Below, piece by piece: positions 1 through 64,000 of a stretch of 64,000 nt of DNA. Source of the stretch: Deltaproteobacteria bacterium (GTDB taxonomy: Bacteria; Myxococcota; JACPTQ01); NCBI GenBank assembly GCA_016192705.1, contig JACPTQ010000013.1, positions 1 to 64,000 of the forward strand, in the 5' to 3' direction. Each line of letters opens with the position of its first letter. Positions within the stretch are counted from its first letter, which is position 1. The notes under the pieces were generated by a model, which was not told the DNA's origin, did not search any database, and was given only the letters and a program-made list of their open reading frames with translations. A program made the translations under genes and the position numbers.

Positions 1-1722
1 GACATCTTCACCATGGGCGCGAGGCCGATCGCGCTCCTCAACTCGCTGCGGTTCGGCCCGCTCGACGACCGGCGGAATGCTCGTCTCCTCGAGGGGGTCG
101 TCGCCGGCATCGCGGGCTACGGCAACAGCATCGGGATTCCAACCGTCGGCGGGGAGATCGCGTTCGAAGAGCCGTACTCGGGAAATCCGCTCGTAAACGT
201 TCTGTGCGTCGGGGTCGCCAAGGCCGACGCTCTCGTGAAGGGCTCCGCCAGCGGCGCAGGAAATCCCGTCTACTACGTGGGCGCCAAGACCGGCCGCGAC
301 GGGATTCACGGCGCGACGATGGCGAGTGCAGCGTTCGACGCGGCGAGCGAAGAACGGCGACCGACCGTGCAGGCGGGCGATCCGTTCGCGGAAAAGCTCG
401 TGCTTGAGGCGACGCTCGAAATCCTCGCGGGCGACGCGGTCGTCGGGATTCAAGACATGGGCGCGGCGGGGCTCACGTGCGGCGTGGTTGAAATGTCGCA
501 CAAGGGGGGATGCGGCATCGAGCTTGACTTGGATCGTGTTCCGCAGCGCGAAACGGGAATGACACCTTACGAGCTGATGTTGTCGGAGTCGCAGGAGCGG
601 ATGCTGCTCGTTGCGAAGGCGGGGCGTGAGGACGACGTCGCGGTGATTGCGCGGCGATGGGGGCTTTGCTGCGAAGTCGTGGGTCGCGTGATCGCCGAGC
701 GCCGCGCGCGCGTGCGGTGGAACGGCGAGGTGGTCGCCGATTTGCCGACGGCGCTGGTCGTCGATGAGGCGCCGCGCGATGAGGCACCGATCGATTCGTT
801 CGAAATCGGCTCCGGATTGGGCGCGCCTCTTCCTTGCGTCACAAATGAGGCGCTGCTCGCGCGTCTTTCATCGGCGACGACGGCATCAAAGGATTGGGTG
901 TACCGGCAGTACGACCACACGGTGCGCGCGGGGACGGTGGTTCCGCCCGGCGCCGGCGATGCGGGCGTCGTGCGAATTCCGGGGACGAGGCGCGCATTCG
1001 CGGTCGCGGTTGGTGATTCGGTGAACGACGCGGCCATAGCCGTTGCGTGCGTGGGCGCGGAGCCGGTCGCCATCACGAACTGCCTTAACTTCGGAAGCCC
1101 AAAAGATCGCGCGGTTCTCACCGGCTTTGCGAAGGCGGTCGCTGAAATCGGCGCCGAGTGTCGGGCCCTCGGGATTCCCGTGACGGGCGGTAACGTCAGC
1201 TTCTACAACGAAACCGACGGCGTCTCGATTCCACCGACGCCCGTCATCGGGATGCTCGGCGTCATCGAAGATCTTGCGCACGCGGTGACGGCGTCGTGGA
1301 AAGCGGCCGGCGACGAGATCGCGCTCGTCTCAGCCGGAGGCGACGTCGCGCGGCTCATTCGCTTCATGAGCGCGGGTGCGCGCGCGCGGCTCATCGCTTC
1401 GGCGCACGACGTTGGCGACGACGGACTCGAAGTCGCGCTCGCGGAGTCGTGTCTTCTGTCACGCGGGTTGGGGGCCACGGTGCGAGCCGATTGGCCGCGG
1501 CCCCATTCGAGCGCCGAAATTGTCGTGTCGTACGCGCCTTCCGCTTCCGGTCGGTTGACCGAAAGCGCGATGGCGAGTGGTGTCGAGTTGAAGCGGCTCG
1601 GGAAGGTGGGAGGCGACCGGCTGATTGTCAATGGGATGGGCGGCGCCATCGATGTGACGTTGCCAGCGCTCGCGGCGGCTTGGCGCGGGGCGATTCCGGC
1701 GCTCATGGGGAGCGCGCGCTGA
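1..1722 (+). CDS. purL: Phosphoribosylformylglycinamidine synthase subunit PurL (3' part)
   Basis: This is the carboxyl 573 codons of PurL. The reading frame is open at base 1 (D-I-F-T-M-G-A-R-P), so the start lies upstream of the window. The enzyme uses ATP and ammonia from PurQ to convert FGAR to FGAM in de novo purine synthesis. Visible family signatures are [12 protein letters not shown] near visible residues 99-110, the second-half signature [11 protein letters not shown] and [14 protein letters not shown]. No C-terminal glutaminase domain follows, so this is the short PurL that needs separate PurQ and PurS. Its TGA overlaps the ATG of purF, which indicates translational coupling in a purine operon. 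The identification is secure; only the N-terminus is missing. Confidence 0.95.
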
Positions 1723-3077
1723 TGTGCGGCATAGCAGGCGTTTTTGGACACCCGGAAGCGGCGAAGCTGACGTACCTTGCGCTTCACGCACTCCAACATC
1801 GTGGTCAAGAGAGCGCCGGCATCGTTTCGTCGGACGGCACGCGGCTTTACGGGCATCGCGCCATGGGGCACGTTGCCGAGGCGTTTAGCGAAGAGCGCCT
1901 TACGAAACTTCCCGGGGATTCGGCGCTCGGTCATGTGCGTTACTCGACGGCCGGCGACAGCTCGCTTCGAAACTGCGGGCCATTTTGGGTTGACCACGCG
2001 CTCGGTCCGATCGCCGTCGCGCACAACGGGAACCTCACGAACGCTGAAACGCTGCGGCGCACGCTCGAAGAAGAGGGCGCGATTTTTCAGTCGACAACCG
2101 ACTCCGAGGCGTTTCTCCATCTCATCGCGCGCTCGCGCGAGGTCACGACGGTTGAGCGGATTCGTGAGGCGTTGAAGCGCGTTGAAGGCGCCTACTCGCT
2201 CATTTTCTTGACCGACCGATTCCTTGTGGCGGCGCGTGACCCGTACGGTTTTCGGCCGCTCGTGCTCGGGCGATTGCGCGACGCGTGGGTTGTCGCGAGC
2301 GAGACGTGCGCGTTTGACCTCATTGAGGCGACGTTTGAACGTGAAGTCGCGCCTGGCGAAATTGTCGTCATCGATGCGAACGGCGTGCGGTCTTTGCAAT
2401 CGCAACCGGCGCGCGAGGCGCGGTGCGTCTTTGAGCACATTTACTTTTCGCGTCCCGACTCGGTGGTGTTTGGAAAAAACGTTTACACCGTTCGCAATCA
2501 GCTGGGGCGCGAATTGGCGCGCGAACAGCCCGCCAAAGCCGATGTCGTCGTTCCAGTGCCGGACTCCGGCGTTCCCGCGGCGATAGGCTACGCCGCGGAG
2601 CTTGGCTTGCCGTTCGAGATGGGTCTCATTCGGTCACACTACGTCGGTCGAACTTTTATCGAGCCATCGCAATCGATTCGCCATTTTGGTGTGAAGCTAA
2701 AATTGAACGCGGCCCGAAGCGTCATCGAAGGTAAGCGCATTGTTGTTGTCGACGATTCGATCGTGCGCGGAACGACGTCACGGAAGATTGTTAAGATGAT
2801 TCGGCAGGCGGGTGCGACCGAGGTGCATTTGCGCATCAGCGCGCCGCCGACCACCGGCCCGTGCTTTTACGGTATCGATACGCCAACGAAGCGTGAGCTC
2901 ATTGCGTCGTCGCACAGCGTGGACGAAATCCGCGATTACCTGGGCGTCGACACGCTCGGCTATTTGTCGCTCGACGGCGTCCTGCGCGCCGCCGGCGCCG
3001 CGGACGGTCGCGGGTTTTGTCACGCGTGTTTCAGCGGCGACTACCCCGTTGGCGTTCGAGCGCAGGGCGGTGGTTAG
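1722..3077 (+). CDS. purF: Amidophosphoribosyltransferase PurF
   Basis: A 451-residue glutamine PRPP amidotransferase, catalysing the first committed step of purine synthesis. The ATG at 1722 overlaps the purL stop. This start is chosen because it places the catalytic Cys directly at position 2 (M-C-G-I-A-G-V-F-G), so no propeptide is present. The N-terminal Ntn glutaminase half carries the HNGNLTNAE signature. The PRPP loop [12 protein letters not shown] lies near residues 342-353. Cysteines in [13 protein letters not shown] and the terminal [10 protein letters not shown] fit the Bacillus-type enzyme that carries a 4Fe-4S cluster; cluster binding is inferred from family knowledge. A mobile-looking inverted repeat begins at the base after the TAG stop. 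Confidence 0.96.
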
Positions 3078-3291
3078 CAGGATGCTGAAAAACCCCTTCG
3101 AAGCCCGCGAGGGCGACTGAAACGCTCGCCGCGCGCACGGTTGGCGCAGCAGCGACTCTGAGGGCGCATCTGAAACGCGCGCTTTTCGGCTGGCTTATGG
3201 AGACGCCCGAAGAGCGAGCAGACCAAGAGGTCTGCGAGCGCGGAGCTGCGGAGACAACCGGAGCGCGCGGCGGGCGTTTTTCCGCATCCTG
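3078..3291. repeat. Inverted-repeat (MITE-like) element filling the purF/transglutaminase gap
   Basis: The 214-bp interval is bounded by near-perfect 16-bp inverted termini: CAGGATGCTGAAAAAC at 3078-3093 and its complement GTTTTTCCGCATCCTG at 3276-3291, with one mismatch. It occupies exactly the space between the stop codons of two convergent genes. The same end sequences recur at 15829-15980. No open frame inside resembles a protein. The A-tract/T-tract ends could serve as a bidirectional terminator; that function is inference. Confidence 0.7.
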
Positions 3292-5499
3292 TTAGATCGA
3301 CTTGACAATCGCCACCATTCGTTCGATTTCGCCCGGTGCCGCCGGCCGCTCCCCAAACCGTAGCTCTTCGTAGACCGTCGACACATCGCGAACTTTCGGC
3401 CAGAGCACCGTCGCGTGGAGGTGAACGAATCCGAGGAATTCGCGTGCCGTGTGGCAGTTGCGCTTCTTAACGCCGTGACGTTCGAGTCGCGCGACCATGT
3501 CGTTGTAAACTTTGGTCACGCGCCGTTTCTCGACAACGCGCGGTCCGTCAACCTGTTTTCGCACAGGATGCGGAACGCCACGGCGTCCCCTGAACACGAA
3601 CCAGATGATGACGGCCGCGAGCAGCAGACTCACGACGACGATACGGGGCGTGGGGGATGCTGGGACAATGCGGCCGTCCTTCGTGCGCGTCGATCCACTG
3701 AAGAGGCCCCTGAAGAAATTTCCCACGTCGCGAAAAAATCCCACCTGCTTCGAAAGATCGAATTCGACGACCCATTTGTACCAACGGAGGCGCAGCGAAT
3801 CGATCCACTCTTCGATGCGCCCGGTCCAACCGATGATGCGGGGCGCGCCGCGGGATGGCGGTGTCGGGTCAAACGTGATCCACGAATGCGTTTCTGCGCC
3901 GCGTACGTCGGGGCCCGGCGCTCGCGGAACGTTAAAGAAAACTTCGACCCACGAGTGCGCGTCCTGCTGCCGAATCGTGTAGTACTTTCCGAAGTCGTTC
4001 CATTCGCCGCCGAGGAATCCGTTGACGGTGCGCGCGGGGATCCCCGCGGCCCGAAGGAGCAGGGTCATCGCGGACGCGAAGTACTCGCAGTGCCCTTCTT
4101 TGCGAACGAAAAGAAACTCCTCCACGGGGTCGAGCTGTGTCTCGCGTTTCATCTCCGTCGTGTAACGGAAATTCGCGTGGAGCCACTTCTGGATCGCGAC
4201 CGCCTTGTCGTAATTGTTCGAAAGTCCCGCCGTCAGCTCGTGCGCGAGCTTTGGGATCTTGTGCGAGAGTTCCGTCGAAAACTGGAGATAGAGACCGAAC
4301 TCGGTTGAAACATCGCCGGGGGCTGCGCGGAGCGCATTTGCTGGGGGCTCTCGCAGCGACACATACGCATTGTAGTGAGCGCTCTCGCTGCCGTGCCGAC
4401 TCATCGTGACGTCACCATGGTCGTCTCGTTTAACGAGGCGGCGCTTTCCAATCATCACTTCGGCGAGTCGCCCCGGGAATTCGATGGCGCGAAGGTCGCC
4501 CGCGAAGAAGACCGCTTCGGTGGAGAGCGGTTCAAGGAAGACGGTCATTCTTGTAATCTCGGGCGCGTCGATGTTGGGTCGTTGGCGTCCGAAGAAAAGG
4601 AAATCGCCTGATTGCGCGGCTGGTTTGGGGCGCGACCGCGTTTTCGACCAAACGCCCTTGTCGTATCGATCGAGCGCGATTCCGCGCCAGCGAAAATTGA
4701 GCGGACGCAGTCCCTGAAGCGACGGAATTTCGACGCGCATCACGACCTGGGTGTTGTCGCGGATGGTTCCGAATTGCCCGAGCTGCACGCGCTCGCTGAA
4801 GCCAGCGACGGTGATGCCGCCGCGGGTCTTTGAAACGAAAAGGCCGAACCCGAGGCGTGGAAAAAGGAGAAAGATCGCGGACGAGAGCAAAAAGACGATG
4901 AGCGAGATGACCGACGTTCCGACAAGGAACGAGCCGCCAACGATTCGACGCGAGTTCAGAATGCGGTCGACTTGGATTCGCTCGGACACGCCTTGTTCGG
5001 GGCGATGTTTGAGGAGGTAGTTGTCTTCCATTTCGCGTTTGAGATGAAAGAGGATGAGCGTCCAGGTTGCGAAGATGACGTACAGCAAGAAAAAGACGGC
5101 GAACGAGAGATCGGTGTTGAGCGCAGCCGCCGCGACGAGCATCAGAAACGAGACGACATAGATCTGAAGGTAATCGCGCGAGAGGCGGCGGTTAAAGAGT
5201 TTGTTGATTTCGATGAAGGTCAAGAAGTGAATGCCGAGCGAGAGCGGGTCGCCTGAGCCCGCACCGGCCAGGAGGACTTCCGCAAGGAGGTAGAGAAGAA
5301 CGATGATCGTGAGGATGTTCCAGACGACGTTGTAGCGGCGCGGGTCGACGCGCGGTGGTTCCCAGAACCAAGAGAGCGGCACCGCAACGGCAAAGAGGAC
5401 TGAGAAGTGCGGCGCAACTTCGCCGGAAAAGTAGAGGGCGAGAAAGGCCGACGACACCATCGCGTACGAGGAAAGTTTGTGGAGAAGCGCAAACCTCAC
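3292..5499 (-). CDS. Membrane-anchored transglutaminase-like protein (DUF3488/TgpA type)
   Basis: A 735-residue integral-membrane transglutaminase-like protein. The N-terminal third is hydrophobic with several membrane spans (DUF3488-like). The transglutaminase core shows an apparent triad: Cys471 in EGHCEYFASAM, His515 in DAHSWVEVFF and Asp544 in TFDPTPPSR. A further span near residues 635-652 (VVVSLLLAAVIIWFVF) is followed by a cytosolic DUF4129-like tail. It is the last gene of a MoxR-DUF58-transglutaminase set; its start overlaps the end of the DUF58 gene by four bases. That gene combination is widespread in bacteria. The substrate is unknown; peptidase or cross-linking activity on envelope proteins is inferred from the family. 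Confidence 0.88.
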   Translation of the reverse strand: MRFALLHKLSSYAMVSSAFLALYFSGEVAPHFSVLFAVAVPLSWFWEPPRVDPRRYNVVWNILTIIVLLYLLAEVLLAGAGSGDPLSLGIHFLTFIEINKLFNRRLSRDYLQIYVVSFLMLVAAAALNTDLSFAVFFLLYVIFATWTLILFHLKREMEDNYLLKHRPEQGVSERIQVDRILNSRRIVGGSFLVGTSVISLIVFLLSSAIFLLFPRLGFGLFVSKTRGGITVAGFSERVQLGQFGTIRDNTQVVMRVEIPSLQGLRPLNFRWRGIALDRYDKGVWSKTRSRPKPAAQSGDFLFFGRQRPNIDAPEITRMTVFLEPLSTEAVFFAGDLRAIEFPGRLAEVMIGKRRLVKRDDHGDVTMSRHGSESAHYNAYVSLREPPANALRAAPGDVSTEFGLYLQFSTELSHKIPKLAHELTAGLSNNYDKAVAIQKWLHANFRYTTEMKRETQLDPVEEFLFVRKEGHCEYFASAMTLLLRAAGIPARTVNGFLGGEWNDFGKYYTIRQQDAHSWVEVFFNVPRAPGPDVRGAETHSWITFDPTPPSRGAPRIIGWTGRIEEWIDSLRLRWYKWVVEFDLSKQVGFFRDVGNFFRGLFSGSTRTKDGRIVPASPTPRIVVVSLLLAAVIIWFVFRGRRGVPHPVRKQVDGPRVVEKRRVTKVYNDMVARLERHGVKKRNCHTAREFLGFVHLHATVLWPKVRDVSTVYEELRFGERPAAPGEIERMVAIVKSI

Positions 5500-6614
5500 G
5501 CTTCCCCCACCTCGATAATCTGAGTGAACGTCTTTTTGGCCGGAAGGAGGTGGGCCGCGCGGCGATGCACGACGCCGATGCGGTCAACGCGCGCGCCTTT
5601 CGGGAGGAGGAACGGCTTGGGCTCGCGCTCGAACTTAAGGACGGCGCACGCGCGGAGAATGCGGAGCGCCTGGTCGCGGCCGTGAGCGGGTGGAATCGCG
5701 CCTTCGAGCGTGACGAGCGAGACCGCGTTTCCGAGAGCGATAAAGTGGCAAACGAGCGACGCGGCTATCGAGACGAGGCGTTCGCGCTCGTTGATGTACG
5801 CGGGGGTTTCTTCGCCAACATCGCCGGAGAAGAGGCAGATGGCGACTTGGCGTGCGGCCTCTTCTTCGCGCTCACGGATAAGTAGGTGGCCGACTTTCGC
5901 CGTGGCCTTCCAGTGGATCTCGCGCGAATCGTCGCCGGGGTGGAATTCGCGAAGCGAATAAAAATCTTCGCCACGGCCCACGCGCGTGCGCGATGTTTCG
6001 CCCATTGATGGGTGGACCATCGTGAGAAGCGAGCGGATGTCAACGAGTTCCGGGAAGACGACGACATCGGCGGGGGCTTCGACGACGCGCGATTTTCGGA
6101 ACAAAGCGAACGGGAACTTCGTCGACACGCGAAAACCGGTCAGCGCATATCGGCCGCGACGCGGGAATTCGTAACGGTAGGACGTTTGTTGGACTCGCCC
6201 AGACGGGACCTTTAGGAAGTAACATTTTTTTTCGAGCGGCCGATCGCCAAGCAGGTCTTCGACTTCGATCGAATACGACGGGTAACGCCGCTTTGAGTTC
6301 GCGAGCGAAATGCCCATAAGGAAAGGACGCTTTGCGTGAATCGAGTCGGGCGGGGCGCGGCGCACTTCGAGGCGGCGAAGCGTCACCTCGGACAAGATGC
6401 CGCTCACGATGATGAGTGAAAGCGTCATGCCGAGAATGAGGTAGAGGAGGTTGTTGCCGGTGTTGATGGCCGCGAGACCGACGCCGAGCGAGATGAAGAA
6501 GAAATACCAGCCCTCCCGCGTGAAGCGGAGGCGGCGCGGTGGGCGCATGTAGCGGCGGAAGCGTTCCCAGCGCGTCAGCGACGGACTCGTGAGAGCCGTA
6601 AGCGCCGTTCCCAT
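5496..6614 (-). CDS. DUF58 domain protein
   Basis: A 372-residue protein with two close hydrophobic spans after a basic N-terminus (EGWYFFFISLGVGLAAINTG, then the LYLILGMTLSLIIVSG stretch). A DUF58/von Willebrand A-like domain follows. The DUF58 signature is clear: GRGEDFYSLREFHPGDDSREIHWKATAK. It sits between the MoxR ATPase gene, two bases upstream, and the transglutaminase gene, which it overlaps by four bases, so the three are almost certainly one transcript. MoxR-DUF58 pairs are thought to act as chaperone-like modules for envelope or metal-containing complexes. The client here cannot be read from the sequence, though the linked transglutaminase is the obvious candidate. Confidence 0.88.
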   Translation of the reverse strand: MGTALTALTSPSLTRWERFRRYMRPPRRLRFTREGWYFFFISLGVGLAAINTGNNLLYLILGMTLSLIIVSGILSEVTLRRLEVRRAPPDSIHAKRPFLMGISLANSKRRYPSYSIEVEDLLGDRPLEKKCYFLKVPSGRVQQTSYRYEFPRRGRYALTGFRVSTKFPFALFRKSRVVEAPADVVVFPELVDIRSLLTMVHPSMGETSRTRVGRGEDFYSLREFHPGDDSREIHWKATAKVGHLLIREREEEAARQVAICLFSGDVGEETPAYINERERLVSIAASLVCHFIALGNAVSLVTLEGAIPPAHGRDQALRILRACAVLKFEREPKPFLLPKGARVDRIGVVHRRAAHLLPAKKTFTQIIEVGEA

Positions 6615-6616
6615 GG

Positions 6617-7585
6617 TCAGCTGGGGATCGGGATGCGCTCGAGGATTTCGCGAATGATGCGGTCGGCCTCCTCGCGCATTCCGCCAACGGTGTCGTGCGC
6701 ACGCGAGACAACCACGCGGTGCGCAAAGGTCGCGACGGCGAGGTCTTTGGCGTCGTCGGGGAGCACGAAGGCGCGTCCATCGAGAAACGCACGTGCTTTC
6801 GCCGCGTGGTGGAGCCCGAGTGCGCCGCGCGTCGAGACGCCGAGTTCGAGGAGCGGTGATTCGCGCGTTTCGCGGACGACCTGGATGATGTAGTCGTCGA
6901 TCGATGGGTCGACCGTGACGTCGTCGACCGCCGCTTGCATCGCAAGAACGTCGCTTGCGCTCGCGACCTGTGTCACGGTCTCAATGGGCGCTTGGCTTTT
7001 GCGGTCCTGGAGGATTTGTCGTTCAACGGCGTCTCCGGGGTATCCGATGGTGATGCGCAAAAGGAAGCGGTCCATCTGCGATTCGGGAAGTGGGTAGGTC
7101 CCGTAGTGTTCGACCGGGTTTTGCGTTGCGATGACGATGAACGGCGGTGCGAGGTGGTGCGTAATGTCCTCGATGGTGACTTGGCCGTCGCTCATCGCTT
7201 CGAGGAGACAGCTTTGCGTTTTCGGTGTGGTGCGGTTGATCTCGTCGGCGAGAATCACGTTCGCGAAGATGGGGCCGCGCTTGAATTCGAACACGGCGTC
7301 TTTCGGGTTCCAAACCGAAACGCCGAGAACATCCGACGGCAAGAGGTCGCTCGTGAACTGGATTCGCTGAAACGTGCACCCCACCGAGCGCGCAACCGCC
7401 TGCGCGAGCGTTGTCTTGCCGACACCCGGCACGTCTTCGATGAGCACGTGTCCGCGCGCGAGGAACGCCGTGAGGGCCAGGCGGACCGCTTCGGGCTTGC
7501 CTTTGACCGCGACGGCGACACTTTCCTCCAAACGACGGACGGCATCGGACCAGGGCGCGCGCGGAACGGGTGCGAATTTCTGCAT
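6617..7585 (-). CDS. MoxR-family AAA+ ATPase
   Basis: A 322-residue AAA+ ATPase of the MoxR branch. Walker A is at residues 52-59 (VPGVGKTT), Walker B is VILADEINRT, and the sensor 1 region is FIVIATQNPVEHYGTYPLPE. The MoxR signature PLPESQMDRFLLRI is present. The length matches the family. It is the promoter-proximal gene of the minus-strand operon with DUF58 and transglutaminase genes, and is transcribed divergently from pilT with a gap of only 62 bp that must carry both promoters. It probably remodels or helps assemble the DUF58-associated complex; this is inference from the family. Confidence 0.93.
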   Translation of the reverse strand: MQKFAPVPRAPWSDAVRRLEESVAVAVKGKPEAVRLALTAFLARGHVLIEDVPGVGKTTLAQAVARSVGCTFQRIQFTSDLLPSDVLGVSVWNPKDAVFEFKRGPIFANVILADEINRTTPKTQSCLLEAMSDGQVTIEDITHHLAPPFIVIATQNPVEHYGTYPLPESQMDRFLLRITIGYPGDAVERQILQDRKSQAPIETVTQVASASDVLAMQAAVDDVTVDPSIDDYIIQVVRETRESPLLELGVSTRGALGLHHAAKARAFLDGRAFVLPDDAKDLAVATFAHRVVVSRAHDTVGGMREEADRIIREILERIPIPS

Positions 7586-7647
7586 CGGTCTTTAGTGTAC
7601 TGGATGGGAAACGGCGAGGGAAGCGACCTGTGGTACGATGGGATCCG

Positions 7648-8907
7648 ATGGTCGAGCTCAACGATGTTTTGAAAATCGCCATTCAGACGGGCGCGTCGGA
7701 CGTTCACTTTAAGGTCGGGTTGCCGCCGATGTTTCGCGTCGACGGCGATCTTTTGCCGCTGAAAGAAGCCGCGCGCCTCTCACCGGATGACGTGGCGGCG
7801 ATTGCGGGCGCCATGATGAACGAGAGCCAGCAACAGCGCTTCAACGAAACGCGCGAAATGGATCTCGCGTACAGCGTTTCGGGACTCGGCCGGTTTCGCG
7901 TCAACGTTTTTCAGCAGCGTGGCACGATCGGCCTCGCGCTCCGCGTGATTCCGAACCGCGTGCGGTCTATCGACGAGCTGATGCTGCCCAAGGTGATCGA
8001 GAAGCTCGCGCTCGAGCCGCGCGGGCTCATCTTGGTGACGGGCGTGACCGGGAGCGGCAAGTCGACGACGCTCGCTGGAATGATCGACGCGATCAACCAG
8101 CGGCGCGCTTGCCACATCATGACGATCGAGGACCCGATTGAATATCTGATTCGTGATAAGCGCTCCGTTATTAACCAGCGCGAAATCGGGATCGACACGG
8201 CGACGTTTGCGCACGCGCTTCGAAGCGCGCTCAGGCAAGACCCGGACGTTATTCTCGTCGGCGAAATGCGGGATCCCGAGACGATCGAAACGGCGCTGAA
8301 CGCGGCTGAAACGGGGCACCTTGTCATGAGCACCTTGCACACGCTGGACGCGACCGAGACGATTAACCGAATTGTCGCCGCGTTTCCGCCGCATCAACAG
8401 AAGCAGGTGCGGCTGCAAGTGTCGTCGGTGCTCAAGGCGGTCATTTCGCAGCGGCTGGTCGTGCGGCAAGACGGGCGTGGGCGCGTGCCGGCGCTCGAAA
8501 TCCTTGTGAACACGTCGTACGTGCGCGAGTTGATTGAGGACAAGGAGCGGACGAAGGAGATTGGCGAGGCGATTGCGAAGGGGCAATCGAGCTACGGCAT
8601 GCAGACGTTTGATCAGTCGCTGATGGCGCTCTATTCGGCGGGGTACATTTCATATGACGAGGCGCTTCGGCAAGCGTCGAACCCGGCCGATTTTGCGCTT
8701 CGCGTTTCGGGAATCGCGAACACTTCGGATGCGCGCTGGGAGAATGTCGCTCCCCCGCAAGCGGCCCCGGCTGCTGCAGCGACACCCGCGCCTCGGGCGC
8801 GACAGACTGGAGCGGCGCCGCCGGCTGCGGCTCCGAGCGGTGCGAAGCAGAAGAGCGCGGCCACCGAAGGGGAAGACGACATGCAAATCGAGCGGTTCGG
8901 TCGGTAG
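7648..8907 (+). CDS. pilT: Type IV pilus retraction ATPase PilT
   Basis: A 419-residue secretion/retraction ATPase. The ATG at 7648 (MVELNDVLKIA) is chosen because it gives the usual PilT N-terminus; an upstream ATG at 7570 lies in the divergent promoter region. Walker A is GVTGSGKSTT at residues 132-141, followed by an Asp box, Walker B region ILVGEMRDPETIETAL and His box HLVMSTLHT. PilT hydrolyses ATP at the inner-membrane base of the pilus to depolymerise pilin for twitching motility. The protein is about 70 residues longer than typical because of an Ala/Pro-rich tail ending in the acidic EGEDDMQIERFGR. No other pilus genes are nearby. PilU is an alternative name, but the motifs cannot separate the two. 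Confidence 0.92.
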   Translation: MVELNDVLKIAIQTGASDVHFKVGLPPMFRVDGDLLPLKEAARLSPDDVAAIAGAMMNESQQQRFNETREMDLAYSVSGLGRFRVNVFQQRGTIGLALRVIPNRVRSIDELMLPKVIEKLALEPRGLILVTGVTGSGKSTTLAGMIDAINQRRACHIMTIEDPIEYLIRDKRSVINQREIGIDTATFAHALRSALRQDPDVILVGEMRDPETIETALNAAETGHLVMSTLHTLDATETINRIVAAFPPHQQKQVRLQVSSVLKAVISQRLVVRQDGRGRVPALEILVNTSYVRELIEDKERTKEIGEAIAKGQSSYGMQTFDQSLMALYSAGYISYDEALRQASNPADFALRVSGIANTSDARWENVAPPQAAPAAAATPAPRARQTGAAPPAAAPSGAKQKSAATEGEDDMQIERFGR

Positions 8908-9734
8908 TGTCTGAAAGCCGCGCGGCGATTTTCGCGGATCTCCACTGTCACTCGCTCTATTCAGACGGCGTTGATCGCGCGGACGAGGTAGCGCGAAAGG
9001 CGGCCGCGGCCGGCCTCAAGGCGGTCGCGCTCACGGACCACGACACGACGGAAGGATGGGACGAATTCAGCGAATCGGCGCGGTCGTGCGGGGTAGAGCC
9101 CATTCCGGGAATCGAGGTGAGTGCGACGCACGGTCGCGAAGTGCACGTGCTTGGTCTCTTCATCGACCCACGAGATGCGGCGATTCGCGTGTACGCGAAG
9201 TCACGGCGTGATGCGCGGGGTGCGCGGGTTCGCCGAATCTGCGCGAGGCTCGCGGAACTGGGCATGCGCGTTGACGGTAATGAAATCGTCGCGAAGGCGG
9301 GGTGCAACGCGGGGCGGCCACATGTCGCGCGGGCACTCGTCGCGGCGGGTCACGCATCGTCTGTTTCGCAGGCGTTTCAAAAGTGGTTGGGCGACGGTCG
9401 ACCTGCGTACGTCGAGTACGAACGAATCGCGGCGGTGGATGCGATTGCGATGATTCGCTCGGCCGGCGGGCTCGCGTCGCTCGCGCACCCGGGACTCACG
9501 GACGTCGATCGCCACATGGCGGGGCTCGTGGCCGCGGGACTCGGCGCCATCGAGGCGTATCACGCCGATCACACGGGCGCGACGGCCGCGCGGTACGTTC
9601 GATTGGCCGCGACGCTTGGCGTCTGCGTCACAGGCGGGAGCGATCGCCACGGCGACGAATCGCCCGGACGCCATGTTTTTGGCTCTGCGGGGCTCATTGC
9701 CGATGATTTTCGACAGCTTGTGGCGCGGCGGTAG
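8907..9734 (+). CDS. PHP-domain metal-dependent phosphoesterase
   Basis: A 275-residue polymerase-and-histidinol-phosphatase (PHP) fold protein. The GTG start at 8907 overlaps the pilT TAG by one base, implying translational coupling. Metal-binding motifs are present in order: DLHCHSLYSDG, LTDHDTTEGWDEF, GIEVSA, a central HVARALVAAGHASS helix, LAHPG and the terminal GGSDRHGD. This layout matches the YciV/TrpH group; a characterised E. coli member (RNase AM, formerly TrpH) is a 5'-3' exonuclease/nucleotidase. The exact substrate cannot be assigned from sequence. Confidence 0.88.
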   Translation: MSESRAAIFADLHCHSLYSDGVDRADEVARKAAAAGLKAVALTDHDTTEGWDEFSESARSCGVEPIPGIEVSATHGREVHVLGLFIDPRDAAIRVYAKSRRDARGARVRRICARLAELGMRVDGNEIVAKAGCNAGRPHVARALVAAGHASSVSQAFQKWLGDGRPAYVEYERIAAVDAIAMIRSAGGLASLAHPGLTDVDRHMAGLVAAGLGAIEAYHADHTGATAARYVRLAATLGVCVTGGSDRHGDESPGRHVFGSAGLIADDFRQLVARR

Positions 9735-9762
9735 GCGCGAAACCACTATGATAGGGTGAGGC

Positions 9763-12279
9763 ATGACGGTTCGTGCCCGAGCGGCGGCCTGGTGTCATCG
9801 CCACCCCGTCGCCGTCGACGTCTCGGCGCTTGCCCTGGCTATGCTCTGTCTTTTCCCCCAGAGCCTCACAGCCGAAAATGTCTTCTTCACGGAGGATCAC
9901 TTAGCCGCGTTTTCGGCTTGGCGAGAGGCGGTCGACGCCATTCGGCGCGGCGAACTCCCGCTTTGGTCCGAGTGGCTCTTTTCTGGCTTCCCATTCTCGG
10001 CGGACGCCCAGACGGAGGTTTTTTATCCGCCCGCCGTTTTTTTTCGACAGCTCCTTCCGCCCGTGCTTGGCTACAATCTGTACATCCCCTTCACGTTGTT
10101 TCTTGCGGCGACAAATCAATATGTTCTCTGCCGCGTTTGTGGCACGTCACGGTTGGCCGCCGTCGTCGGTGGCATCATCTTCGGTGGCGGATTTCCCGTG
10201 GCGAATCAGAGCGCGAGCTTTGCGTGCATCGCCACAATCGCATGGCTCCCCGGGATCCTCGCCGCCGCGCTTCATCTCATCGAGAGCCCAGGGTTAAGGC
10301 GAGCCACGCTTCTCGCGGCGTTGCTCGGGATCCAGGTGCTTGCCGGGTACTTCCAGTTCGTCGCGATGACCGTCGTTCTTTGCGCCCTCCTATTTGTCTT
10401 GAACCGTCCGACCTGGCGAGGCCTTTTTTGGTTCGCAACCGCGGGCGTTTGGGCGCTCGCGCTTTCAGCCGTCGTTCTCATCCCGTCCGTCGAGCTTCTT
10501 TCGCTCTCAACGCGCGCGCAAGCCGGTAACTTCCCTTACGCAACGTCGGTACACCCCATCCAATGGCTCGCCCTCTTTTCGCCGGACCATTTCGGAAACC
10601 CAGCGGAGGATACGTTTTGGATCGCCTTCGACCCGTTTCGGTTTTTTGTGTCAACGCCCTACTTCGGGATCGCGGCGCCCATTCTCGCCGTGTTCTTCGT
10701 CGCGACGCTCGGGGACCGACGCGACATCGCGATTCTCGCGGGCCTTGTTCTCTGCGCGGTTCTCGCCATGGGGCCCCACACGCCGCTTCACAAGATTCTC
10801 GCGGAAATCCCGCTCTTCTCTAAATTCCGCGCCCCGTCACGATGGCTCCAGCCGCTCGCGGCCTTTTTCGCATTGGCGGCCGCCATTGGTCTCGATCGAA
10901 TACGAAGTCGCCCTTCGCGATCCCTTCTGGTCGCCGGGGGTTCATTCCTTTTCACCGCGCTGCTGCTGAGCGCGTGGGCCAAAGGATTCCCCGTGCCCTC
11001 TCTCGGGCCCGCAGACGTCCCTGCGGTGCAGCACGAACGCGTCGTCGCAATCTCCCATCCACGGGACCTTTTCTTTGCCATCGCCTTTGGCATCGCGACC
11101 ATCGTGACTCTTTGGGCTGTTCGCAGAGACTGGCGTTTTGCAGCCGGCCTTGTGCCGCTCCTCATAGCGGATTTGGCCGTCCACAGTACCTTTCTTAGGC
11201 CCGTCGCGCCCGTTTCGATCCTCGACCGGCCTGACAATCTCAAGTCGCTTGTCCCCTTCGACGGACGAATCTTTCGTGATCCGACATTTCACGACCCGCT
11301 CCACTATGCTCCTGAACAGGCGCGTGCGGGAGCCAGTCGGGCGGGCTGGGCCTTTGGCGTCGCTCCGTACTTAAGGGCTGGTGAAACCTGGGGGCCTGGC
11401 GCCGGAATTCTTTTTCAGGTCGAAGCCGTCGACGGGATTTCGGCCTTTTGCTTCGATCGGTATCGGCGGCTCTTGGGCGGAAAAGACTTCGGATCGGTTC
11501 CCGTATTTCGGCCAACACCCGAAGTCCTAGACCTTCTCGGTGTGCGCTATCAGGCTTTTCCTGTTGTCGCCCGACCAACGGCGCTTCCGCGCGCGTTCTT
11601 CGTCGAAAGCGCGCAAGTGGCCGACGATGACGCCGTGGAGAAGGCGATCCAAGGCCGCGGGGTTGACTTCAGGAAACTCGCATTCGTCGCCGAAGGGGAG
11701 ACGTCGCACGATGCGCGTTGCCGGGCCGCAACCGTCGTGCGTACGGGCGCATTTTCGTACACGACGCGCACGGACGCTCGCTGTCTTCTCGTCGTTGCGG
11801 ACCCGCACCATCCCGGCTGGAGGGCTTGGTTGGACGGGTCGGAAACGCCGCTCCTCCGGGCGAACCTTGCACTTCGCGCGGTTTGGATTCCGGCGGGTGA
11901 ACACCGTGTCGAATTTGATTTTCATCCGATGACGCTGCGGATTGGCTTATTGCTTTCCGCCATCGCATGGATTCTGACGTTTTTGGGGGCGAAGTGGCCC
12001 TCACGTCGGTCAACAAAACCAAGGCCGCTCGAAGAATCGACCGATCCTCGTGCGCACAAATGGTTTCGGCGCGCACGATGGATTTGGGTCGTCTTTGTCG
12101 TGATCGTTTGCGCCGCGGGCGCCGTTCTTGAACCCAAGCTGTGGAAGAAGAACGTCGATTGGCTTCACTACCCCAGCGCCGCAAAACGGATTGCGGTCAT
12201 GTTCAGCATCGGGCTTCTGCGTGAAGGGGACGCGCGAAACGCGGAGCGGCACCGAGACGCCGCGCTGCGGATGCCGTAG
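9763..12279 (+). CDS. YfhO-like polytopic membrane protein
   Basis: An 838-residue membrane protein with many hydrophobic spans across the first roughly 480 residues. A soluble, probably extracytoplasmic, domain follows, with two further spans near the C-terminus. The N-terminal pattern DHLAAFSAWREAVDAIRRG, then LPLWSEWLFSGFPF, is typical of YfhO-like proteins and related lipid-linked-sugar glycosyltransferases. The C-terminal AWLDGSETPLLRANLALRAV then PAGEHRVEFDFHP is the conserved YfhO ending. A Shine-Dalgarno-like GGTGAGG precedes the ATG. In Gram-positives YfhO glycosylates lipoteichoic acid; here an envelope glycosyltransferase role is inferred and the substrate is unknown. Confidence 0.8.
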   Translation: MTVRARAAAWCHRHPVAVDVSALALAMLCLFPQSLTAENVFFTEDHLAAFSAWREAVDAIRRGELPLWSEWLFSGFPFSADAQTEVFYPPAVFFRQLLPPVLGYNLYIPFTLFLAATNQYVLCRVCGTSRLAAVVGGIIFGGGFPVANQSASFACIATIAWLPGILAAALHLIESPGLRRATLLAALLGIQVLAGYFQFVAMTVVLCALLFVLNRPTWRGLFWFATAGVWALALSAVVLIPSVELLSLSTRAQAGNFPYATSVHPIQWLALFSPDHFGNPAEDTFWIAFDPFRFFVSTPYFGIAAPILAVFFVATLGDRRDIAILAGLVLCAVLAMGPHTPLHKILAEIPLFSKFRAPSRWLQPLAAFFALAAAIGLDRIRSRPSRSLLVAGGSFLFTALLLSAWAKGFPVPSLGPADVPAVQHERVVAISHPRDLFFAIAFGIATIVTLWAVRRDWRFAAGLVPLLIADLAVHSTFLRPVAPVSILDRPDNLKSLVPFDGRIFRDPTFHDPLHYAPEQARAGASRAGWAFGVAPYLRAGETWGPGAGILFQVEAVDGISAFCFDRYRRLLGGKDFGSVPVFRPTPEVLDLLGVRYQAFPVVARPTALPRAFFVESAQVADDDAVEKAIQGRGVDFRKLAFVAEGETSHDARCRAATVVRTGAFSYTTRTDARCLLVVADPHHPGWRAWLDGSETPLLRANLALRAVWIPAGEHRVEFDFHPMTLRIGLLLSAIAWILTFLGAKWPSRRSTKPRPLEESTDPRAHKWFRRARWIWVVFVVIVCAAGAVLEPKLWKKNVDWLHYPSAAKRIAVMFSIGLLREGDARNAERHRDAALRMP

Positions 12280-12306
12280 CCCAACGAAGTGAGAGCGACG
12301 GGCAGG

Positions 12307-14193
12307 CTACTGGATTGTCACGGTCATCTTGTACGTGTTACCGGGCAGTACACCGCGGTCCTGATCGTTGTACAAAAAAACTTTCCAGCTAAACGATCCA
12401 CTGGTCGCGGCTGTGACCGTCACCGTTTCGACGTCCGAGCTGCTCGCGCTCGAGTCGACCTCGGCGCCCGACGGATCGTACAACTTGATCTCGATGTCGC
12501 CCTCGTCGTGCTCGAAATCGAGCCGCACGGTTATGCTTTGCCCCGCGTTCACCGTGCGCTTCCAAAAATCTTTCGTCGATGTCATGCACAAGCCGAGATT
12601 GTTCGTCACGCCGAGCGGAGCCGTTTTCGCCGTTGCGCTTGAGTCGTTTGGCTCGTTCGCGCTGTCATCGGTGCAGACGGGCGCGGTCCCGCGCGTCACC
12701 TTCAAACTGTACGAGCACCCCGGCGTGATTCCGCGGTCGTAGGTCATCTCGACCTTGACGCGGAACGTATCGGGCCCCGCGACGTCGTACGCCTTCTCTT
12801 TGTAGTTCGTGCCGCTCGTCGACAGCTGCCCGCCGAGCGATCGCCCGAGCGAGTCGGTCAAATCGAGGTTGAGCCAGCACTCGGCCTCGTCGTAATCGAG
12901 GCGCACCGTGAGCCGCTCGCCACTCGACACCTGAATCTTCCACCAATCGATCTCCGACGCGTCGCACAACCCGAGTGACGACGTTGTTCCCGTTCCGATC
13001 GTCTTCGCCGAAATGTGGTCGTCGTTCGGTTCGTTCGCCGCGTCCTCGGGGCAAGGTGGCGCCGGACCCTTGGTAACTTTCATCGAATAGGTGAGCGCTT
13101 GCTGCGGCGGTCCCCAGCCGCCGAAACGAACGCGAATGTAAAACGTTCCGGCCGCCGTTGCGTCGTACGCGGCCGACTCCGTATCACCCGATCCGTAAGA
13201 CGATTTTTTTACGCTGCCTTGCGCGTCTTGAATTTCAAGGTCGATGTCACCGTTCGCGTGGACGAACGTGAGCTGCACCGCAACGCGCTCACCGGCGTTG
13301 ACTGAAACCGAGTAAAAATCCTCCTTCGACCCCGGACAAAGGACGAGCCCGCTCGTCGTGCCAACGGGCGCAGCGACCGCGGTCACGCGCGTGTCGTTTC
13401 CGGTCCCCTCCTTATTGTCGTCGGTGCAGGCCGGCGCGGCGCCGCACGCGTTTCCCGAGCACCCGAAATCGCAATCCTGCTCTGACGAAGCGTATTCGCA
13501 CTGGCCCTGGTAACAGGTGCCGGTTGTTTCGAAAACTTCGAGGCGGTCTGTGCCCACGCATCGACTTGCGGGCGGCGAACTGCAGACGACCCCGGCGCAC
13601 GTTCCCGACTTGCTCGCGATAAGCCGGTAGTCGATCCGTTCCGACGCGCGCGACGTGACCTTCACCAAAAGTTTTGTTCCCGACGCGACACTCACCTGTG
13701 CGAGCTTGAAGAGCGGCGCGGTTTGTTGTGCGCGCGCCAATTCACGCGTTCCCGATTCGTCGTAAACAACGACGTCCAAAAGATCGATGGAGTGCGGCGC
13801 TGAAATATTGAGTGTGACTTCATCTTGCGCGCGGACATCGTAGTAAAACCAGTCGGTGCCCGCGGGGCAGATCGATGCGTTCGAGGCGCCGCCCCAACCG
13901 AGGTGCGTCGGTGCTCCCGAGGTTTCGTTAGGTTCGAAATGGTCGTCGTCGACGCAGCCCGCGCCGGCATCCGTGACCGACCCCGCATCCGGTTGCACCC
14001 CCGCGTCCGCTACGGCGCCCGCATCCGCATCCGCACCCGCGTCCGCGCCCGCACCCGCGTCGCCAACCGCGCTGGCATCGACGGGATCTAGCGGCGGAAA
14101 CGCGGGATCACCAGGTTGTGATTCGGTGTCCGGGTTCGTGCCGCACCCCACGACGGCCGCCACGAAAACGTTTAACAAGATTAAGAAGCGCAT
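12307..14193 (-). CDS. Lipoprotein with Asp-Ala-Gly tract and four PPC-type domains
   Basis: A 628-residue exported lipoprotein. The ATG at 14193 is preferred over an upstream frame-compatible ATG because it follows a good ribosome site (GGAGGG) and starts a signal peptide (MRFLILLNVFVAAVVGC) with lipobox Cys17. A low-complexity DAGAGADAGADADAG-type tract follows. Next come four bacterial pre-peptidase C-terminal (PPC) domains separated by Cys/Asp linkers (CTDDNKEG, CPEDAANEPND, CTDDSANEPND). A Cys-rich segment sits between the first and second. PPC domains are usually carried by secreted hydrolases as adhesion or targeting modules, but no catalytic domain is present. It is probably a surface-exposed binding protein of unknown ligand. 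Confidence 0.8.
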   Translation of the reverse strand: MRFLILLNVFVAAVVGCGTNPDTESQPGDPAFPPLDPVDASAVGDAGAGADAGADADAGAVADAGVQPDAGSVTDAGAGCVDDDHFEPNETSGAPTHLGWGGASNASICPAGTDWFYYDVRAQDEVTLNISAPHSIDLLDVVVYDESGTRELARAQQTAPLFKLAQVSVASGTKLLVKVTSRASERIDYRLIASKSGTCAGVVCSSPPASRCVGTDRLEVFETTGTCYQGQCEYASSEQDCDFGCSGNACGAAPACTDDNKEGTGNDTRVTAVAAPVGTTSGLVLCPGSKEDFYSVSVNAGERVAVQLTFVHANGDIDLEIQDAQGSVKKSSYGSGDTESAAYDATAAGTFYIRVRFGGWGPPQQALTYSMKVTKGPAPPCPEDAANEPNDDHISAKTIGTGTTSSLGLCDASEIDWWKIQVSSGERLTVRLDYDEAECWLNLDLTDSLGRSLGGQLSTSGTNYKEKAYDVAGPDTFRVKVEMTYDRGITPGCSYSLKVTRGTAPVCTDDSANEPNDSSATAKTAPLGVTNNLGLCMTSTKDFWKRTVNAGQSITVRLDFEHDEGDIEIKLYDPSGAEVDSSASSSDVETVTVTAATSGSFSWKVFLYNDQDRGVLPGNTYKMTVTIQ

Positions 14194-14433
14194 CGATGTT
14201 CCCTCCACGGGACCTCCCCAATTTCTCAAGTTGCAGCTCTCGTTCCAGTTCAGAAGGGCGGGCTGTATACCGCAATCGGCGCGGAGAATCAACCACGTGG
14301 CGTGCGAAATGGGTCAGATGGAGACAAATGTCCCCACGCCTTCAGGTCCCACGAATCAACGCGGCGTCCGATTCTGACAGCGACTTTCGGCCACCCTTGA
14401 CCGCTCGGCGTCGACGAGGGGATTCTCGCGGGC

Positions 14434-15828
14434 ATGGGGGACAAGGTCTCCGGGTCACGGTTCAGGCGGCTCACGAAAATTGGGTGGTTGTCGCGTCGTG
14501 CGTTGCCGATTGCTTGGGCGCGTCTTCGGCAAGCCGGCGACGCCGACCGAAAGGGGCGCGCGCGGATCGCGGAGGAGATTCTCGAAAAGCACGCCGACAT
14601 TGCCGAGGAGGCGTTTCGCACGCTCGGCGAGCTCAAGGGGATTGCGCTTAAAGTTGGGCAGATGCTCGCCTATATGGATGGGGCGCTCCCCGAGGAGTAT
14701 CGGGCGGTTTATCAGGCCGTTTTCTCGCGGCTCCTCCAGGCGGCGCCCGCGTTGCCCTTCGCGTCGGTGGCTCGTGTCGTCGAGACGGAGCTTGGACGGC
14801 CGGTCGCGGAGGCGTTTTCGTCGTTCGAGGAGAAACCGTTCGCGGCGGCGTCAATTGGGCAAGTTCACCGCGCGACGTTGCCATCGGGTGAGGCGGTTGC
14901 GGTCAAGGTTCAATATCCGGGCGTTGATAAGGCGATCGCGGCCGACATGAAGAACGTTTCGCTCTTTCACGGAATGGCGGCGCCGTTTCTCGGTGCGCTG
15001 GGCAAGGGCGGGATGAGTCGGAACCACAAGGAGATCATCGGGGAGATTCGCGCGCGGCTCATGGAGGAGCTCGACTACACGCGAGAAGCCGAGATGCAGA
15101 TGCGATTTCGCGCTTTGCTTGCGAATGAGCCAGACGTCGAGATCCCGCGTGTCTTCGAGAGGTTTTCGACGGCGCGCGTGCTCACAACGGAGCTTATCGT
15201 TGGACGAACGTTTGGTGAATTCATAAGCGCGGCATCGCCAGACGAGAAGAACCGCGTCGGCGCCGTCTTGCAGCGCGTGCTCTTTCGGAGCCTCTTTGAG
15301 CTCAAACTGTTCAACGCCGATCCGCACCCCGGCAACTATCTCTTTCCTCCGAGCGGGAAAGTTGTCTTGCTCGATTTCGGGTGCGTCAAAGTGATCCCCG
15401 ATTGGCTCGCCGACGCGATGCGCCGATATTTTCGCGCTGGGGTGCGCGCGACGCGAACGGGCGCCGCTGCCGACTGGGCCGCGTTCGATGACGCGATTTG
15501 CGATGCGCTGAAACTCAACCGCGCGGAGCCGGTGACGTACGAGATTTATCGCGCATTCATTTTGTACTGCCTTCGCCCATATCTGGCAGACGCGGAGTTT
15601 ACGTTTACGCCCGATTACACCGGCGAGTCGATCGACCGTGTGCTCGATGGGGCGAAGCGCGCCGTGTTCGCGAAAGGGAAGATCCCGCGAATCCCAGATC
15701 TGCCGCCAATCCCAGCCGATTTTACCTTCTTAAACCGCGTTCAATTTGGACTTTACTCGGTGCTCGCCATGCTTCGCGCGCGCGGCAACTTTCATCGCTT
15801 GCTGCCGGCGGATTTGCGCGAGACCTAA
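14434..15828 (+). CDS. AarF/UbiB/ABC1-family atypical kinase-like protein
   Basis: A 464-residue ABC1/UbiB family protein. The diagnostic KxGQ motif is present (ALKVGQMLAYMDG), as are the A-rich loop AAASIGQVHRATLPSG, the lysine strand VAVKVQYPGVDKAI, the catalytic-type loop FNADPHPGNYLFPP and the metal motif VLLDFGCVK. Family members support ubiquinone biosynthesis or lipid transport and have ATPase rather than protein-kinase activity. No ubiquinone genes are adjacent, so the specific role is unknown. The start at 14434 leaves a short basic N-terminus. A dispersed inverted repeat begins at the base after the TAA stop. Confidence 0.88.
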   Translation: MGDKVSGSRFRRLTKIGWLSRRALPIAWARLRQAGDADRKGRARIAEEILEKHADIAEEAFRTLGELKGIALKVGQMLAYMDGALPEEYRAVYQAVFSRLLQAAPALPFASVARVVETELGRPVAEAFSSFEEKPFAAASIGQVHRATLPSGEAVAVKVQYPGVDKAIAADMKNVSLFHGMAAPFLGALGKGGMSRNHKEIIGEIRARLMEELDYTREAEMQMRFRALLANEPDVEIPRVFERFSTARVLTTELIVGRTFGEFISAASPDEKNRVGAVLQRVLFRSLFELKLFNADPHPGNYLFPPSGKVVLLDFGCVKVIPDWLADAMRRYFRAGVRATRTGAAADWAAFDDAICDALKLNRAEPVTYEIYRAFILYCLRPYLADAEFTFTPDYTGESIDRVLDGAKRAVFAKGKIPRIPDLPPIPADFTFLNRVQFGLYSVLAMLRARGNFHRLLPADLRET

Positions 15829-15980
15829 CAGGTTGCTGAAAAACGCCCATCTGCGGCGTTGGCGCGCCGCCGCTCGCTTCCGCGTACATCTGAGTACTGC
15901 GTCAGCTCGCGGCTTTCCGCGCCTGCCTTGCATCTGGGCGTTTTTGAGCAACCTCCCAAATCCACTTTTTCCGCACCCTG
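15829..15980. repeat. Inverted-repeat (MITE-like) element, second copy
   Basis: It starts one base after the upstream stop codon with CAGGTTGCTGAAAAACGCCC. A long imperfect stem pairs 15830-15853 with 15931-15954 (CATCTGGGCGTTTTTGAGCA side). The outer right end CTTTTTCCGCACCCTG matches the right end of the 3078-3291 element with few changes. The 5' A-tract and 3' T-tract around a GC-rich stem look like a bidirectional terminator. The shared ends and different interiors suggest a mobile miniature element family. Confidence 0.65.
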
Positions 15981-16554
15981 CTGACCGTCGCGTTTACTTA
16001 CCCTGATCCCCGGGTAACGGGCAACATTTGCGTTGGGCCGGCGGGGTCTGGGCTCGCTCCGGCTCGCAAAAGTCCTCGGGTCTGATTTGAAATGTGAGTC
16101 TGCACGAAATGAATGAAACATCATGAGAACGGCAATTCCATGCCCTATCGGCACCTCATCCCCTGCGGGTGCGAGCCTATGCTCGCCCAATCCCCGCCCG
16201 CCCAACCAGAACCCGGCCGTTTCCCTGAAACGGCGGCTGAGAAACCTGGGGGTCGATCGATCGTCAGCCGACACCCAGCAGGTGATCTCTTCGCACCGCC
16301 CTCAAGCCCAGAAAACATTTCTCCGGAAAGCGGTCCGCCCGAATATGCGGGGGGCGGCACGGGCGCCGCAGAGGCGCGCCTCCGCAGGGTCTGTAGCGCG
16401 ATATTGGCTGCGAATCTCCGAGATTTCGCACGCCACAAAACAGTGGCTCGAGCGCTCGTTGGCGTTCAGACCCGAGGACGTCGGCGCGCCGGAGCGGGCT
16501 CCTGTCGACCCTCACGCTCACGAGCGAACGGACCGCTTAACCGGGGATTGGGGT
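15981..16554. other. Non-coding interval with no recognisable gene
   Basis: This stretch of about 570 bp lies between the repeat element and the end of the next minus-strand gene. I see no frame that looks like a natural protein on either strand; the short open frames are Arg/Pro-rich and lack ribosome sites. It contains one perfect 8-bp hairpin (GCCGTTTC, loop CCT, GAAACGGC at about 16216-16234) without a T-run. It could be decayed coding sequence or a leader; nothing more can be supported. Confidence 0.4.
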
Positions 16555-17820
16555 TCACTTACACGTCTTCACGCACGGGTTAAAATCGTTGTTTGGGTCG
16601 CGTGCGCCAGAGCATTGCAGCGGCGATTCGACGCAGCACCCGACGATGCAGCTGAGCGCGCGCGCCTTGTTGAACGTGACCGCGCTGCTGTAGCCGTAGT
16701 TTTTGTCGCACGCTGCGGTGCACGTGTTCAGGTCGACCGGGTCGCGCTGTTTCGAGCATTGCAGCGGCGAGAGGAGACAGCACTTGGTGAGGCACCCCGC
16801 ATAACCGACGGCGTTAAAAACGCGCGCGGCGGTTGACGAACCGGTTGTGGGTGCGGTTGCGGGTGCGGGCGCGGAAGCGGGAGCGGTGGTTCGCGCCGCT
16901 GCGACCGGGCTGGGTTTAGCTGCCGAAGTCCCGCCACATTCAACGAGTCCACCCGCAACGTCGCGCACGTAATACGCCGCGCTGTCGGCCGTCCACACAA
17001 GCGCCTCGACCCCCTTAGGTCCGAGCCTCGCTGCGGCCTTCCCGAGTCCCAGCCATTCCGACGTCGGAAGCAAGGTCGAAATTTTTTTCGCCCATTTTGC
17101 GATGAGCGCGGGCGTCCCAGAGCCGCCCGACAGCGTCTCGAGGAGAATGTCGGCCACGAGTTCGCCCGCGATCCAACACCCGAGTTTCCACGCGGACTCC
17201 CAAAGCAGCTTCCAAATCTGGTTTCCCTTCATGCTGCGCAGGCACGCCGTCGCCTTCGCGAGGTTCTCCTTGATGTAATAGTAGAGGCCGCACGCCGCAA
17301 ATCCGCCCGTCGCAAGCGGTCCCGTCAAGACGGCTGCTTTGAAGCACTCGCTGCGATGCGCCCAGGCCGTTTTGATGGTCGCAATCCCGAGCCTTGCAAC
17401 CTCGCCGACCAAGTATGGGATGGCGCAAATGAACCCTTTTCGGAATTCACGGACGCATGTGCCCGACGGGGCCCACAAACGATCGAGCACCATGACCGTC
17501 GGGTCGAACCCCGAGAAGCCGTCGACAACTTTCAGGCAGTCAAGACTCTTGATGCCCGCCCAAATCTCTTTGAACTGCGTCTTCGCGTAAGCCGGGCCGC
17601 GCTCCCAAATCGACTTGACCGAATCGACCGCGCGCGAATAGGCGGAGCCGAGCTTCTGCTTCGCTTTTTCCCATAGGCTTGGTTCGACGGCCGGCTGGTC
17701 CGCACGCGCCGAGTTGATGATGGAGAACGGTCGATGCGTCGCGGTCGGGGGAGGCAACAGAAGAAAAACGCCCGCGAAGGCGATAAGACATCCAACCCCC
17801 TGTATCCACTTGGTTTTCAT
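16555..17820 (-). CDS. Exported Cys-rich protein of unknown function
   Basis: A 421-residue predicted exported protein that I do not recognise. The ATG at 17820 is preferred because a GAGG ribosome site precedes it and it begins a signal-like sequence (MKTKWIQGVGCLIAFAGVFLLL). The middle has hydrophobic helices (GPLATGGFAACGLYYYIKEN; LLWESAWKLGCWIAGELVAD). An Ala/Pro/Thr tract of about 30 residues then leads to two copies of a Cys module: C-x3-CC-x2-SPLQCS-x2-RDP, followed by an Asn-x-C-x3-C end. The duplicated C-terminal modules probably form disulfide-linked hairpins in the envelope. It resembles in style the other Cys-patterned exported proteins of this window (22-24 kb and 58-59 kb), but no sequence homology is claimed. 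Confidence 0.65.
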   Translation of the reverse strand: MKTKWIQGVGCLIAFAGVFLLLPPPTATHRPFSIINSARADQPAVEPSLWEKAKQKLGSAYSRAVDSVKSIWERGPAYAKTQFKEIWAGIKSLDCLKVVDGFSGFDPTVMVLDRLWAPSGTCVREFRKGFICAIPYLVGEVARLGIATIKTAWAHRSECFKAAVLTGPLATGGFAACGLYYYIKENLAKATACLRSMKGNQIWKLLWESAWKLGCWIAGELVADILLETLSGGSGTPALIAKWAKKISTLLPTSEWLGLGKAAARLGPKGVEALVWTADSAAYYVRDVAGGLVECGGTSAAKPSPVAAARTTAPASAPAPATAPTTGSSTAARVFNAVGYAGCLTKCCLLSPLQCSKQRDPVDLNTCTAACDKNYGYSSAVTFNKARALSCIVGCCVESPLQCSGARDPNNDFNPCVKTCK

Positions 17821-17908
17821 CGCGACCTCGTCTCCCGGCGATCCAAAGCCTTTCGGTCTAACGAGATTAGACGTTTGTTGCGGGCGGAAATTCATTCGCT
17901 GTTATTGT

Positions 17909-18268
17909 TCACCAGAGTGTTGCGGAATCGAGGAGTTCCGTCAGCGTCGATTCAACGTGCTCGCGAAAAAGAAGGGTCGGGAAAGGAACCGCGATTGACG
18001 AAACCCAGGCGGCGCGTAAACTCAGCCGGCTCACACCGTAGAGAATGAGCCAATGGTAAAAGCCGACCAAGAAACCGACCGGTGCGCGGAAGCCGCCGAG
18101 GACGAGCGACGCGCCGAGCGTAGCCATCGCGATAAGGTTCAAGACGTCGCGAAAGTTCGAGACGACGTGGAACTCCGCGCGGCGGCGCTCGATGGTGGCG
18201 ACGAGGGCGATGCACGCGACGGCGAGGATGTGGGCGGCGATGAAGAGCGATGCGGCGACACCGTTCAT
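17909..18268 (-). CDS. Small multi-span membrane protein
   Basis: A 119-residue protein starting MNGVAASLFIAAHILAV, with about three hydrophobic spans (residues roughly 6-23, 42-60 and 63-80). I do not recognise the family. It lies upstream of and on the same strand as the Cys-rich protein at 16555, and its 5' end overlaps or abuts the divergent pseudouridine-synthase gene. The upstream ribosome site is weak (AAGATG). The steady hydrophobic pattern, absent from the overlapping frames, is the main evidence that this strand is coding here. Confidence 0.5.
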   Translation of the reverse strand: MNGVAASLFIAAHILAVACIALVATIERRRAEFHVVSNFRDVLNLIAMATLGASLVLGGFRAPVGFLVGFYHWLILYGVSRLSLRAAWVSSIAVPFPTLLFREHVESTLTELLDSATLW

Positions 18269-19183
18269 CGGGCGGCATCTTACACGAACCGCAGAGTCGC
18301 GACGCGCGAATTCGACGTCGAGGTCAATTATCGCGGGTGGCGGCTCGACCTGTATTTGAAGCAGAAGATTGGACGGTTGTCCCGCACGCGGATCGAACGG
18401 CTCATCGGTTTGGGCGTGGTCACGCGGGATGGCGGGCGGGCGCGCGCGTCGGATCGGCTCGCGGGCGGCGAGCGGATCGTGATGTCGCGAAACATTGATA
18501 CGGCGCCGATCGCAGCGTTGCCGATCTTGTATCGCGACGACGCGATCGTCGTCATCGATAAGCCGGCCGGCGTCGTCGTGCATCCGAGCGCACGATATCC
18601 AGGCGGAACGATTGTCGATTGGTTTCGTGAGCAGCGCGAGAAGGTGTACGTCGTTCATCGGCTCGATCGCGAGACGTCGGGGGTTCTTTTGCTCGCACGA
18701 TCGCGCGATGTGGCGCGGGCGATGATCGCGGCTTTCGCGGCGCGCGAGGTCGATAAAGAGTACCGGGCTTGGGTGTGGGGCGATCTGCGCGAGGCACGGC
18801 AAATCGACGTCCCGCTTGGGTTTGAGCCAGGCGGCGCGATTCGAATTCGGATGGCGGTGGCTCCGGGCGGGCTCGCGTCGTTAACGGACGTTTGGCCGAT
18901 CGCGTGGGCCGAACGGGATGGGCGGGCCAGTACCCTTGTGCGTGCGCGACCCAAAACGGGACGCCAACATCAGATCCGCGTGCACCTCGCGTCGATCGGA
19001 CACCCGGTTGTTGGCGATACGCTTTACGGCGTCGCGACGCCGCGGCTTCGTGAGGCGTGGGAAGGCACGGAAGAAGCGGGGAACCGATTGCTTCTGCACG
19101 CGCATCGGCTCGCGTTTCGGCATCCCGTCAAAGCGCAATCCATCGAAATCACCGCTCCGCTGCCCACGTCATTTCGCGTCTGA
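18230..19183 (+). CDS. RluA-family 23S/tRNA pseudouridine synthase
   Basis: An RluA-type pseudouridine synthase that isomerises specific uridines in rRNA or tRNA. It has an N-terminal S4-like RNA-binding segment (RGWRLDLYLKQKIGRLSRTR) and then the catalytic core with RluA motif HRLDRETSGVLLLA, whose Asp is the nucleophile. Downstream motifs KEYRAWVWG and KTGRQHQIRVHLASIGHPV are typical. The start is uncertain: no ATG lies near the S4 domain, and GTG at 18230 with GAGG just upstream is my choice. It would overlap the start of the antisense membrane-protein gene by 39 bp. Which of RluA/C/D it corresponds to cannot be decided. Confidence 0.85.
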   Translation: MGGDEERCGDTVHRAASYTNRRVATREFDVEVNYRGWRLDLYLKQKIGRLSRTRIERLIGLGVVTRDGGRARASDRLAGGERIVMSRNIDTAPIAALPILYRDDAIVVIDKPAGVVVHPSARYPGGTIVDWFREQREKVYVVHRLDRETSGVLLLARSRDVARAMIAAFAAREVDKEYRAWVWGDLREARQIDVPLGFEPGGAIRIRMAVAPGGLASLTDVWPIAWAERDGRASTLVRARPKTGRQHQIRVHLASIGHPVVGDTLYGVATPRLREAWEGTEEAGNRLLLHAHRLAFRHPVKAQSIEITAPLPTSFRV

Positions 19184-19189
19184 TGCGAA

Positions 19190-22093
19190 TTAACGTTTTC
19201 GCTTCAGGTCGGTCGCCGCCGCGAGAACTCTCCGCGCCACGCTGCGCGCCTTAACCAGGAATTCCGGCGTCGGCTCCGCGGATTCTCGCATCCACGCATC
19301 GTACGAATAGCCGTGCCGCGCGAGAGCACGATTCACAAACCCGCGAACGTAGCGGTGCGCGTGCGTTTGCACGTCACGCGCCTTTCGCTCGAGCGTCGCC
19401 CGCGCCAGCGCCGCACGCTTGTAAATTGCGTCATCGATGACTGGTCCCGGATTGCACGCGAGCGCACGTTCGATCCATCGGTCGCGCGGAGGCAGCGCGC
19501 TGAACTTCACCTCGTCGACTTTCGTCGGGCAGACGTCGTATGCCGCGCAGGCCGAGTGGACGAGCGCGATGAGCTTTCCCTTGACGGCGTTGAAGAGCGG
19601 CGAAATCGCGGCGCGGATCATTTTTGCAAACGCGCGTTCGACGAGGCCATAAAGTGCGTCGAAGAGCGACTCTTGGAGCGCGTCCATGGCGAACGTGTAA
19701 GCGACCTGTGCGAGGAACGCGAGGGCGCCGCCCGCGAACGGGATGCTGCCGATCGCGCTGATCGCCGCGCCAAGGAGCGGGTCCATGACCGAGCGAATGT
19801 GCGACCACCCCTTCGAGAACATCGCGCGTGCCTTCGGCTCCAAGAAGTCGTTGACACGCGTCGTGACCTCTTTCGTGAGCGCTTCGAGCATCCCCGCGAC
19901 GATTTCGCCCGACTTCGGAAGCTGCCGATTCTTGCTCCTCTCTTTGCCAATGAAATCCTTCAGTTTATCGATCGCCGTGTCAACGGCGGCTTGAGCCTCC
20001 TGGACCTTGCCCTTCAGCGCCATGCTCTCCGTCCCGAAATTTGCCTTCGCCTTCTCATATGCCTCGCTCTTGTCCTTTTTCTTGGGATCTTTCGGGTCCG
20101 CGTTTCGGTAATTGGTATGGGCCGCATCGACCTCTCCTTGCAGCCTAATCAGCTCATCTAGCGCAGCCTTCTGCTGCTTGATCAATGCGCTTTGGGCCTT
20201 CGTCACGTTCTCCGTTTCAGACTTCGTGATCGCCGCTTTCGATATCTCCCATTGCCCCTTGGCGAGCCCAACCAGCTTCGCCTTCCACGTCTCCAAAAAC
20301 TTGTCGGCCATGTGCGCCGCGTTTTCGATGAGCCGCATCGCTTCACCAAGCTCGGGCATCACGAGGTCAAGAACCGTCTTGAGCAACCCCCCAGCCTCTT
20401 TCATGAGATCCGCCGATTCGTCTTCGGCGTCCTTGCGGTCCTCCGCACTGATGGGGTCCCCCTGCGGATCCTTCCGCGGCGCCGACGCCTGAACGTAACT
20501 CTTCTTCTTCCCTTCCGTTGGAGGCGCCGCCTTTTTCGCCACCTTCTCGGTCGGCTTCTCGAGCGCGCGCTCCCAACTCTCATCCGAGTATTGGAATCCG
20601 GTGCACTTGAGCCAGTTGGCCGTGCTCACCGCTTTCTTTTTTTCCGTGACCGATTCCGGAACATCAAGCTCGTACGGCGAATCGAGCTCTCGCATCTCGC
20701 CCAAAACCGCCTTGCTCGTCCGATGGCCGTAAACAGGCCGATTCACCATTCCGCCGTAACACCACTCGGTCTTAACGTCGGCGCGTCGCTTCGCCTTGGC
20801 TTCGTCGCGCCGCTGTTCCTCCGCCTCGTTCGCCGGCTTCTTCCACCATATCCGCTCCGCCCATCGCTCGACCGCGCCCGCGACAAGGAGAGGCGACGAC
20901 GCGCACACAAACCGCGTCTTCCCATCCGGTGCCGGCTTCCGCGTCTCCGAAACGCAAAAGACGTTCCCCTTAAACTTCGCGAGGATCGGCTCGCTTCGCG
21001 CCTCCTCGTGCAGCTCGAGCCGGGTCAAGTGGCGACGACTCTGCACGTTTTCGAACACCTCGTTCGCATAGTCGTGCGCCCGGCGAAGGAGCGTGCGCCG
21101 CGCCCGATGAAACGTCTCAAAAACGTGGTGGACCCTAAGCGTAACCGCGAGGTCGTTCGGCTGAATTCGAAGCATGTCGTCTTCAGTCGCCTCGCCGAGA
21201 AACTCGTCGTACCACTTGTCGTCGGCCGCGCGGTCTCCCTTCACGACGTCCTGAATGAGCGCATTGAGCGCGTTCGTCTTGTTCTGATTGCATACCTCAA
21301 ATTTCGGGGGGTTCTTTGGGTCGACGATCTTCTCGAACGACTTTGTTTGGAACTTCACCTTATTGTTCGGGCCATATGGATCGAACTCCATCGACCTCTC
21401 AGTGTTCACCTTGAACGTCAGGCCACGAAACTGCCTAATAATGCCGATGTTCGACTTGAGAAGCGCCTTCCAAAGGCTCGTCTCGTGGCCGAGCGTGTGC
21501 CCAAACGTGCGCGACCACGCGACCATCTCGCGCACGTCGCCGTCCCACTTCTCACGGAAAAACTTGGCTGCCTGTAACGTACCGAACGTTTGTTGACCCA
21601 CCCAGACGCCCTTTTCGGCATTGAGGCGGTCCACCTTTCCGTCAGCTGACTTGACCGCCTGTTCAAGCGGATCATCTTTTTTCTCGAAATACTTCTTGAG
21701 GGCGTCGTACGCCCCCCGGCTGACGCCCGGTATATGCTTGTGAATCTCCTCGAACTTCTTCCAGAATGCGGCAACCGCGTCCTTCGATTGCTTGAGCGCC
21801 GCCTCCGCGTCGTCGATCTCCGCCTCGCGCCGATCGATTTCGCTTTCAATCTGTTTTCCACCCGCGAGCCATCTGTCAAAAAACTCGGGTTGCTTGCCGA
21901 CATCTTCAGCCGCCTTCGCGACGATGTCCGCCCAGTCGATGCTCGTCATGATCTCTTCGCTCTGCTGTGATTCGCCCCATCGAAACGCGCGCGCATAGCA
22001 CTGCAGTGCGCCGGTGTCGCCCTTCGGGCTCTGGAATCGTTTCGCCATCGCGCCCCCGACGCAAACCGCCGTTACGCTCGGCGACTTCAGCAT
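19190..22093 (-). CDS. Large Cys-patterned protein, downstream part of a TAG-interrupted gene
   Basis: An open frame of 967 codons from the first ATG. The frame is in fact open up to base 22198, directly after a TAG at 22201-22199 that ends the gene upstream in the same frame. Cys modules (VFCVSETRK, FVCASSPLLVAG) continue the pattern of the upstream gene, so I regard this as the C-terminal part of one protein. It is Lys/Glu/Ala-rich with probable coiled coils, and has a hydrophobic region (AISAIGSIPFAGGALAFLAQ) followed by amphipathic helices reminiscent of membrane-inserting proteins. No known family is recognised. Ribosome sites before candidate ATGs at 22093, 22048 and 21949 are all weak, which argues against independent translation. 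Confidence 0.65.
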   Translation of the reverse strand: MLKSPSVTAVCVGGAMAKRFQSPKGDTGALQCYARAFRWGESQQSEEIMTSIDWADIVAKAAEDVGKQPEFFDRWLAGGKQIESEIDRREAEIDDAEAALKQSKDAVAAFWKKFEEIHKHIPGVSRGAYDALKKYFEKKDDPLEQAVKSADGKVDRLNAEKGVWVGQQTFGTLQAAKFFREKWDGDVREMVAWSRTFGHTLGHETSLWKALLKSNIGIIRQFRGLTFKVNTERSMEFDPYGPNNKVKFQTKSFEKIVDPKNPPKFEVCNQNKTNALNALIQDVVKGDRAADDKWYDEFLGEATEDDMLRIQPNDLAVTLRVHHVFETFHRARRTLLRRAHDYANEVFENVQSRRHLTRLELHEEARSEPILAKFKGNVFCVSETRKPAPDGKTRFVCASSPLLVAGAVERWAERIWWKKPANEAEEQRRDEAKAKRRADVKTEWCYGGMVNRPVYGHRTSKAVLGEMRELDSPYELDVPESVTEKKKAVSTANWLKCTGFQYSDESWERALEKPTEKVAKKAAPPTEGKKKSYVQASAPRKDPQGDPISAEDRKDAEDESADLMKEAGGLLKTVLDLVMPELGEAMRLIENAAHMADKFLETWKAKLVGLAKGQWEISKAAITKSETENVTKAQSALIKQQKAALDELIRLQGEVDAAHTNYRNADPKDPKKKDKSEAYEKAKANFGTESMALKGKVQEAQAAVDTAIDKLKDFIGKERSKNRQLPKSGEIVAGMLEALTKEVTTRVNDFLEPKARAMFSKGWSHIRSVMDPLLGAAISAIGSIPFAGGALAFLAQVAYTFAMDALQESLFDALYGLVERAFAKMIRAAISPLFNAVKGKLIALVHSACAAYDVCPTKVDEVKFSALPPRDRWIERALACNPGPVIDDAIYKRAALARATLERKARDVQTHAHRYVRGFVNRALARHGYSYDAWMRESAEPTPEFLVKARSVARRVLAAATDLKRKR

Positions 22094-22198
22094 CGCGCGC
22101 CCCGCATGGCCGACATCGATGCCGCAGATCCAGAATGGCTTCCCCTTCGGGAATTCATCCGACCGAAAGAAATCGCTCGATTGGTACAGCCCGCAGAA

Positions 22199-22201
22199 CT
22201 A
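22199..22201 (-). other. In-frame amber codon between two halves of one apparent gene
   Basis: The minus strand reads AAG CGC GGA TAG TTC TGC GGG here. The 35 codons after the TAG (F-C-G-L-Y-Q-S-S-D-F-F-R...) are open and protein-like, and continue the F-C/P-x-F-x-C spacing seen on both sides. TAG is a normal stop elsewhere in this window (purF, pilT, the PHP and YfhO genes), so genome-wide recoding is unlikely. Confidence 0.65.
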
Positions 22202-24298
22202 TCCGCGCTTATACGCCCCGCGCGCACAGATGCCCCGCGTACACCCTTCAGGCGTCTCCTCTTTATGCAGCTCATACCACTGCGACATCGTCTGCTTGGT
22301 GTAGCCACATCGAATCTTCGTCTTGCTCCCGTCGACGAATCGACAAAAATCTTTGACCCCAAACGTTCCTTCGTCTTTCAACGAATCCGAGTAGTCGATC
22401 TCGTCTTGCCACGCGGCGATCTTCTCAACCTCCTTGGGATCCTTGAGGCCCCAAACGGCCGCGTTCCGCGTTCGCCGGAATTCGCGAAACGCATCAAACG
22501 TGTCGAACACGTTGCTTCGAACGATGCTGTCGAGCCGCTCCCGCTCGTTTTTGTCGGCCGACACCTCTTCGCACGTCGGGCGGTTGTACTTCCAGCAGTG
22601 GAGTCGCCCGCGCGTGTCGAGGTCATCGAGCCCGCGCAGTCGACCGAACTCACCAATGTGCGGCGTAATCGCACAGAGCTGGACCCCCTCCTCGAACGGA
22701 CCGCCTTCGAGCAGCCCGCGCGAAAGCCCGCACGTGAAGGACGGCGCCCACTTCGCATCGTTGCCGAAATCGTTGTCGAGAAAGTGCGTGAGTCCCGGTC
22801 GGTCGGCGCGACAAAACAGCTCCTGGTGGCCGAAGAAATAGAGCATCTCCTCGCGCGAGAGCGACATGAAAGGGAGCGGCGGGATTTCGAAAGAGCCGTC
22901 AGGTCGCTCCTTGAGAGGGGCGCATTTCGATTTGTCTTTCGGCGGCGGCGGATAGCCGGGTCCGGTCAGTTTGCCGGTGCACCACTTTTGATACACCTGA
23001 TTGACGTCCGGGTACCTTTCACCCCACGTCTGCTGCCGCATCTCAAGGCACATATTCGCGTTTTGCGCGTTGATGTCTTGCTGGCTCTTGGGGGCGCGCT
23101 GCGAAAGGATGCGGAAGATACGGCGACGGCAATGGAAGCCTTTTTGATCGCCACCGCTCGGCACGACGACGTGGTCGAGAAGCTTTGGGTTGCCAACGCA
23201 GGCAAAGGGCGGCAGTTCGCCAGTTTTGGGCGCCGCCGCGGGCTCGCCGTCTTTTAGCCACGGGAACCAGCCGCCGAGCGTGTCGGTCCAGTTCGTCGAG
23301 CAGGTCACCTTCGTGTGATCCCAGACGTCGGTTTCCTTTGCGGTCTCGCTGGTCTTGGCTGCCGCGAGTTTTTCCGGTGCGCAGAAGACGGGGAGGCTCT
23401 CGGTTGCTTTCGCGCCCGAATAAAGCGCGCTTACGATTTGGGCGTAGTTTCCGTAACAGCCGCCGCCTTTCACGCAAAACTGCGTCGGCATCTTCGCGAC
23501 CGCTTCGTCGGGGAGCGGCACCGTGTCGCGTTTCTTGAGCGCGTTCTTTCGGGCACTTGCGAGCCCGTGATCGGGGTCCGGTTTTTTTGTGCTTGGGCCG
23601 TCGGAATCTGTTAACGGCCGTGCGGACGTAAGCGGCGATTTGAGGGTCACGAAGGCGGTCGGTTCGAGCGTGACGCGTTCGGGTGGCTCGGTGCACTTGT
23701 ATGCGGGCGGCCAATTGGCGCCTTCTCGCGTCACGTCGCCGCGGCAAGGGACATCGTACAACTCTCGGAAGTCGGCGACCTGCGCTTCAATGTCGGGGTA
23801 AAGATCGACTTCGCGTTCGCCGTGTTTCACCTTATGCGGATTGAGCGCCGCGCGAAACGCCTTCGCGTCGGCCTTCGCTTCCATTTCAAGCACGAAGAGC
23901 GCGCGCGCGATCACGGCGACTGGAACCGTCTCAAGCGCCGGCTTTTTCATCCCGGCGATCCGCTTCGCTTCGGAGAGTGGCATCCTGTCGCGATCCACTT
24001 TGAACAAGGCCGGGATTCTTTGGAACTTGTACGCCGCGATGAACGCGCGGTGAGCGCCCGTGCGCTTCCAGCGGCTTTGCAGCTTAAAACGGACCCGCGT
24101 GAGAGCTGTCCGCGACGGGCTTAATGCAACCGCGGTGGCTGGTTTCGCGGCCGGCTGCGGCGTCGGTTTTTTGGGGGGGGCCACTGGCGCCGCCGTCTTT
24201 GGCTTTGCCTTTTTGTCAGCGGTCGCGCCCGGGGTATGCGCCGTGACAACGACAAAGGAAGACAGGACTGCCGTGTATGTCAAAACACAACTTCTCAT
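22199..24298 (-). CDS. Exported Cys-patterned protein, upstream part of a TAG-interrupted gene
   Basis: A 699-residue frame starting at ATG 24298, chosen because a perfect AAGGAGG lies just upstream and the product begins with a signal peptide (MRSCVLTYTAVLSSFVVVTA). A Lys/Pro/Ala linker follows, then a large region with recurring Cys pairs spaced about 20-30 residues, most introduced by F-x-C or P-x-F-x-C: PVFCAPEKL, PPFACVGNPKLL, PSFTCGLSRGLL. I recognise no family. Its TAG stop is in frame with the next 1,002 codons, whose sequence continues the same Cys pattern. It is therefore probably the N-terminal part of a roughly 1,700-residue envelope or secreted protein. Confidence 0.72.
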   Translation of the reverse strand: MRSCVLTYTAVLSSFVVVTAHTPGATADKKAKPKTAAPVAPPKKPTPQPAAKPATAVALSPSRTALTRVRFKLQSRWKRTGAHRAFIAAYKFQRIPALFKVDRDRMPLSEAKRIAGMKKPALETVPVAVIARALFVLEMEAKADAKAFRAALNPHKVKHGEREVDLYPDIEAQVADFRELYDVPCRGDVTREGANWPPAYKCTEPPERVTLEPTAFVTLKSPLTSARPLTDSDGPSTKKPDPDHGLASARKNALKKRDTVPLPDEAVAKMPTQFCVKGGGCYGNYAQIVSALYSGAKATESLPVFCAPEKLAAAKTSETAKETDVWDHTKVTCSTNWTDTLGGWFPWLKDGEPAAAPKTGELPPFACVGNPKLLDHVVVPSGGDQKGFHCRRRIFRILSQRAPKSQQDINAQNANMCLEMRQQTWGERYPDVNQVYQKWCTGKLTGPGYPPPPKDKSKCAPLKERPDGSFEIPPLPFMSLSREEMLYFFGHQELFCRADRPGLTHFLDNDFGNDAKWAPSFTCGLSRGLLEGGPFEEGVQLCAITPHIGEFGRLRGLDDLDTRGRLHCWKYNRPTCEEVSADKNERERLDSIVRSNVFDTFDAFREFRRTRNAAVWGLKDPKEVEKIAAWQDEIDYSDSLKDEGTFGVKDFCRFVDGSKTKIRCGYTKQTMSQWYELHKEETPEGCTRGICARGAYKRG

Positions 24299-24357
24299 CG
24301 ATACCTCCTTGATTTTAGACGACCGGCACGCTCGATTATTCACCGATGCGATTCTCG

Positions 24358-24582
24358 TTACCGCTGGTTCGACGAGGCATCGGCGGGCAGCGCGGAATCG
24401 CCAGCGGGAACGGCCATTGCGCGTGGGACCTCTTTTTGCGGGCGATCGAGCGTTTCGGAGGCGTCGAGACTTCGCACAATACCAATCGTTGTGAGGAGGC
24501 ACAGCGCAAACACGAGTAACAAAAAGACGCCGTAGAGAATTTGGCGCCCGAGCCGAAGATCGCGGTCAGCGGGAAGCGCCAT
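24358..24582 (-). CDS. Small single-span membrane protein
   Basis: A 74-residue protein with one strong membrane span (ILYGVFLLLVFALCLLTTIGIV, about residues 15-36; only its core is quoted elsewhere) after a short charged N-terminus, and a polar Pro/Ala-rich tail. Its ATG overlaps the end of the peroxiredoxin-like gene by 17 bp, implying coupling in the cysS transcript. No family is recognised. Coding status rests on the hydrophobic core and its position in the operon. Confidence 0.55.
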   Translation of the reverse strand: MALPADRDLRLGRQILYGVFLLLVFALCLLTTIGIVRSLDASETLDRPQKEVPRAMAVPAGDSALPADASSNQR

Positions 24583-25141
24583 CGCGAGCCCCCTCTCGAA
24601 GAAAATCGTCGACCGCATCAAACGGAATATGCTCGGCGATGCGGGCCGCGTAAAAAGCGACGCGCACGACGTGCTGTTCGTCGAGCAGAAAATCGGCCGG
24701 GAGCCGCGTTTTTGTCCCCTCCATGCGTCCCGGCAAAATCCCGTTCGCCGTCGCGCGCGCGAGTTCCCCCAAGTTTCGCGGATCGAGATACCCCGCGAGA
24801 CTCGATTCGCATCCATAGGCTGCGTAGAGGCGCTCGTCGGGATCGCAGAGGAGCGGAAACGGCGGCAACGGATTTGCGAACGCCCCCTCGACCGAAATCG
24901 CCGGGCTCTGGAAAATCGCGGCGATCGTGAGACCTCGCGACGCGAACTCGTCCGCGCGTTTCACCATCGCACGCATTCGCAAGTTGCAAAGCGGGCAGCC
25001 CGCGTATCGGAAAAAGCTGAGCCACGCGCGCGACCCCGAGCACTCGGCGAGTCGCCATGTGCCACCGCCCGCGGCATTCGCTTCGATCGTGGGCGCCCTA
25101 TCTCCCGGTTGAAGGCGCTTGGTCACGCGTCGACCCGCCAC
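24566..25141 (-). CDS. Peroxiredoxin-like (AhpC/TSA) protein
   Basis: A 191-residue thioredoxin-fold protein. After a short N-terminus, LQPGDRAPTIEA leads into the fold, then the redox site FFRYAGCPLCNLRMR (Cys-Pro-Leu-Cys) near residue 50, followed by FQSPAISVEGAFANPLPPFP, PLLCDPDERLYAAYG and a later helix. The CxxC site with an AhpC/TSA background matches the peroxiredoxin-like group found in many bacteria. It may reduce peroxides or act as a thiol-disulfide oxidoreductase; the partner is unknown. Its start overlaps the 3' end of cysS by 19 bp, so translation is probably coupled. Confidence 0.78.
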   Translation of the reverse strand: MAGRRVTKRLQPGDRAPTIEANAAGGGTWRLAECSGSRAWLSFFRYAGCPLCNLRMRAMVKRADEFASRGLTIAAIFQSPAISVEGAFANPLPPFPLLCDPDERLYAAYGCESSLAGYLDPRNLGELARATANGILPGRMEGTKTRLPADFLLDEQHVVRVAFYAARIAEHIPFDAVDDFLREGARDGASR

Positions 25142-26580
25142 GTTGTTCGCCCCGGCTCGTCCTGCAACAAAATTCGTTTCGCCACAAGCTCTGCACGAAT
25201 CGCATCCGCGCGGGAGAAGTCTTTGCCCTTCCGCGCCGCCTGTCGCTCCGCGATGAGACGCTCGACATCAGCTTCGGCCATGCCGATCGACGCGAGGTGA
25301 CGCGCGCGCCACGATGCGAGAAACGACTCGGGCTCCGCCTCAAAGACGCCGAGGATGCGCGCCGCGCCGAGCAGATTCGCGCGTAGCGATGCGAGCTTCT
25401 CTTTCCAGCCCGCGGCCCGCTTATCGAGGAGTTCATTCGCCTCGCGAAGCTCGCCAGCGAGCACGCCCAAAGCCGCGGCCGTGTTGAAGTCGTCGCGCAT
25501 CGCATCGATAAATTCGGCGGACGCAACCGCCGAAATCGACGCAGAAGCCACGCCCAGCACCGTGTTCATTCGCGCGAGCGTTGTGTAACCATACGCGACG
25601 CGCCGCGCCGCTTCGTCGAGCGATTGCGTTGCGTAGTTGATTGGGCTCCGGTAATGCGTCGTGAGAAGAAAATATCGCACGCCCTCGGGGTGATACTCCT
25701 TCCGCACGTCACGCACGGTGAAAAAGTTTCCCAGCGACTTCGACATTTTTTCCGCGTCGATCGTCACGAACCCCATATGGCACCAATGCCGCGCGAACGG
25801 TTTTGAACTCCCCCCGCCCGTTGCCGCTTCGCTTTGCGCGATCTCGTTTTCGTGGTGCGGAAAAATCAGATCGGAACCGCCGCCATGAATGTCGAACGTT
25901 TCGCCAAGATACTTCATCGACATCGCCGAACACTCGATGTGCCAGCCCGGGCGCCCCGCGCCCCACGGGCTTTCCCACGAAGGCTCGCCGGGTTTCGCCG
26001 CCTTCCACAGCACAAAATCAAGCGGGCTTCGTTTCGCCTCGTTGACGTCAACGCGCGCGCCCACCTGCATCTCCTTCAAGTCGCGCTTCGAAAGTTTCGC
26101 GTAGCCGGGAAACTTCTCGACCTCGAAAAAAACGTCGCCGCCCGCCGTGTAAGCAGCGCCCCGATCAACGAGCGTTTTTGTGAGCGCGATAATCTCCGTG
26201 ATGTGTTCCGTGACCTTCGGCTCAAACGTCGGTGCCCGCACGCCGAGCGCCGCCATATCGGCCTTGAACTCGCCGATAAACTTCTCGCTGACAGCGTTTG
26301 CGGGCAAGCCAAGCTCGTTCGCGCGCTTGATGATTTTGTCGTCGACGTCGGTAAAATTCCTCGCGTAACGGACTTCGTATCCCACCGACTCGAGAAAGCG
26401 CACCATCGTGTCAAAAAAAACGTAAACGCGCGCGTGGCCGATGTGCGAGAAATCGTAAACGGTGACGCCGCAAACGTAAAGTGAGACGCGCCCTGGAACG
26501 AGCGGTTCAAACGGAACTTTGCGCGCGGTTAGCGTGTCGAAGAGCTGGATCGCCGGCGCACTGTCCTCGGGGCTTGTCAT
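25123..26580 (-). CDS. cysS: Cysteine--tRNA ligase
   Basis: A 485-residue class I aminoacyl-tRNA synthetase that charges tRNA-Cys. The HIGH motif is at residues 46-49 (SHIGHARVYV), zinc ligand Cys37 precedes it, further zinc-site residues lie in GWHIECSAMS and HHENEIAQSEA, and EKMSKSLGNFFTVRD is the KMSKS loop. The C-terminal DALR and anticodon regions are present and the length is normal. It is co-transcribed with an upstream MgtC-family gene (four-base overlap) and a downstream peroxiredoxin-like gene. Confidence 0.97.
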   Translation of the reverse strand: MTSPEDSAPAIQLFDTLTARKVPFEPLVPGRVSLYVCGVTVYDFSHIGHARVYVFFDTMVRFLESVGYEVRYARNFTDVDDKIIKRANELGLPANAVSEKFIGEFKADMAALGVRAPTFEPKVTEHITEIIALTKTLVDRGAAYTAGGDVFFEVEKFPGYAKLSKRDLKEMQVGARVDVNEAKRSPLDFVLWKAAKPGEPSWESPWGAGRPGWHIECSAMSMKYLGETFDIHGGGSDLIFPHHENEIAQSEAATGGGSSKPFARHWCHMGFVTIDAEKMSKSLGNFFTVRDVRKEYHPEGVRYFLLTTHYRSPINYATQSLDEAARRVAYGYTTLARMNTVLGVASASISAVASAEFIDAMRDDFNTAAALGVLAGELREANELLDKRAAGWKEKLASLRANLLGAARILGVFEAEPESFLASWRARHLASIGMAEADVERLIAERQAARKGKDFSRADAIRAELVAKRILLQDEPGRTTWRVDA

Positions 26581-27260
26581 CGGTCGAACTCCTCGGGGTT
26601 GATGGACACCTCCGATACGGCCGTCGCGCGCGCGAGTGAGAGCTCGAGGCGGCGCAGCGTCGCAACGCCGCAGGTGACACCGAACTGAACCTCAACGCCG
26701 CGCTCGGTGCGCGAAGTTCGAATCGTATCTGGAACCAGCCCGATTTCGTCAAGCGCTTGATGAATGGGCGACAGCACCTCGGGGCTCGTCGCTATGACGC
26801 GGATGACGTTCGCGTGCATGCGGCTGCGAAAGACGATGGTCTCGATGCGGCCAAGGATGACGAGGACGAAGAGCATAAAAAGCGTGATGAGGATCGCGGG
26901 CGCGAAAAGGCCGGCGCCGACGCAAAGGCCGACCCCGGCGACGACCCAGATCGTGGCGGCGGTCGTGAGGCCAATAACGGAGCCGCGCGACTGAAGGATG
27001 GCGCCAGCGCCGATGAATCCGATGCCCGACACCACTTGCGCGGCGATGCGCGCGGGGTCGGCGTTTGGGAACGAGCCCGACGTTGCGAAGTGGACCGATA
27101 CGATCATGAGCGCGCACGAACCGGCGCAGATGAGGATGTTGGTGCGAAGGCCCGCTGATTTGCCGTGGAGTTCGCGTTCGAGGCCGATGATGCCGCCGAG
27201 AAGAACGGCGAGCGCGATTCTAAGGGCGGGGTCCTGAATGGTTTCGAGGAACTGCTGCAT
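26577..27260 (-). CDS. MgtC/SapB-family membrane protein
   Basis: A 227-residue membrane protein with the MgtC signature GGIIGLERELHGKSAGLRTN in the first two spans, then about three more spans, and a soluble C-terminal ACT-like domain (residues about 145-227). MgtC proteins aid growth at low magnesium and modulate ATP synthase in some pathogens; many environmental members are of unknown role. It overlaps the cysS start by four bases and is the first gene of that minus-strand operon. Confidence 0.88.
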   Translation of the reverse strand: MQQFLETIQDPALRIALAVLLGGIIGLERELHGKSAGLRTNILICAGSCALMIVSVHFATSGSFPNADPARIAAQVVSGIGFIGAGAILQSRGSVIGLTTAATIWVVAGVGLCVGAGLFAPAILITLFMLFVLVILGRIETIVFRSRMHANVIRVIATSPEVLSPIHQALDEIGLVPDTIRTSRTERGVEVQFGVTCGVATLRRLELSLARATAVSEVSINPEEFDR

Positions 27261-27581
27261 GGCGGCGCGGACGGAACTCTATGCGGTTGGTGGATCTGAA
27301 ATCAACTGGAATCCGATTTCGCTTCGACGGAGGGCGCGCGCGCGGCTCGCGTTTAAATCGTTACTGGGCGTGGATTTTATTTTGATACGGCATTGATGCC
27401 CGCTCCCAGTCTGCAACATTTTCTTGGATCAAGTTTTTGTGCAGAGATTTCCGAGTGGGTCGCAGAGCCGGTGGTTCAATGAAGCGAACACAGCGCGCGC
27501 GGTATTTTTTTTTGAGAGCGGAAAACTGAGAGACGTGTCGCGAAATGTGCGACATGCGTGCGGTTCGCTCAAAATCGTGAG
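27261..27581. other. AT-richer intergenic region upstream of the ncRNA promoter
   Basis: A non-coding stretch of about 320 bp carrying the promoters of the divergent cysS operon and ncRNA gene. It includes GGCATTGATGCC at 27389-27400 (part of which recurs just past the ncRNA terminator) and a 6-bp inverted repeat TGTCGC/GCGACA at 27536-27554, centred about 40 bp upstream of the -35 box, which could be an operator. No gene is visible. Confidence 0.5.
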
Positions 27582-27609
27582 TTGACAGAAAATCATTCTT
27601 TGGTAAATT
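27582..27609 (+). promoter_or_regulatory. Sigma70-type promoter of the large ncRNA
   Basis: A consensus -35 TTGACA at 27582-27587, a 16-bp spacer, and a -10-like TAAATT at 27604-27609. This predicts a transcription start around 27614-27617, exactly where the structured region begins. No ribosome site and start codon follow in a plausible coding frame, so the transcript is probably untranslated. Confidence 0.75.
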
Positions 27610-27610
27610 G

Positions 27611-28844
27611 CGCCCCGTTGGGCGGCAAGAGACGATCCCAACCGGCACCGAAACTCAGTCCTCCTGAGCTCCGGCCGAAGACAGCGATAGCCCTAACCGA
27701 CTGTACAAAGGAGCGGTAACGCCACCTGGCAGTCGGAGAGAAAAAATGATCTCGGGCTGCGCTCTCTTCATGGAGGGAGGCGCTGTGATGAGGTGGGAAA
27801 CCTCGAGAGGGGCGGAGGCTCGTAAGGAGCGAATCCGACTCTCTGATGAACAAGGCCCTGAAGCCCGTGCGAAGACGGCCGTGAGGCGGTCGAAGTTAAG
27901 GGCATGAGGGAAGGCGCGCGGAAGCGCGTGCCATCGTCAGAGAGGAGAGACCCCTGGGAAGGCGAAACCCCAGGATGGTAGCGGCCCGTCGTCGGACTGA
28001 TCACCCGGCGGATGGAGAACGCGCCTCCCGAGGGAGCAAGACCCTGGAGTGGATCCAGGTACCGTTAAGGGCGTTGATGAGACCCCTCTGCCCGTGCGCT
28101 GAACCGTTTGGCGAGTGCGGGTTAAAGGGGATGGCATCGACACCGCGGGCCAGGAGAACCACAAGAGGGGAATCGGCGTCGAGAGGCGTCGGGCTCTCGG
28201 GAGAGGGAACACCGTGTAGGGGAAACCCCAGAAGCGTTACCGGTCTGAAATAGGGCCGGAAGGGAGCTGGAGAGGCAATCCGCCAAGAGGGTGCGATACC
28301 CTGAAGACGGAGCGTACCGCGAGGGGTGGGATCCCGCGGGGATAAACGTAAGCTTCACCTCCTTTAGGCGCTATAGGGGCGTGGAATCCCGTGAGAGGGC
28401 AGCCGTGCTGGTGACGAACACGAACGTCCACCAGGCCGGAAGCCGGGGTTGGAGGCACGACCAGACGCACACTCCGAAGTGCGCGCGGTGCGAAAGCCAG
28501 CAACCGGTGGAAGGTGAGGGGGAAGGGCGTGTGGTGCGCGGCGGCTTTGGTGAGTGTAGGCCTTGAAGAGGCGTCGAAGCCCTGAGGAGGGTGTGCCGAC
28601 TGTGTAAAAGCGGTTGGCGGAGGCGACCTAGGGAAAACCCCAGAGGAGCGGCCGAAAGGCTAAGCCCAAAGGGGGAGCGGGAACCAGTTAGCCGCTACCG
28701 GGTCGTCTGGCAAGAACTCCAGCGGGCAGATAACCTCATGGAGGCCGGCAGGGAGATTCGCGAAGGTACCTGCCAGCTCATCATAAGCTCAACCTCTGAG
28801 GGGAGCACCGGTTGGGACGGCAATTCTTGCCGTCCTTTTTTTTT
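27611..28844 (+). ncRNA. Candidate 1.2-kb structured non-coding RNA, family not recognised
   Basis: The interval is a self-contained transcription unit with a promoter at its 5' end and an intrinsic terminator at its 3' end. It has no protein-like frame; the longest frames (about 90-100 codons) are Arg/Gly-rich, overlap each other and lack ribosome sites. The plus strand is purine-rich and full of short helices. Examples are 27611-27624, 27654-27668 (CTCAG/CTGAG), 27855-27859 with 27899-27903, 27915-27928 (CGCGC-GGAA-GCGCG), 28043-28059 (CCTGG/CCAGG), 28219-28228 (GGG-GAAA-CCC), 28288-28302 (AGGGT/ACCCT), 28466-28483 (CGCAC/GTGCG), 28651-28660 (GCC-GAAA-GGC) and 28747-28774 (GGCAGG/CCTGCC). 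The motif GAAACCCCAG, or its near copy, occurs three times (27964, 28222, 28634). The size and GNRA-rich style recall ornate large RNAs such as OLE, GOLLD and ROOL, but I see no match to any of them, nor to RNase P, tmRNA, SRP or rRNA. Confidence 0.78.
28815..28844 (+). terminator. Rho-independent terminator of the ncRNA
   Basis: A perfect 9-bp stem, GGACGGCAA at 28815-28823 with TTGCCGTCC at 28827-28835, around a 3-nt TTC loop, followed at once by nine T residues (28836-28844). It is the clearest intrinsic terminator in the window. Confidence 0.95.
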
Positions 28845-28881
28845 GTGCATTGATGCCGAATCGCACACAGTCTAAAGTCGC

Positions 28882-31299
28882 GTGGTGAATTGTTCGAACT
28901 TCGTGGTTGCGTTTGGGCTCATTCTGTTTTTGGGCAGTTTTCAAGTCGGTCAAAGCGCGCGCGCGGCGCGAATCGATCTCATCGAGACAATTCAGGGCGC
29001 GAAATTCGTCGGGCGACCAGCGCGCGGGGAGGCGTTGTCTCAGCGTCCACCGTATCGGGCACTCGGGTTGCGCGCGCGGGCGTTTGTTTCGAATATCACG
29101 GTCGCATTTGATCCGGCGCGCGCGGCTTTTGAAATGCGCGAGGCGATAGGCCTTGCGCCGGAGGGCGCCGTCACGTGGGACATCGATCTTCCGAGTAACG
29201 GAGTTTTTTCGGGCGCGGTTTTGGCGGGCGGCTCATCGCAGTCGGTGGGGATGATTCGCCTCACATGGCGATCTCGCGGCGACGGGTCGGTTGCAACGCG
29301 TGAGATCGATTCAGGTCGGGCGACCCCTGGAGCCCGGCCACAATGGCGGCCTGTTACGACCAATCTTTCATTCGCGGCCGGCCGAGGGGAGCTCACCCTC
29401 GAAAACGTCAGCCGGCGGTCACTTTGGATAGGGAATCCGGTCGTTGAAGGGCCACGTGAGGATACGAATCGAGTGAACGTGGTTCTCGTGATGGTCGACA
29501 CCATGACGGCTGAAGCGGTCGGCCACTTGGGAAACCCACATGGACTCACCCCAAATATTGACGCCCTCGCGCGTGGTGGCGTGACGTTCAAGAGCGCCAT
29601 GACCAACGCGAACTGGACTCGTCCCGCGACAATCGCACTCCTCGGTGGGAACTACTCATCGACTTTTGGGATTAACGTGAATTCGTGGCAGCTCGATCGC
29701 CGTGCACGTCAGCGCGCGTATGAGTCGAGGCCAGACACACTGCCACGGATGGCGCTCGGATCGTCGCGCGAGGCGACAGCTATCGGCAACAACCTATTTA
29801 CGATGGGCTACCACGCGGCGGGTTTTGACTTTGGGTTTACGCGAATTGTCGACTATCGGACGGAGGTTCGCGATACGCAAGACATTGTCGCGGACGTGGA
29901 GGCGTTTTGTTCGGCGCCGCGACGCTCACCGTTTTTTTTGTACGTAGCGCTCAACGCGCCGCACCATCCATACCAGCCGCCGGTGGAATACCTGCGGAAG
30001 GTTCGTGACGCTCCGGGCGTGCGGCTTGACCCGGAGGTTCGACGCTATTTTGGTGAAGTCGCCTACACGGATGACGCGGTGGGCCGAATCGCGCGGGCTC
30101 TCGAGACGTCAGGGTTGGCGGCGAATACCGTTCTCGTCGTGACGTCCGACCACGGTGAGGGGCTTCGCGCAGATAACGCGTATACCCACGTCCTCTTTGA
30201 TCGGCCTTCGAGATTTACTCACACCGTTAACCTGTATGATGAGGTCGTTCGAATTCCGATGGTCTTTAACGGCGCCGGCGTTGCGAAAGGGCGTAACGTT
30301 GAGACGCAGGTGCGCTTGCTCGATATTGCCCCAACGATCGCGGAGCTAATGACCGGTCGGCCATCGCCAAAACATGCGGGGTCTTCGCTCGGCGTCGCGC
30401 TTAAAGGTGAGCCGATCACTTCGCGGCCTGCGTTCACCGAAGGGAAGAGGATGTCGAGCGTTCGATTCGAAGGATGGAAATACATTCGGCGCGAAAAAGG
30501 ATATGATCGCGTTCAACCGTTCGGGCGTGATATTACCTTGGCGATTCCTGAGGAGCTTTTCAATCTTCATGACGACCCGCGGGAGACGAGGAACCTTGTC
30601 GCGACGGCAACGGCTGATTTGGATCGCATGCGGCGCTTGTGGAGCGAGATGCATACCGCGGTGAAGGGGCGGTTGTTGGGTTCTCTGGATTCAGGGGTCG
30701 CGCCGTCGATGCAGCCGAAAGCGCTTCGTGGAGCGCGTCCGGTCGTGACGACGATCTTACTGGCAAGTGACGGGAAGCGGCATCACCTGGCTGGCGAACT
30801 GCGGACGTCCGGACGGTTCGTGACCTGGAGGCTGATGTCGGGCGACGAAGGCAGCGGGGTTTGGCTCGCCGCGGAAAACCGGCTGCTCGTCTCGATGGTT
30901 GCGGAAAGGAATGGCGCGAAATTGGTTGTTTCAACAGAGCCGCGTGACGCTTCGGTTGAGGTCGTCGCGAAGTTGGATGGTCGCGAGGTCAACGCAAGTG
31001 CGATATTGGTTGGCGCGTTTGGACTTCCACTTTCGCCGTCGGGTCGAGCCCGGTTTTCTGGAATTGGCCTTAGCGATCTGTACGCTGGCGATGCCCCGCA
31101 CATAGCGAAAGGACGTGAGGCTGGTGTTTTCATCTGGAGAGACACGAAGCCTTTGCGCGTGACGATGGTCGACGATGAGGGCGGGACTAAACTGGAAAGC
31201 GGCGTGGAGTCTGCTATGCGGGCATGGGGGTATATCCAGTCCGAGAAAAAGACTGCAGGTAATTCCGGGAAACGGCAGAAGAAAGGTGATCTCGAATGA
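28882..31299 (+). CDS. Exported sulfatase/alkaline-phosphatase superfamily protein
   Basis: An 805-residue protein starting with GTG (28882 or the next codon, 28885) and a hydrophobic signal sequence (FVVAFGLILFLGSFQVG). The sulfatase fold begins near residue 195: NVVLVMVDTMTAEAVGHLG, then GLTPNIDALARGGVTF, and later TSDHGEGL near residue 423, giving the metal-binding Asp/His positions. At the nucleophile loop the sequence is NANWTRPATIALLGG: Thr sits where formylglycine sulfatases have Cys or Ser (C/S-x-P-x-R), and the Arg is displaced. So it may be a phospho- or phosphonotransferase-like member rather than a true sulfatase. The last roughly 200 residues form an extra domain. It starts only 38 bp after the ncRNA terminator and overlaps the next gene by four bases. 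Confidence 0.82.
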   Translation: MVNCSNFVVAFGLILFLGSFQVGQSARAARIDLIETIQGAKFVGRPARGEALSQRPPYRALGLRARAFVSNITVAFDPARAAFEMREAIGLAPEGAVTWDIDLPSNGVFSGAVLAGGSSQSVGMIRLTWRSRGDGSVATREIDSGRATPGARPQWRPVTTNLSFAAGRGELTLENVSRRSLWIGNPVVEGPREDTNRVNVVLVMVDTMTAEAVGHLGNPHGLTPNIDALARGGVTFKSAMTNANWTRPATIALLGGNYSSTFGINVNSWQLDRRARQRAYESRPDTLPRMALGSSREATAIGNNLFTMGYHAAGFDFGFTRIVDYRTEVRDTQDIVADVEAFCSAPRRSPFFLYVALNAPHHPYQPPVEYLRKVRDAPGVRLDPEVRRYFGEVAYTDDAVGRIARALETSGLAANTVLVVTSDHGEGLRADNAYTHVLFDRPSRFTHTVNLYDEVVRIPMVFNGAGVAKGRNVETQVRLLDIAPTIAELMTGRPSPKHAGSSLGVALKGEPITSRPAFTEGKRMSSVRFEGWKYIRREKGYDRVQPFGRDITLAIPEELFNLHDDPRETRNLVATATADLDRMRRLWSEMHTAVKGRLLGSLDSGVAPSMQPKALRGARPVVTTILLASDGKRHHLAGELRTSGRFVTWRLMSGDEGSGVWLAAENRLLVSMVAERNGAKLVVSTEPRDASVEVVAKLDGREVNASAILVGAFGLPLSPSGRARFSGIGLSDLYAGDAPHIAKGREAGVFIWRDTKPLRVTMVDDEGGTKLESGVESAMRAWGYIQSEKKTAGNSGKRQKKGDLE

Positions 31300-32249
31300 C
31301 GGCACCCATTCGGAACTCGAGTCGAGCCGGCGTAGTTGTCGCTGGGCTTGGCACCATCGGCCAATCGATCATCCGTGAGATCGTCGCGGATCGCGAACAT
31401 GAGTTCGTCGGCGCCGTTGATCCCGCGTTGTCGGATCGGAAGTTGTCACGGCTTTGCGGCGTTGAGCGGCCGATTTTTTCTAGTCTCGCCGACGTGGAAG
31501 AGCCGAATGACGTTCGGTGGCGAGTCTTTATTCAAACGACGGTTTCACAACTGTCGAAAGCGCTTCCGCAGATTCTCGACGCCGCTGCGCGCGGCTGGAA
31601 TGTGTTGTCGGTTTGCGAGGAGCTCGCGTTTCCCGGCTTGGCGGATCCACGCGCTGCGCGGCGATTGCAGGAGGCCGCGGAGAAAAACGGCATTGCGATT
31701 GCGGCGGTGGGCGTTAACCCAGGATTTGTGCTCGACCACTTCATCTTGACCCTGACGAAGGCGATTCGGCGTGTCTCTTCGGTTGAGGCGATTCGCGTGG
31801 TTGACGTCGCGCACCGACGGCCGCAACTACAAAAAAAGGCGGGGGTTGGGCTGACGGCCAATGCGTTTAAGGAAGGTCTTCGCACTGGGCGCGTCGGGCA
31901 CATTGGGTTAAAAGAGTCGGCGGCGGTTGTTGTGCGCGGATTGGGGTGGCGGCTCGAGAAACTACAGGAGACGGTCCGACCCGTCTTAGATCCAGAGTCG
32001 GGTCGAGTGGCTGGTGTGCGCCATGTTGCGAGCGTGACAAATGGCCCGCGCCGTTTGCGGTTGACGCTCGAGCTTGTGAAGGGTGCTCCAAACCCGCGGG
32101 ACGAGATAACGATCGAGGGTGAGCCGCCAATTCGCATCGAAATTCCAGGCGGTGTGGCCGGTGAACCCGCGACGATTGCGCGTGTTGTCAACTCGATCCC
32201 GCGGCTTGTCGAGCTGCGGCCCGGCCTTTATCTTCCCGATCGGTTCTAG
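31296..32249 (+). CDS. DapB-like / 2,4-diaminopentanoate dehydrogenase-like oxidoreductase
   Basis: A 317-residue NAD(P)-dependent oxidoreductase. The Rossmann glycine motif GLGTIG starts near residue 17, and the dihydrodipicolinate-reductase fold continues with SVCEELAFP, GVNPGFVLDHFILTL and VDVAHRRPQLQKK. The spacing and the GVNPGF motif are closest to the amino-acid dehydrogenase group that includes 2,4-diaminopentanoate dehydrogenase (Ord) of ornithine degradation, but no other Ord pathway genes are near, so the substrate is open. The ATG overlaps the end of the sulfatase-like gene by four bases. It is convergent with the CoA-transferase gene and overlaps it by four bases. Confidence 0.75.
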   Translation: MTAPIRNSSRAGVVVAGLGTIGQSIIREIVADREHEFVGAVDPALSDRKLSRLCGVERPIFSSLADVEEPNDVRWRVFIQTTVSQLSKALPQILDAAARGWNVLSVCEELAFPGLADPRAARRLQEAAEKNGIAIAAVGVNPGFVLDHFILTLTKAIRRVSSVEAIRVVDVAHRRPQLQKKAGVGLTANAFKEGLRTGRVGHIGLKESAAVVVRGLGWRLEKLQETVRPVLDPESGRVAGVRHVASVTNGPRRLRLTLELVKGAPNPRDEITIEGEPPIRIEIPGGVAGEPATIARVVNSIPRLVELRPGLYLPDRF

Positions 32250-33487
32250 CGTGGCTGCTCCGTTCGCCTTGCGGCGTCCGGCGGCACATGGGTGGGTCCG
32301 ATGGCCGCATCGCGTGCAAGCAAAACGACTTCGTCGGCCGCGTAGCCCAGGTCTCTCAAAACCGGTAAATTGTCGGCGCCCAAGCTTGGTGCCGCTTGAA
32401 AGTGGGTTTTGCAAAGGCCACGAAACGGCGGCGCAGGAAGGCGCAGCGAGCGGCCGCCGACGGAAAGCGTGCTGAACGTCTCACGGGCCTGATGGTGCGG
32501 GTCATCGAAAACGGCCTGCCCCGTGAGAATGGGTGACAAACAGATGTCGTGCGCGACGCCCAGTGAAATCCACTCGGCCTCACTTCGAGTTCGGAAAGCT
32601 GTTCGGACAGCTTCAAGCGCGGCGTCGCTTGGGTCGTGACCATACGCGAGAAGGTCGTCGCGTTCGGCGGCGCTGCAAAACGCCGCCCAGAATTTCGGTT
32701 CGAGGGCCGCGAGGGCAACGAGCTTCCCGTCGGATGTCTCGTAAACGTTATAGCAAGGAAGTTCGCCAGTGAGGGTTTCGCACCCCGCGCGCGCCCATCG
32801 GCCTGCCCCTTCAGCGAATCCAAACAACATGGCCGAGCCATAGAGCGCGCCTTCGGTCATAGAGACATCGACGAATCGGCCGGCACCGTCGCGTTCACGT
32901 GCGAAGAGCGCCGCCAGCACTGAGATTGCGCCCGTGAATGCGCCGCCCACAACGTCGGCAAACTGGACGTGTGGGGCATGCAGGTGCGGCGTGGCAGATC
33001 CCGCATCGTGGCCGGCCGTGCGGCGACCCCCGGAAATCGCCAGGAGCCCGGCGCGGGCCTGGTAGTTGAGGTCGTGTCCCGCTTTCAACCGATCGGGGCC
33101 GGTTGCACCATAGCCTGAGATTGCGACATGAATCAGCCGCGCGTTTTCGCGGGCGATCAAGGTCGGCCCGAGCGCAAGTTTCTCCAATGTGCCCGGTCTA
33201 AACGAATCGACGAGAACGTCGGCGGTTCGCACAAGACGAAGGAAAACCTCGCGACCTTTTTCGTTTTTGAGGTCGATTGAGACTGAGCGCTTGTTTCGGT
33301 TCAGCGCTTGGAAGGCGCCCGAGAGTTCTCCCGCGAGAGGCGGCATAAAGCGCAAGTAGTCGCCACCACCCGGATCCTCAACTTTGATAACTTCGGCTCC
33401 AAGGTCCGCGAGAACAAGCGTGCAGAGCGGACCCGGTAGGAGCCGCGAGAGATCGACGACTCGAATGTTCGCGAGGGGATTGGTCAA
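32246..33487 (-). CDS. Family III CoA-transferase (CaiB/BaiF type)
   Basis: A 413-residue class III CoA-transferase or alpha-methylacyl-CoA racemase. The N-terminus NIRVVDLSRLLPGPLCTLVLADLGAEVIKVEDP is a classic family start (the core is DLSRLLPGP). Further signatures are LNRNKRSVSIDLKNEKGRE, ADVLVDSFRPG, ISGYGATGP and the catalytic-Asp region FVDVSMTEGALYG. It could be AMACR (fatty-acyl racemase) or a transferase. The neighbouring SCP2 lipid-carrier gene, 12 bp upstream, favours fatty-acid or sterol side-chain metabolism; that link is inference. Confidence 0.88.
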   Translation of the reverse strand: MTNPLANIRVVDLSRLLPGPLCTLVLADLGAEVIKVEDPGGGDYLRFMPPLAGELSGAFQALNRNKRSVSIDLKNEKGREVFLRLVRTADVLVDSFRPGTLEKLALGPTLIARENARLIHVAISGYGATGPDRLKAGHDLNYQARAGLLAISGGRRTAGHDAGSATPHLHAPHVQFADVVGGAFTGAISVLAALFARERDGAGRFVDVSMTEGALYGSAMLFGFAEGAGRWARAGCETLTGELPCYNVYETSDGKLVALAALEPKFWAAFCSAAERDDLLAYGHDPSDAALEAVRTAFRTRSEAEWISLGVAHDICLSPILTGQAVFDDPHHQARETFSTLSVGGRSLRLPAPPFRGLCKTHFQAAPSLGADNLPVLRDLGYAADEVVLLARDAAIGPTHVPPDAARRTEQPR

Positions 33488-33499
33488 AACTTCTGCGCG

Positions 33500-33838
33500 T
33501 TACGCCTGAAGAACCGTCTGAAGCTTCATTGCAAGGCCCATGTTCCCAGCGACTTTGAGCTTTCCCTGCATGAAAGCCATCTGCCCATTCAACTTCCCGT
33601 TAACGACCGAAACAAAATCGGCGTCTGCAACGGAAATCGTGCACCCCGGCGCAGCGTGCGTACCCTCCGCGACGGTTCCAGGTTCGACGGTCAAGTCGAC
33701 GATCCAGTTGCCGCCGTTCGGTCCCGTGATCGCGAATTGATAAACCGCGTTGATTCCACGGGTCTTTTCGGGTTTCGACTTGAGACTCGGCGCGAGACGT
33801 TCGTTGAAATACTCTTTCGGTGTGTTTGATTCAGCCAT
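33500..33838 (-). CDS. SCP2 sterol-carrier domain protein
   Basis: A 112-residue single-domain SCP2-like lipid-binding protein. The ATG at 33838 is preferred because GAGGAGG lies directly upstream. Signatures are AVYQFAITGPNGGNWIVDL, GCTISVADADFVSVVNGKL and FMQGKLKVAGNMGLAMKL, covering the whole hydrophobic cavity fold. Such proteins carry acyl-CoAs or other lipids for peripheral enzymes. The linked CoA-transferase gene downstream on the same strand is a likely partner. Confidence 0.9.
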   Translation of the reverse strand: MAESNTPKEYFNERLAPSLKSKPEKTRGINAVYQFAITGPNGGNWIVDLTVEPGTVAEGTHAAPGCTISVADADFVSVVNGKLNGQMAFMQGKLKVAGNMGLAMKLQTVLQA

Positions 33839-33921
33839 TGGTTCCTCCTCTGTGAAATGACGCGGACCGTCACGTAACATGGCGCGCCGAATTTGGCAAT
33901 CGCCAATCTACAGACGACTGA

Positions 33922-34347
33922 CTACCGAGCGTAAAGGTTTAGTCCGCTAAAATGGAATCCAATTTCAAACGCTGCGGTCTCGCGCGCATCCGAGCCGTGC
34001 ACGGTGTTTCGCTCGATCGAGAGCGCGAAATCGCGGCGAATCGTGCCCGTCGCGGCTTTGGCGGGATCGGTCGCGCCCATGACCTCGCGGGCTTTGGCGA
34101 TCGCGCCGTCGCCCTCCAGAACGAACGCCACGATGGGCCCCGACGACATGTAGTTGCAGAGACTCTGGAAAAATGGCCGTTCGCGATGAACGCCGTAGAA
34201 CGCTTGCGCGTCCGCAAGACTCAACCGCGCCATGCGGAGCGCGACAATACGAAGCCCCGCCCTCTCAAAACGCGCAAGCACCTCACCAATAAGATTGCGC
34301 TCGACCCCATCCGGCTTAACCATAGATAACGTCCGCTCAACCGCCAT
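33922..34347 (-). CDS. ndk: Nucleoside diphosphate kinase
   Basis: A 141-residue Ndk. The ATG at 34347 follows GAGGAGG at good spacing and gives the standard N-terminus [13 protein letters not shown]. The catalytic motif is NTVHGSDA, with the phospho-accepting His, near residue 117; the Kpn-loop region [14 protein letters not shown] is also present. The enzyme balances cellular NTP pools. The full family length is present. Confidence 0.97.
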
Positions 34348-34425
34348 TTTTATCGCCTCCTCTAAATAGGGCGACATCTATACCACAGATTTTCGGGTGA
34401 AGGGGTGTCGTCGCGAGAACGATTT

Positions 34426-35991
34426 CTACCGCTGGCCGGTCTGGCGCGGGCGCCTTCGTCGAATCGTTGCGACGGTCCCAACGGCCAACAAAAGCAACGG
34501 TGCCGCCAACGAAGCGTTTCCGCCAATTAACCCAATCGAACAGCCGCTCGACCCGTTGTCCTCGACAATCTCCCAGCCCTCTTCCACACCGGTTCCGCCG
34601 GGAAATACTGGCCCCGTGGTGCCGCCACCGCCGCCTCCACCGCCCGTCCCGCCTGTGCCACCACCGTCCGTCGTTCCGCCGCCACCTTCACCTCCGCCCG
34701 TCGGAGTCACGTGAATACAGGCCCGCACATTCGAAATAATCTCGGCGCACTCAAACGCGACCGGGCAATCGGCCCAAGCCTGACACGTCTTCGAGCACAT
34801 CTTGCGTCCCGAGATCGTCATGCAGCGGCCCGTCGAGCACTCTGTGTCGACGTTACACGCGTCGCCGATCGATTTTGGCGCGGGCGCCCCCGCGGCTGGT
34901 ACGCAGACCTTGTCGCCGCTGGTCGTTGCGATGCACTCGTACGGTTGCGTCCCAACCGACGGACACGCGGTCGAGTTGCACGACTGCGTGCAAATCCCGT
35001 TGCCGTTGAACGTCACGCAGATCCGCGAGCGGCAGTCACCCGGCCGCGTACACGTCTCGCCCAATCCCTTGTTCGGGCTTGGCGTTCCGGGGACGCAGAT
35101 GTTCTGCCCGTTGTTCAACTGAGCGTTGCATGCGAAACCCGATGGGCAGTTGCTCGCGTTCGGGTCGCACGCCTGCGTGCACATGCCGCCGCTCGACGAC
35201 GAGACGCAAAGGCCATTCGCGCAGTCGTCGCCCGACTGACACAACGTCCCTGTCACACCCGTCGGCGCGTCGACGCACGCGTAGTTCACACACTTTTTGT
35301 TGCCGCCGAGGCAATCGTTGTCGAGGGTGCACTCGCGACCGCCTTGCGATGAAACGCTGCAGTTCGGATCCGGCGTCGTTTTTGGATAGATGGCGCAAAC
35401 GCCCTGCATGTCGTCCTGCTCAAGCGATCGCCCAACGGCTCCACCTTGATTCATGTAGTACATCGTCGCCGATTGGTACTGCGAGTGATTAAGCCCAAGC
35501 AGATGGCCGATTTCGTGCGTCGCGATCGACTGCAGATCGACTTTGGGCCATCGCCCCGTTTGATCCCACGCGTGATCGACGCCGTTGAAAACGATGTCCG
35601 CATCGAAGAGCTCGAGGTTATTCCAATAGACGGGCGTTGTGACGCCGAGGACCGAGTCGCCGTCGCCGAGGTCGGCCGGCCACGACTGCTCAAGCCATTG
35701 CAAAATGTTGCGCGTATCGCTCGTGTCGCGGGCCTTACTCGTCGTGATCGATCCGGCGCCGAACGTGAGGTAAGTGCAGCAGACGCTCGACCACGATCCG
35801 AATGCGCGTTTCAACAGGTCGAATGACGTCGATTCGCCCAAATCCGCCGACCCGCCTGATGACATCTCCCACGCGACTGGCATTTTGCTTCGCGGCCATT
35901 TGATTCCCGGCGCGTTGTAAGCAAGCGCCGACGCGCAGACCGAGCCGACGACAACACCAACGGCCGACGCGAGAAGGCGACGCCGAATCAT
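34426..35991 (-). CDS. Secreted matrixin-like zinc metalloprotease with C-terminal sorting tail
   Basis: A 521-residue exported protein. It has a signal peptide (RRRLLASAVGVVVGSVCASALA), then a matrixin/metzincin catalytic domain with zinc motif HEIGHLLGLNHS near residues 159-170 and a Met-turn candidate ATMYYMNQ. Several Cys-rich modules follow (ECTLDNDCLGGNKKC, CQSGDDCANGLC, CTRPGDCRSRIC, CNVDTECSTGRC), each of the x-D-C type common in myxobacterial exported proteins. A Gly-rich linker (GGGG repeats) and the tail GCSIGLIGGNASLAAPLLLL plus an Arg cluster form a Cys/hydrophobic/Arg signal like MYXO-CTERM. It overlaps its upstream neighbour by four bases. Confidence 0.87.
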   Translation of the reverse strand: MIRRRLLASAVGVVVGSVCASALAYNAPGIKWPRSKMPVAWEMSSGGSADLGESTSFDLLKRAFGSWSSVCCTYLTFGAGSITTSKARDTSDTRNILQWLEQSWPADLGDGDSVLGVTTPVYWNNLELFDADIVFNGVDHAWDQTGRWPKVDLQSIATHEIGHLLGLNHSQYQSATMYYMNQGGAVGRSLEQDDMQGVCAIYPKTTPDPNCSVSSQGGRECTLDNDCLGGNKKCVNYACVDAPTGVTGTLCQSGDDCANGLCVSSSSGGMCTQACDPNASNCPSGFACNAQLNNGQNICVPGTPSPNKGLGETCTRPGDCRSRICVTFNGNGICTQSCNSTACPSVGTQPYECIATTSGDKVCVPAAGAPAPKSIGDACNVDTECSTGRCMTISGRKMCSKTCQAWADCPVAFECAEIISNVRACIHVTPTGGGEGGGGTTDGGGTGGTGGGGGGGGTTGPVFPGGTGVEEGWEIVEDNGSSGCSIGLIGGNASLAAPLLLLAVGTVATIRRRRPRQTGQR

Positions 35992-36563
35992 TTCGTCACC
36001 TCCTCAGCAATCTCTTTATAGAATTCTTGCCACGTTAGCTTCGACGACGGCAAGCGATCGTCGAGTAACCTGAAGCCCTTTTCGGGTGAACGGCTGGCGA
36101 ACGCGATTCCTTCGAGATTTCGCACGAGGAACGTCTTCTGGCCCTCGAAGCGAATCGAGAACTTACTCGCGGCGAGATTCGGCAAGTGAAAAACGCCGCC
36201 CCGTCCCGCGCGCAAGAAAAGGACGACGCGTTCGCCGACGGTGAACTCTGCGTTGCCAGGAACTTTCATTGTGACGCCACCGACTGTTCCACCCCACTGG
36301 CGGATAACGACATCGGTCAACTGTTTTCCCTTAAGCGTGCGCTCAATCGCGATCCGCGTGAACGTGTAGATTCGTGTTCCGTGTTCGTCGCGCCCGTATT
36401 GGCTCGCGCGAGTCGTGACGGCGCCAACGACGATGGCATCGGCGCGCTTCGCCATTTCCTTAAGCGTCCGAGCGTAAATAACGGTCGCGTTTGCGGGTGC
36501 CGGCGGGAAAGCGATCGACAAAAGGACTGCAGTCACCAAAGAACCGAAGAAGAGTCGTCTCAA
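35988..36563 (-). CDS. Exported protein of unknown function, partner of the matrixin gene
   Basis: A 191-residue protein with a signal peptide (RRLFFGSLVTAVLLSIAFPPAPANA) and a beta-rich body: LKEMAKRADAIVVGAVTTRAS, VIRQWGGTVGG, FTVGERVVLFLR. I do not know a named family. The four-base overlap with the metalloprotease gene points to joint expression, and it may be an inhibitor, chaperone or co-secreted factor; that is inference only. It is the first gene of the pair. Confidence 0.72.
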   Translation of the reverse strand: MRRLFFGSLVTAVLLSIAFPPAPANATVIYARTLKEMAKRADAIVVGAVTTRASQYGRDEHGTRIYTFTRIAIERTLKGKQLTDVVIRQWGGTVGGVTMKVPGNAEFTVGERVVLFLRAGRGGVFHLPNLAASKFSIRFEGQKTFLVRNLEGIAFASRSPEKGFRLLDDRLPSSKLTWQEFYKEIAEEVTK

Positions 36564-36873
36564 GTCGTCCTCCCTAAAAGAGAAGAAACTGCCCGGCTAG
36601 GATAGCTGCAAATCCTACACCACCACAAAAGGTCGCACAATGCTATGTAACTTCCAGAAAGAATAGGGGTTTCTGGCTCCCTTTGGGGGCTATCGCATGG
36701 GCTCTTCGCGCCAATGTGGCACAAGCCGCAACACTCGTCGACATATGCAGCGCCCGAGCGTCATGAATTGCACAGTGCGCGGCGCGCCGCAAAAGCGACT
36801 ACGCAGTTTTTTTATTTTGGTGAGGGGATTCGCGGGTTCGGCCGTGGCATGGTGGTCGCTACCTGCAAAGGAC
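36564..36873. other. Intergenic region between divergent genes
   Basis: About 310 bp between the minus-strand partner gene and the GtrA-like gene. It has T-rich patches (for example around 36807-36820) but no promoter I can call with confidence and no protein-like frame. An extended N-terminus for the GtrA protein from 36697 is possible but reads unlike the family. Confidence 0.4.
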
Positions 36874-37290
36874 ATGGACGGAACACTCATGCGCAGTGCG
36901 GGCGTCGGCGTTCTGGCGACGGGTGTCGATCTCGCATTCCTGTCGATTCTCGTGAGCGGGTTCGGCGTTGCGCCCCAAGTCGCAAACCTGCCCGCGCTCG
37001 TGGGTGGGCTCGCCGCGCAGTTTGTGGGGAACAAGTACTTTGCGTTTCGCGACCGATCACGCGCTTTGCTGCGACAGGGGCTTTTATTCGGCGTCGTCGA
37101 GGCCGGCGCGCTCGCTCTAAACGCTGGGCTCTTTCACCTGCTCGTGACCTTTTCGCGAACCCCGCTTCTTGCGGCACGACTCGTCGCGACAGCGGCGGTT
37201 TATTTTGGGTTTAGTTACCCGATCTGGCGGCGCATCTTTGGGGGGCGACCGCCGAAAAAGGAGGAGGGCAATTCGTCATGCTCATCGTGA
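36874..37290 (+). CDS. GtrA-like membrane protein
   Basis: A 138-residue protein with four membrane spans, fitting the GtrA family: RSAGVGVLATGVDLAFLSIL, LVGGLAAQFVGNKYFAFRD with the conserved NKYFAFRD motif, then two more spans ending in SYPIWRRIF. I chose ATG 36874; ATG 36889 is equally usable, and an upstream ATG at 36697 would add an unrelated-looking N-terminus. GtrA proteins are thought to translocate undecaprenyl-linked or other lipid-linked sugars. It overlaps the following glycosyltransferase gene by 13 bp, so the two likely work together on a lipid-linked sugar. Confidence 0.82.
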   Translation: MDGTLMRSAGVGVLATGVDLAFLSILVSGFGVAPQVANLPALVGGLAAQFVGNKYFAFRDRSRALLRQGLLFGVVEAGALALNAGLFHLLVTFSRTPLLAARLVATAAVYFGFSYPIWRRIFGGRPPKKEEGNSSCSS

Positions 37291-38405
37291 TGGCTGTCAT
37301 CGTTTCGACGACGTGGATTGTTTTAAGCGGCGTTGCAATTCTGATCGTTCGGCGACGCACGAAGGTGGCGCGGGGGACGACGCCCATCGGTGTCACGATT
37401 CTCAAGCCACTCAAGGGAGTCGACGCGGAGCTCGACGAGAACTTGGCGTCGTTTTTTCGGCAAGACCACGCGAACTTTGAAATCGTATTTGGCGTGTGTG
37501 ATGCGGACGACCCGGCCGTGTTGCGCGTTCGTCGAGGCATGGCGAAGCATCCGACGGTGCGCGCGAAGCTGGTTGTCCATCGCGGCGCCGAGGCCTTGAA
37601 CCCGAAGGTGTCGAACCTGCTCGGAATGATTGAGCACGCATCAAACGACGTGGTCATTATTTCGGATTCGAACATCCGCGTTCGACCAGACTACGCGCGC
37701 GAGATGGCTGCGGCGCTTGATGATGCACGCGTTGGGCTCGTGACGAGTTTGGTCGTGGGCGATGGCGAACGGTCGTTGGGGGCGGCGCTCGACAACGCGC
37801 AGATGAACAGTTTTGTTACGCCGGGTGCGGCGCTTCCGACGCTCGTTGGGAATGCGACGGTCGTCGGGAAGTCGATGGCGTTTCGGCAGAGCACGCTATC
37901 TGCGCAGGGTGGGCTTGCGACCTGTAAGGATCTCCTTGCGGAAGATTACATTATTGGGAAGATTTTTGAGAGCGCGGGTTACGAGGTGCGCGTCGCGCCG
38001 ACGCCGGTTTTGCAGGTCGGCATTCGGATGAGTGTGGGTCAGTTTTTCGCGCGGCATGTGCGGTGGAGCGTGATTCGGAATCGGCTCGTGCCCGCGATGT
38101 GGCTCTTTGAGCCGCTTACGAATCCAGCGTTTGCGCTGGTTCTCGGGGTTGCGACTGGGATGGTGTGGCCGATGGCGATTTGGGCGTTCGCGCTTTGCGC
38201 GGCGCGCGACATCGTGTTCCCGCGGCTCCTCGGTCGCGAGATCGGTTGGCTCGCGCTCGTTGGTATCGTGCGCGATGCGCTCTCGCTTGGCGTCTGGCTC
38301 GCGACGCCGTTTTATCGACACGTGAATTGGCGCGGCTGCCGCGTCCGAATCGCCGCGGGGACGCGTTTATTTCGCGAGCAATCGGCGTTCAAGCCAGTGG
38401 CTTGA
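37278..38405 (+). CDS. Ceramide-glucosyltransferase-like (GT21) glycosyltransferase
   Basis: A 375-residue processive-type membrane glycosyltransferase. It has an N-terminal span, then GVTILKPLKGVDAELDENL, VCDADDPA (D1-like), DSNIRVRPDYA (D2), LLAEDYIIGK (catalytic Asp region) and RHVRW, the (Q/R)xxRW motif. Two or three C-terminal spans follow. This order matches GT21 ceramide glucosyltransferases and the hopanoid enzyme HpnI. No hopanoid genes are present, so the acceptor lipid is unknown. The last 33 bp of the gene are duplicated downstream. Confidence 0.84.
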   Translation: MLIVMAVIVSTTWIVLSGVAILIVRRRTKVARGTTPIGVTILKPLKGVDAELDENLASFFRQDHANFEIVFGVCDADDPAVLRVRRGMAKHPTVRAKLVVHRGAEALNPKVSNLLGMIEHASNDVVIISDSNIRVRPDYAREMAAALDDARVGLVTSLVVGDGERSLGAALDNAQMNSFVTPGAALPTLVGNATVVGKSMAFRQSTLSAQGGLATCKDLLAEDYIIGKIFESAGYEVRVAPTPVLQVGIRMSVGQFFARHVRWSVIRNRLVPAMWLFEPLTNPAFALVLGVATGMVWPMAIWAFALCAARDIVFPRLLGREIGWLALVGIVRDALSLGVWLATPFYRHVNWRGCRVRIAAGTRLFREQSAFKPVA

Positions 38406-38493
38406 ACGTGCGAGCGAAATGGGGAGGGCGACGGAACGGAGCCCGAACCCGACCTTCACCTTCGCGAGCAATCGGCGTTCAAGCCAGTGGCTT
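38371..38493. repeat. 33-bp direct repeat, two copies 90 bp apart
   Basis: An identical 33-bp sequence beginning TTCGCGAGCAATCGGCGTTC occurs at 38371-38403 and 38461-38493. The first copy forms the last codons of the GT21 gene (FREQSAFKPVA); the second ends at the 3' end of the convergent adenylylsulfate-reductase gene. The 57 bp between them are unrelated. It looks like a short tandem duplication trace. Confidence 0.85.
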
Positions 38494-39208
38494 AGCTCTT
38501 ATGAACGTGAAGCCCGCACTCCTTCTGTTCGGGGAGTTCCCACCACCACCGCCCCGCGCGAACGTCTTCGCCGGGTTTCACCGCGCGCGTGCACGGTTCG
38601 CACCCGATCGACGGAAAGTCGCGATCGTGGAGGGCGTTGTAAGGGATTGAATTCTCTTTGATGTAGGCCCAGACCTGCGCCTGCGTCCATTCGGCGATCG
38701 GGTTCAACTTCACGATGCCGCCGTGGTCCTTGTCGATTTCGATCTTCGGGAGCGTTCCGCGCGTGACCGCCTGTTCGCGTCGCAGCCCCGTGATCCAACC
38801 GTCGAGTTTCGCGAGTGCGCGCCCGAGCGGCTCGACCTTGCGAATCTTGCAGCACTCCTTGCGGTTCTCGATGCTCGCGTAAAAAGAGTTCGGGCCTTTC
38901 AGCGTCACCATTTGCTCGACCGCGTCCGTCTTCGGGAAATACGGTTCGATTCGGATGTCGTATTTGCTGCGAATCCGCTCCATGACGTCGTAAGTCGCCT
39001 GATGCAGGCGACCGGTGTCGAGCGTAAAAATCTTCGCATCCTTGCGGACACTCCACATCATATGGATGACCGCGACGTCTTCGGCGCCAAAACTCGACGC
39101 GAGCGCGATGCGCGGATGCCACTTCGCAAAGGCCCATTCAAGCACCTCGGGGGCCGTTTTCTTTTCGAGGTCCGCTGCCGCCTTCGCGACATCAAAATCG
39201 ATCGCCAT
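38492..39208 (-). CDS. cysH: Adenylylsulfate reductase, assimilatory (CysH family)
   Basis: A 238-residue thioredoxin-dependent reductase. The ATG at 39208 is preferred because GAGGAGG lies upstream. The PP-loop-like SSFGAEDVAVIH, the FTLDTGRL motif, the double Cys KECCKIRKVEPL and CEPC are visible; the CC plus CxxC set is the 4Fe-4S signature of enzymes that use APS rather than PAPS, and ECGLH near the C-terminus carries the catalytic Cys. It makes sulfite from APS for cysteine synthesis. No other sulfate-assimilation genes are in the window. Confidence 0.92.
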   Translation of the reverse strand: MAIDFDVAKAAADLEKKTAPEVLEWAFAKWHPRIALASSFGAEDVAVIHMMWSVRKDAKIFTLDTGRLHQATYDVMERIRSKYDIRIEPYFPKTDAVEQMVTLKGPNSFYASIENRKECCKIRKVEPLGRALAKLDGWITGLRREQAVTRGTLPKIEIDKDHGGIVKLNPIAEWTQAQVWAYIKENSIPYNALHDRDFPSIGCEPCTRAVKPGEDVRAGRWWWELPEQKECGLHVHKS

Positions 39209-39320
39209 GTTGTTTGTCCTCCTCGGTTTCGTGAACCGCGCCAACAAGTCTATCCCCGCGCTTGGCGTCGCAGCAACTCCAGTTGTGGCGCAGGTCGAGG
39301 CGATGGTACGGTCCTTCGCT

Positions 39321-39779
39321 ATGAAGCGATGCCCTTATTGCGCCGAATCGATAAACGATGAGGCGATCAAGTGTCGGTACTGCCAAAGCGAACTTCGGGG
39401 TGCGGGTGCGGGCGCCGAAGCGGCTGCGGGTGCGATCTTGCCGGGACCCGGACCTATTCCGGGATCAGATGCGGGAACGGCCGCGCTCAAGCGGCTTCTT
39501 GCGGCGTTCGTGGTGGCGGCCGCAGTTGTGGCGGGGCTGGCGGCGCTCATTGGGAAGATTGTTCCACGGGCGACAGCGGTTTCGGTCGTGGGAGCCGCGG
39601 ACGCGGGAGCGGGAGCGGATGCGGGCGCGGGAGCGGGAGCGGGTGCGGGAGCGGGTGCGGGTGCGGATGCGGGGGCTGGGGCTGGGAGAGCCGGCGAGAA
39701 GGTTCCGAGGCCGGTCGCTCCTTCGCCGAGGCTCGACGATATCGCGCCACGCACGATGAAGAAGAACGCGCCGACATGA
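39321..39779 (+). CDS. Zinc-ribbon membrane protein with Ala-Gly-Asp tract
   Basis: A 152-residue protein starting MKRCPYCAESINDEAIKC-R-Y-C, a two-CxxC zinc ribbon. A Gly/Ala/Pro linker, one membrane span (LLAAFVVAAAVVAGLAALIG) and a low-complexity AGAGADAGAGAG-type tract follow. The ATG at 39321 is set by the ribbon. The DNA of the tract (39600-39690) is a GCGGGAGCGG-type simple repeat and probably slippage-prone. Function is unknown; ribbon-plus-span proteins often report on envelope or ribosome status, which is only a guess. Confidence 0.72.
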   Translation: MKRCPYCAESINDEAIKCRYCQSELRGAGAGAEAAAGAILPGPGPIPGSDAGTAALKRLLAAFVVAAAVVAGLAALIGKIVPRATAVSVVGAADAGAGADAGAGAGAGAGAGAGADAGAGAGRAGEKVPRPVAPSPRLDDIAPRTMKKNAPT

Positions 39780-39804
39780 TAGCGAGAGCCGAAAGGGGTC
39801 GGAA

Positions 39805-40890
39805 ATGGCGAAACTGAGGGTTGGAGTTGTCGGGGCGACGGGGCTTGCGGGGCAGCAGTTTTTGGCGGCGCTCGGTGAGCACCCGTGGTTCGAGGTGACC
39901 GCGGTTGCGGCGTCGGAGCGATCGGCGGGGAAGAAATACGTCGATGCGATCACGGCGTCGAATGGGGCGCTCCAGTGGTTTTGCGGTGAGCCGCTTCCCG
40001 CGCGGTTTCGCGACATGCCGGTCGCCCTGGCATCGCGGCTCGATTTGGGCGCGGTCGATCTCGTGTTCACGGGCGTCGAGGCGGAAACGGCGCGCGAGCT
40101 GGAACCCGCGTACGCGAAGGCCGTTCCCGTCATTTCAACCGCGAGTGCGTTTCGGTACGACGACGACGTTCCAATCCTTATCCCGCCTGTGAATGCGGCG
40201 CACGCGGATTTGCTTGCCGTGCAGCGGCGAAAGCGCGGATGGGTTAAAGGGTTCATTACGCCGATCCCGAACTGCACGATGACGGGGCTTGCGATCGCAC
40301 TGAAACCGATTGTCGACGCGTTCGGCGTAAAGCGCGTTTTCATGACGTCGATGCAGGCCTGCTCGGGCGCGGGCCGATCGCCGGGCGTCATCGGGCTTGA
40401 TATCGTCGACAACCTCATCCCCTTCATTCCGAAGGAAGAGGAAAAGGTCGAAATCGAGACGAAGAAAGTGCTCGGGGCGCTCGCAGGCGATGGGATTTCG
40501 CCCGCGGCGTTTGCGGTGAGCGCGACATGCACGCGCGTTGCGGTGCTCGAAGGCCACACAGAGGCGGTGCACTGCGAGCTTCTGCGAGGTGCGGAACCGA
40601 ACGAGGTCGCAGTGGCGATGCGGGCGTGGGCCGAGTCGGCGGCGACGTGTGGGTGGCCGAGCGCGCCGAAGCGGTGGATCCATGTGCTCGACGACCCATT
40701 TCGGCCGCAGCCGCGGCGCGATCGCGACGCCGAGGACGGGATGGCGACGTCGGTTGGGCGCGTGCGGCGCGACACGGCGTTCGAATACGGTGTGAAGTTC
40801 GTGCTTGTTTCGCACAACACGAAGATGGGCGCGGCGAAGGGCGCGATCCTTGTCGCGGAGATGCTCAAAGCGCGCGGCGTGATTGGGTGA
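39805..40890 (+). CDS. asd: Aspartate-semialdehyde dehydrogenase
   Basis: A 361-residue ASADH. The NADP-binding VGVVGATGLAGQQF lies at the N-terminus; the catalytic Cys is in PIPNCTMTGLAIAL, and the later CTRVAVLEGHTEAVHCEL supplies the active-site His region. The CTMTG context and length fit the archaeal/fungal branch rather than the E. coli type. It makes aspartate semialdehyde for lysine/DAP, threonine and methionine. A small unknown gene follows 21 bp downstream. Confidence 0.94.
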   Translation: MAKLRVGVVGATGLAGQQFLAALGEHPWFEVTAVAASERSAGKKYVDAITASNGALQWFCGEPLPARFRDMPVALASRLDLGAVDLVFTGVEAETARELEPAYAKAVPVISTASAFRYDDDVPILIPPVNAAHADLLAVQRRKRGWVKGFITPIPNCTMTGLAIALKPIVDAFGVKRVFMTSMQACSGAGRSPGVIGLDIVDNLIPFIPKEEEKVEIETKKVLGALAGDGISPAAFAVSATCTRVAVLEGHTEAVHCELLRGAEPNEVAVAMRAWAESAATCGWPSAPKRWIHVLDDPFRPQPRRDRDAEDGMATSVGRVRRDTAFEYGVKFVLVSHNTKMGAAKGAILVAEMLKARGVIG

Positions 40891-40911
40891 GTTGAGTCGA
40901 CGAGGGGATTG

Positions 40912-41250
40912 GTGCCGAAGCTTCCAAAGAAAGATGAAACACGCAAGCTGAAACTTTCGCATGAGATGCGACGGGCGGCGTTTTTGAAGAGGTTTTCGAG
41001 CGTCATCAAGACGATGCGGAACGCACTCGCGGAGATACACGCGGGGCTTTTGACGGACGACGCGCGGAACGCACTCTTCTTTGAGGCGAACCGACTGGCC
41101 GGGTCGCTCGAAACGCTGGGCTGGTATCGGGAAGCGGAGTTTGCCGCGGAGATCAAGGAGAAGCTGACGTTGGGGCGTGCGATCTCGAGGCGCGATTTGG
41201 GACGCATCGAGTTTCTTTTGTCGGAGCTCGCGCGCGTCGCGAACTGCTGA
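40912..41250 (+). CDS. Small helical protein of unknown function
   Basis: A 112-residue charged, helical protein. GTG at 40912 is preferred over TTG at 40909 because GAGGGG lies four bases before it. The sequence (LSHEMRRAAFLKRFSSVIKT, then LFFEANRLAGSLETLGWYRE and AAEIKEKL) has amphipathic helices reminiscent of an Hpt-like or four-helix domain, but the Hpt His motif is not evident. It probably shares a transcript with asd. Confidence 0.55.
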   Translation: MPKLPKKDETRKLKLSHEMRRAAFLKRFSSVIKTMRNALAEIHAGLLTDDARNALFFEANRLAGSLETLGWYREAEFAAEIKEKLTLGRAISRRDLGRIEFLLSELARVANC

Positions 41251-41266
41251 AGGCGCGCGTCGAGCG

Positions 41267-42586
41267 TCACCGTGGCGTCGGCAACGGCGGCGGCAACGGT
41301 AGCGGCGGGCCCACGCTCCTGAAAATCATTCGACATCTTCTCTGCAGCACATCAGCAGGGGCCGGGTCTTCCTTGATGTCTCGGTAGATAGCCTTCATCC
41401 GCTCGAAGCCTGCGTTGGTGATGGTCATAAAGCTCTCCAGCTCGGAACGTTCAAGGATTTTGTGGAATTGCCTTGCAACAAAGCAAAGCGATTCGATCTC
41501 GGCGGAGAGGTGACGCAGCTCAACTTCGCGAGAGCCCGCTTTCGCCGCGCTCTTGCGGTCGATGCTGTGCGTTCGCCACTCGAGGAGCGCGCGCTCAAGG
41601 TTCTTCTCAACGATCGACAAGGAACGGTCGTCAGAAATCAGTTTTGGCGTCCGCGCGGCTGTGGCCTTGGCCGCGTCGATCTGATTCGTCTCGATCTCTG
41701 CTTCGAGAGCCCGCACGGCCTTTCTGAGCGCGGTATCAACGTAAGGGCTTCGTTTATGTTTCGTGACGGTGACAACCATGTACGGCAGGTCGGTGAAATC
41801 CGCGCCGCTCGACCGCCAAACGAGGCGCGACCCTTTCAGCTCAACTTTGTCAGGAAACGTTTCGATCCGTGCGTGGACAAATTCAGGCGGCGATTCGGGA
41901 GGCGGCACGGCAATGAATACCGTGGTGCCGGCGACAAACAAGAGTTTCGGCGTCGTGCGGTAGATGCGGTCAGCGGGCTCTGCGGGAATCGAGTGAATCC
42001 AGTGCGCGCGTCGTAGGCCGGGCGCGTCAATCAGCTTCTCGAAGAGAGCCGCGTTGTCCTTAATGCTCTGCGCGTTATGAAGAGTGAGCCGAGCCTTCCC
42101 GCGGTGTTTGACGTCGATTGCCGCGCGGCCGTATTCGGCATCGTTTGGTGAGATCGGCCGTGTGATGACTCCAATCCTGACCGGCTCACCTTTGAACAGG
42201 AACCGATCGACTTGAAGCGGATGTTCGAGGCGCAAGAATCTGTCCGGGCCGAATGGCGGTTTGATGCCGATAATCGCGACCGCCGGTTCTGCCGTCGCGC
42301 GCAGGCCGTCGATTGCGACGCCAAGGACGACAAGACCCTTTTCGGTGTGCGGAAGATTGCGGAGAAAAACCTCATCAATGGAAATTGAGACGTGGTGTAG
42401 GTTCGAGGAAATCGCGGCGGGAGCGAGCGTGCGATAATTCCAGGACGCAGGTTTAAGGCGTCGCCCCTCGGCGTGAAACGCGGTGAAGGTCGTCCAGGAG
42501 ACGGAGCGGCTTGAAGCGCAGCCACCCAACACGGCCGTTGCGAAGAAGGTCAGGATTAACGGACGCAAGTTGGTACTACTCCCCAT
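41267..42586 (-). CDS. Lipoprotein of unknown function
   Basis: A 439-residue lipoprotein with signal LILTFFATAVLGGC and lipobox Cys23. AGGAGG precedes the ATG. The body is mixed alpha/beta with NLHHVSISIDEVFLRNLP, FLFKGEPVRIGVIT and a Lys/Glu-rich helical C-terminal part ending in a Pro tract (LPLPPPLPTP). I recognise no family. It lies 53 bp downstream of the giant gene on the same strand and could be co-transcribed as an accessory envelope protein; that is inference. Confidence 0.7.
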   Translation of the reverse strand: MGSSTNLRPLILTFFATAVLGGCASSRSVSWTTFTAFHAEGRRLKPASWNYRTLAPAAISSNLHHVSISIDEVFLRNLPHTEKGLVVLGVAIDGLRATAEPAVAIIGIKPPFGPDRFLRLEHPLQVDRFLFKGEPVRIGVITRPISPNDAEYGRAAIDVKHRGKARLTLHNAQSIKDNAALFEKLIDAPGLRRAHWIHSIPAEPADRIYRTTPKLLFVAGTTVFIAVPPPESPPEFVHARIETFPDKVELKGSRLVWRSSGADFTDLPYMVVTVTKHKRSPYVDTALRKAVRALEAEIETNQIDAAKATAARTPKLISDDRSLSIVEKNLERALLEWRTHSIDRKSAAKAGSREVELRHLSAEIESLCFVARQFHKILERSELESFMTITNAGFERMKAIYRDIKEDPAPADVLQRRCRMIFRSVGPPLPLPPPLPTPR

Positions 42587-42639
42587 TCGTACCTCCTAAC
42601 GCGTTAGACGGCGCAGCGCCCGTTTTTATTCATGGTCGC

Positions 42640-45600
42640 TTAGTACTGGCCGACGAGCCGCACGAACCAACCGTGGAACGACTCGGAGGCTTTCGCGATT
42701 TCGTCGTCGCTGAAGCGCGTGAAGTTGTAGCCGGCGCCGATGCGGGCGTATTTCGCAATGATGAACGCGACCTCGAAGAGGGCACCCGCTTCGCTGTTCG
42801 ACGCGAGGAGGTTGTAGCGCCCGCGCCCTTCGGCGGCGACGTCGAGCCCGAAGTTGGGCCAGCGCGCGAGATGATACGCGGCGCGCGCGATCCACTGGAG
42901 CGAGTCGACGACGGCGATCGGCAAGTCGGCGATTTTTTCGCGATCGCGCTTCCACGCGAATTTGAGCGAGAGCTGCAGGCGGAACGGCGTCTCGAAGATC
43001 GGGTTGATGGCAACGACGTCGGTGTGCAGGCGCTCCTTGGTTCCGGCGAGTGGGTCGATGGGGCGCTGGTCGATGAACTTCGTGTACTTAAAGATGAGGT
43101 TCACCCAGTCGTATTGCACGGGGCGGAAAGCGAGGCCGGTTGTGAGTTCGAGCGATTCGGCGTCGGTGGCGCGCGTCGTGGTGTTGAGCGTGTGCGAATA
43201 GTTGCCGCGCGCGAAGAAGGTCACGTCGCGGGTAAACTGCCAAAGGAGCGCGTTCAACGTCAGGAACTGGAACTTGTCGACCGCCGGGATGGGGACCTCG
43301 TCGACGCGGATCTCTTGGCGGGTCGAGGCTTTGAGGCGATTCCGCTTCACGAATTCCGCGCCAACGGAGAGCGCGTCGCGCGACGATTTTTCGGTGACGC
43401 CCGGCGAGTCGACTTGCGAGCGCTCGTAGCCGACGTCGAGCGTAAACCCTTTGGCGACGGGGATTCGGTGGCCAACGCCCATCACGGCGCGGCTTTGGCG
43501 ACCGGTTGAGCCGCCTTCGATTTGGTATTCGCCGTACGTGCGCGAATTCTTTTCCGGGCCGAAGCGGTTCTCGGCGCCGACAATGGTCGTCGAGAGCGAG
43601 CCGCGATCGCGCGGGTTCGTGAAGCGTTCGTTGACGTAGACGTTGAGGTCGTCGGTGAGCTGCGCTTTTAAGCCGACCGTCGTTGCGTTTTCGCCGTTCC
43701 AACGAACCGACTCTGCGAGCGCGATGGAAATCTGCTTCGTCAGGCTCAAGCGTCCGCCGATCGTCGTCGTGAAGCGATCGAAATCAGACGACAGCGTGAG
43801 GCCGTCGCTGCCGTAAACAATCGCCTGCTGCTGCGCAAAGAGCGCGAGCCAATCGGTGAGCTTGTAATCGAAGCCGCCGGCGAGCGTGCCCTGGTTGAAA
43901 TCGCCGCCGCTCGGGAGTGTCGACGTCGGAAGGAGCGGCGAGAACGGGGCAATCGTGTTCATGAACTGCGATGAGAACATCTGCGTGAATTCGGCGGTGA
44001 CGGCCCAGCGCTTTTCGCGGTGCGTGAACGCGACCGTCGAGAGTTGGCGCTGCATCGACTGCGACGGCGACCGAATATCCCCGTTCTGGAAGATGTCGGC
44101 GAAGATGCCGTCGTGGCGCACGACGACGTCGTCCTTTTCGGTCGCGAAGAGCTTTGCCGTCAGCCCAAACTTGTGCTGGCCTTGGTCGAGACGTTTCCCG
44201 CTCGCAAAGAAGCCCGGCTCGAGGCGCTGGTAATATGCCCTCGTCTTGAACCAGTCTTTTTTCGCCGTCTTCCGGAATTCGCCCCACTCGGCGCCCGCCT
44301 CGAACTTGTACGCAGCGCCCATCGCGTTCGCCGTCGTGTTGCCAAACGCGCGGAACGAGAGCCCGCCGTCGTCCGAGTAACTCGAGTCGGCGTCGACCGA
44401 TTCGCTTCGCGCAAATTCGCCCGTGACGTAAGCTTGCCCGCGCTGGAGTTTGAGCTCGGTGCCCCAAATGCGGTACGTCGGGTTCGCGACGCCGTCACGT
44501 CGCTCTTCGGCGTACGTGCCGCCGAACGTCAACAAGTCGCCGAGGAGCCTCTCGCGGAATTGGAATCCAAAACTCGTGCCGCCGGTGCGCAATTCGCCCG
44601 TGTATTCGTAGTCGACTTCGAGGAGGACCGGGTGGCCGTTCAGCGTGACGAGGCCATTCGTTGTCGCAAGGAAGCTCGCGTCGACAATTGATGGAACGGG
44701 CGATTTCATCAGCAGCCGTCCCTCGCGATAGAGGAGCGTGTAATCGACGTCGCGCGCGCGCGCGGCGCTCCAAAGCTCAAGGCCGGTGTCTTTGTCGCGG
44801 ATGACCATGCGGACGCGCTCGCTGCCTTCGACGATTTCGGTGTGTTTTAAGTAGTAGAGCGAGCCGCCGGTGCCGCGGAATTCAATGTGGGCGTGCTTTT
44901 GCGTGAAGTCGTCGCGGGAGCCGAACGCGCGAATCTCCTGGCCGAACTTTTTCGAGAACTGTTTTACGAAGTCGACTTTCGCGCCGTAGAACGCGCGCGA
45001 ATATTGAAGGAGTTCGATCCCGCGGAAGTCGGTTTTGAAGTTGCCGACGATGAGGCGCGATTCATCGGCCTCGACGAGTACGTAGAGCTTGTCGCGGGCT
45101 TCGACGTCCCGCACTTCGCCGGCTGCGTCGCCGTAGACTGGGTAGAATTTGTTCGGGTCGATGATTTGGCGGAAAAGCGCTTCGAATTCTTTTTGTTTGG
45201 CGGTGTCGAAGTGCGCGGTGAGGCGAACGTCCTTAAAGAACCGGTTCCCTTGGATGCGCCCCTTGAAGTAGACGACGGTGCGCCCGTGGATGAGGACGGA
45301 CTTCGAGTCGCCGAGCGCCGAGGCGGTTGCAGGCGTGACGCCGTCGAACGTGCCTTCGATGCCGCCGTTTCGGGCCGCGCCGAGCGTGCCTTCGGCGAGC
45401 GCGAGGAGGAAGAACTGTGTCGGCTTGACGTCGACGGGCCATTCGAGGCGGCCGCGATTCCCGTCGGTGTCGACGGTTTCGATCGTGAGCGTCGAGGCGC
45501 CGGGCGCGAGTTTCACCTCGATAGCAAATTCTCCATCGGCGAGCACCGTCGCGGGTTTGCCGTTCACGCGGACGCGGTTTGTGGGGTCGGTGTCGCCCCA

Positions 45601-48600
45601 AACAGTCAGCGTGTCAGATTTGATGACGACGCCGCGTGGAGGGAGATGCGCGCGGAGTTTCGCGGCGCGAACGGGTGGCAGCGCCTTTTTCCCCTCGATT
45701 GCGGTTTCCATCTCCGTTGAGCCGAACCCGCGGAACGATCCGGGGATGGCGCCGTCGGGTGTTTCGGGCGGCGCTGCGCCGGCGTCCGCACCGTGCGCGC
45801 GAGTGGGCGTTTGGCTTTCGCCGCGCGGACGTCGGAGAGGGCGATCGTCGTCGGCTTGCGCAAGAACGACGCGCGCGTTGCGAACGATCGCGCTCGCGGG
45901 GATCTCTGTAACGACGCTCGATGCCGACGCGACCATCACGGTGCCGCCGCCGAGCGGTGTGGGCGTCACGAGGTCGGAAGCTGGAGCGGGAATTTGACGC
46001 AAAGGCGCGGAGACGCCAAGAAAAGAGGTCTCATTCCTTGCGTCTTTGCTCCTTTGCGCCTTGGCGTTGAAATCTTCCGCGGAAGCGGGTGCGGAGACCG
46101 ACGGGCGGCGCCGACGGAGTGGAACGTCGTCATCCTTCGGCGGCTCGGTCGCGGGGGCCGGTTTCGGACTTGGTGCGGGCGTTGGTTGTGGCAAGACGGG
46201 TGGCAACTCTGGGGTCGTTCGCTTAGGCTCTGGCTTCGGGAAGCGCGGCCTCACAACAACGAATGCTCGATTCCCAGCAGCGCTACGCGCGTCAAGCAGA
46301 ATTGCTTCGCCAGGACGGACACGAATGCGCCCTTCAAACCGCTGGTCGGTGAGCGGGCGAAAATCGCCATTGACTGAAAGCGAAGGCTCGACTGCGGGTG
46401 GTGCGACGGGCGGATCCGGCGCCTTCACCACGGGAAGCGCTCGGATCACGATGCGTCGATTCAAGAGTCGATTCGCGTTCGTTGTGTTTGGGACAAGCGG
46501 CTTCGTGAGTCCAAAGCCGCGCGCCTCGATAAAGGCTTCAGGCGCGAGCTTCGCGTCGACGAGCATTTTCCGAACCGTCTCGGCCTGCGCCGCGGTCGCT
46601 TTCTCGACCTGTTCAACTCGCTCACGGCGGAGGACAATCCCCGCGTGAGCTTCGATTGCGAAACGCCGTCCCGCGGAAATCTTTTTCGCGAGCGCGGGTA
46701 TGTGTTTATTGAGTTCCTGCTTTAAAAGGGCCGTCGTTTCCGTGCCGCGAAACAGCGGACCGCGAAGAACGATGTCGTCGTGTCCAGGCGCACCGCCGAG
46801 AACCATCAGGGGTTCACGCGCCAGCGCGAACGCCACACGGGGCGACTCGCCGATTCCACTCGACTCGTCCTCAATGATGAGGCGCGCGTGATACGTGCCG
46901 GTCGCGAGCGCCGCTCTGTCGTCGACGCTCCACGGGATCGATGGCGGCAGCTCTTTGTCGCCGCCCGTCATCTCCCACTTCGCGCCGCTCGGCCCCTCGA
47001 CGCCGACGCGCCACCGCTTGATTGGTTTCGCGACCCACTTGGGAATGAAAGCGATCCGCTGCTGCAGCTTGCCGGTCGGCGATAGAACGGCGCTCGTCGG
47101 ATCAACCGCGAGCGAAACCTTGAGGAGATCGAGCGCGCCGACATCGCTCCCGACCTGGTATCCGAAGTCCTTGATGCTCACGACGAAGTCGACGTCGGCG
47201 GCTTCTTCCGGTTTCGCGAGGCCGTCTTCCTGAACGAGACGGACAACACGGTGACCGGTGGCCCGCTGCATGTCGACGACGAAAAGGCCATCCTTCGGCA
47301 GCCTCCAGACGCCACCCCACGCGCCCTTTGAATCGGTTTCGACCGACTCGCCGTTTACACGGACCCACGCTTCATGCGTCGGCGCTTCGGGCGGGCGCCC
47401 GGCGTCGACGATTTTAATTTCACCGGGGTCGTACGCGCGGACTTCGATGCGGCGGTTTGCAGCGCGGTCGCGCGCGGTGCGGTTTTCGTTTTTCGGCTTC
47501 GACAAACCGAGCCCGCGCGCCGAAACACGTGCGGCGTCGAGCTTGAATTTATCGATGAGTGTGCGTCTCACTTCGAGGGCGCGGCGTTCACTTGCGAGCT
47601 GGCTTTCGAGGCGTCCCCTGCGATTGTCGCTGTGGACTTCGATCGCCAGACGGCGCTTGGGATTCTCGCGCATACGGGCCACAACTTTGCCAAGCATCTC
47701 GACAAGGGCGGGGCTTGGAGTCGGGGAGCGCCCCACAAAAAGATTTTTCTTGAGTTGTCCGCCAAGTGTCTCGCTCCAAGCCTCTATTTCGCCGGTGGCC
47801 TCGCGCTTGACCCCGTACTCGACACCGAACGCGCGGGTTGGGCTCATCGCCTGCGAGCCACGCGCATCGGTGACCGTCAGGCGAACCCGATAAGCTTGGC
47901 CCGTGGCGAGGAGGAACGCCCCGGCGTCGTTTGTCCCGTTCCATCGGACGGCTGTGGGCGGCCGACCGGTGCCGGCGAGGGCATGGACAAGCGCGCCGTC
48001 CGCGTCTCGGACGTCAAGCGTCCAGCGGAGAGGGTTGCCCGAGACCTTCGTGGCAAAATGGAGCGGCTCCAGGATGGCGCGCCCACTTTCACCAAGAGCA
48101 CCGTTGAAACCTTTTGCCGCAGCGAAATCAGCTGGGGTTTTATCGGTGTTCGTCACAGCGAGGTCTACCGCGAGTCCTGGGATCGCGCGCGCAGCTTCGC
48201 CGGGACGTGCCATTGCCACGGCGAGCGATTCGCGATTCCCCGCGAAGGTGCGTCGTGTCGTGTCGAACGTTCGCTTCGGCTTCACGCCTTTGCGTTCCAC
48301 ATCGTCGACGCCGACGACGTCAAACTTGCAGTCGACGCCGAAATTCACTTTGGTCACGAGTCCGCGCGTGAGGATCACCGCGAAGCGTTCGGGCGTCGTG
48401 AGCGTCGATCCCGGCGGCAATGTGTCGGTGTCGATCTTGACGAGGTGGAGCCCCGGGTCGATGTCCTTCAAGTGGTACTTCCCGAACGTGTCGGTCGTTG
48501 CGTAGTAGCCGCTGTCGATGTACACACGCGCGCCCGCGACGCCAAAGTCGCCGGAGTCTTGCCAGCCGTTTTTGTTTGCGTCGCAAAACACTTTGCCGAG

Positions 48601-51600
48601 GATCGTCGCTTGGTCAAAGATCGGGTCAGCCACCACGCGCACCAGGGCGTCGTCGGTGTTCGAGACTGCGACGTTTCCGCTGCCGAACGCCGTTGCGCGA
48701 TTTCGATACTCGCCGACGCGCACCGAAGCCGCGACGACGAGCTGGTACATGACTTCGAGCGTATCGCCCGCGCGGACGTCGTAGGGTCCAAACTTGAGAA
48801 GCGTCGATCCGCTCGGGTCGGCCGAGCCGTTCGAATAAAGCTGCGCACTCGACCCAACGACCCGTTTCGCGCGCGTCGAACCTTTGATGTAGCGGAATCC
48901 GCGCGGCGTCTCGTCTTGCACGGACATGCCGCCAGTGCCGTTCGACGGGTCGACCACGAGGTCGCGCGTCGAGCCGTTTTGCACGCGCACGGTGTACGTC
49001 ACGACTTCGCCCGTTGAAACGGTTTTTTTGTTTGCGCGTTTGTCGAGGACGATGAGCGACGCGATCGGGTCGATGGGGACGTGGTTGTTGCGAATGACGG
49101 ACGACGCGTCGACGATGTTGAAGCGCGCGTAGTGGGTCGTCGCCTTCGTGATGTCGGGGCGATCGTTCGGGACGACTTTGCCGTCGGGCGGTTGGCCCAC
49201 CGCAAAACCAGGCGTCGCGGGGATTTTAACCGACGGCCAGACTTGGCTTTCACCCGCGGTGGCGACGACGAGTTTGTATTTGCGCCCTGCGAAGACGTCG
49301 AAGCCGTAGGTGCCGTCTTCGCCGGTGCGCTGCCCCTGCTGCGTTGGGAACGGAAGCTCGACGCCCGGCACGATTTGACCCGGTTTTGTCGCGTCGGTGT
49401 CGTCGTAATAGATGTAGAGCGTGATGCCGGACAAGCCGGCGCCGGTTTGAGAGTTGTAGATGACGCCCGACGGGTCGACGGGGATGTCGGTTTCTTTAAG
49501 GTCGCCGCCCCTGACGTTGCCGAGGTCGGCGCGCGCGAATTCGGTCCCTTGTGCGTTGAAGCAGCGCGCGACGAGGTCGCCGGGTGGAAGCTCGTAAAGA
49601 TCACTTCGGCCGTTTCGATCGGTGAGCGCGGAGCGGAGCGGCGCGTCGAGGCTCGCTTTGCGCGTGACAACGATTTGATAGTTGGTGAGCGCCTCGTCGG
49701 TGGTCGGGTCAAAGACGCGGTTCTTCGTACCGACGTCGCGGAAGGCGCGCGCGCGAAGGGCCGCGGTGCCAACGGAGGTGCAGGTGAGGAGGCTCGCGGT
49801 TGCGGATTGGGGCGTCGTGTCGGTCGCGGAGACGTCGACGGAATTCGTGATGGCGGTCGCGCATGGCGTCGTCGCATCGATGGTTGTGAGGTACGACACC
49901 GCGAGCGATTGGCCCACGTCGACCTTGAAGCCGGCGACCGACAGCTCGCCGCGTCCGTTTCGCCCGCCGGGCGCGAGAGTCGCCGTCGTGTTCAGAAGTC
50001 CCGTCGCGCTCCCTTCGACGTAGGTGGCGCGCGCGGGAATGTTGTCGTTAAGGACGGCGCCCAGGAGCGGCTCGTTCCCGGTGTTTGTAACGCGCACCGT
50101 GTAACGGACTTTCCCGCCCGGTTTTACCGCGCCACCTTCCGCAGCCGCGGCTTCTTTGGTGACGCTGAAGGCGCGCACGGGGACGTTGCCGATGGTGACC
50201 AGCGTCGCGTCGTTGATGGCGCTTGTGGTCGGGTTGTCGGTTGGCTCTGAGAGTCCCTCGGTGGTTGCGACGGTGCCTTGGAGCGCGACGACGCCGGCGG
50301 TTTCGGCGCGGAGGCGATAGGTCACCGTTGCGCGCGTTGCGGGGCTGAGGGCGCCGATGTCGACGCGGATCGCCGTGCTGGGCGTGGGATCGGCGACGGG
50401 TGTTCCGTTACGTTTGAGCGAGCCCGCGACGAAGCTGACGCCCGCGGGAAGGGTGTGCGTGTAAGTGACGCCGGTTGCGCGCGCATTGCCGTCGTTCGGA
50501 ATCGTTGCCGTGACTTCGATGGTGTCGCCAACGTCGACGATCCCGGGCGCGCCCAGGTCGACGGCGATGCCGAATTGCAGCGCGGTCGCGTCGATGTTGG
50601 CGCCGCGGCCGACGACGATTTCCACGGCGCCGGTTTCGAACGGGTTGGTTTCGAGCGCGTCGATTGTCGCGCGGGCTGAGACGATCGTTCCACCTGAAAC
50701 TCCAGATCGGAGGCGGACTTGGTAATTGACGGTCGCCGTTTCACCGGGGCCAACGACCCCGGCGAGTCCTCCGGGTGATTGAACGGTGAGGCCAAGGGCG
50801 AGCGGGTTTCCGCCCGCGCCCTCGTCAACGACGCCGACTCCGTTGACACGCGTCGAGCCTGGAACGTAATCGGTTTCGCGGGGTGGCGTGCTGACGACGC
50901 GCGTGACGGTTGCGGCGAGCGATCCTGAGTTTTTTGCGGTGATGGTGTAGGTGAGCGTGTCACCCGCTCGGAGCTCGCCGCTGTTGTCGTCGCGAACGGC
51001 GATGGTCGAGCCGGAAAAATTCGGCGCGTTGCGAATGCGGAACGACGTCTTATCGCCGATCGCGGGTGTCGTTGGGTCGTCGGTTACGACCCCGTCCGAA
51101 AATTCGGTCGACCGGAGTCGCGCTTGGTTATCGATCATCACGCCGCTCGGCGCGCTCGAGTCGATGCGCGCGTTGACGGTGAACGCGAGCTCGTCTCTCG
51201 GTTTCATCGACGCGAGTCCACCGACGGCCGGTGCGCTCCAGGTCACGGTGCCGGCTGCGAGAACGCCGCCCGTGGAAGGCACGACGTCGATCAGGCGCGG
51301 ATCGATGGCGTCGGTCACAACTACGTTCGTCGCGAGCGTGTTGCCAGTGTTCTTGACGCGGATCGTGTAGGTGAGGCGTTGCCCGGGCTCGAGTTCGCGC
51401 GACGCCGGCAAGTTGTCGATGACTTTCGTCGATTGGTCGAGGCGCGGCGCTGCGGTCACGGTGAATTTCGTTGCGTCGGCGACAGCCGGTGTCGCTGGGT
51501 CGTCGGACTGCACCGGTTCGATGAGCGCCGTGCTTTCGAGCTTTGCTTGCGCCGAGATGATCGTCGCGCCCGGGATGAGCTCGCGAATTTTTGCCGTGAA

Positions 51601-54600
51601 GGGGAGCGTGACGCTCGTTCTAGCGCGGACAAGTGCGAGGGCCGGTGTCGACGCGCTGTTCCATAGGACCGCGCCGCCCTGGATGGTGCCGCCCGCGCCT
51701 GGTGCGACGGCGTCGAGGTTCGCGTCGACGGGGAGCGTGACGACGACGCTCGGTGCGTCGAACGAGCCGCGGTTCGTGACGGTGAGCGTGTAAGTGAGCG
51801 GGTCGCCGGGCTCGCGGAGTCCCGCGTTGCCATCGACGTACGACAGCGTTGTGCCGCCGAGATCGGCGAATGCGACCGTGACGACGGCCGCCAGCGTCGT
51901 GAAGGAGGCGTTGCCATCGGCGGAAATCGTCGCGGTGTTTGAAATCTTCAAGCCGTCGGCGACGTTCTTCGCGACTTTCGCGCTTAGGCGCAACGTGACG
52001 CTTGCGCCCGGTGCCATCGACACGAGCGCTGGGACCGACCCCGAATCCCACGTGACGACGCCACCCACAACGCGTCCGCCGTCAAGCGGCACCGCAGACG
52101 CCGCATCAAGCCCGGGATCGAGCGTGTCGCGCACGATGACGTTTCGCGCATTCGCTGTCCCGTCGTTGCGGACGGTGATCGTGTACGACACCGTGTCGCC
52201 GGGACGCAGCACGCCGTTTTGGCCAGCGACCGCGGCCTTTGTCGACTTCGTGAAATCGGGCGCCGACACAACGATGAGCGTCGTCGGGTCGTCGGGTATG
52301 TTCGGTGTCGCGGGGTCGTCGGAAACTTCGGGCGTCGCGAGGTTCGACGCGCGCACCGTCGCTTGCGCGGAGACCACCGTTCCGTTGTCGAGCGGCTGCG
52401 GGATTGACGCCGTGAAAGCAACCGTCGCCGAAGCGCCCGCGGCGATATCGCCGATGTTTGCCCACGAGACGAGGCGCGTTTGGGGATCAAACGTGCCGCC
52501 ATTTTCGACGGCGACGTTCGTCCAAAACTGCGACCCCGGAATCGTCGCGGTGACGCCGTGCGCGGCGTCGGTGCCGGTATTCGTTATGACGAGCGCGTAC
52601 CGAAGCGCGTCTCCCGGTGCCGGGTTCCCGCCGTTCACGTCGGTCGCCGCGAGTGTCGTCGTGCTGAGGTTGGGCCGGCTCTTAACGACGACCTTTGTTT
52701 TGTCAAGCGGTGGCGTCGTTGCTGGGTCGTCGGTGACGGTCGTCGACCCATCTTGCGCGCTGACCGTCCCTTGGTTCAAAACTTCCGTGCCGTCGACCAT
52801 AGGCGACTTGATCGTCGCCTTGAAGCGCAGCGTGACGTCCGTCCCCTTGACCAACCTGATCAACGCAGAGTTCCCCGTGCCGTCCCACGTCACGGTTCCG
52901 CCTTGGAGGCGCGCCCCGTCCTGCGGCTCGATCGCTTCCAGTTTCGTCGTGTCAACGAGGTCGAGCACGACGACGTTGCGTGCGGGCGCGTTGCCGTCGT
53001 TTTTCACTTTGAGCGTGTAAACGAGTTTCTTTTTCGGCTCCGGATCGCCGCCCGCTTCCACGGCCGCGGTTTTCGTCGCCGCGAGTTTCACGCTCGATAC
53101 GACGCTCACTTTTGTTTTGTCGTTCAGCGCGGGTGTCGTCGGATCGTCCGTCACTGCGGGCGTTACCGAGCCTGGCCATGTCATCGTCGCCTGGTTCGCG
53201 ATTTCCGTCGCGTTGTCGAGCGGCGAAATCACGCGCGCCGTGAAGATGAGCGTCACGGTTTGCGCGGGCGCGATGTTCGCGAGCGCGGGCGTCGTCGCCT
53301 TTGACCACGTGATTTGCCCAGCCGCGTAGGTGCCGCCGGCTCCGGGCGCGACCGCCTCGAGGTTTGGGTCGATCGGGTCGGTCACGACGACATCTTTCGC
53401 CACGGCGTCGCCGCGGTTTGTAACGGCGATCGTATATTCGAGCGTGTCGCCCGGCTCGACGACGCCGCCATTCACGTCACGCACGCGCTTTGTCGAGCCC
53501 GTCAGGTCCGACGCCGAAATGATCGTCACCTTCGTTGGGTCGTTCGCCTCGGTTGTTCGCGGGTCGTCCGTTTTGACCGGCGTTTGGATCTCGGTCGATC
53601 GGATTTCGCCTTGGTTCGAAATGATCGTTCCGTTGTCGGTCGGAACTTTGACCTTCGCGCTAAACGTGAATTTTGTCTGCGCATCGGGCGCAAGCGTCGG
53701 CACGAGCCACGTGATGGTATTCCCTTGCAGGACACCATTTTCGCCGACGACAACGTCGGTCAAATTCGTCACGTCGACGACGTCGGTAACCGCCACGTTT
53801 TTCGCCGTCATCGTCCCTTTGTTCGTCACGGTGATCGTGTAGTTAAGCGCGTGCCCCGGCCGCGTCGGCGTCCCTTGCGGCGTCGCGACTTCTTTAGTCG
53901 ACCCCGCGAAATCGGGCGCGCTCCGAACGGTCACCTTCGTTTCGTCGCCCTGAGCGGGCGTGCGCGGGTCGTCGCTCGGTACCGGCGTCGTGATTTCGCG
54001 CGACGACACGAACGCTTGATTCTTGCAAATCGTGTTGTCGTCGAGCGGCGCGCGGATATCGGCGCGGAAGGTGAACGCCTTCGTCGTCCTTAACCCGAGC
54101 TGCGTGAGTCGCCACGTGATGGTGTTGCCCGCGAATTGTCCGCTGTCGCTCACGTCGCGTACATTCGTGAAGCAGGCCGGATCGATTTGGTCGGTGACGA
54201 CGACGTCGTTCGCGACCTCGGTGCCCGAGTTGTTCGCGGTGACTGTCCAAAGGAGCGAATCGCGCGGGCGCGTCTCACCGCCGTTTTCGTCCACGAATGT
54301 TTTCGTTGAGAGCGCGAATTCCGGCGCCGAGATGAGCGTGACGCGCGTTGGGTCGGCGGCGCCTGGTCGCGCGGGATCGTCCGAGAGGACCGTGCCCACG
54401 ACGTCGTTCGATGTGACCTGCGCTTGATTCGAGACGACGGTTTCCGATGCCAGCGGGAATTTCGCGTTGCTTGCGAACGACAACGTTACCGGAGAACCTG
54501 GGTTGACCGATGCGAGCGCGAGCGTCGTTCCCGTATCCCACCGGATCTGTCCGTTCGCAAAGGCGCCCGACTGCGCCGGAACGATCGAGGTCAAGTTCGT

Positions 54601-57600
54601 GTCGACCACGTCGATGACCACGACGTCGCGCGCGGGTGCGTTGCCGGTGTTTGAAATAACGATGGTCCACGTGAAGGGGTCGCCCGGCTGCGGCTGGCCA
54701 CCGTTCCCGTCGGTGACGGTCTTCGTGACCTGCAGTGTGGCGCGGCTCGAAACCGTGACGCGCGTCGGGTCGGCGGGCGCGGGCGTCGTCGGGTCGTCGG
54801 TCGGCACCGCCGCGACGCTGTCGGCGACGATCCTCGCCTGGTTATCGATGTTGTATCCGTTCGGCAAGACCGGCTTGAGGCGCGCCGTGAACGCGAGCGT
54901 AATGGGCAGATTCGGCGCGATGGTGCCGAGGTTCCACGTGATCGTGCCGAACTGCACCGACCCTGTGCCTTGCGTCACGACGATGTTCTCGAGCGCCGCG
55001 CCATCAACGATATCGGTGACGACGGTGTTCGTCGCGATGCCGCGCCCCGTGTTCTTGACGACGATGGTGTAAAGCAGTGTGTCGCCCGGCTCGCTCGCCG
55101 TGCGCGGGTGCCCTGACTGGTTCGCAACGTCTTTCGTTGACGTCGTGAAATTCGGAAGCGCCTGCACCGTGACTTTGGTTGGATCGCCCGCCGCCGGCGT
55201 CGACGGATCGTCTGATGGCACAGCTGTGACGATTTCATCGCTTCGCACCTGCGCCTGGTTCGCGATAACCGTCCCGTTCTGCACAGTGTTGACCCGCGCC
55301 GTAAACGCGACGCTTGTCGTGGCGCCGGGTGAGAGCGTCGCGAGCGCCGGTGTCCCTGCGGATGTCCACGTGATCGCCCCGTTTGCGAAGTTGCCCGACC
55401 CGGCTGACGTGATCGTCAAGTTTGCGTCGATCGCGTCGGTGATGACGATGTTCCGCGCCGCCTTGTTGCCGTCGTTGCGGATCGTGATCGTGTAGGTGAG
55501 TAAGTCGTCGGGCTCGACACCGCCCGCGTTCGGATCGACGACGGCCTTCGTCACGACCAAGACCGGCGAGTTGTAAACGGTCAGCCCCGTGTCGCACGCG
55601 CTCGGCGTTTGCGATGGCGCCTCGGCGATGGTGCTCGTTAAGCAATTCTTTACGACGAGCTGGTGCGGTGCGTCGGCCTTAATCGTCCCCGAGAACGTGA
55701 TCGACACAAACGGTGACGGGTTTTGCACGGTTGCGCCGTCGACCCGCGCATTCGAAATCGTCAAGACGCCGGTTCCATTCACACCGCCGCCCGCCGCGAA
55801 TGTCGCCGAAGCGCCCGACGGCAGCGCGAGCGACGCCGGGTTGTACGTGAAGCCGGCTGGCATCGTGTCGGTAATCTGTACTGTGGCCGCGAGATTGCCG
55901 CCGTTCGCGACGTTGATGGTGTATGCGACGACGTCGCCCGGCTCGAGGCGCCCGCCGTTTGTGTCTTGCGCGCCTTTCACGATGTTGATTTGCGGCGCGT
56001 ACGAAATCGTGAGGACCGTCGGTTCGTTCGGTATCGCGTTGTTGATGTTCGAATCCGTGAGAAGCGGTGTTTGCAAAAACGGCGCGTTCACCTTGCCCTG
56101 GTTTCGAATCTGACGGCCGTTGATCTGCGAGACCGGAATTCCGCGCGCCGCGAAACCCGCGACCGAGTCGACCATCAACGCGTACGTAATCGTCGCGCTC
56201 CCGCCCGCGGCCACGCTGAACCCCGACACCGTGAGCTTTCGCCCGTTCTGCGCCGTCGGCAACGTTACCGTCGAGCCCGCCGGTTGCGACGTCATGATGA
56301 ACGACGCGATGTTCAAGTCGTCGTCAATCACGTCTTCAAACGACACGCCGTCCGCGCGCCGGTCCGACGTGTTCGGAATCGTCACGACATAGAAGATGAT
56401 GTCGCTCGGCTCAACGAACCCGCCCGTGCCGTCGACCGCAACTTTCGAGGGCGTTCCGAGCGCGGGATTCAAGCTGCGGTCGATCGTCGTGACCGCCGAT
56501 TCGTACGCGGGGTCCGGCGTCTGGTCGCTTCGAATCGACGCGGTGTTCGTGACCGTCGTGACGTTCAGCGGAATGCCGGTGTTCGTGCGCACGCGAAACG
56601 TAATCGTCTTAAAGTTGTTTGGCCCCGACCACGGGATGCTGCCGACGTTCAATCCCGCGACCAGCGGGCTCGTGCCGCCGACATCGCCTTGCGCGACGCC
56701 GTTCACCTTCGTCGAGTTCGCGACGTACGTCGTGTTTGCGGGGATCGAGTCTTGGAGGATGACGTTCGTTGCGTCCTGTGACCCCTCGTTCGTCACGTTG
56801 ATCGTGTAGTAGAGCGTTTCGCCTTCGCCGGCGGTCGTTGGGTCGACGGTTTTCGTGGTGCGCGATCCGCGAAAGTTTGGCGCGAGCGTGTCGAGCTTCA
56901 GGAGGAGGTATTGCAGCATGATCGATTCGCCGCCGTAGCCGCGATCGCCGCACCCCGCGGGTGGGTTGTACTGGCCGCCGCACGGTGCGCACGAGCGCGT
57001 GATGACGCCGTCGCCCGCTCCCCACGTGACGCCGAGCTGCGTGAGCCCGGGCTTCAACACGTTGAGCCCCGTCGTGCCGATGTCGAACGTGTCGAGATCG
57101 ACGCCGACCGCCGTGCCGCCTTGGCCGCGGTTGATCGACGAGTTGAAGAGGTTGCCGGACGGATTCAAGTTGTCTTGGAGTCGAACCGAGGTCGTGCCGT
57201 TGTTGAGCGCGAGGAAGTCGACGCATTCGGGGCAGTAGCCGGCTTCCGACTGCGGGTCGTCTTGAGGCGGGACGCCAAGCAACCGGTCGCCCTCGAGCGC
57301 GAAGAGTGTGATTTCGCCGAGCGCTTGGTTTCCGACCGTGAACCCGCTGAGCGTGAACGTGTCCCACCCGTGCGTACACGTTTCGTCGGTGTGGCGAAAC
57401 CCGTCGTAAAGGACGATGTCGCGCTGCTTGTTGTACGTGGGCGAGCTCCAGACGATGACGAGCGACCAGCCCGCGTACTTCGATTGGCAGCTCGGATCGA
57501 TTTGGCAGTTGCCAGCCGTCGCTTGGACGCCGCCCACGGTGTAGTTGCCGGTGATGCTGCCCGCGCGCACCTGCGCCGTGACGTCGGCGCGACACGCGTA

Positions 57601-58005
57601 GCTTCCGCCGTAGCCGCTGTAAGTGAGGCAGCGATCGGCGCTGACGGAGACGGAAGGGCGGCCAGGAACCGTGAGGTCAGCGGTTGTATCGACGGTCGGA
57701 GGGCCCGACGCCGACCAGAAAAGGAAGGCGGATTCAACGGTCGCGTCGAGGGGAATACCACTCGTGCCGTTTTGATCGATGTCGACCATCGCCGATGACG
57801 GGAACGGCCCGGACGTGTTCACGAGGCCGTCGGCCGACGACATCATCGTGTTGCCGACCGACCACGCCGAGCCGTACAGCTTGTAACGTTTCCAGAGGGC
57901 GAGCGGCGTTCCGTCGACAACGGCCGCGGCGTCGCGCGGTGCGATCGCGTGCGCCGCGCAAAATGCGACCAGGAGACGGAAGACGTATCGACGATGAACC
58001 CGCAA
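42640..58005 (-). CDS. Giant DUF11-repeat/OmpA/outer-membrane-barrel protein, about 5,120 residues
   Basis: An uninterrupted 15.4-kb gene. No ATG is near; I choose TTG at 58005, preceded by GGGGAG and followed by a basic, hydrophobic signal (VHRRYVFRLLVAFCAAHAIA). TTG at 58032 would add nine residues. Approximate domains: a DUF3344-like head (40-380); 17 DUF11 repeats (385-2750), each ending in a DDPxTPAxxDxTKVTV-like linker; SdrD-B-like domains (2750-2945 and 3140-3235) around an 18th DUF11; a FlgD-like turn; OmpA-like domains (about 3425-3540 and 3768-3865); a Pro-rich stretch with an inserted genomic repeat (3985-4015); a glucodextranase-like beta domain (4130-4205); and a C-terminal barrel (about 4245-5121) ending in the aromatic FVRLVGQY. 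It is probably an outer-membrane-anchored surface fibre for adhesion. DUF11 repeats suggest stiff rods; direct evidence of adhesion is lacking. Confidence 0.9.
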   Translation of the reverse strand: MRVHRRYVFRLLVAFCAAHAIAPRDAAAVVDGTPLALWKRYKLYGSAWSVGNTMMSSADGLVNTSGPFPSSAMVDIDQNGTSGIPLDATVESAFLFWSASGPPTVDTTADLTVPGRPSVSVSADRCLTYSGYGGSYACRADVTAQVRAGSITGNYTVGGVQATAGNCQIDPSCQSKYAGWSLVIVWSSPTYNKQRDIVLYDGFRHTDETCTHGWDTFTLSGFTVGNQALGEITLFALEGDRLLGVPPQDDPQSEAGYCPECVDFLALNNGTTSVRLQDNLNPSGNLFNSSINRGQGGTAVGVDLDTFDIGTTGLNVLKPGLTQLGVTWGAGDGVITRSCAPCGGQYNPPAGCGDRGYGGESIMLQYLLLKLDTLAPNFRGSRTTKTVDPTTAGEGETLYYTINVTNEGSQDATNVILQDSIPANTTYVANSTKVNGVAQGDVGGTSPLVAGLNVGSIPWSGPNNFKTITFRVRTNTGIPLNVTTVTNTASIRSDQTPDPAYESAVTTIDRSLNPALGTPSKVAVDGTGGFVEPSDIIFYVVTIPNTSDRRADGVSFEDVIDDDLNIASFIMTSQPAGSTVTLPTAQNGRKLTVSGFSVAAGGSATITYALMVDSVAGFAARGIPVSQINGRQIRNQGKVNAPFLQTPLLTDSNINNAIPNEPTVLTISYAPQINIVKGAQDTNGGRLEPGDVVAYTINVANGGNLAATVQITDTMPAGFTYNPASLALPSGASATFAAGGGVNGTGVLTISNARVDGATVQNPSPFVSITFSGTIKADAPHQLVVKNCLTSTIAEAPSQTPSACDTGLTVYNSPVLVVTKAVVDPNAGGVEPDDLLTYTITIRNDGNKAARNIVITDAIDANLTITSAGSGNFANGAITWTSAGTPALATLSPGATTSVAFTARVNTVQNGTVIANQAQVRSDEIVTAVPSDDPSTPAAGDPTKVTVQALPNFTTSTKDVANQSGHPRTASEPGDTLLYTIVVKNTGRGIATNTVVTDIVDGAALENIVVTQGTGSVQFGTITWNLGTIAPNLPITLAFTARLKPVLPNGYNIDNQARIVADSVAAVPTDDPTTPAPADPTRVTVSSRATLQVTKTVTDGNGGQPQPGDPFTWTIVISNTGNAPARDVVVIDVVDTNLTSIVPAQSGAFANGQIRWDTGTTLALASVNPGSPVTLSFASNAKFPLASETVVSNQAQVTSNDVVGTVLSDDPARPGAADPTRVTLISAPEFALSTKTFVDENGGETRPRDSLLWTVTANNSGTEVANDVVVTDQIDPACFTNVRDVSDSGQFAGNTITWRLTQLGLRTTKAFTFRADIRAPLDDNTICKNQAFVSSREITTPVPSDDPRTPAQGDETKVTVRSAPDFAGSTKEVATPQGTPTRPGHALNYTITVTNKGTMTAKNVAVTDVVDVTNLTDVVVGENGVLQGNTITWLVPTLAPDAQTKFTFSAKVKVPTDNGTIISNQGEIRSTEIQTPVKTDDPRTTEANDPTKVTIISASDLTGSTKRVRDVNGGVVEPGDTLEYTIAVTNRGDAVAKDVVVTDPIDPNLEAVAPGAGGTYAAGQITWSKATTPALANIAPAQTVTLIFTARVISPLDNATEIANQATMTWPGSVTPAVTDDPTTPALNDKTKVSVVSSVKLAATKTAAVEAGGDPEPKKKLVYTLKVKNDGNAPARNVVVLDLVDTTKLEAIEPQDGARLQGGTVTWDGTGNSALIRLVKGTDVTLRFKATIKSPMVDGTEVLNQGTVSAQDGSTTVTDDPATTPPLDKTKVVVKSRPNLSTTTLAATDVNGGNPAPGDALRYALVITNTGTDAAHGVTATIPGSQFWTNVAVENGGTFDPQTRLVSWANIGDIAAGASATVAFTASIPQPLDNGTVVSAQATVRASNLATPEVSDDPATPNIPDDPTTLIVVSAPDFTKSTKAAVAGQNGVLRPGDTVSYTITVRNDGTANARNVIVRDTLDPGLDAASAVPLDGGRVVGGVVTWDSGSVPALVSMAPGASVTLRLSAKVAKNVADGLKISNTATISADGNASFTTLAAVVTVAFADLGGTTLSYVDGNAGLREPGDPLTYTLTVTNRGSFDAPSVVVTLPVDANLDAVAPGAGGTIQGGAVLWNSASTPALALVRARTSVTLPFTAKIRELIPGATIISAQAKLESTALIEPVQSDDPATPAVADATKFTVTAAPRLDQSTKVIDNLPASRELEPGQRLTYTIRVKNTGNTLATNVVVTDAIDPRLIDVVPSTGGVLAAGTVTWSAPAVGGLASMKPRDELAFTVNARIDSSAPSGVMIDNQARLRSTEFSDGVVTDDPTTPAIGDKTSFRIRNAPNFSGSTIAVRDDNSGELRAGDTLTYTITAKNSGSLAATVTRVVSTPPRETDYVPGSTRVNGVGVVDEGAGGNPLALGLTVQSPGGLAGVVGPGETATVNYQVRLRSGVSGGTIVSARATIDALETNPFETGAVEIVVGRGANIDATALQFGIAVDLGAPGIVDVGDTIEVTATIPNDGNARATGVTYTHTLPAGVSFVAGSLKRNGTPVADPTPSTAIRVDIGALSPATRATVTYRLRAETAGVVALQGTVATTEGLSEPTDNPTTSAINDATLVTIGNVPVRAFSVTKEAAAAEGGAVKPGGKVRYTVRVTNTGNEPLLGAVLNDNIPARATYVEGSATGLLNTTATLAPGGRNGRGELSVAGFKVDVGQSLAVSYLTTIDATTPCATAITNSVDVSATDTTPQSATASLLTCTSVGTAALRARAFRDVGTKNRVFDPTTDEALTNYQIVVTRKASLDAPLRSALTDRNGRSDLYELPPGDLVARCFNAQGTEFARADLGNVRGGDLKETDIPVDPSGVIYNSQTGAGLSGITLYIYYDDTDATKPGQIVPGVELPFPTQQGQRTGEDGTYGFDVFAGRKYKLVVATAGESQVWPSVKIPATPGFAVGQPPDGKVVPNDRPDITKATTHYARFNIVDASSVIRNNHVPIDPIASLIVLDKRANKKTVSTGEVVTYTVRVQNGSTRDLVVDPSNGTGGMSVQDETPRGFRYIKGSTRAKRVVGSSAQLYSNGSADPSGSTLLKFGPYDVRAGDTLEVMYQLVVAASVRVGEYRNRATAFGSGNVAVSNTDDALVRVVADPIFDQATILGKVFCDANKNGWQDSGDFGVAGARVYIDSGYYATTDTFGKYHLKDIDPGLHLVKIDTDTLPPGSTLTTPERFAVILTRGLVTKVNFGVDCKFDVVGVDDVERKGVKPKRTFDTTRRTFAGNRESLAVAMARPGEAARAIPGLAVDLAVTNTDKTPADFAAAKGFNGALGESGRAILEPLHFATKVSGNPLRWTLDVRDADGALVHALAGTGRPPTAVRWNGTNDAGAFLLATGQAYRVRLTVTDARGSQAMSPTRAFGVEYGVKREATGEIEAWSETLGGQLKKNLFVGRSPTPSPALVEMLGKVVARMRENPKRRLAIEVHSDNRRGRLESQLASERRALEVRRTLIDKFKLDAARVSARGLGLSKPKNENRTARDRAANRRIEVRAYDPGEIKIVDAGRPPEAPTHEAWVRVNGESVETDSKGAWGGVWRLPKDGLFVVDMQRATGHRVVRLVQEDGLAKPEEAADVDFVVSIKDFGYQVGSDVGALDLLKVSLAVDPTSAVLSPTGKLQQRIAFIPKWVAKPIKRWRVGVEGPSGAKWEMTGGDKELPPSIPWSVDDRAALATGTYHARLIIEDESSGIGESPRVAFALAREPLMVLGGAPGHDDIVLRGPLFRGTETTALLKQELNKHIPALAKKISAGRRFAIEAHAGIVLRRERVEQVEKATAAQAETVRKMLVDAKLAPEAFIEARGFGLTKPLVPNTTNANRLLNRRIVIRALPVVKAPDPPVAPPAVEPSLSVNGDFRPLTDQRFEGRIRVRPGEAILLDARSAAGNRAFVVVRPRFPKPEPKRTTPELPPVLPQPTPAPSPKPAPATEPPKDDDVPLRRRRPSVSAPASAEDFNAKAQRSKDARNETSFLGVSAPLRQIPAPASDLVTPTPLGGGTVMVASASSVVTEIPASAIVRNARVVLAQADDDRPLRRPRGESQTPTRAHGADAGAAPPETPDGAIPGSFRGFGSTEMETAIEGKKALPPVRAAKLRAHLPPRGVVIKSDTLTVWGDTDPTNRVRVNGKPATVLADGEFAIEVKLAPGASTLTIETVDTDGNRGRLEWPVDVKPTQFFLLALAEGTLGAARNGGIEGTFDGVTPATASALGDSKSVLIHGRTVVYFKGRIQGNRFFKDVRLTAHFDTAKQKEFEALFRQIIDPNKFYPVYGDAAGEVRDVEARDKLYVLVEADESRLIVGNFKTDFRGIELLQYSRAFYGAKVDFVKQFSKKFGQEIRAFGSRDDFTQKHAHIEFRGTGGSLYYLKHTEIVEGSERVRMVIRDKDTGLELWSAARARDVDYTLLYREGRLLMKSPVPSIVDASFLATTNGLVTLNGHPVLLEVDYEYTGELRTGGTSFGFQFRERLLGDLLTFGGTYAEERRDGVANPTYRIWGTELKLQRGQAYVTGEFARSESVDADSSYSDDGGLSFRAFGNTTANAMGAAYKFEAGAEWGEFRKTAKKDWFKTRAYYQRLEPGFFASGKRLDQGQHKFGLTAKLFATEKDDVVVRHDGIFADIFQNGDIRSPSQSMQRQLSTVAFTHREKRWAVTAEFTQMFSSQFMNTIAPFSPLLPTSTLPSGGDFNQGTLAGGFDYKLTDWLALFAQQQAIVYGSDGLTLSSDFDRFTTTIGGRLSLTKQISIALAESVRWNGENATTVGLKAQLTDDLNVYVNERFTNPRDRGSLSTTIVGAENRFGPEKNSRTYGEYQIEGGSTGRQSRAVMGVGHRIPVAKGFTLDVGYERSQVDSPGVTEKSSRDALSVGAEFVKRNRLKASTRQEIRVDEVPIPAVDKFQFLTLNALLWQFTRDVTFFARGNYSHTLNTTTRATDAESLELTTGLAFRPVQYDWVNLIFKYTKFIDQRPIDPLAGTKERLHTDVVAINPIFETPFRLQLSLKFAWKRDREKIADLPIAVVDSLQWIARAAYHLARWPNFGLDVAAEGRGRYNLLASNSEAGALFEVAFIIAKYARIGAGYNFTRFSDDEIAKASESFHGWFVRLVGQY
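45993..46073. repeat. Dispersed CCAAGG-type repeat inserted in frame in the giant gene
   Basis: The plus strand reads TTTGACGCAAAGGCGCGGAG, then GACGCCAAG, a short spacer, and CTTTGCGCCTTGGCGTTGAA on the other arm, an imperfect inverted repeat of about 80 bp. The minus strand translates as FNAKAQRSKDARNETSFLGV, the typical unintended product of a repeat that is usually intergenic in many genomes. It keeps the frame open and adds about 27 residues to the Pro-rich linker between the second OmpA domain and the barrel. Confidence 0.7.
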
Positions 58006-58243
58006 AATGTCTCCCCGCCTTATCGGCGGCAAGCCTCACGCAATTATTCTGAATGGCGCCCGGTCAACGTCCCCGAAAACCCCCATCGCCCACCGTGCCC
58101 CACCTCAATCAGTTTATCGGCGCGATCGCCCGCGAGCAAGCCGCGCGCTCGTTTTTATTAGGGTTTCAGAACGTGAGAGAAGCGCCGACCTTGACAGGCG
58201 TGCCGCTTGGCGTCGTAAGCGTGGGTTTGACGACGAGATTTCT

Positions 58244-59395
58244 TCACTCGCCCCGATACCGCGGCGCCGCGAGGCTCGCCTTCCACTCGCGGCGAATCTC
58301 GTTTGCCACAGCCGTCGTGTCCGCATCCGGGTTCGCGCAACCGCGAAGTTTGGCCTCCCAAAGCTCGATGCGGTTTTGCCCCAAAAAACCAGCGGTGCCC
58401 GGCATGAATTTTTTCGCGCCGCGTAAGATCGCGAGCGCTTCTTGGCACACGGGCGTCGCCGGGGCGCACCGGGCAACGCAGGCCGGAACCCAAGTCGCCT
58501 TCGCTGGAAACTTTTCGCCGCCCCGCTGTGTGGCTTCCCACGAATATCGGGCGTGAAGCGCTTCGCACCCTTTCTTGCAGTTTCCGGCCGGCACGCCAAT
58601 CGCCGCCTTCACCACGCTCGAGCGCGCCCGGTCGCGATCGTACGCCGCGTTTGAACGCGCCTGGTGCTGCCCGTAACAAACGTCCTCGCATCGGCGCCGC
58701 TCGTCGATGTTATTCAACTGGTCGTAACACGATTGAATGCACGCCCCGCGAGTTTGCCGCGAAGTCTCGAGCTCCTTGTCGAGTTCACCTTGGCCTTGGA
58801 CCATGCCGACCGCCGGTGTGTGGCCCGGCAACAGGATCTTTGTTTGCCCCGCGCGACAGGCTTGAAAGCACGCGTTTCGCTTTTGCCTGTCAGGCACCGT
58901 CCGGTTGCAAACCCCGTAGCAAGCCGTAAGGTCGCTGGCCTTTGGTGTGATTGTGGCTGGCGCCGGCGTGGCAAACTCCCATTTCGATTTTGGCGACATT
59001 TCAGTCATGCCAACTGGCGTCGGTTGGCCCGCACGACAAGCTTGAAAGCACGCGTTTCGCTTTTGCTTATCGGGCACCGTGCGATTGCAAACCCCGTAGC
59101 ACGCCGTGAGGTTGCCTTGGGTTACGGGAGTTGTTGTCGCCGGGTCTGGCTTCGCAAACTCCCATCCCGATTTCGCGGGCGCTGTTTTCGTCGGCGCCGT
59201 CGGAGTTTGGCCCGCGCGACACACACGAAAGCAGTCGTTTCGCTTTTGTTGATTGGGCACCGTGCGATTACAAACCCCGTAGCAATCGAGGAGTGCCTTC
59301 GACGGGGCTTGCGCATACACCGATTCCGTCGCGAGCGATGAACCGACGAGCGCCGCGACACCAACGAAAACACGCGTGAGGTTTGTTGAGTTCAT
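58244..59395 (-). CDS. Exported protein with three twin-CX3C repeats
   Basis: A 383-residue exported protein. GGAGGG precedes ATG 59395, and the signal peptide is VFVGVAALVGSSLATESVYA. Three near-identical units of about 60 residues carry C-x3-C, then about 12 residues, then C-x3-C (CYGVCNRTVPDKQKRNACF, then QACRAGQ). A fourth degenerate unit (CIQSCYDQLNNIDERRRCED, then VCYG) and further CX3C pairs (NCKKGC, ACVARC) follow. The spacing resembles helical-hairpin twin-CX3C proteins stabilised by two disulfides. The three units are also highly similar as DNA (about 58861, 59041 and 59223), with a period near 180 bp. Function is unknown; it is next to the giant surface-protein gene on the same strand. 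Confidence 0.72.
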   Translation of the reverse strand: MNSTNLTRVFVGVAALVGSSLATESVYAQAPSKALLDCYGVCNRTVPNQQKRNDCFRVCRAGQTPTAPTKTAPAKSGWEFAKPDPATTTPVTQGNLTACYGVCNRTVPDKQKRNACFQACRAGQPTPVGMTEMSPKSKWEFATPAPATITPKASDLTACYGVCNRTVPDRQKRNACFQACRAGQTKILLPGHTPAVGMVQGQGELDKELETSRQTRGACIQSCYDQLNNIDERRRCEDVCYGQHQARSNAAYDRDRARSSVVKAAIGVPAGNCKKGCEALHARYSWEATQRGGEKFPAKATWVPACVARCAPATPVCQEALAILRGAKKFMPGTAGFLGQNRIELWEAKLRGCANPDADTTAVANEIRREWKASLAAPRYRGE

Positions 59396-59480
59396 TTTTT
59401 TGACCCTCCAAACGAGCCATTATAGGCACGATTCAGGCGCGAACGCTTTCGGTTTTTTGCGGCGGCGATCGAAAGAAGTT

Positions 59481-59557
59481 TAACCGCCCTGGCGTCAAGA
59501 CCGCCAAGAGTAAACGGATGGTTATTCCTTGGCGTCTCCGGTGTCTTGGCGGTTAAG
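59481..59557. repeat. Dispersed CCAAGG-type inverted repeat, intergenic
   Basis: Arms TTAACCGCCCTGGCGTCAAG (from 59481) and CTTGGCGTCTCCGGTGTCTT (59530-59549, continuing to GGCGGTTAA) are inverted copies of about 29 bp, with roughly 19 bp between. It lies between the CX3C-protein gene and the lipoprotein gene and belongs to the same style of repeat as 45993-46073. Confidence 0.65.
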
Positions 59558-59586
59558 TCTGGTCCCGAGCTTCTGGGGAGTTGTAC

Positions 59587-60447
59587 TTAGAGTTTTTCAG
59601 CGAGGTCGTTAAAGAAGAAATCTTTCGGCTGGTCTTGCCCGGCGAGCTTGACCTTGTACCAAAGGTTTGGCTCAGCGACGTGCGCGATCGTTCCAGCCTT
59701 GAAGCCCTGGCCCCAGCCGTACGCCTGCACCGTCGCGCCCTCCTTGTATCCAGGCTTCAGCTCGACGCCCTTCAACTTCGTCTTGTCGTGCATTTCGACG
59801 TGCCCGCTGTCGGTGTGAATCCAGCCCTTGTCGCCCTCGAGCGCGACGAGGAGCCCCTTGTACGGCCCGAAACTGCTCTCGTAGATGACCCACGCAATCG
59901 GCGTCACGCCCGCGCGGAGCGGCTCCGCATGATCCATCAGCTTCTCGCTCGGTTTTGAACCCCAGTTGTACTTAAGCGTAACCTTGCCCGCCTCGACCTT
60001 CGTCACGAGCCCAACGACCTTCGACGCGGCCCATGCATACCCGTTCGCCGCATCACCCACTTTCAGCTTCGAGCCGTCACCCGCTGCGTGAATCGCCGCT
60101 CCAGGCACATCCTTATATAAGCTCCCGATTCCGTCCTTCAGGGTCGCGGTGTTTCCTGCGACCGCGTCGACCTTGTAAAGGCCGAAGCGCGCCATTTCGC
60201 TTCCGTCCTGCGGGATCGTCGCCCAGACCATGTCGCCAACCTTCGCCGCGACCGCCTTCGCCGGCAATGCCGCTGCCCACTTCGGCGCGGCCTTCGGCGG
60301 CTCGTCCTTCTTGACGGGGGGTGGCGGCGTGGGCGGCGGCGTGTCGCGTCGCGCAGGTGGCGGCGGCGGCGCCTCCTTCTTACAGCTCACGGCGCCAACG
60401 GCCATCATTCCCCCAAGAACCACTGCAAGCTTCCCGGAACGTTTCAT
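59587..60447 (-). CDS. Lipoprotein of unknown function, Pro-rich N-terminus
   Basis: A 286-residue lipoprotein with signal KLAVVLGGMMAVGAVSC (lipobox Cys22). A Pro/Lys-rich linker (PPPPPARRDTPPPTPPPP) probably crosses peptidoglycan or extends from the membrane. The C-terminal 220 residues are beta-rich with repeated short motifs (KVGDMVWATIPQDG; KLKVGDAANGYAWA; GATVQAYGWGQGFKAG), suggesting SH3- or Tudor-like barrels repeated three times. No known family is assigned. A Shine-Dalgarno GAGGAG precedes the ATG. Confidence 0.7.
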   Translation of the reverse strand: MKRSGKLAVVLGGMMAVGAVSCKKEAPPPPPARRDTPPPTPPPPVKKDEPPKAAPKWAAALPAKAVAAKVGDMVWATIPQDGSEMARFGLYKVDAVAGNTATLKDGIGSLYKDVPGAAIHAAGDGSKLKVGDAANGYAWAASKVVGLVTKVEAGKVTLKYNWGSKPSEKLMDHAEPLRAGVTPIAWVIYESSFGPYKGLLVALEGDKGWIHTDSGHVEMHDKTKLKGVELKPGYKEGATVQAYGWGQGFKAGTIAHVAEPNLWYKVKLAGQDQPKDFFFNDLAEKL

Positions 60448-60594
60448 CGCGTTTTCCTCCTCAACATGCGGTCCGCGCCGTTTCTTAGCGCTCGCTGACG
60501 GACCGTGTCAAATCTGTTTGCGTCGATTCTTAGACCATCGTTAATTATGCCAAGATCGAATCCGATAATCTTTTAGCTGATTCCCCACGTTTTC

Positions 60595-60623
60595 TTGACA
60601 CTTGCGCGGTGCGATTGTTAGCG
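60595..60623 (+). promoter_or_regulatory. Possible promoter of the outer-membrane protein gene
   Basis: TTGACA at 60595-60600 followed after 17 bp by TTAGCG, a weak -10. It lies only about 11 bp before the GTG at 60634, so if real the transcript would be nearly leaderless; alternatively the true promoter is further upstream. Confidence 0.3.
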
Positions 60624-60633
60624 TGCGACGCAG

Positions 60634-61992
60634 GTGAGACCTCCACGCGTTCCCGTCATTTTCGTTTTGTTGCTCGGACTGCTCCCAGCGCTGGTCCACG
60701 CGGCTGAAGTGACCGACCTCAAGGACGCTTTCGACGGCAAGACACGATGGAGCGCGGGGCTCGAGGTTTCGTATGTGCGCACGCAGAGGTGGGCGAAGAT
60801 TTCGCGCGAGCGATCGTGCGATCCCAACAACGCACAGGACAAGGCGAACTGCCCCAACATGGCGATGTTCATCGACACGCGCGACTTGACCTTTTCGCAG
60901 GTTGACCACGCGATGATGATTCGCGCGCGGCTCGGGCTCGCGCCGGATCTCGAGCTCACGGTGACGTTGCCGTACGTCTTTTCGAGCACGCGGTCGGGTG
61001 GGCTCGCGGATGGCGTCGTGGGCGCGTGCCAATCGGACGGAAGCGCGACGGCCGAGACGAATTCGGGGATCGTGAAGGATGGCGTCTTTACGGGTGGGCG
61101 GTCGAGGCCGCCGAGCGACAAGGACGAGTATTCGGTGTACGGCGTTGACTCGTTCGGGACGGCGCTGGGCGGGCGGCCGTGTTTGGGTGGGAAGTCGGGC
61201 GTGCCGTACAGCTCGACGCGTGGTGGGATTGGCGATTTGATCGTCGGGATCGGGTGGGCGCCGGTAAATCAGGATCGCGACACGGTCAAATCGACATGGG
61301 TGCTTGGGCTCGATTTCATTTTTCCGACGGGAACGCCGATGGACCCGACGCCAACGGCCGTTGCGCTTGGAAATTTTTCGCCGCGCAATCAAGAGGTGGG
61401 GAAGGGGCTCTTTGCGTTTCGTTGGTACACGACGTTTGCGCATCGCGTGCATCCGAACGTCGAGCCGTATGCGGGGCTTGATTTTGAAATGGCTTTCGCG
61501 GGGCGCGGGAATTTTTATCGGCAGATCGCGAAGACGCAGGACACGACGGCGCCGCCGGTTGTTGCGGGAACGATGGCGGGGATTGAGTTTTATCCGTGGT
61601 GGGATCGCGACAAGGCGCGAAAGTTTTCGATCGATGTGCGGTTGCGGATGACGTACGTCGGTGAGGGACGCGCGTACAGTGAGGTCGCGGACTTTTTGGG
61701 GCGGATGACGACGGTCGAGCAGTACATGACACTGGGCGGTTCGCTGTCGATGTATCTTCAGCCGGTCAAGAACTTCCAGATCCGCGTGGTGGGTGGGATT
61801 GAATACCAATTTGACCATTTCTTGACGTTTGGTGATCGCGGGAAGGATCTTGATGGGAACCAGCGAATCGATCCGCAGCTTGGCGAAAAGAGCCCGACGT
61901 TTGACGACAACACCGACAAGCCGGGGAGTCGGCTGCGAATTCTCGATTCGATCGTTTTCTCGCTCATGTTCACGCTCGTCGGGCAGTTCTAA
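60634..61992 (+). CDS. Outer-membrane beta-barrel protein of unknown function
   Basis: A 452-residue protein with GTG start, a signal peptide (PVIFVLLLGLLPALVHA) and alternating amphipathic beta strands to the C-terminus, which ends SLMFTLVGQF with the terminal Phe typical of outer-membrane barrels. Strands such as ARLGLAPDLELTVTLPYVFS and WVLGLDFIFPTG support a 12- to 16-strand channel or transporter. I do not recognise a named family. No ribosome site is obvious. It precedes rtcB by 49 bp. Confidence 0.75.
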   Translation: MRPPRVPVIFVLLLGLLPALVHAAEVTDLKDAFDGKTRWSAGLEVSYVRTQRWAKISRERSCDPNNAQDKANCPNMAMFIDTRDLTFSQVDHAMMIRARLGLAPDLELTVTLPYVFSSTRSGGLADGVVGACQSDGSATAETNSGIVKDGVFTGGRSRPPSDKDEYSVYGVDSFGTALGGRPCLGGKSGVPYSSTRGGIGDLIVGIGWAPVNQDRDTVKSTWVLGLDFIFPTGTPMDPTPTAVALGNFSPRNQEVGKGLFAFRWYTTFAHRVHPNVEPYAGLDFEMAFAGRGNFYRQIAKTQDTTAPPVVAGTMAGIEFYPWWDRDKARKFSIDVRLRMTYVGEGRAYSEVADFLGRMTTVEQYMTLGGSLSMYLQPVKNFQIRVVGGIEYQFDHFLTFGDRGKDLDGNQRIDPQLGEKSPTFDDNTDKPGSRLRILDSIVFSLMFTLVGQF

Positions 61993-62005
61993 GACACGAT
62001 AGGAT

Positions 62006-62035
62006 TCACCACGGAGACGCTGAGACACGGAGAGG
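62006..62035. repeat. Short CACGGAGACGC-type repeat remnant before rtcB
   Basis: CACCACGGAGACGCTGAGAC, then ACGGAGAGG, is the typical core of a dispersed repeat found in many bacterial genomes. It ends six bases before the rtcB ATG, and its GGAGAGGAG end serves as the ribosome-binding site. Confidence 0.55.
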
Positions 62036-62041
62036 AGTGTC

Positions 62042-63481
62042 ATGAAGCCGAGGATTGAGCGGATTGACGATGTGCGGGTGCGGATTCCGTGCGTGGGCGG
62101 GATGCGGGTTGAGGGGCTGGTGTTCGCGGACGAGCGGATTCTGGGGGCGCTCGGCGAGGACACGAGCCTCACGCAGGTTGCGAACGTCGCGCATCTACCG
62201 GGCATTGTCGGGCGCGCGCTCGCGATGCCGGACATCCATATGGGGTATGGGTTTCCGATTGGTGGCGTCGCGGCGTTCGGCGAAGATGGCGTCGTTTCGC
62301 CGGGCGGGGTGGGGTACGACATCAACTGCGGCGTGCGGCTCTTGCGGACGGCGCTCACGGCCGACGAGGTGCGGCCGAAGCTCTGCGAGATTGCAGAGGC
62401 GCTTTACCGGGCGATTCCGAGCGGTGTCGGGTCGCACCGAAAAGACTTGCGGCTCACCGACAGCGAGCTTGACGATGTGATGGAGACTGGGGCGACGTGG
62501 GCGGTTGGACGCGGGTTTGGTCGTGCGGGCGATGCGGCGCATATTGAGGCGGGTGGCGCGCTGGCGGATGCAAATCCCGAGGCTGTGTCGAAACGGGCGC
62601 GAGAGCGCGGGCGCGCGCAGCTCGGCACGATCGGCAGCGGGAATCACTTCGTTGAGGTCGGGCGCGTTGCGCGGGTTTTCGATGTGGCGGTGGCATCGGC
62701 GTTTGGATTGTTTGAGGGCGACGTGACGATTCTCATCCACACCGGGTCGCGCGGATTCGGGTATCAAGTTTGCGATGATTTCTTGGAGATGATGCAGGGT
62801 GCGTCGCGAAAGTACGGGATTGCGCTTCCCGATCGGCAGCTTTGCGCGGCCCCGCTTGCGTCGTCCGAGGCGCGCGAATACTTGGGGGCGATGGCGGCCG
62901 CGGCGAATTTTGCGTTTGCGAATCGGCAAGTCATCACGCATTGGGTGCGCGAGGTAGTCGAAGAGACGATGGGATGTGGGCCGAGCGATTCGGGGATCGA
63001 GGTGGTTTACGACGTTTGCCACAACATTGCGAAATTTGAGGAGCACGAAGTCAACGGGCGGCGGCGACGGCTTTGCGTGCATCGAAAGGGCGCGACGCGC
63101 GCGTTTCCTGCTGGGCACGTGGAGTTGCCAGCGGCGTATCGCGACGTTGGGCAACCGGTCATCATTCCGGGCGACATGGGGCGGCGATCGTATGTGCTCG
63201 TCGGCGAGGCGGGGGCGATGCGCGAGACGTGGGGCACGGCGTGCCACGGCGCGGGACGCGTGTTGTCGCGGTCGCGGGCGACGCGCGAGGCGAAGGGGCG
63301 GAACATCGTGCGCGAGCTTCTGGATGCGGGGATTTTCGTGCGGGCGTCGTCGCGGGCGACGGTCGTCGAGGAGATGCCCGATGCGTATAAGGATGTGAGC
63401 GATGTCGTCGATGTTGTGGAGCGCGCGGGGCTCGCGCGGCGCGTCGCGGAGCTTCGACCGATGGCGGTCGTGAAGGGGTGA
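62042..63481 (+). CDS. rtcB: RNA-splicing ligase RtcB
   Basis: A 479-residue 3'-phosphate RNA ligase that joins 2',3'-cyclic-phosphate or 3'-phosphate ends to 5'-OH ends with GTP and Mn2+. The metal-site Cys96 lies in GYDINCGVRLL, HFVEVG and ILIHTGSRGFG supply metal ligands, and the guanylylated His402 is in ACHGAGRVLSR. The full length is present. In many bacteria it acts in RNA repair, often beside RtcA and the regulator RtcR; neither is in the window. The upstream repeat supplies its ribosome site. Confidence 0.95.
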   Translation: MKPRIERIDDVRVRIPCVGGMRVEGLVFADERILGALGEDTSLTQVANVAHLPGIVGRALAMPDIHMGYGFPIGGVAAFGEDGVVSPGGVGYDINCGVRLLRTALTADEVRPKLCEIAEALYRAIPSGVGSHRKDLRLTDSELDDVMETGATWAVGRGFGRAGDAAHIEAGGALADANPEAVSKRARERGRAQLGTIGSGNHFVEVGRVARVFDVAVASAFGLFEGDVTILIHTGSRGFGYQVCDDFLEMMQGASRKYGIALPDRQLCAAPLASSEAREYLGAMAAAANFAFANRQVITHWVREVVEETMGCGPSDSGIEVVYDVCHNIAKFEEHEVNGRRRRLCVHRKGATRAFPAGHVELPAAYRDVGQPVIIPGDMGRRSYVLVGEAGAMRETWGTACHGAGRVLSRSRATREAKGRNIVRELLDAGIFVRASSRATVVEEMPDAYKDVSDVVDVVERAGLARRVAELRPMAVVKG

Positions 63482-63496
63482 GGAGAGGTCTCGGGC

Positions 63497-64000
63497 TTGA
63501 GGACTGAGAGTCGCGCGTCACGCCTGTTTTGGCTGTGCGTTGGGAGCGTCGTCGTTGTTCAGATCGTGCAGGTCGTGTGGCTCTGGGCTGACGGCCACGA
63601 CGCGGTTTCGAGCGACGAGCTGTTTCGCTCGTACCAAGCACACGTATGGTCTCAATCGCCGACCGTTTTTCCGCCGTTCCTTTGGCCACCGTTTTATTAC
63701 TGGGTCTACGGCTCTGCGATGGCGATTGTTCCCGACACGCTTTGGACGCCGCGCGTTGTCACTTTGTTGCTTGCATGTACCAACTCGATCCTCGCCGCGC
63801 GAATGTTGGTGCGCGTGTCACGCGATCCACGCGCGACGATCATCGTCGTCGCATCGTGGGCGCTCTCGCCGCTTTTAGCGCGCCTCGCTTCCGTCGCTCT
63901 CGCTGAGACGCTCACGACGACCTGCCTTATCATCGCGCTCGACCGGTACTTTTTGTGGCAAGAGACAAACGCGCGCTCTCCCCTGATCGTTTCAGCAGTC
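63497..64000 (+). CDS. GT39/ArnT-type membrane glycosyltransferase (5' part)
   Basis: An open frame of 168 codons running off the window, starting at TTG 63497 with AGGAGAGG eight bases upstream; no ATG occurs near the start. The product begins with a hydrophobic span (LFWLCVGSVVVVQIVQVVWLW). The acidic SSDELFRSYQAHVW loop carries the Asp-Glu pair typical of the first periplasmic loop in GT39/ArnT/PMT-type glycosyltransferases, and further spans follow. It probably transfers a sugar from an undecaprenyl carrier in the periplasm. It follows rtcB by 15 bp. The C-terminal half is outside the window. Confidence 0.75.
   Translation, partial: MRTESRASRLFWLCVGSVVVVQIVQVVWLWADGHDAVSSDELFRSYQAHVWSQSPTVFPPFLWPPFYYWVYGSAMAIVPDTLWTPRVVTLLLACTNSILAARMLVRVSRDPRATIIVVASWALSPLLARLASVALAETLTTTCLIIALDRYFLWQETNARSPLIVSAV

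Follow-up and report, generated by a model that had tools for sequence, protein, structure and literature searches.

The window analysed here, a 64,000-nucleotide stretch of myxococcotal DNA, carries on its plus strand a giant structured RNA (27616-28844, approximate ends) flanked by a divergent mgtC gene and by a sulfatase gene that starts at 28882. It was delimited from its folding energy (z of -8 to -9), 17 homologous loci and covariation. A consensus scan of a 4.5-kb region, for which the expectation is 0.9 promoter-like sites, whatever their quality, placed a predicted sigma-70-type promoter, TTGACA-16-TAAATT, at 27582-27609 on the same strand, with 10 of 12 consensus matches and a TG ahead of the -10 element. 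The unit ends in a predicted intrinsic terminator (28814-28844, plus strand), in which a stem of 10 pairs, one of them G-U (28814-28836), is followed by nine T residues. The original prediction had named this promoter, which the scan bears out, and had read the terminator as a 9-bp stem plus nine T residues; the T run stands, and the stem length was close to the 10 pairs found. It had also described a purine-rich plus strand without a protein-like frame, in agreement with a purine content of 60% and with stop-free runs of at most 117 codons, which leave the RNA locus without a long open frame. Elsewhere in the window, one open frame of 5130 codons on the minus strand (42640-58032) corresponds to a very large protein.

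The whole window was compared with all 4227 models of Rfam 15, a match being a score at or above the family gathering score, and no match was obtained. OLE, ROOL and GOLLD are each presumably represented by a model in this collection. A permissive sub-threshold scan of 27500-28900 returned only three chance matches, far below the cut-off, and scans of the homologous loci gave none except one tRNA located 9 kb from the RNA. The initial failure to match the sequence to RNase P, tmRNA, SRP RNA, rRNA or introns is thus upheld at threshold, and catalytic-core models of group I and group II introns likewise match neither the window nor the homologous loci. A literature search found no description of the RNA class; bioRxiv and most subscription papers lay outside this search, and a recent or unpublished description is possible.

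Collection of homologues by nucleotide search, the route first proposed, failed with blastn, which over 195 genomes of the phylum returned only chance matches of 22-42 nt to the window RNA; covariance-model searches succeeded and recovered 17 loci in 15 genomes. Model R1, built on a 106-nt subdomain (27839-27944), gave two strong matches at 48-49 bits, and the regions around both contain full-length relatives of ~1.0-1.05 kb with conserved blocks in the same order. A second search, built on one such relative, added one more genome and a second copy in the genome of the window, and a search with a core model added six further genomes, all of family f23. Model R3 was run over 384 genomes (the 195 of the phylum and ~189 outsiders) and detected three outside the phylum, to which follow-up searches added two. 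Within the phylum, R3 scores members at 99-126 bits, but these built the model, and all other sequences at 23 bits or less; members found later with R3 score 50-80 bits. The noise level of 29 bits was set by a coding false positive in genome G418, rejected as a member because it sits in a non-ribosomal-peptide-synthetase-like gene. Among the weak R1 matches (L049-L054), L053 was rejected as part of a histidine-kinase-like coding region, and the others gave nothing significant by single-sequence nhmmer. Since a blastn search with the window RNA brings up none of the relatives, its case suggests that large structured RNAs may stay hidden from searches of that level.

Neither the description of the gene as an orphan nor its restriction to myxobacterium-like genomes survives these searches. 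A paralogue, 49% identical, is present in the same genome on contig 17 (L065:3763-5005, minus strand); it ends ~77 bp ahead of a dksA/traR gene, with a terminator-like T run behind it. Relatives occur in at least 14 other species. Eleven of the 17 loci lie in 10 Myxococcota-type genomes and the remaining six in five genomes outside the phylum, one of which (G384) has two paralogues (L124 and L125) that are 69% identical. The class thereby covers at least 15 species of several phyla, its distribution outside the phylum being drawn from a genome sample with a core-only model. Members are ~0.97-1.24 kb long, two f23 copies being cut by contig ends, and their pairwise identity (15 sequences) is mostly 41-57%, rising to 69-81% within close groups. 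Only three members, in the Myxococcota MAGs RA.bin29 and RA.bin128 and the Deltaproteobacteria MAG NC_groundwater_1655, were matched in a scan of 84,980 GTDB species with a pattern that is specific to one subgroup and is not a prevalence measure. The distribution is patchy even within one family, suggesting that the RNA is dispensable in many relatives.

Conserved promoters upstream of the homologues support the claim that the RNA is transcribed from a promoter of its own. A TTGAC block just upstream does not vary among the five copies that make up the longer subgroup. In all six f23 copies (L086, L087, L088, L089, L090, and L091), the invariant upstream element is TGGCAC-N6-TGCTC, which reads as a sigma-54 (-24/-12)-type signature. 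These upstream sequences point to a promoter-class switch for one RNA, sigma-54-type in f23 versus TTGAC in the other Myxococcota copies.

The genomic contexts of the copies vary widely. Neighbours other than mgtC and the sulfatase gene include dksA, a cold-shock gene with a glyoxalase, a low-molecular-weight (LMW)-phosphatase/arsenate-reductase-like gene, thioesterases, PepQ-type peptidases, a Fur regulator (fur), and an HD-GAF protein, and no neighbour gene is shared across families among the copies examined. Only about 40 bp separate the end of the terminator in the window from the sulfatase start, an arrangement that could make the RNA a cis-regulatory leader of that gene. However, each lineage examined has different genes downstream, often encoded on the opposite strand, a conserved same-strand downstream gene of the kind that accompanies a leader or riboswitch was not found in these lineages, and the size is far above that of any leader, so that we give this reading very little credence. 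Because the contexts differ among copies, any cis-regulatory role is very unlikely, and a trans-acting RNA is the natural reading.

The unrelated contexts and patchy distribution, together with the pairs of diverged paralogues that some genomes carry, could also be produced by a mobile or selfish element, either intron-like or a phage-derived satellite RNA. Such an origin is improbable, since carriers have only one or two copies per genome, the RNA brings its own promoter and terminator, and RF01998 (group-II-D1D4-1) is absent from six carrier genomes. In addition, phage and plasmid records yielded no member at the level of distant blastn, two spurious matches of 33-55 nt aside, and neither did 2.9 million viral contigs scanned with sequence patterns. 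Loci from two 16-base viral-contig patterns were rejected for want of extended similarity, and more specific patterns matched nothing.

The window RNA has a minimum free energy (MFE) of -578.6 kcal/mol, compared with a mean of -505 for dinucleotide-shuffled sequences (z = -9.2; z = -8.1 in a repeat of the test), and adjacent 1.2-kb stretches have folding energies about equal to those of their own shuffles. Many helices reach pairing probabilities of at least 0.95, which is high for a 1.2-kb molecule. The two ends of the RNA are joined by a predicted closing helix of 12 + 10 bp, P1, whose 5' strand (27620-27645) pairs with its 3' strand (28808-28835) as 27620-27631/28824-28835 and 27636-27645/28808-28817 with probabilities of 0.96-1.00. 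When the 14 complete copies were folded, the MFE structure of each had its 5' and 3' ends closed by a helix of 14-33 pairs, formed by differing sequences, and the MFE z-scores ranged from -6.4 to -13.2. In the window RNA, the terminator stem and the 3' strand of P1 share bases, which would make the terminator hairpin and P1 mutually exclusive; a similar overlap is readable in the f23 sequences.

Covariation was examined in alignments made with MAFFT from sequence alone. Compensatory changes affect 135 of 257 consensus pairs in a 5-sequence alignment, and with 11 sequences both sides have changed in 153 of 254 pairs, a massive compensatory change that answers the check for covarying pairs among homologues. 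In the latter alignment, 86.0% of cells pair, versus 40-46% with partners slid by 1-3 columns, and the covariation score is 0.411, versus 0.09-0.12 when slid; none of 500 shuffles reached any of the five measures taken, and the alifold energy has a z of -23 relative to column shuffles. Both sides have changed in 152 of 197 pairs among 15 sequences. When tested out of sample, the structure obtained from the nine complete Myxococcota copies paired 70.4% of cells in six outsiders, versus 41-47% when slid. The argument is carried by the slid control and the out-of-sample test, because the shuffle control keeps the relatedness of the sequences in. These comparisons show one secondary structure common to the copies despite their low identity, and covariation thus proves the structure beyond mere predicted stability. 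The alternative that the structure arose by chance in GC-rich DNA, intergenic or formerly coding and now decayed, a concern because GC-rich sequence folds easily, is refuted by the compensatory changes in more than half of the pairs and by the strongly negative z-scores of all 14 copies, including those of 49-56% GC, and we regard its probability as negligible.

In the consensus fold, P1 leads into a central junction. A variable 5' domain (27646-27795), delimited by pair probabilities and homologue comparison and shortened in family f23, precedes four consecutive arms, all on the plus strand, that share an entry module composed of a purine linker with GAA or AAA as its usual ending, a 4-bp helix of CCCC/GGGG type, a 3x3 internal loop, and a second short helix. 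Arm B (27801-27962) is entered through 27801-27804/27959-27962 and a 3x3 loop at 27805-27807/27956-27958, and it includes the R1 subdomain and an inner 3x3 loop (27860-27862/27904-27906). Arm C (27968-28222) has a CCCC/GGGG entry, a 3x3 loop at 27972-27974/28216-28218 and an inner loop at 28046-28048/28163-28165. Arm D (28226-28379) has the same type of entry, with a 3x3 loop at 28230-28232/28373-28375 and an inner loop at 28285-28287/28303-28305. The largest, arm E (28387-28804), has its entry-helix loop at 28391-28393/28798-28800 and further 3x3 loops at 28565-28567/28738-28740 and 28583-28585/28721-28723. A pairing from the single-sequence MFE structure, 27951-27959/28332-28341, was rejected, since it conflicts with the covarying consensus, in which 27968-27971/28219-28222 closes arm C. 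The string CACCTCCTTTA at 28356-28366, which resembles the anti-Shine-Dalgarno string of the 16S rRNA 3' end, is not conserved in homologues and was set aside. R3 also matches a second arm of the window RNA weakly (27943-28056; 16.5 bits, E about 0.01), hinting at growth of the RNA by arm duplication, which this match fits without proving.

By R3 bit scores, the most conserved core, on which models R2 and R3 are based, lies at the junction of arms C and D (28202-28320, plus strand). Its column identity is 77-78%, versus 53% for the whole molecule, and such a core, in an RNA of this size and complexity with deep conservation across phyla, might belong to a large ribozyme of new fold, self-processing or trans-acting. 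Nevertheless, no known ribozyme model in Rfam matches, splice-site or insertion signatures were not found, and conservation extends over many repeated modules, not a single catalytic centre, making a ribozyme doubtful.

The repeated element of the fold is a purine-rich 3x3 internal loop found at nine conserved positions. Purines occupy all four outer positions in 128 of 134 such loops (96%), versus 16% expected from other unpaired positions, and 75 of the 134 (56%) have the form GRA/ANG, for which about 1% would be expected; the same loop position switches between GRA/ANG and GNG/GNG from clade to clade. Readings of the loop as a kink-turn or as tandem GA pairs were rejected because they misfit some of the sequences, and no 3D motif name is claimed. 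Many copies of one motif (purine 3x3 loops, GAA loops) could sequester an RNA-binding protein, as CsrB/RsmZ do with CsrA, and nine near-identical internal loops at conserved positions in an RNA with its own regulated promoters and no conserved neighbour would fit such a titrating sponge, the repeats themselves equally well as they fit a scaffold. On the other hand, the motif is an internal loop, GRA/ANG or GNG/GNG; the GGA repeated in hairpin loops that characterises CsrB-like RNAs was not found here, and the long-range and closing helices are conserved far beyond what a sponge would need. We consider the sponge unlikely, if somewhat less so than a ribozyme.

We almost certainly deal with an undescribed class of free-standing structured RNA of ~0.97-1.24 kb, with the fold described above, as far as comparative analysis of genomes can tell. 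The suggestion that a free-standing giant RNA of a new class lies here is borne out by the lack of an Rfam match, the covariation, the conserved promoters, and the lack of coding evidence in the sequence. As for mechanism, the repeated purine loops, the pseudo-repeated arms and the closing helix, together with the precedent set by OLE, ROOL and GOLLD, point to an architectural RNA or ribonucleoprotein (RNP) scaffold, a tentative reading that by analogy we hold at slightly under even odds. Synthesis of this scaffold would be set by the promoter that the RNA carries, which in one family is sigma-54-like. Once transcription has terminated, the 3' arm of the terminator would pair with the 5' end of the RNA and P1 would replace the terminator hairpin, a closing switch that we infer from the overlapping pairings, and the long P1 closure would stabilise the molecule. 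The purine loops, which recur at regular spacing, may then each offer a docking point, whether for A-minor packing, for further copies of the RNA or for a protein bound repeatedly; the outcome would be a stable particle, of RNA or RNP, that serves as a scaffold in trans. For the RNA class, its fold and the architectural mechanism taken jointly, we estimate a probability of about 0.6. A bolder version, which we consider possible but more speculative than the scaffold itself, is that of an ancient multi-phylum class of kilobase RNA built of repeated arm modules, whose molecules would assemble symmetrically, as RNA or as RNP, into a particle that has a core role in the cell.

If this is correct, the class would represent a new natural RNA fold, bigger, chromosomal, present in several phyla and with a repeated arm and loop module, and it may rank among the largest undescribed bacterial RNA devices. 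It would also allow a clear view of how structural constraint shapes the evolution of a kilobase RNA whose copies are about 45% identical. To our knowledge, it would be the largest conserved free-standing structured bacterial RNA outside rRNA, and we know of very few bacterial RNAs besides rRNA that match such size and order, among which OLE, ROOL and GOLLD turned out to have unexpected architectures.

Comparison with known systems places the window RNA apart from smaller and from intron-type RNAs. Like group II introns, it is a large multi-domain RNA around a central junction, but it has its own promoter and terminator and no Rfam group II match. CsrB and RsmZ are RNAs of a few hundred nucleotides with GGA motifs in hairpin loops; the window RNA shares with them repeated short motifs in a regulated, probably trans-acting RNA, whereas its repeats are 3x3 internal loops (GRA/ANG or GNG/GNG) within a covarying kilobase fold. 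The raiA-motif RNA, with a length of about 200 nt, is much smaller and gives no covariance match. This RNA (ModT) is a widespread structured trans RNA that also came from comparative genomics (PMC11706538). OLE RNA is a large, free-standing, elaborately structured and strongly conserved bacterial RNA with OapC and others as protein partners (PMC9723947). It forms a membrane RNP. The window RNA is likewise large, free-standing, elaborately structured and conserved, but it is about twice the size of OLE, which has ~600 nt, occurs in Gram-positive extremophiles and anaerobes and has known protein partners, and the Rfam scan gave no sequence or covariance match between them. ROOL RNA (659 nt in one example) is found in phages and prophages near tRNA islands and forms an octameric cage, and GOLLD RNA, many members of which exceed 800 nt, occurs in phages and prophages with a distinct sequence and structure; OLE, ROOL and GOLLD all form RNA homo-oligomers (PMC12286853). 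With ROOL the window RNA shares a large, multi-stem and possibly RNA-only design, but it is chromosomal, with no tRNA in the window, no phage matches and no Rfam match; with GOLLD it shares the giant many-helix form, but again without a covariance or phage match. The window RNA is thus OLE-, ROOL- and GOLLD-like in style and not homologous to them, and it is recognised as a member of its own class by P1, the shared arm-entry module, the conserved 3x3 purine loops, and a core that R2 also finds and that scores 99.3 bits with R3, a model that includes the window sequence, versus noise of at most 29 bits.
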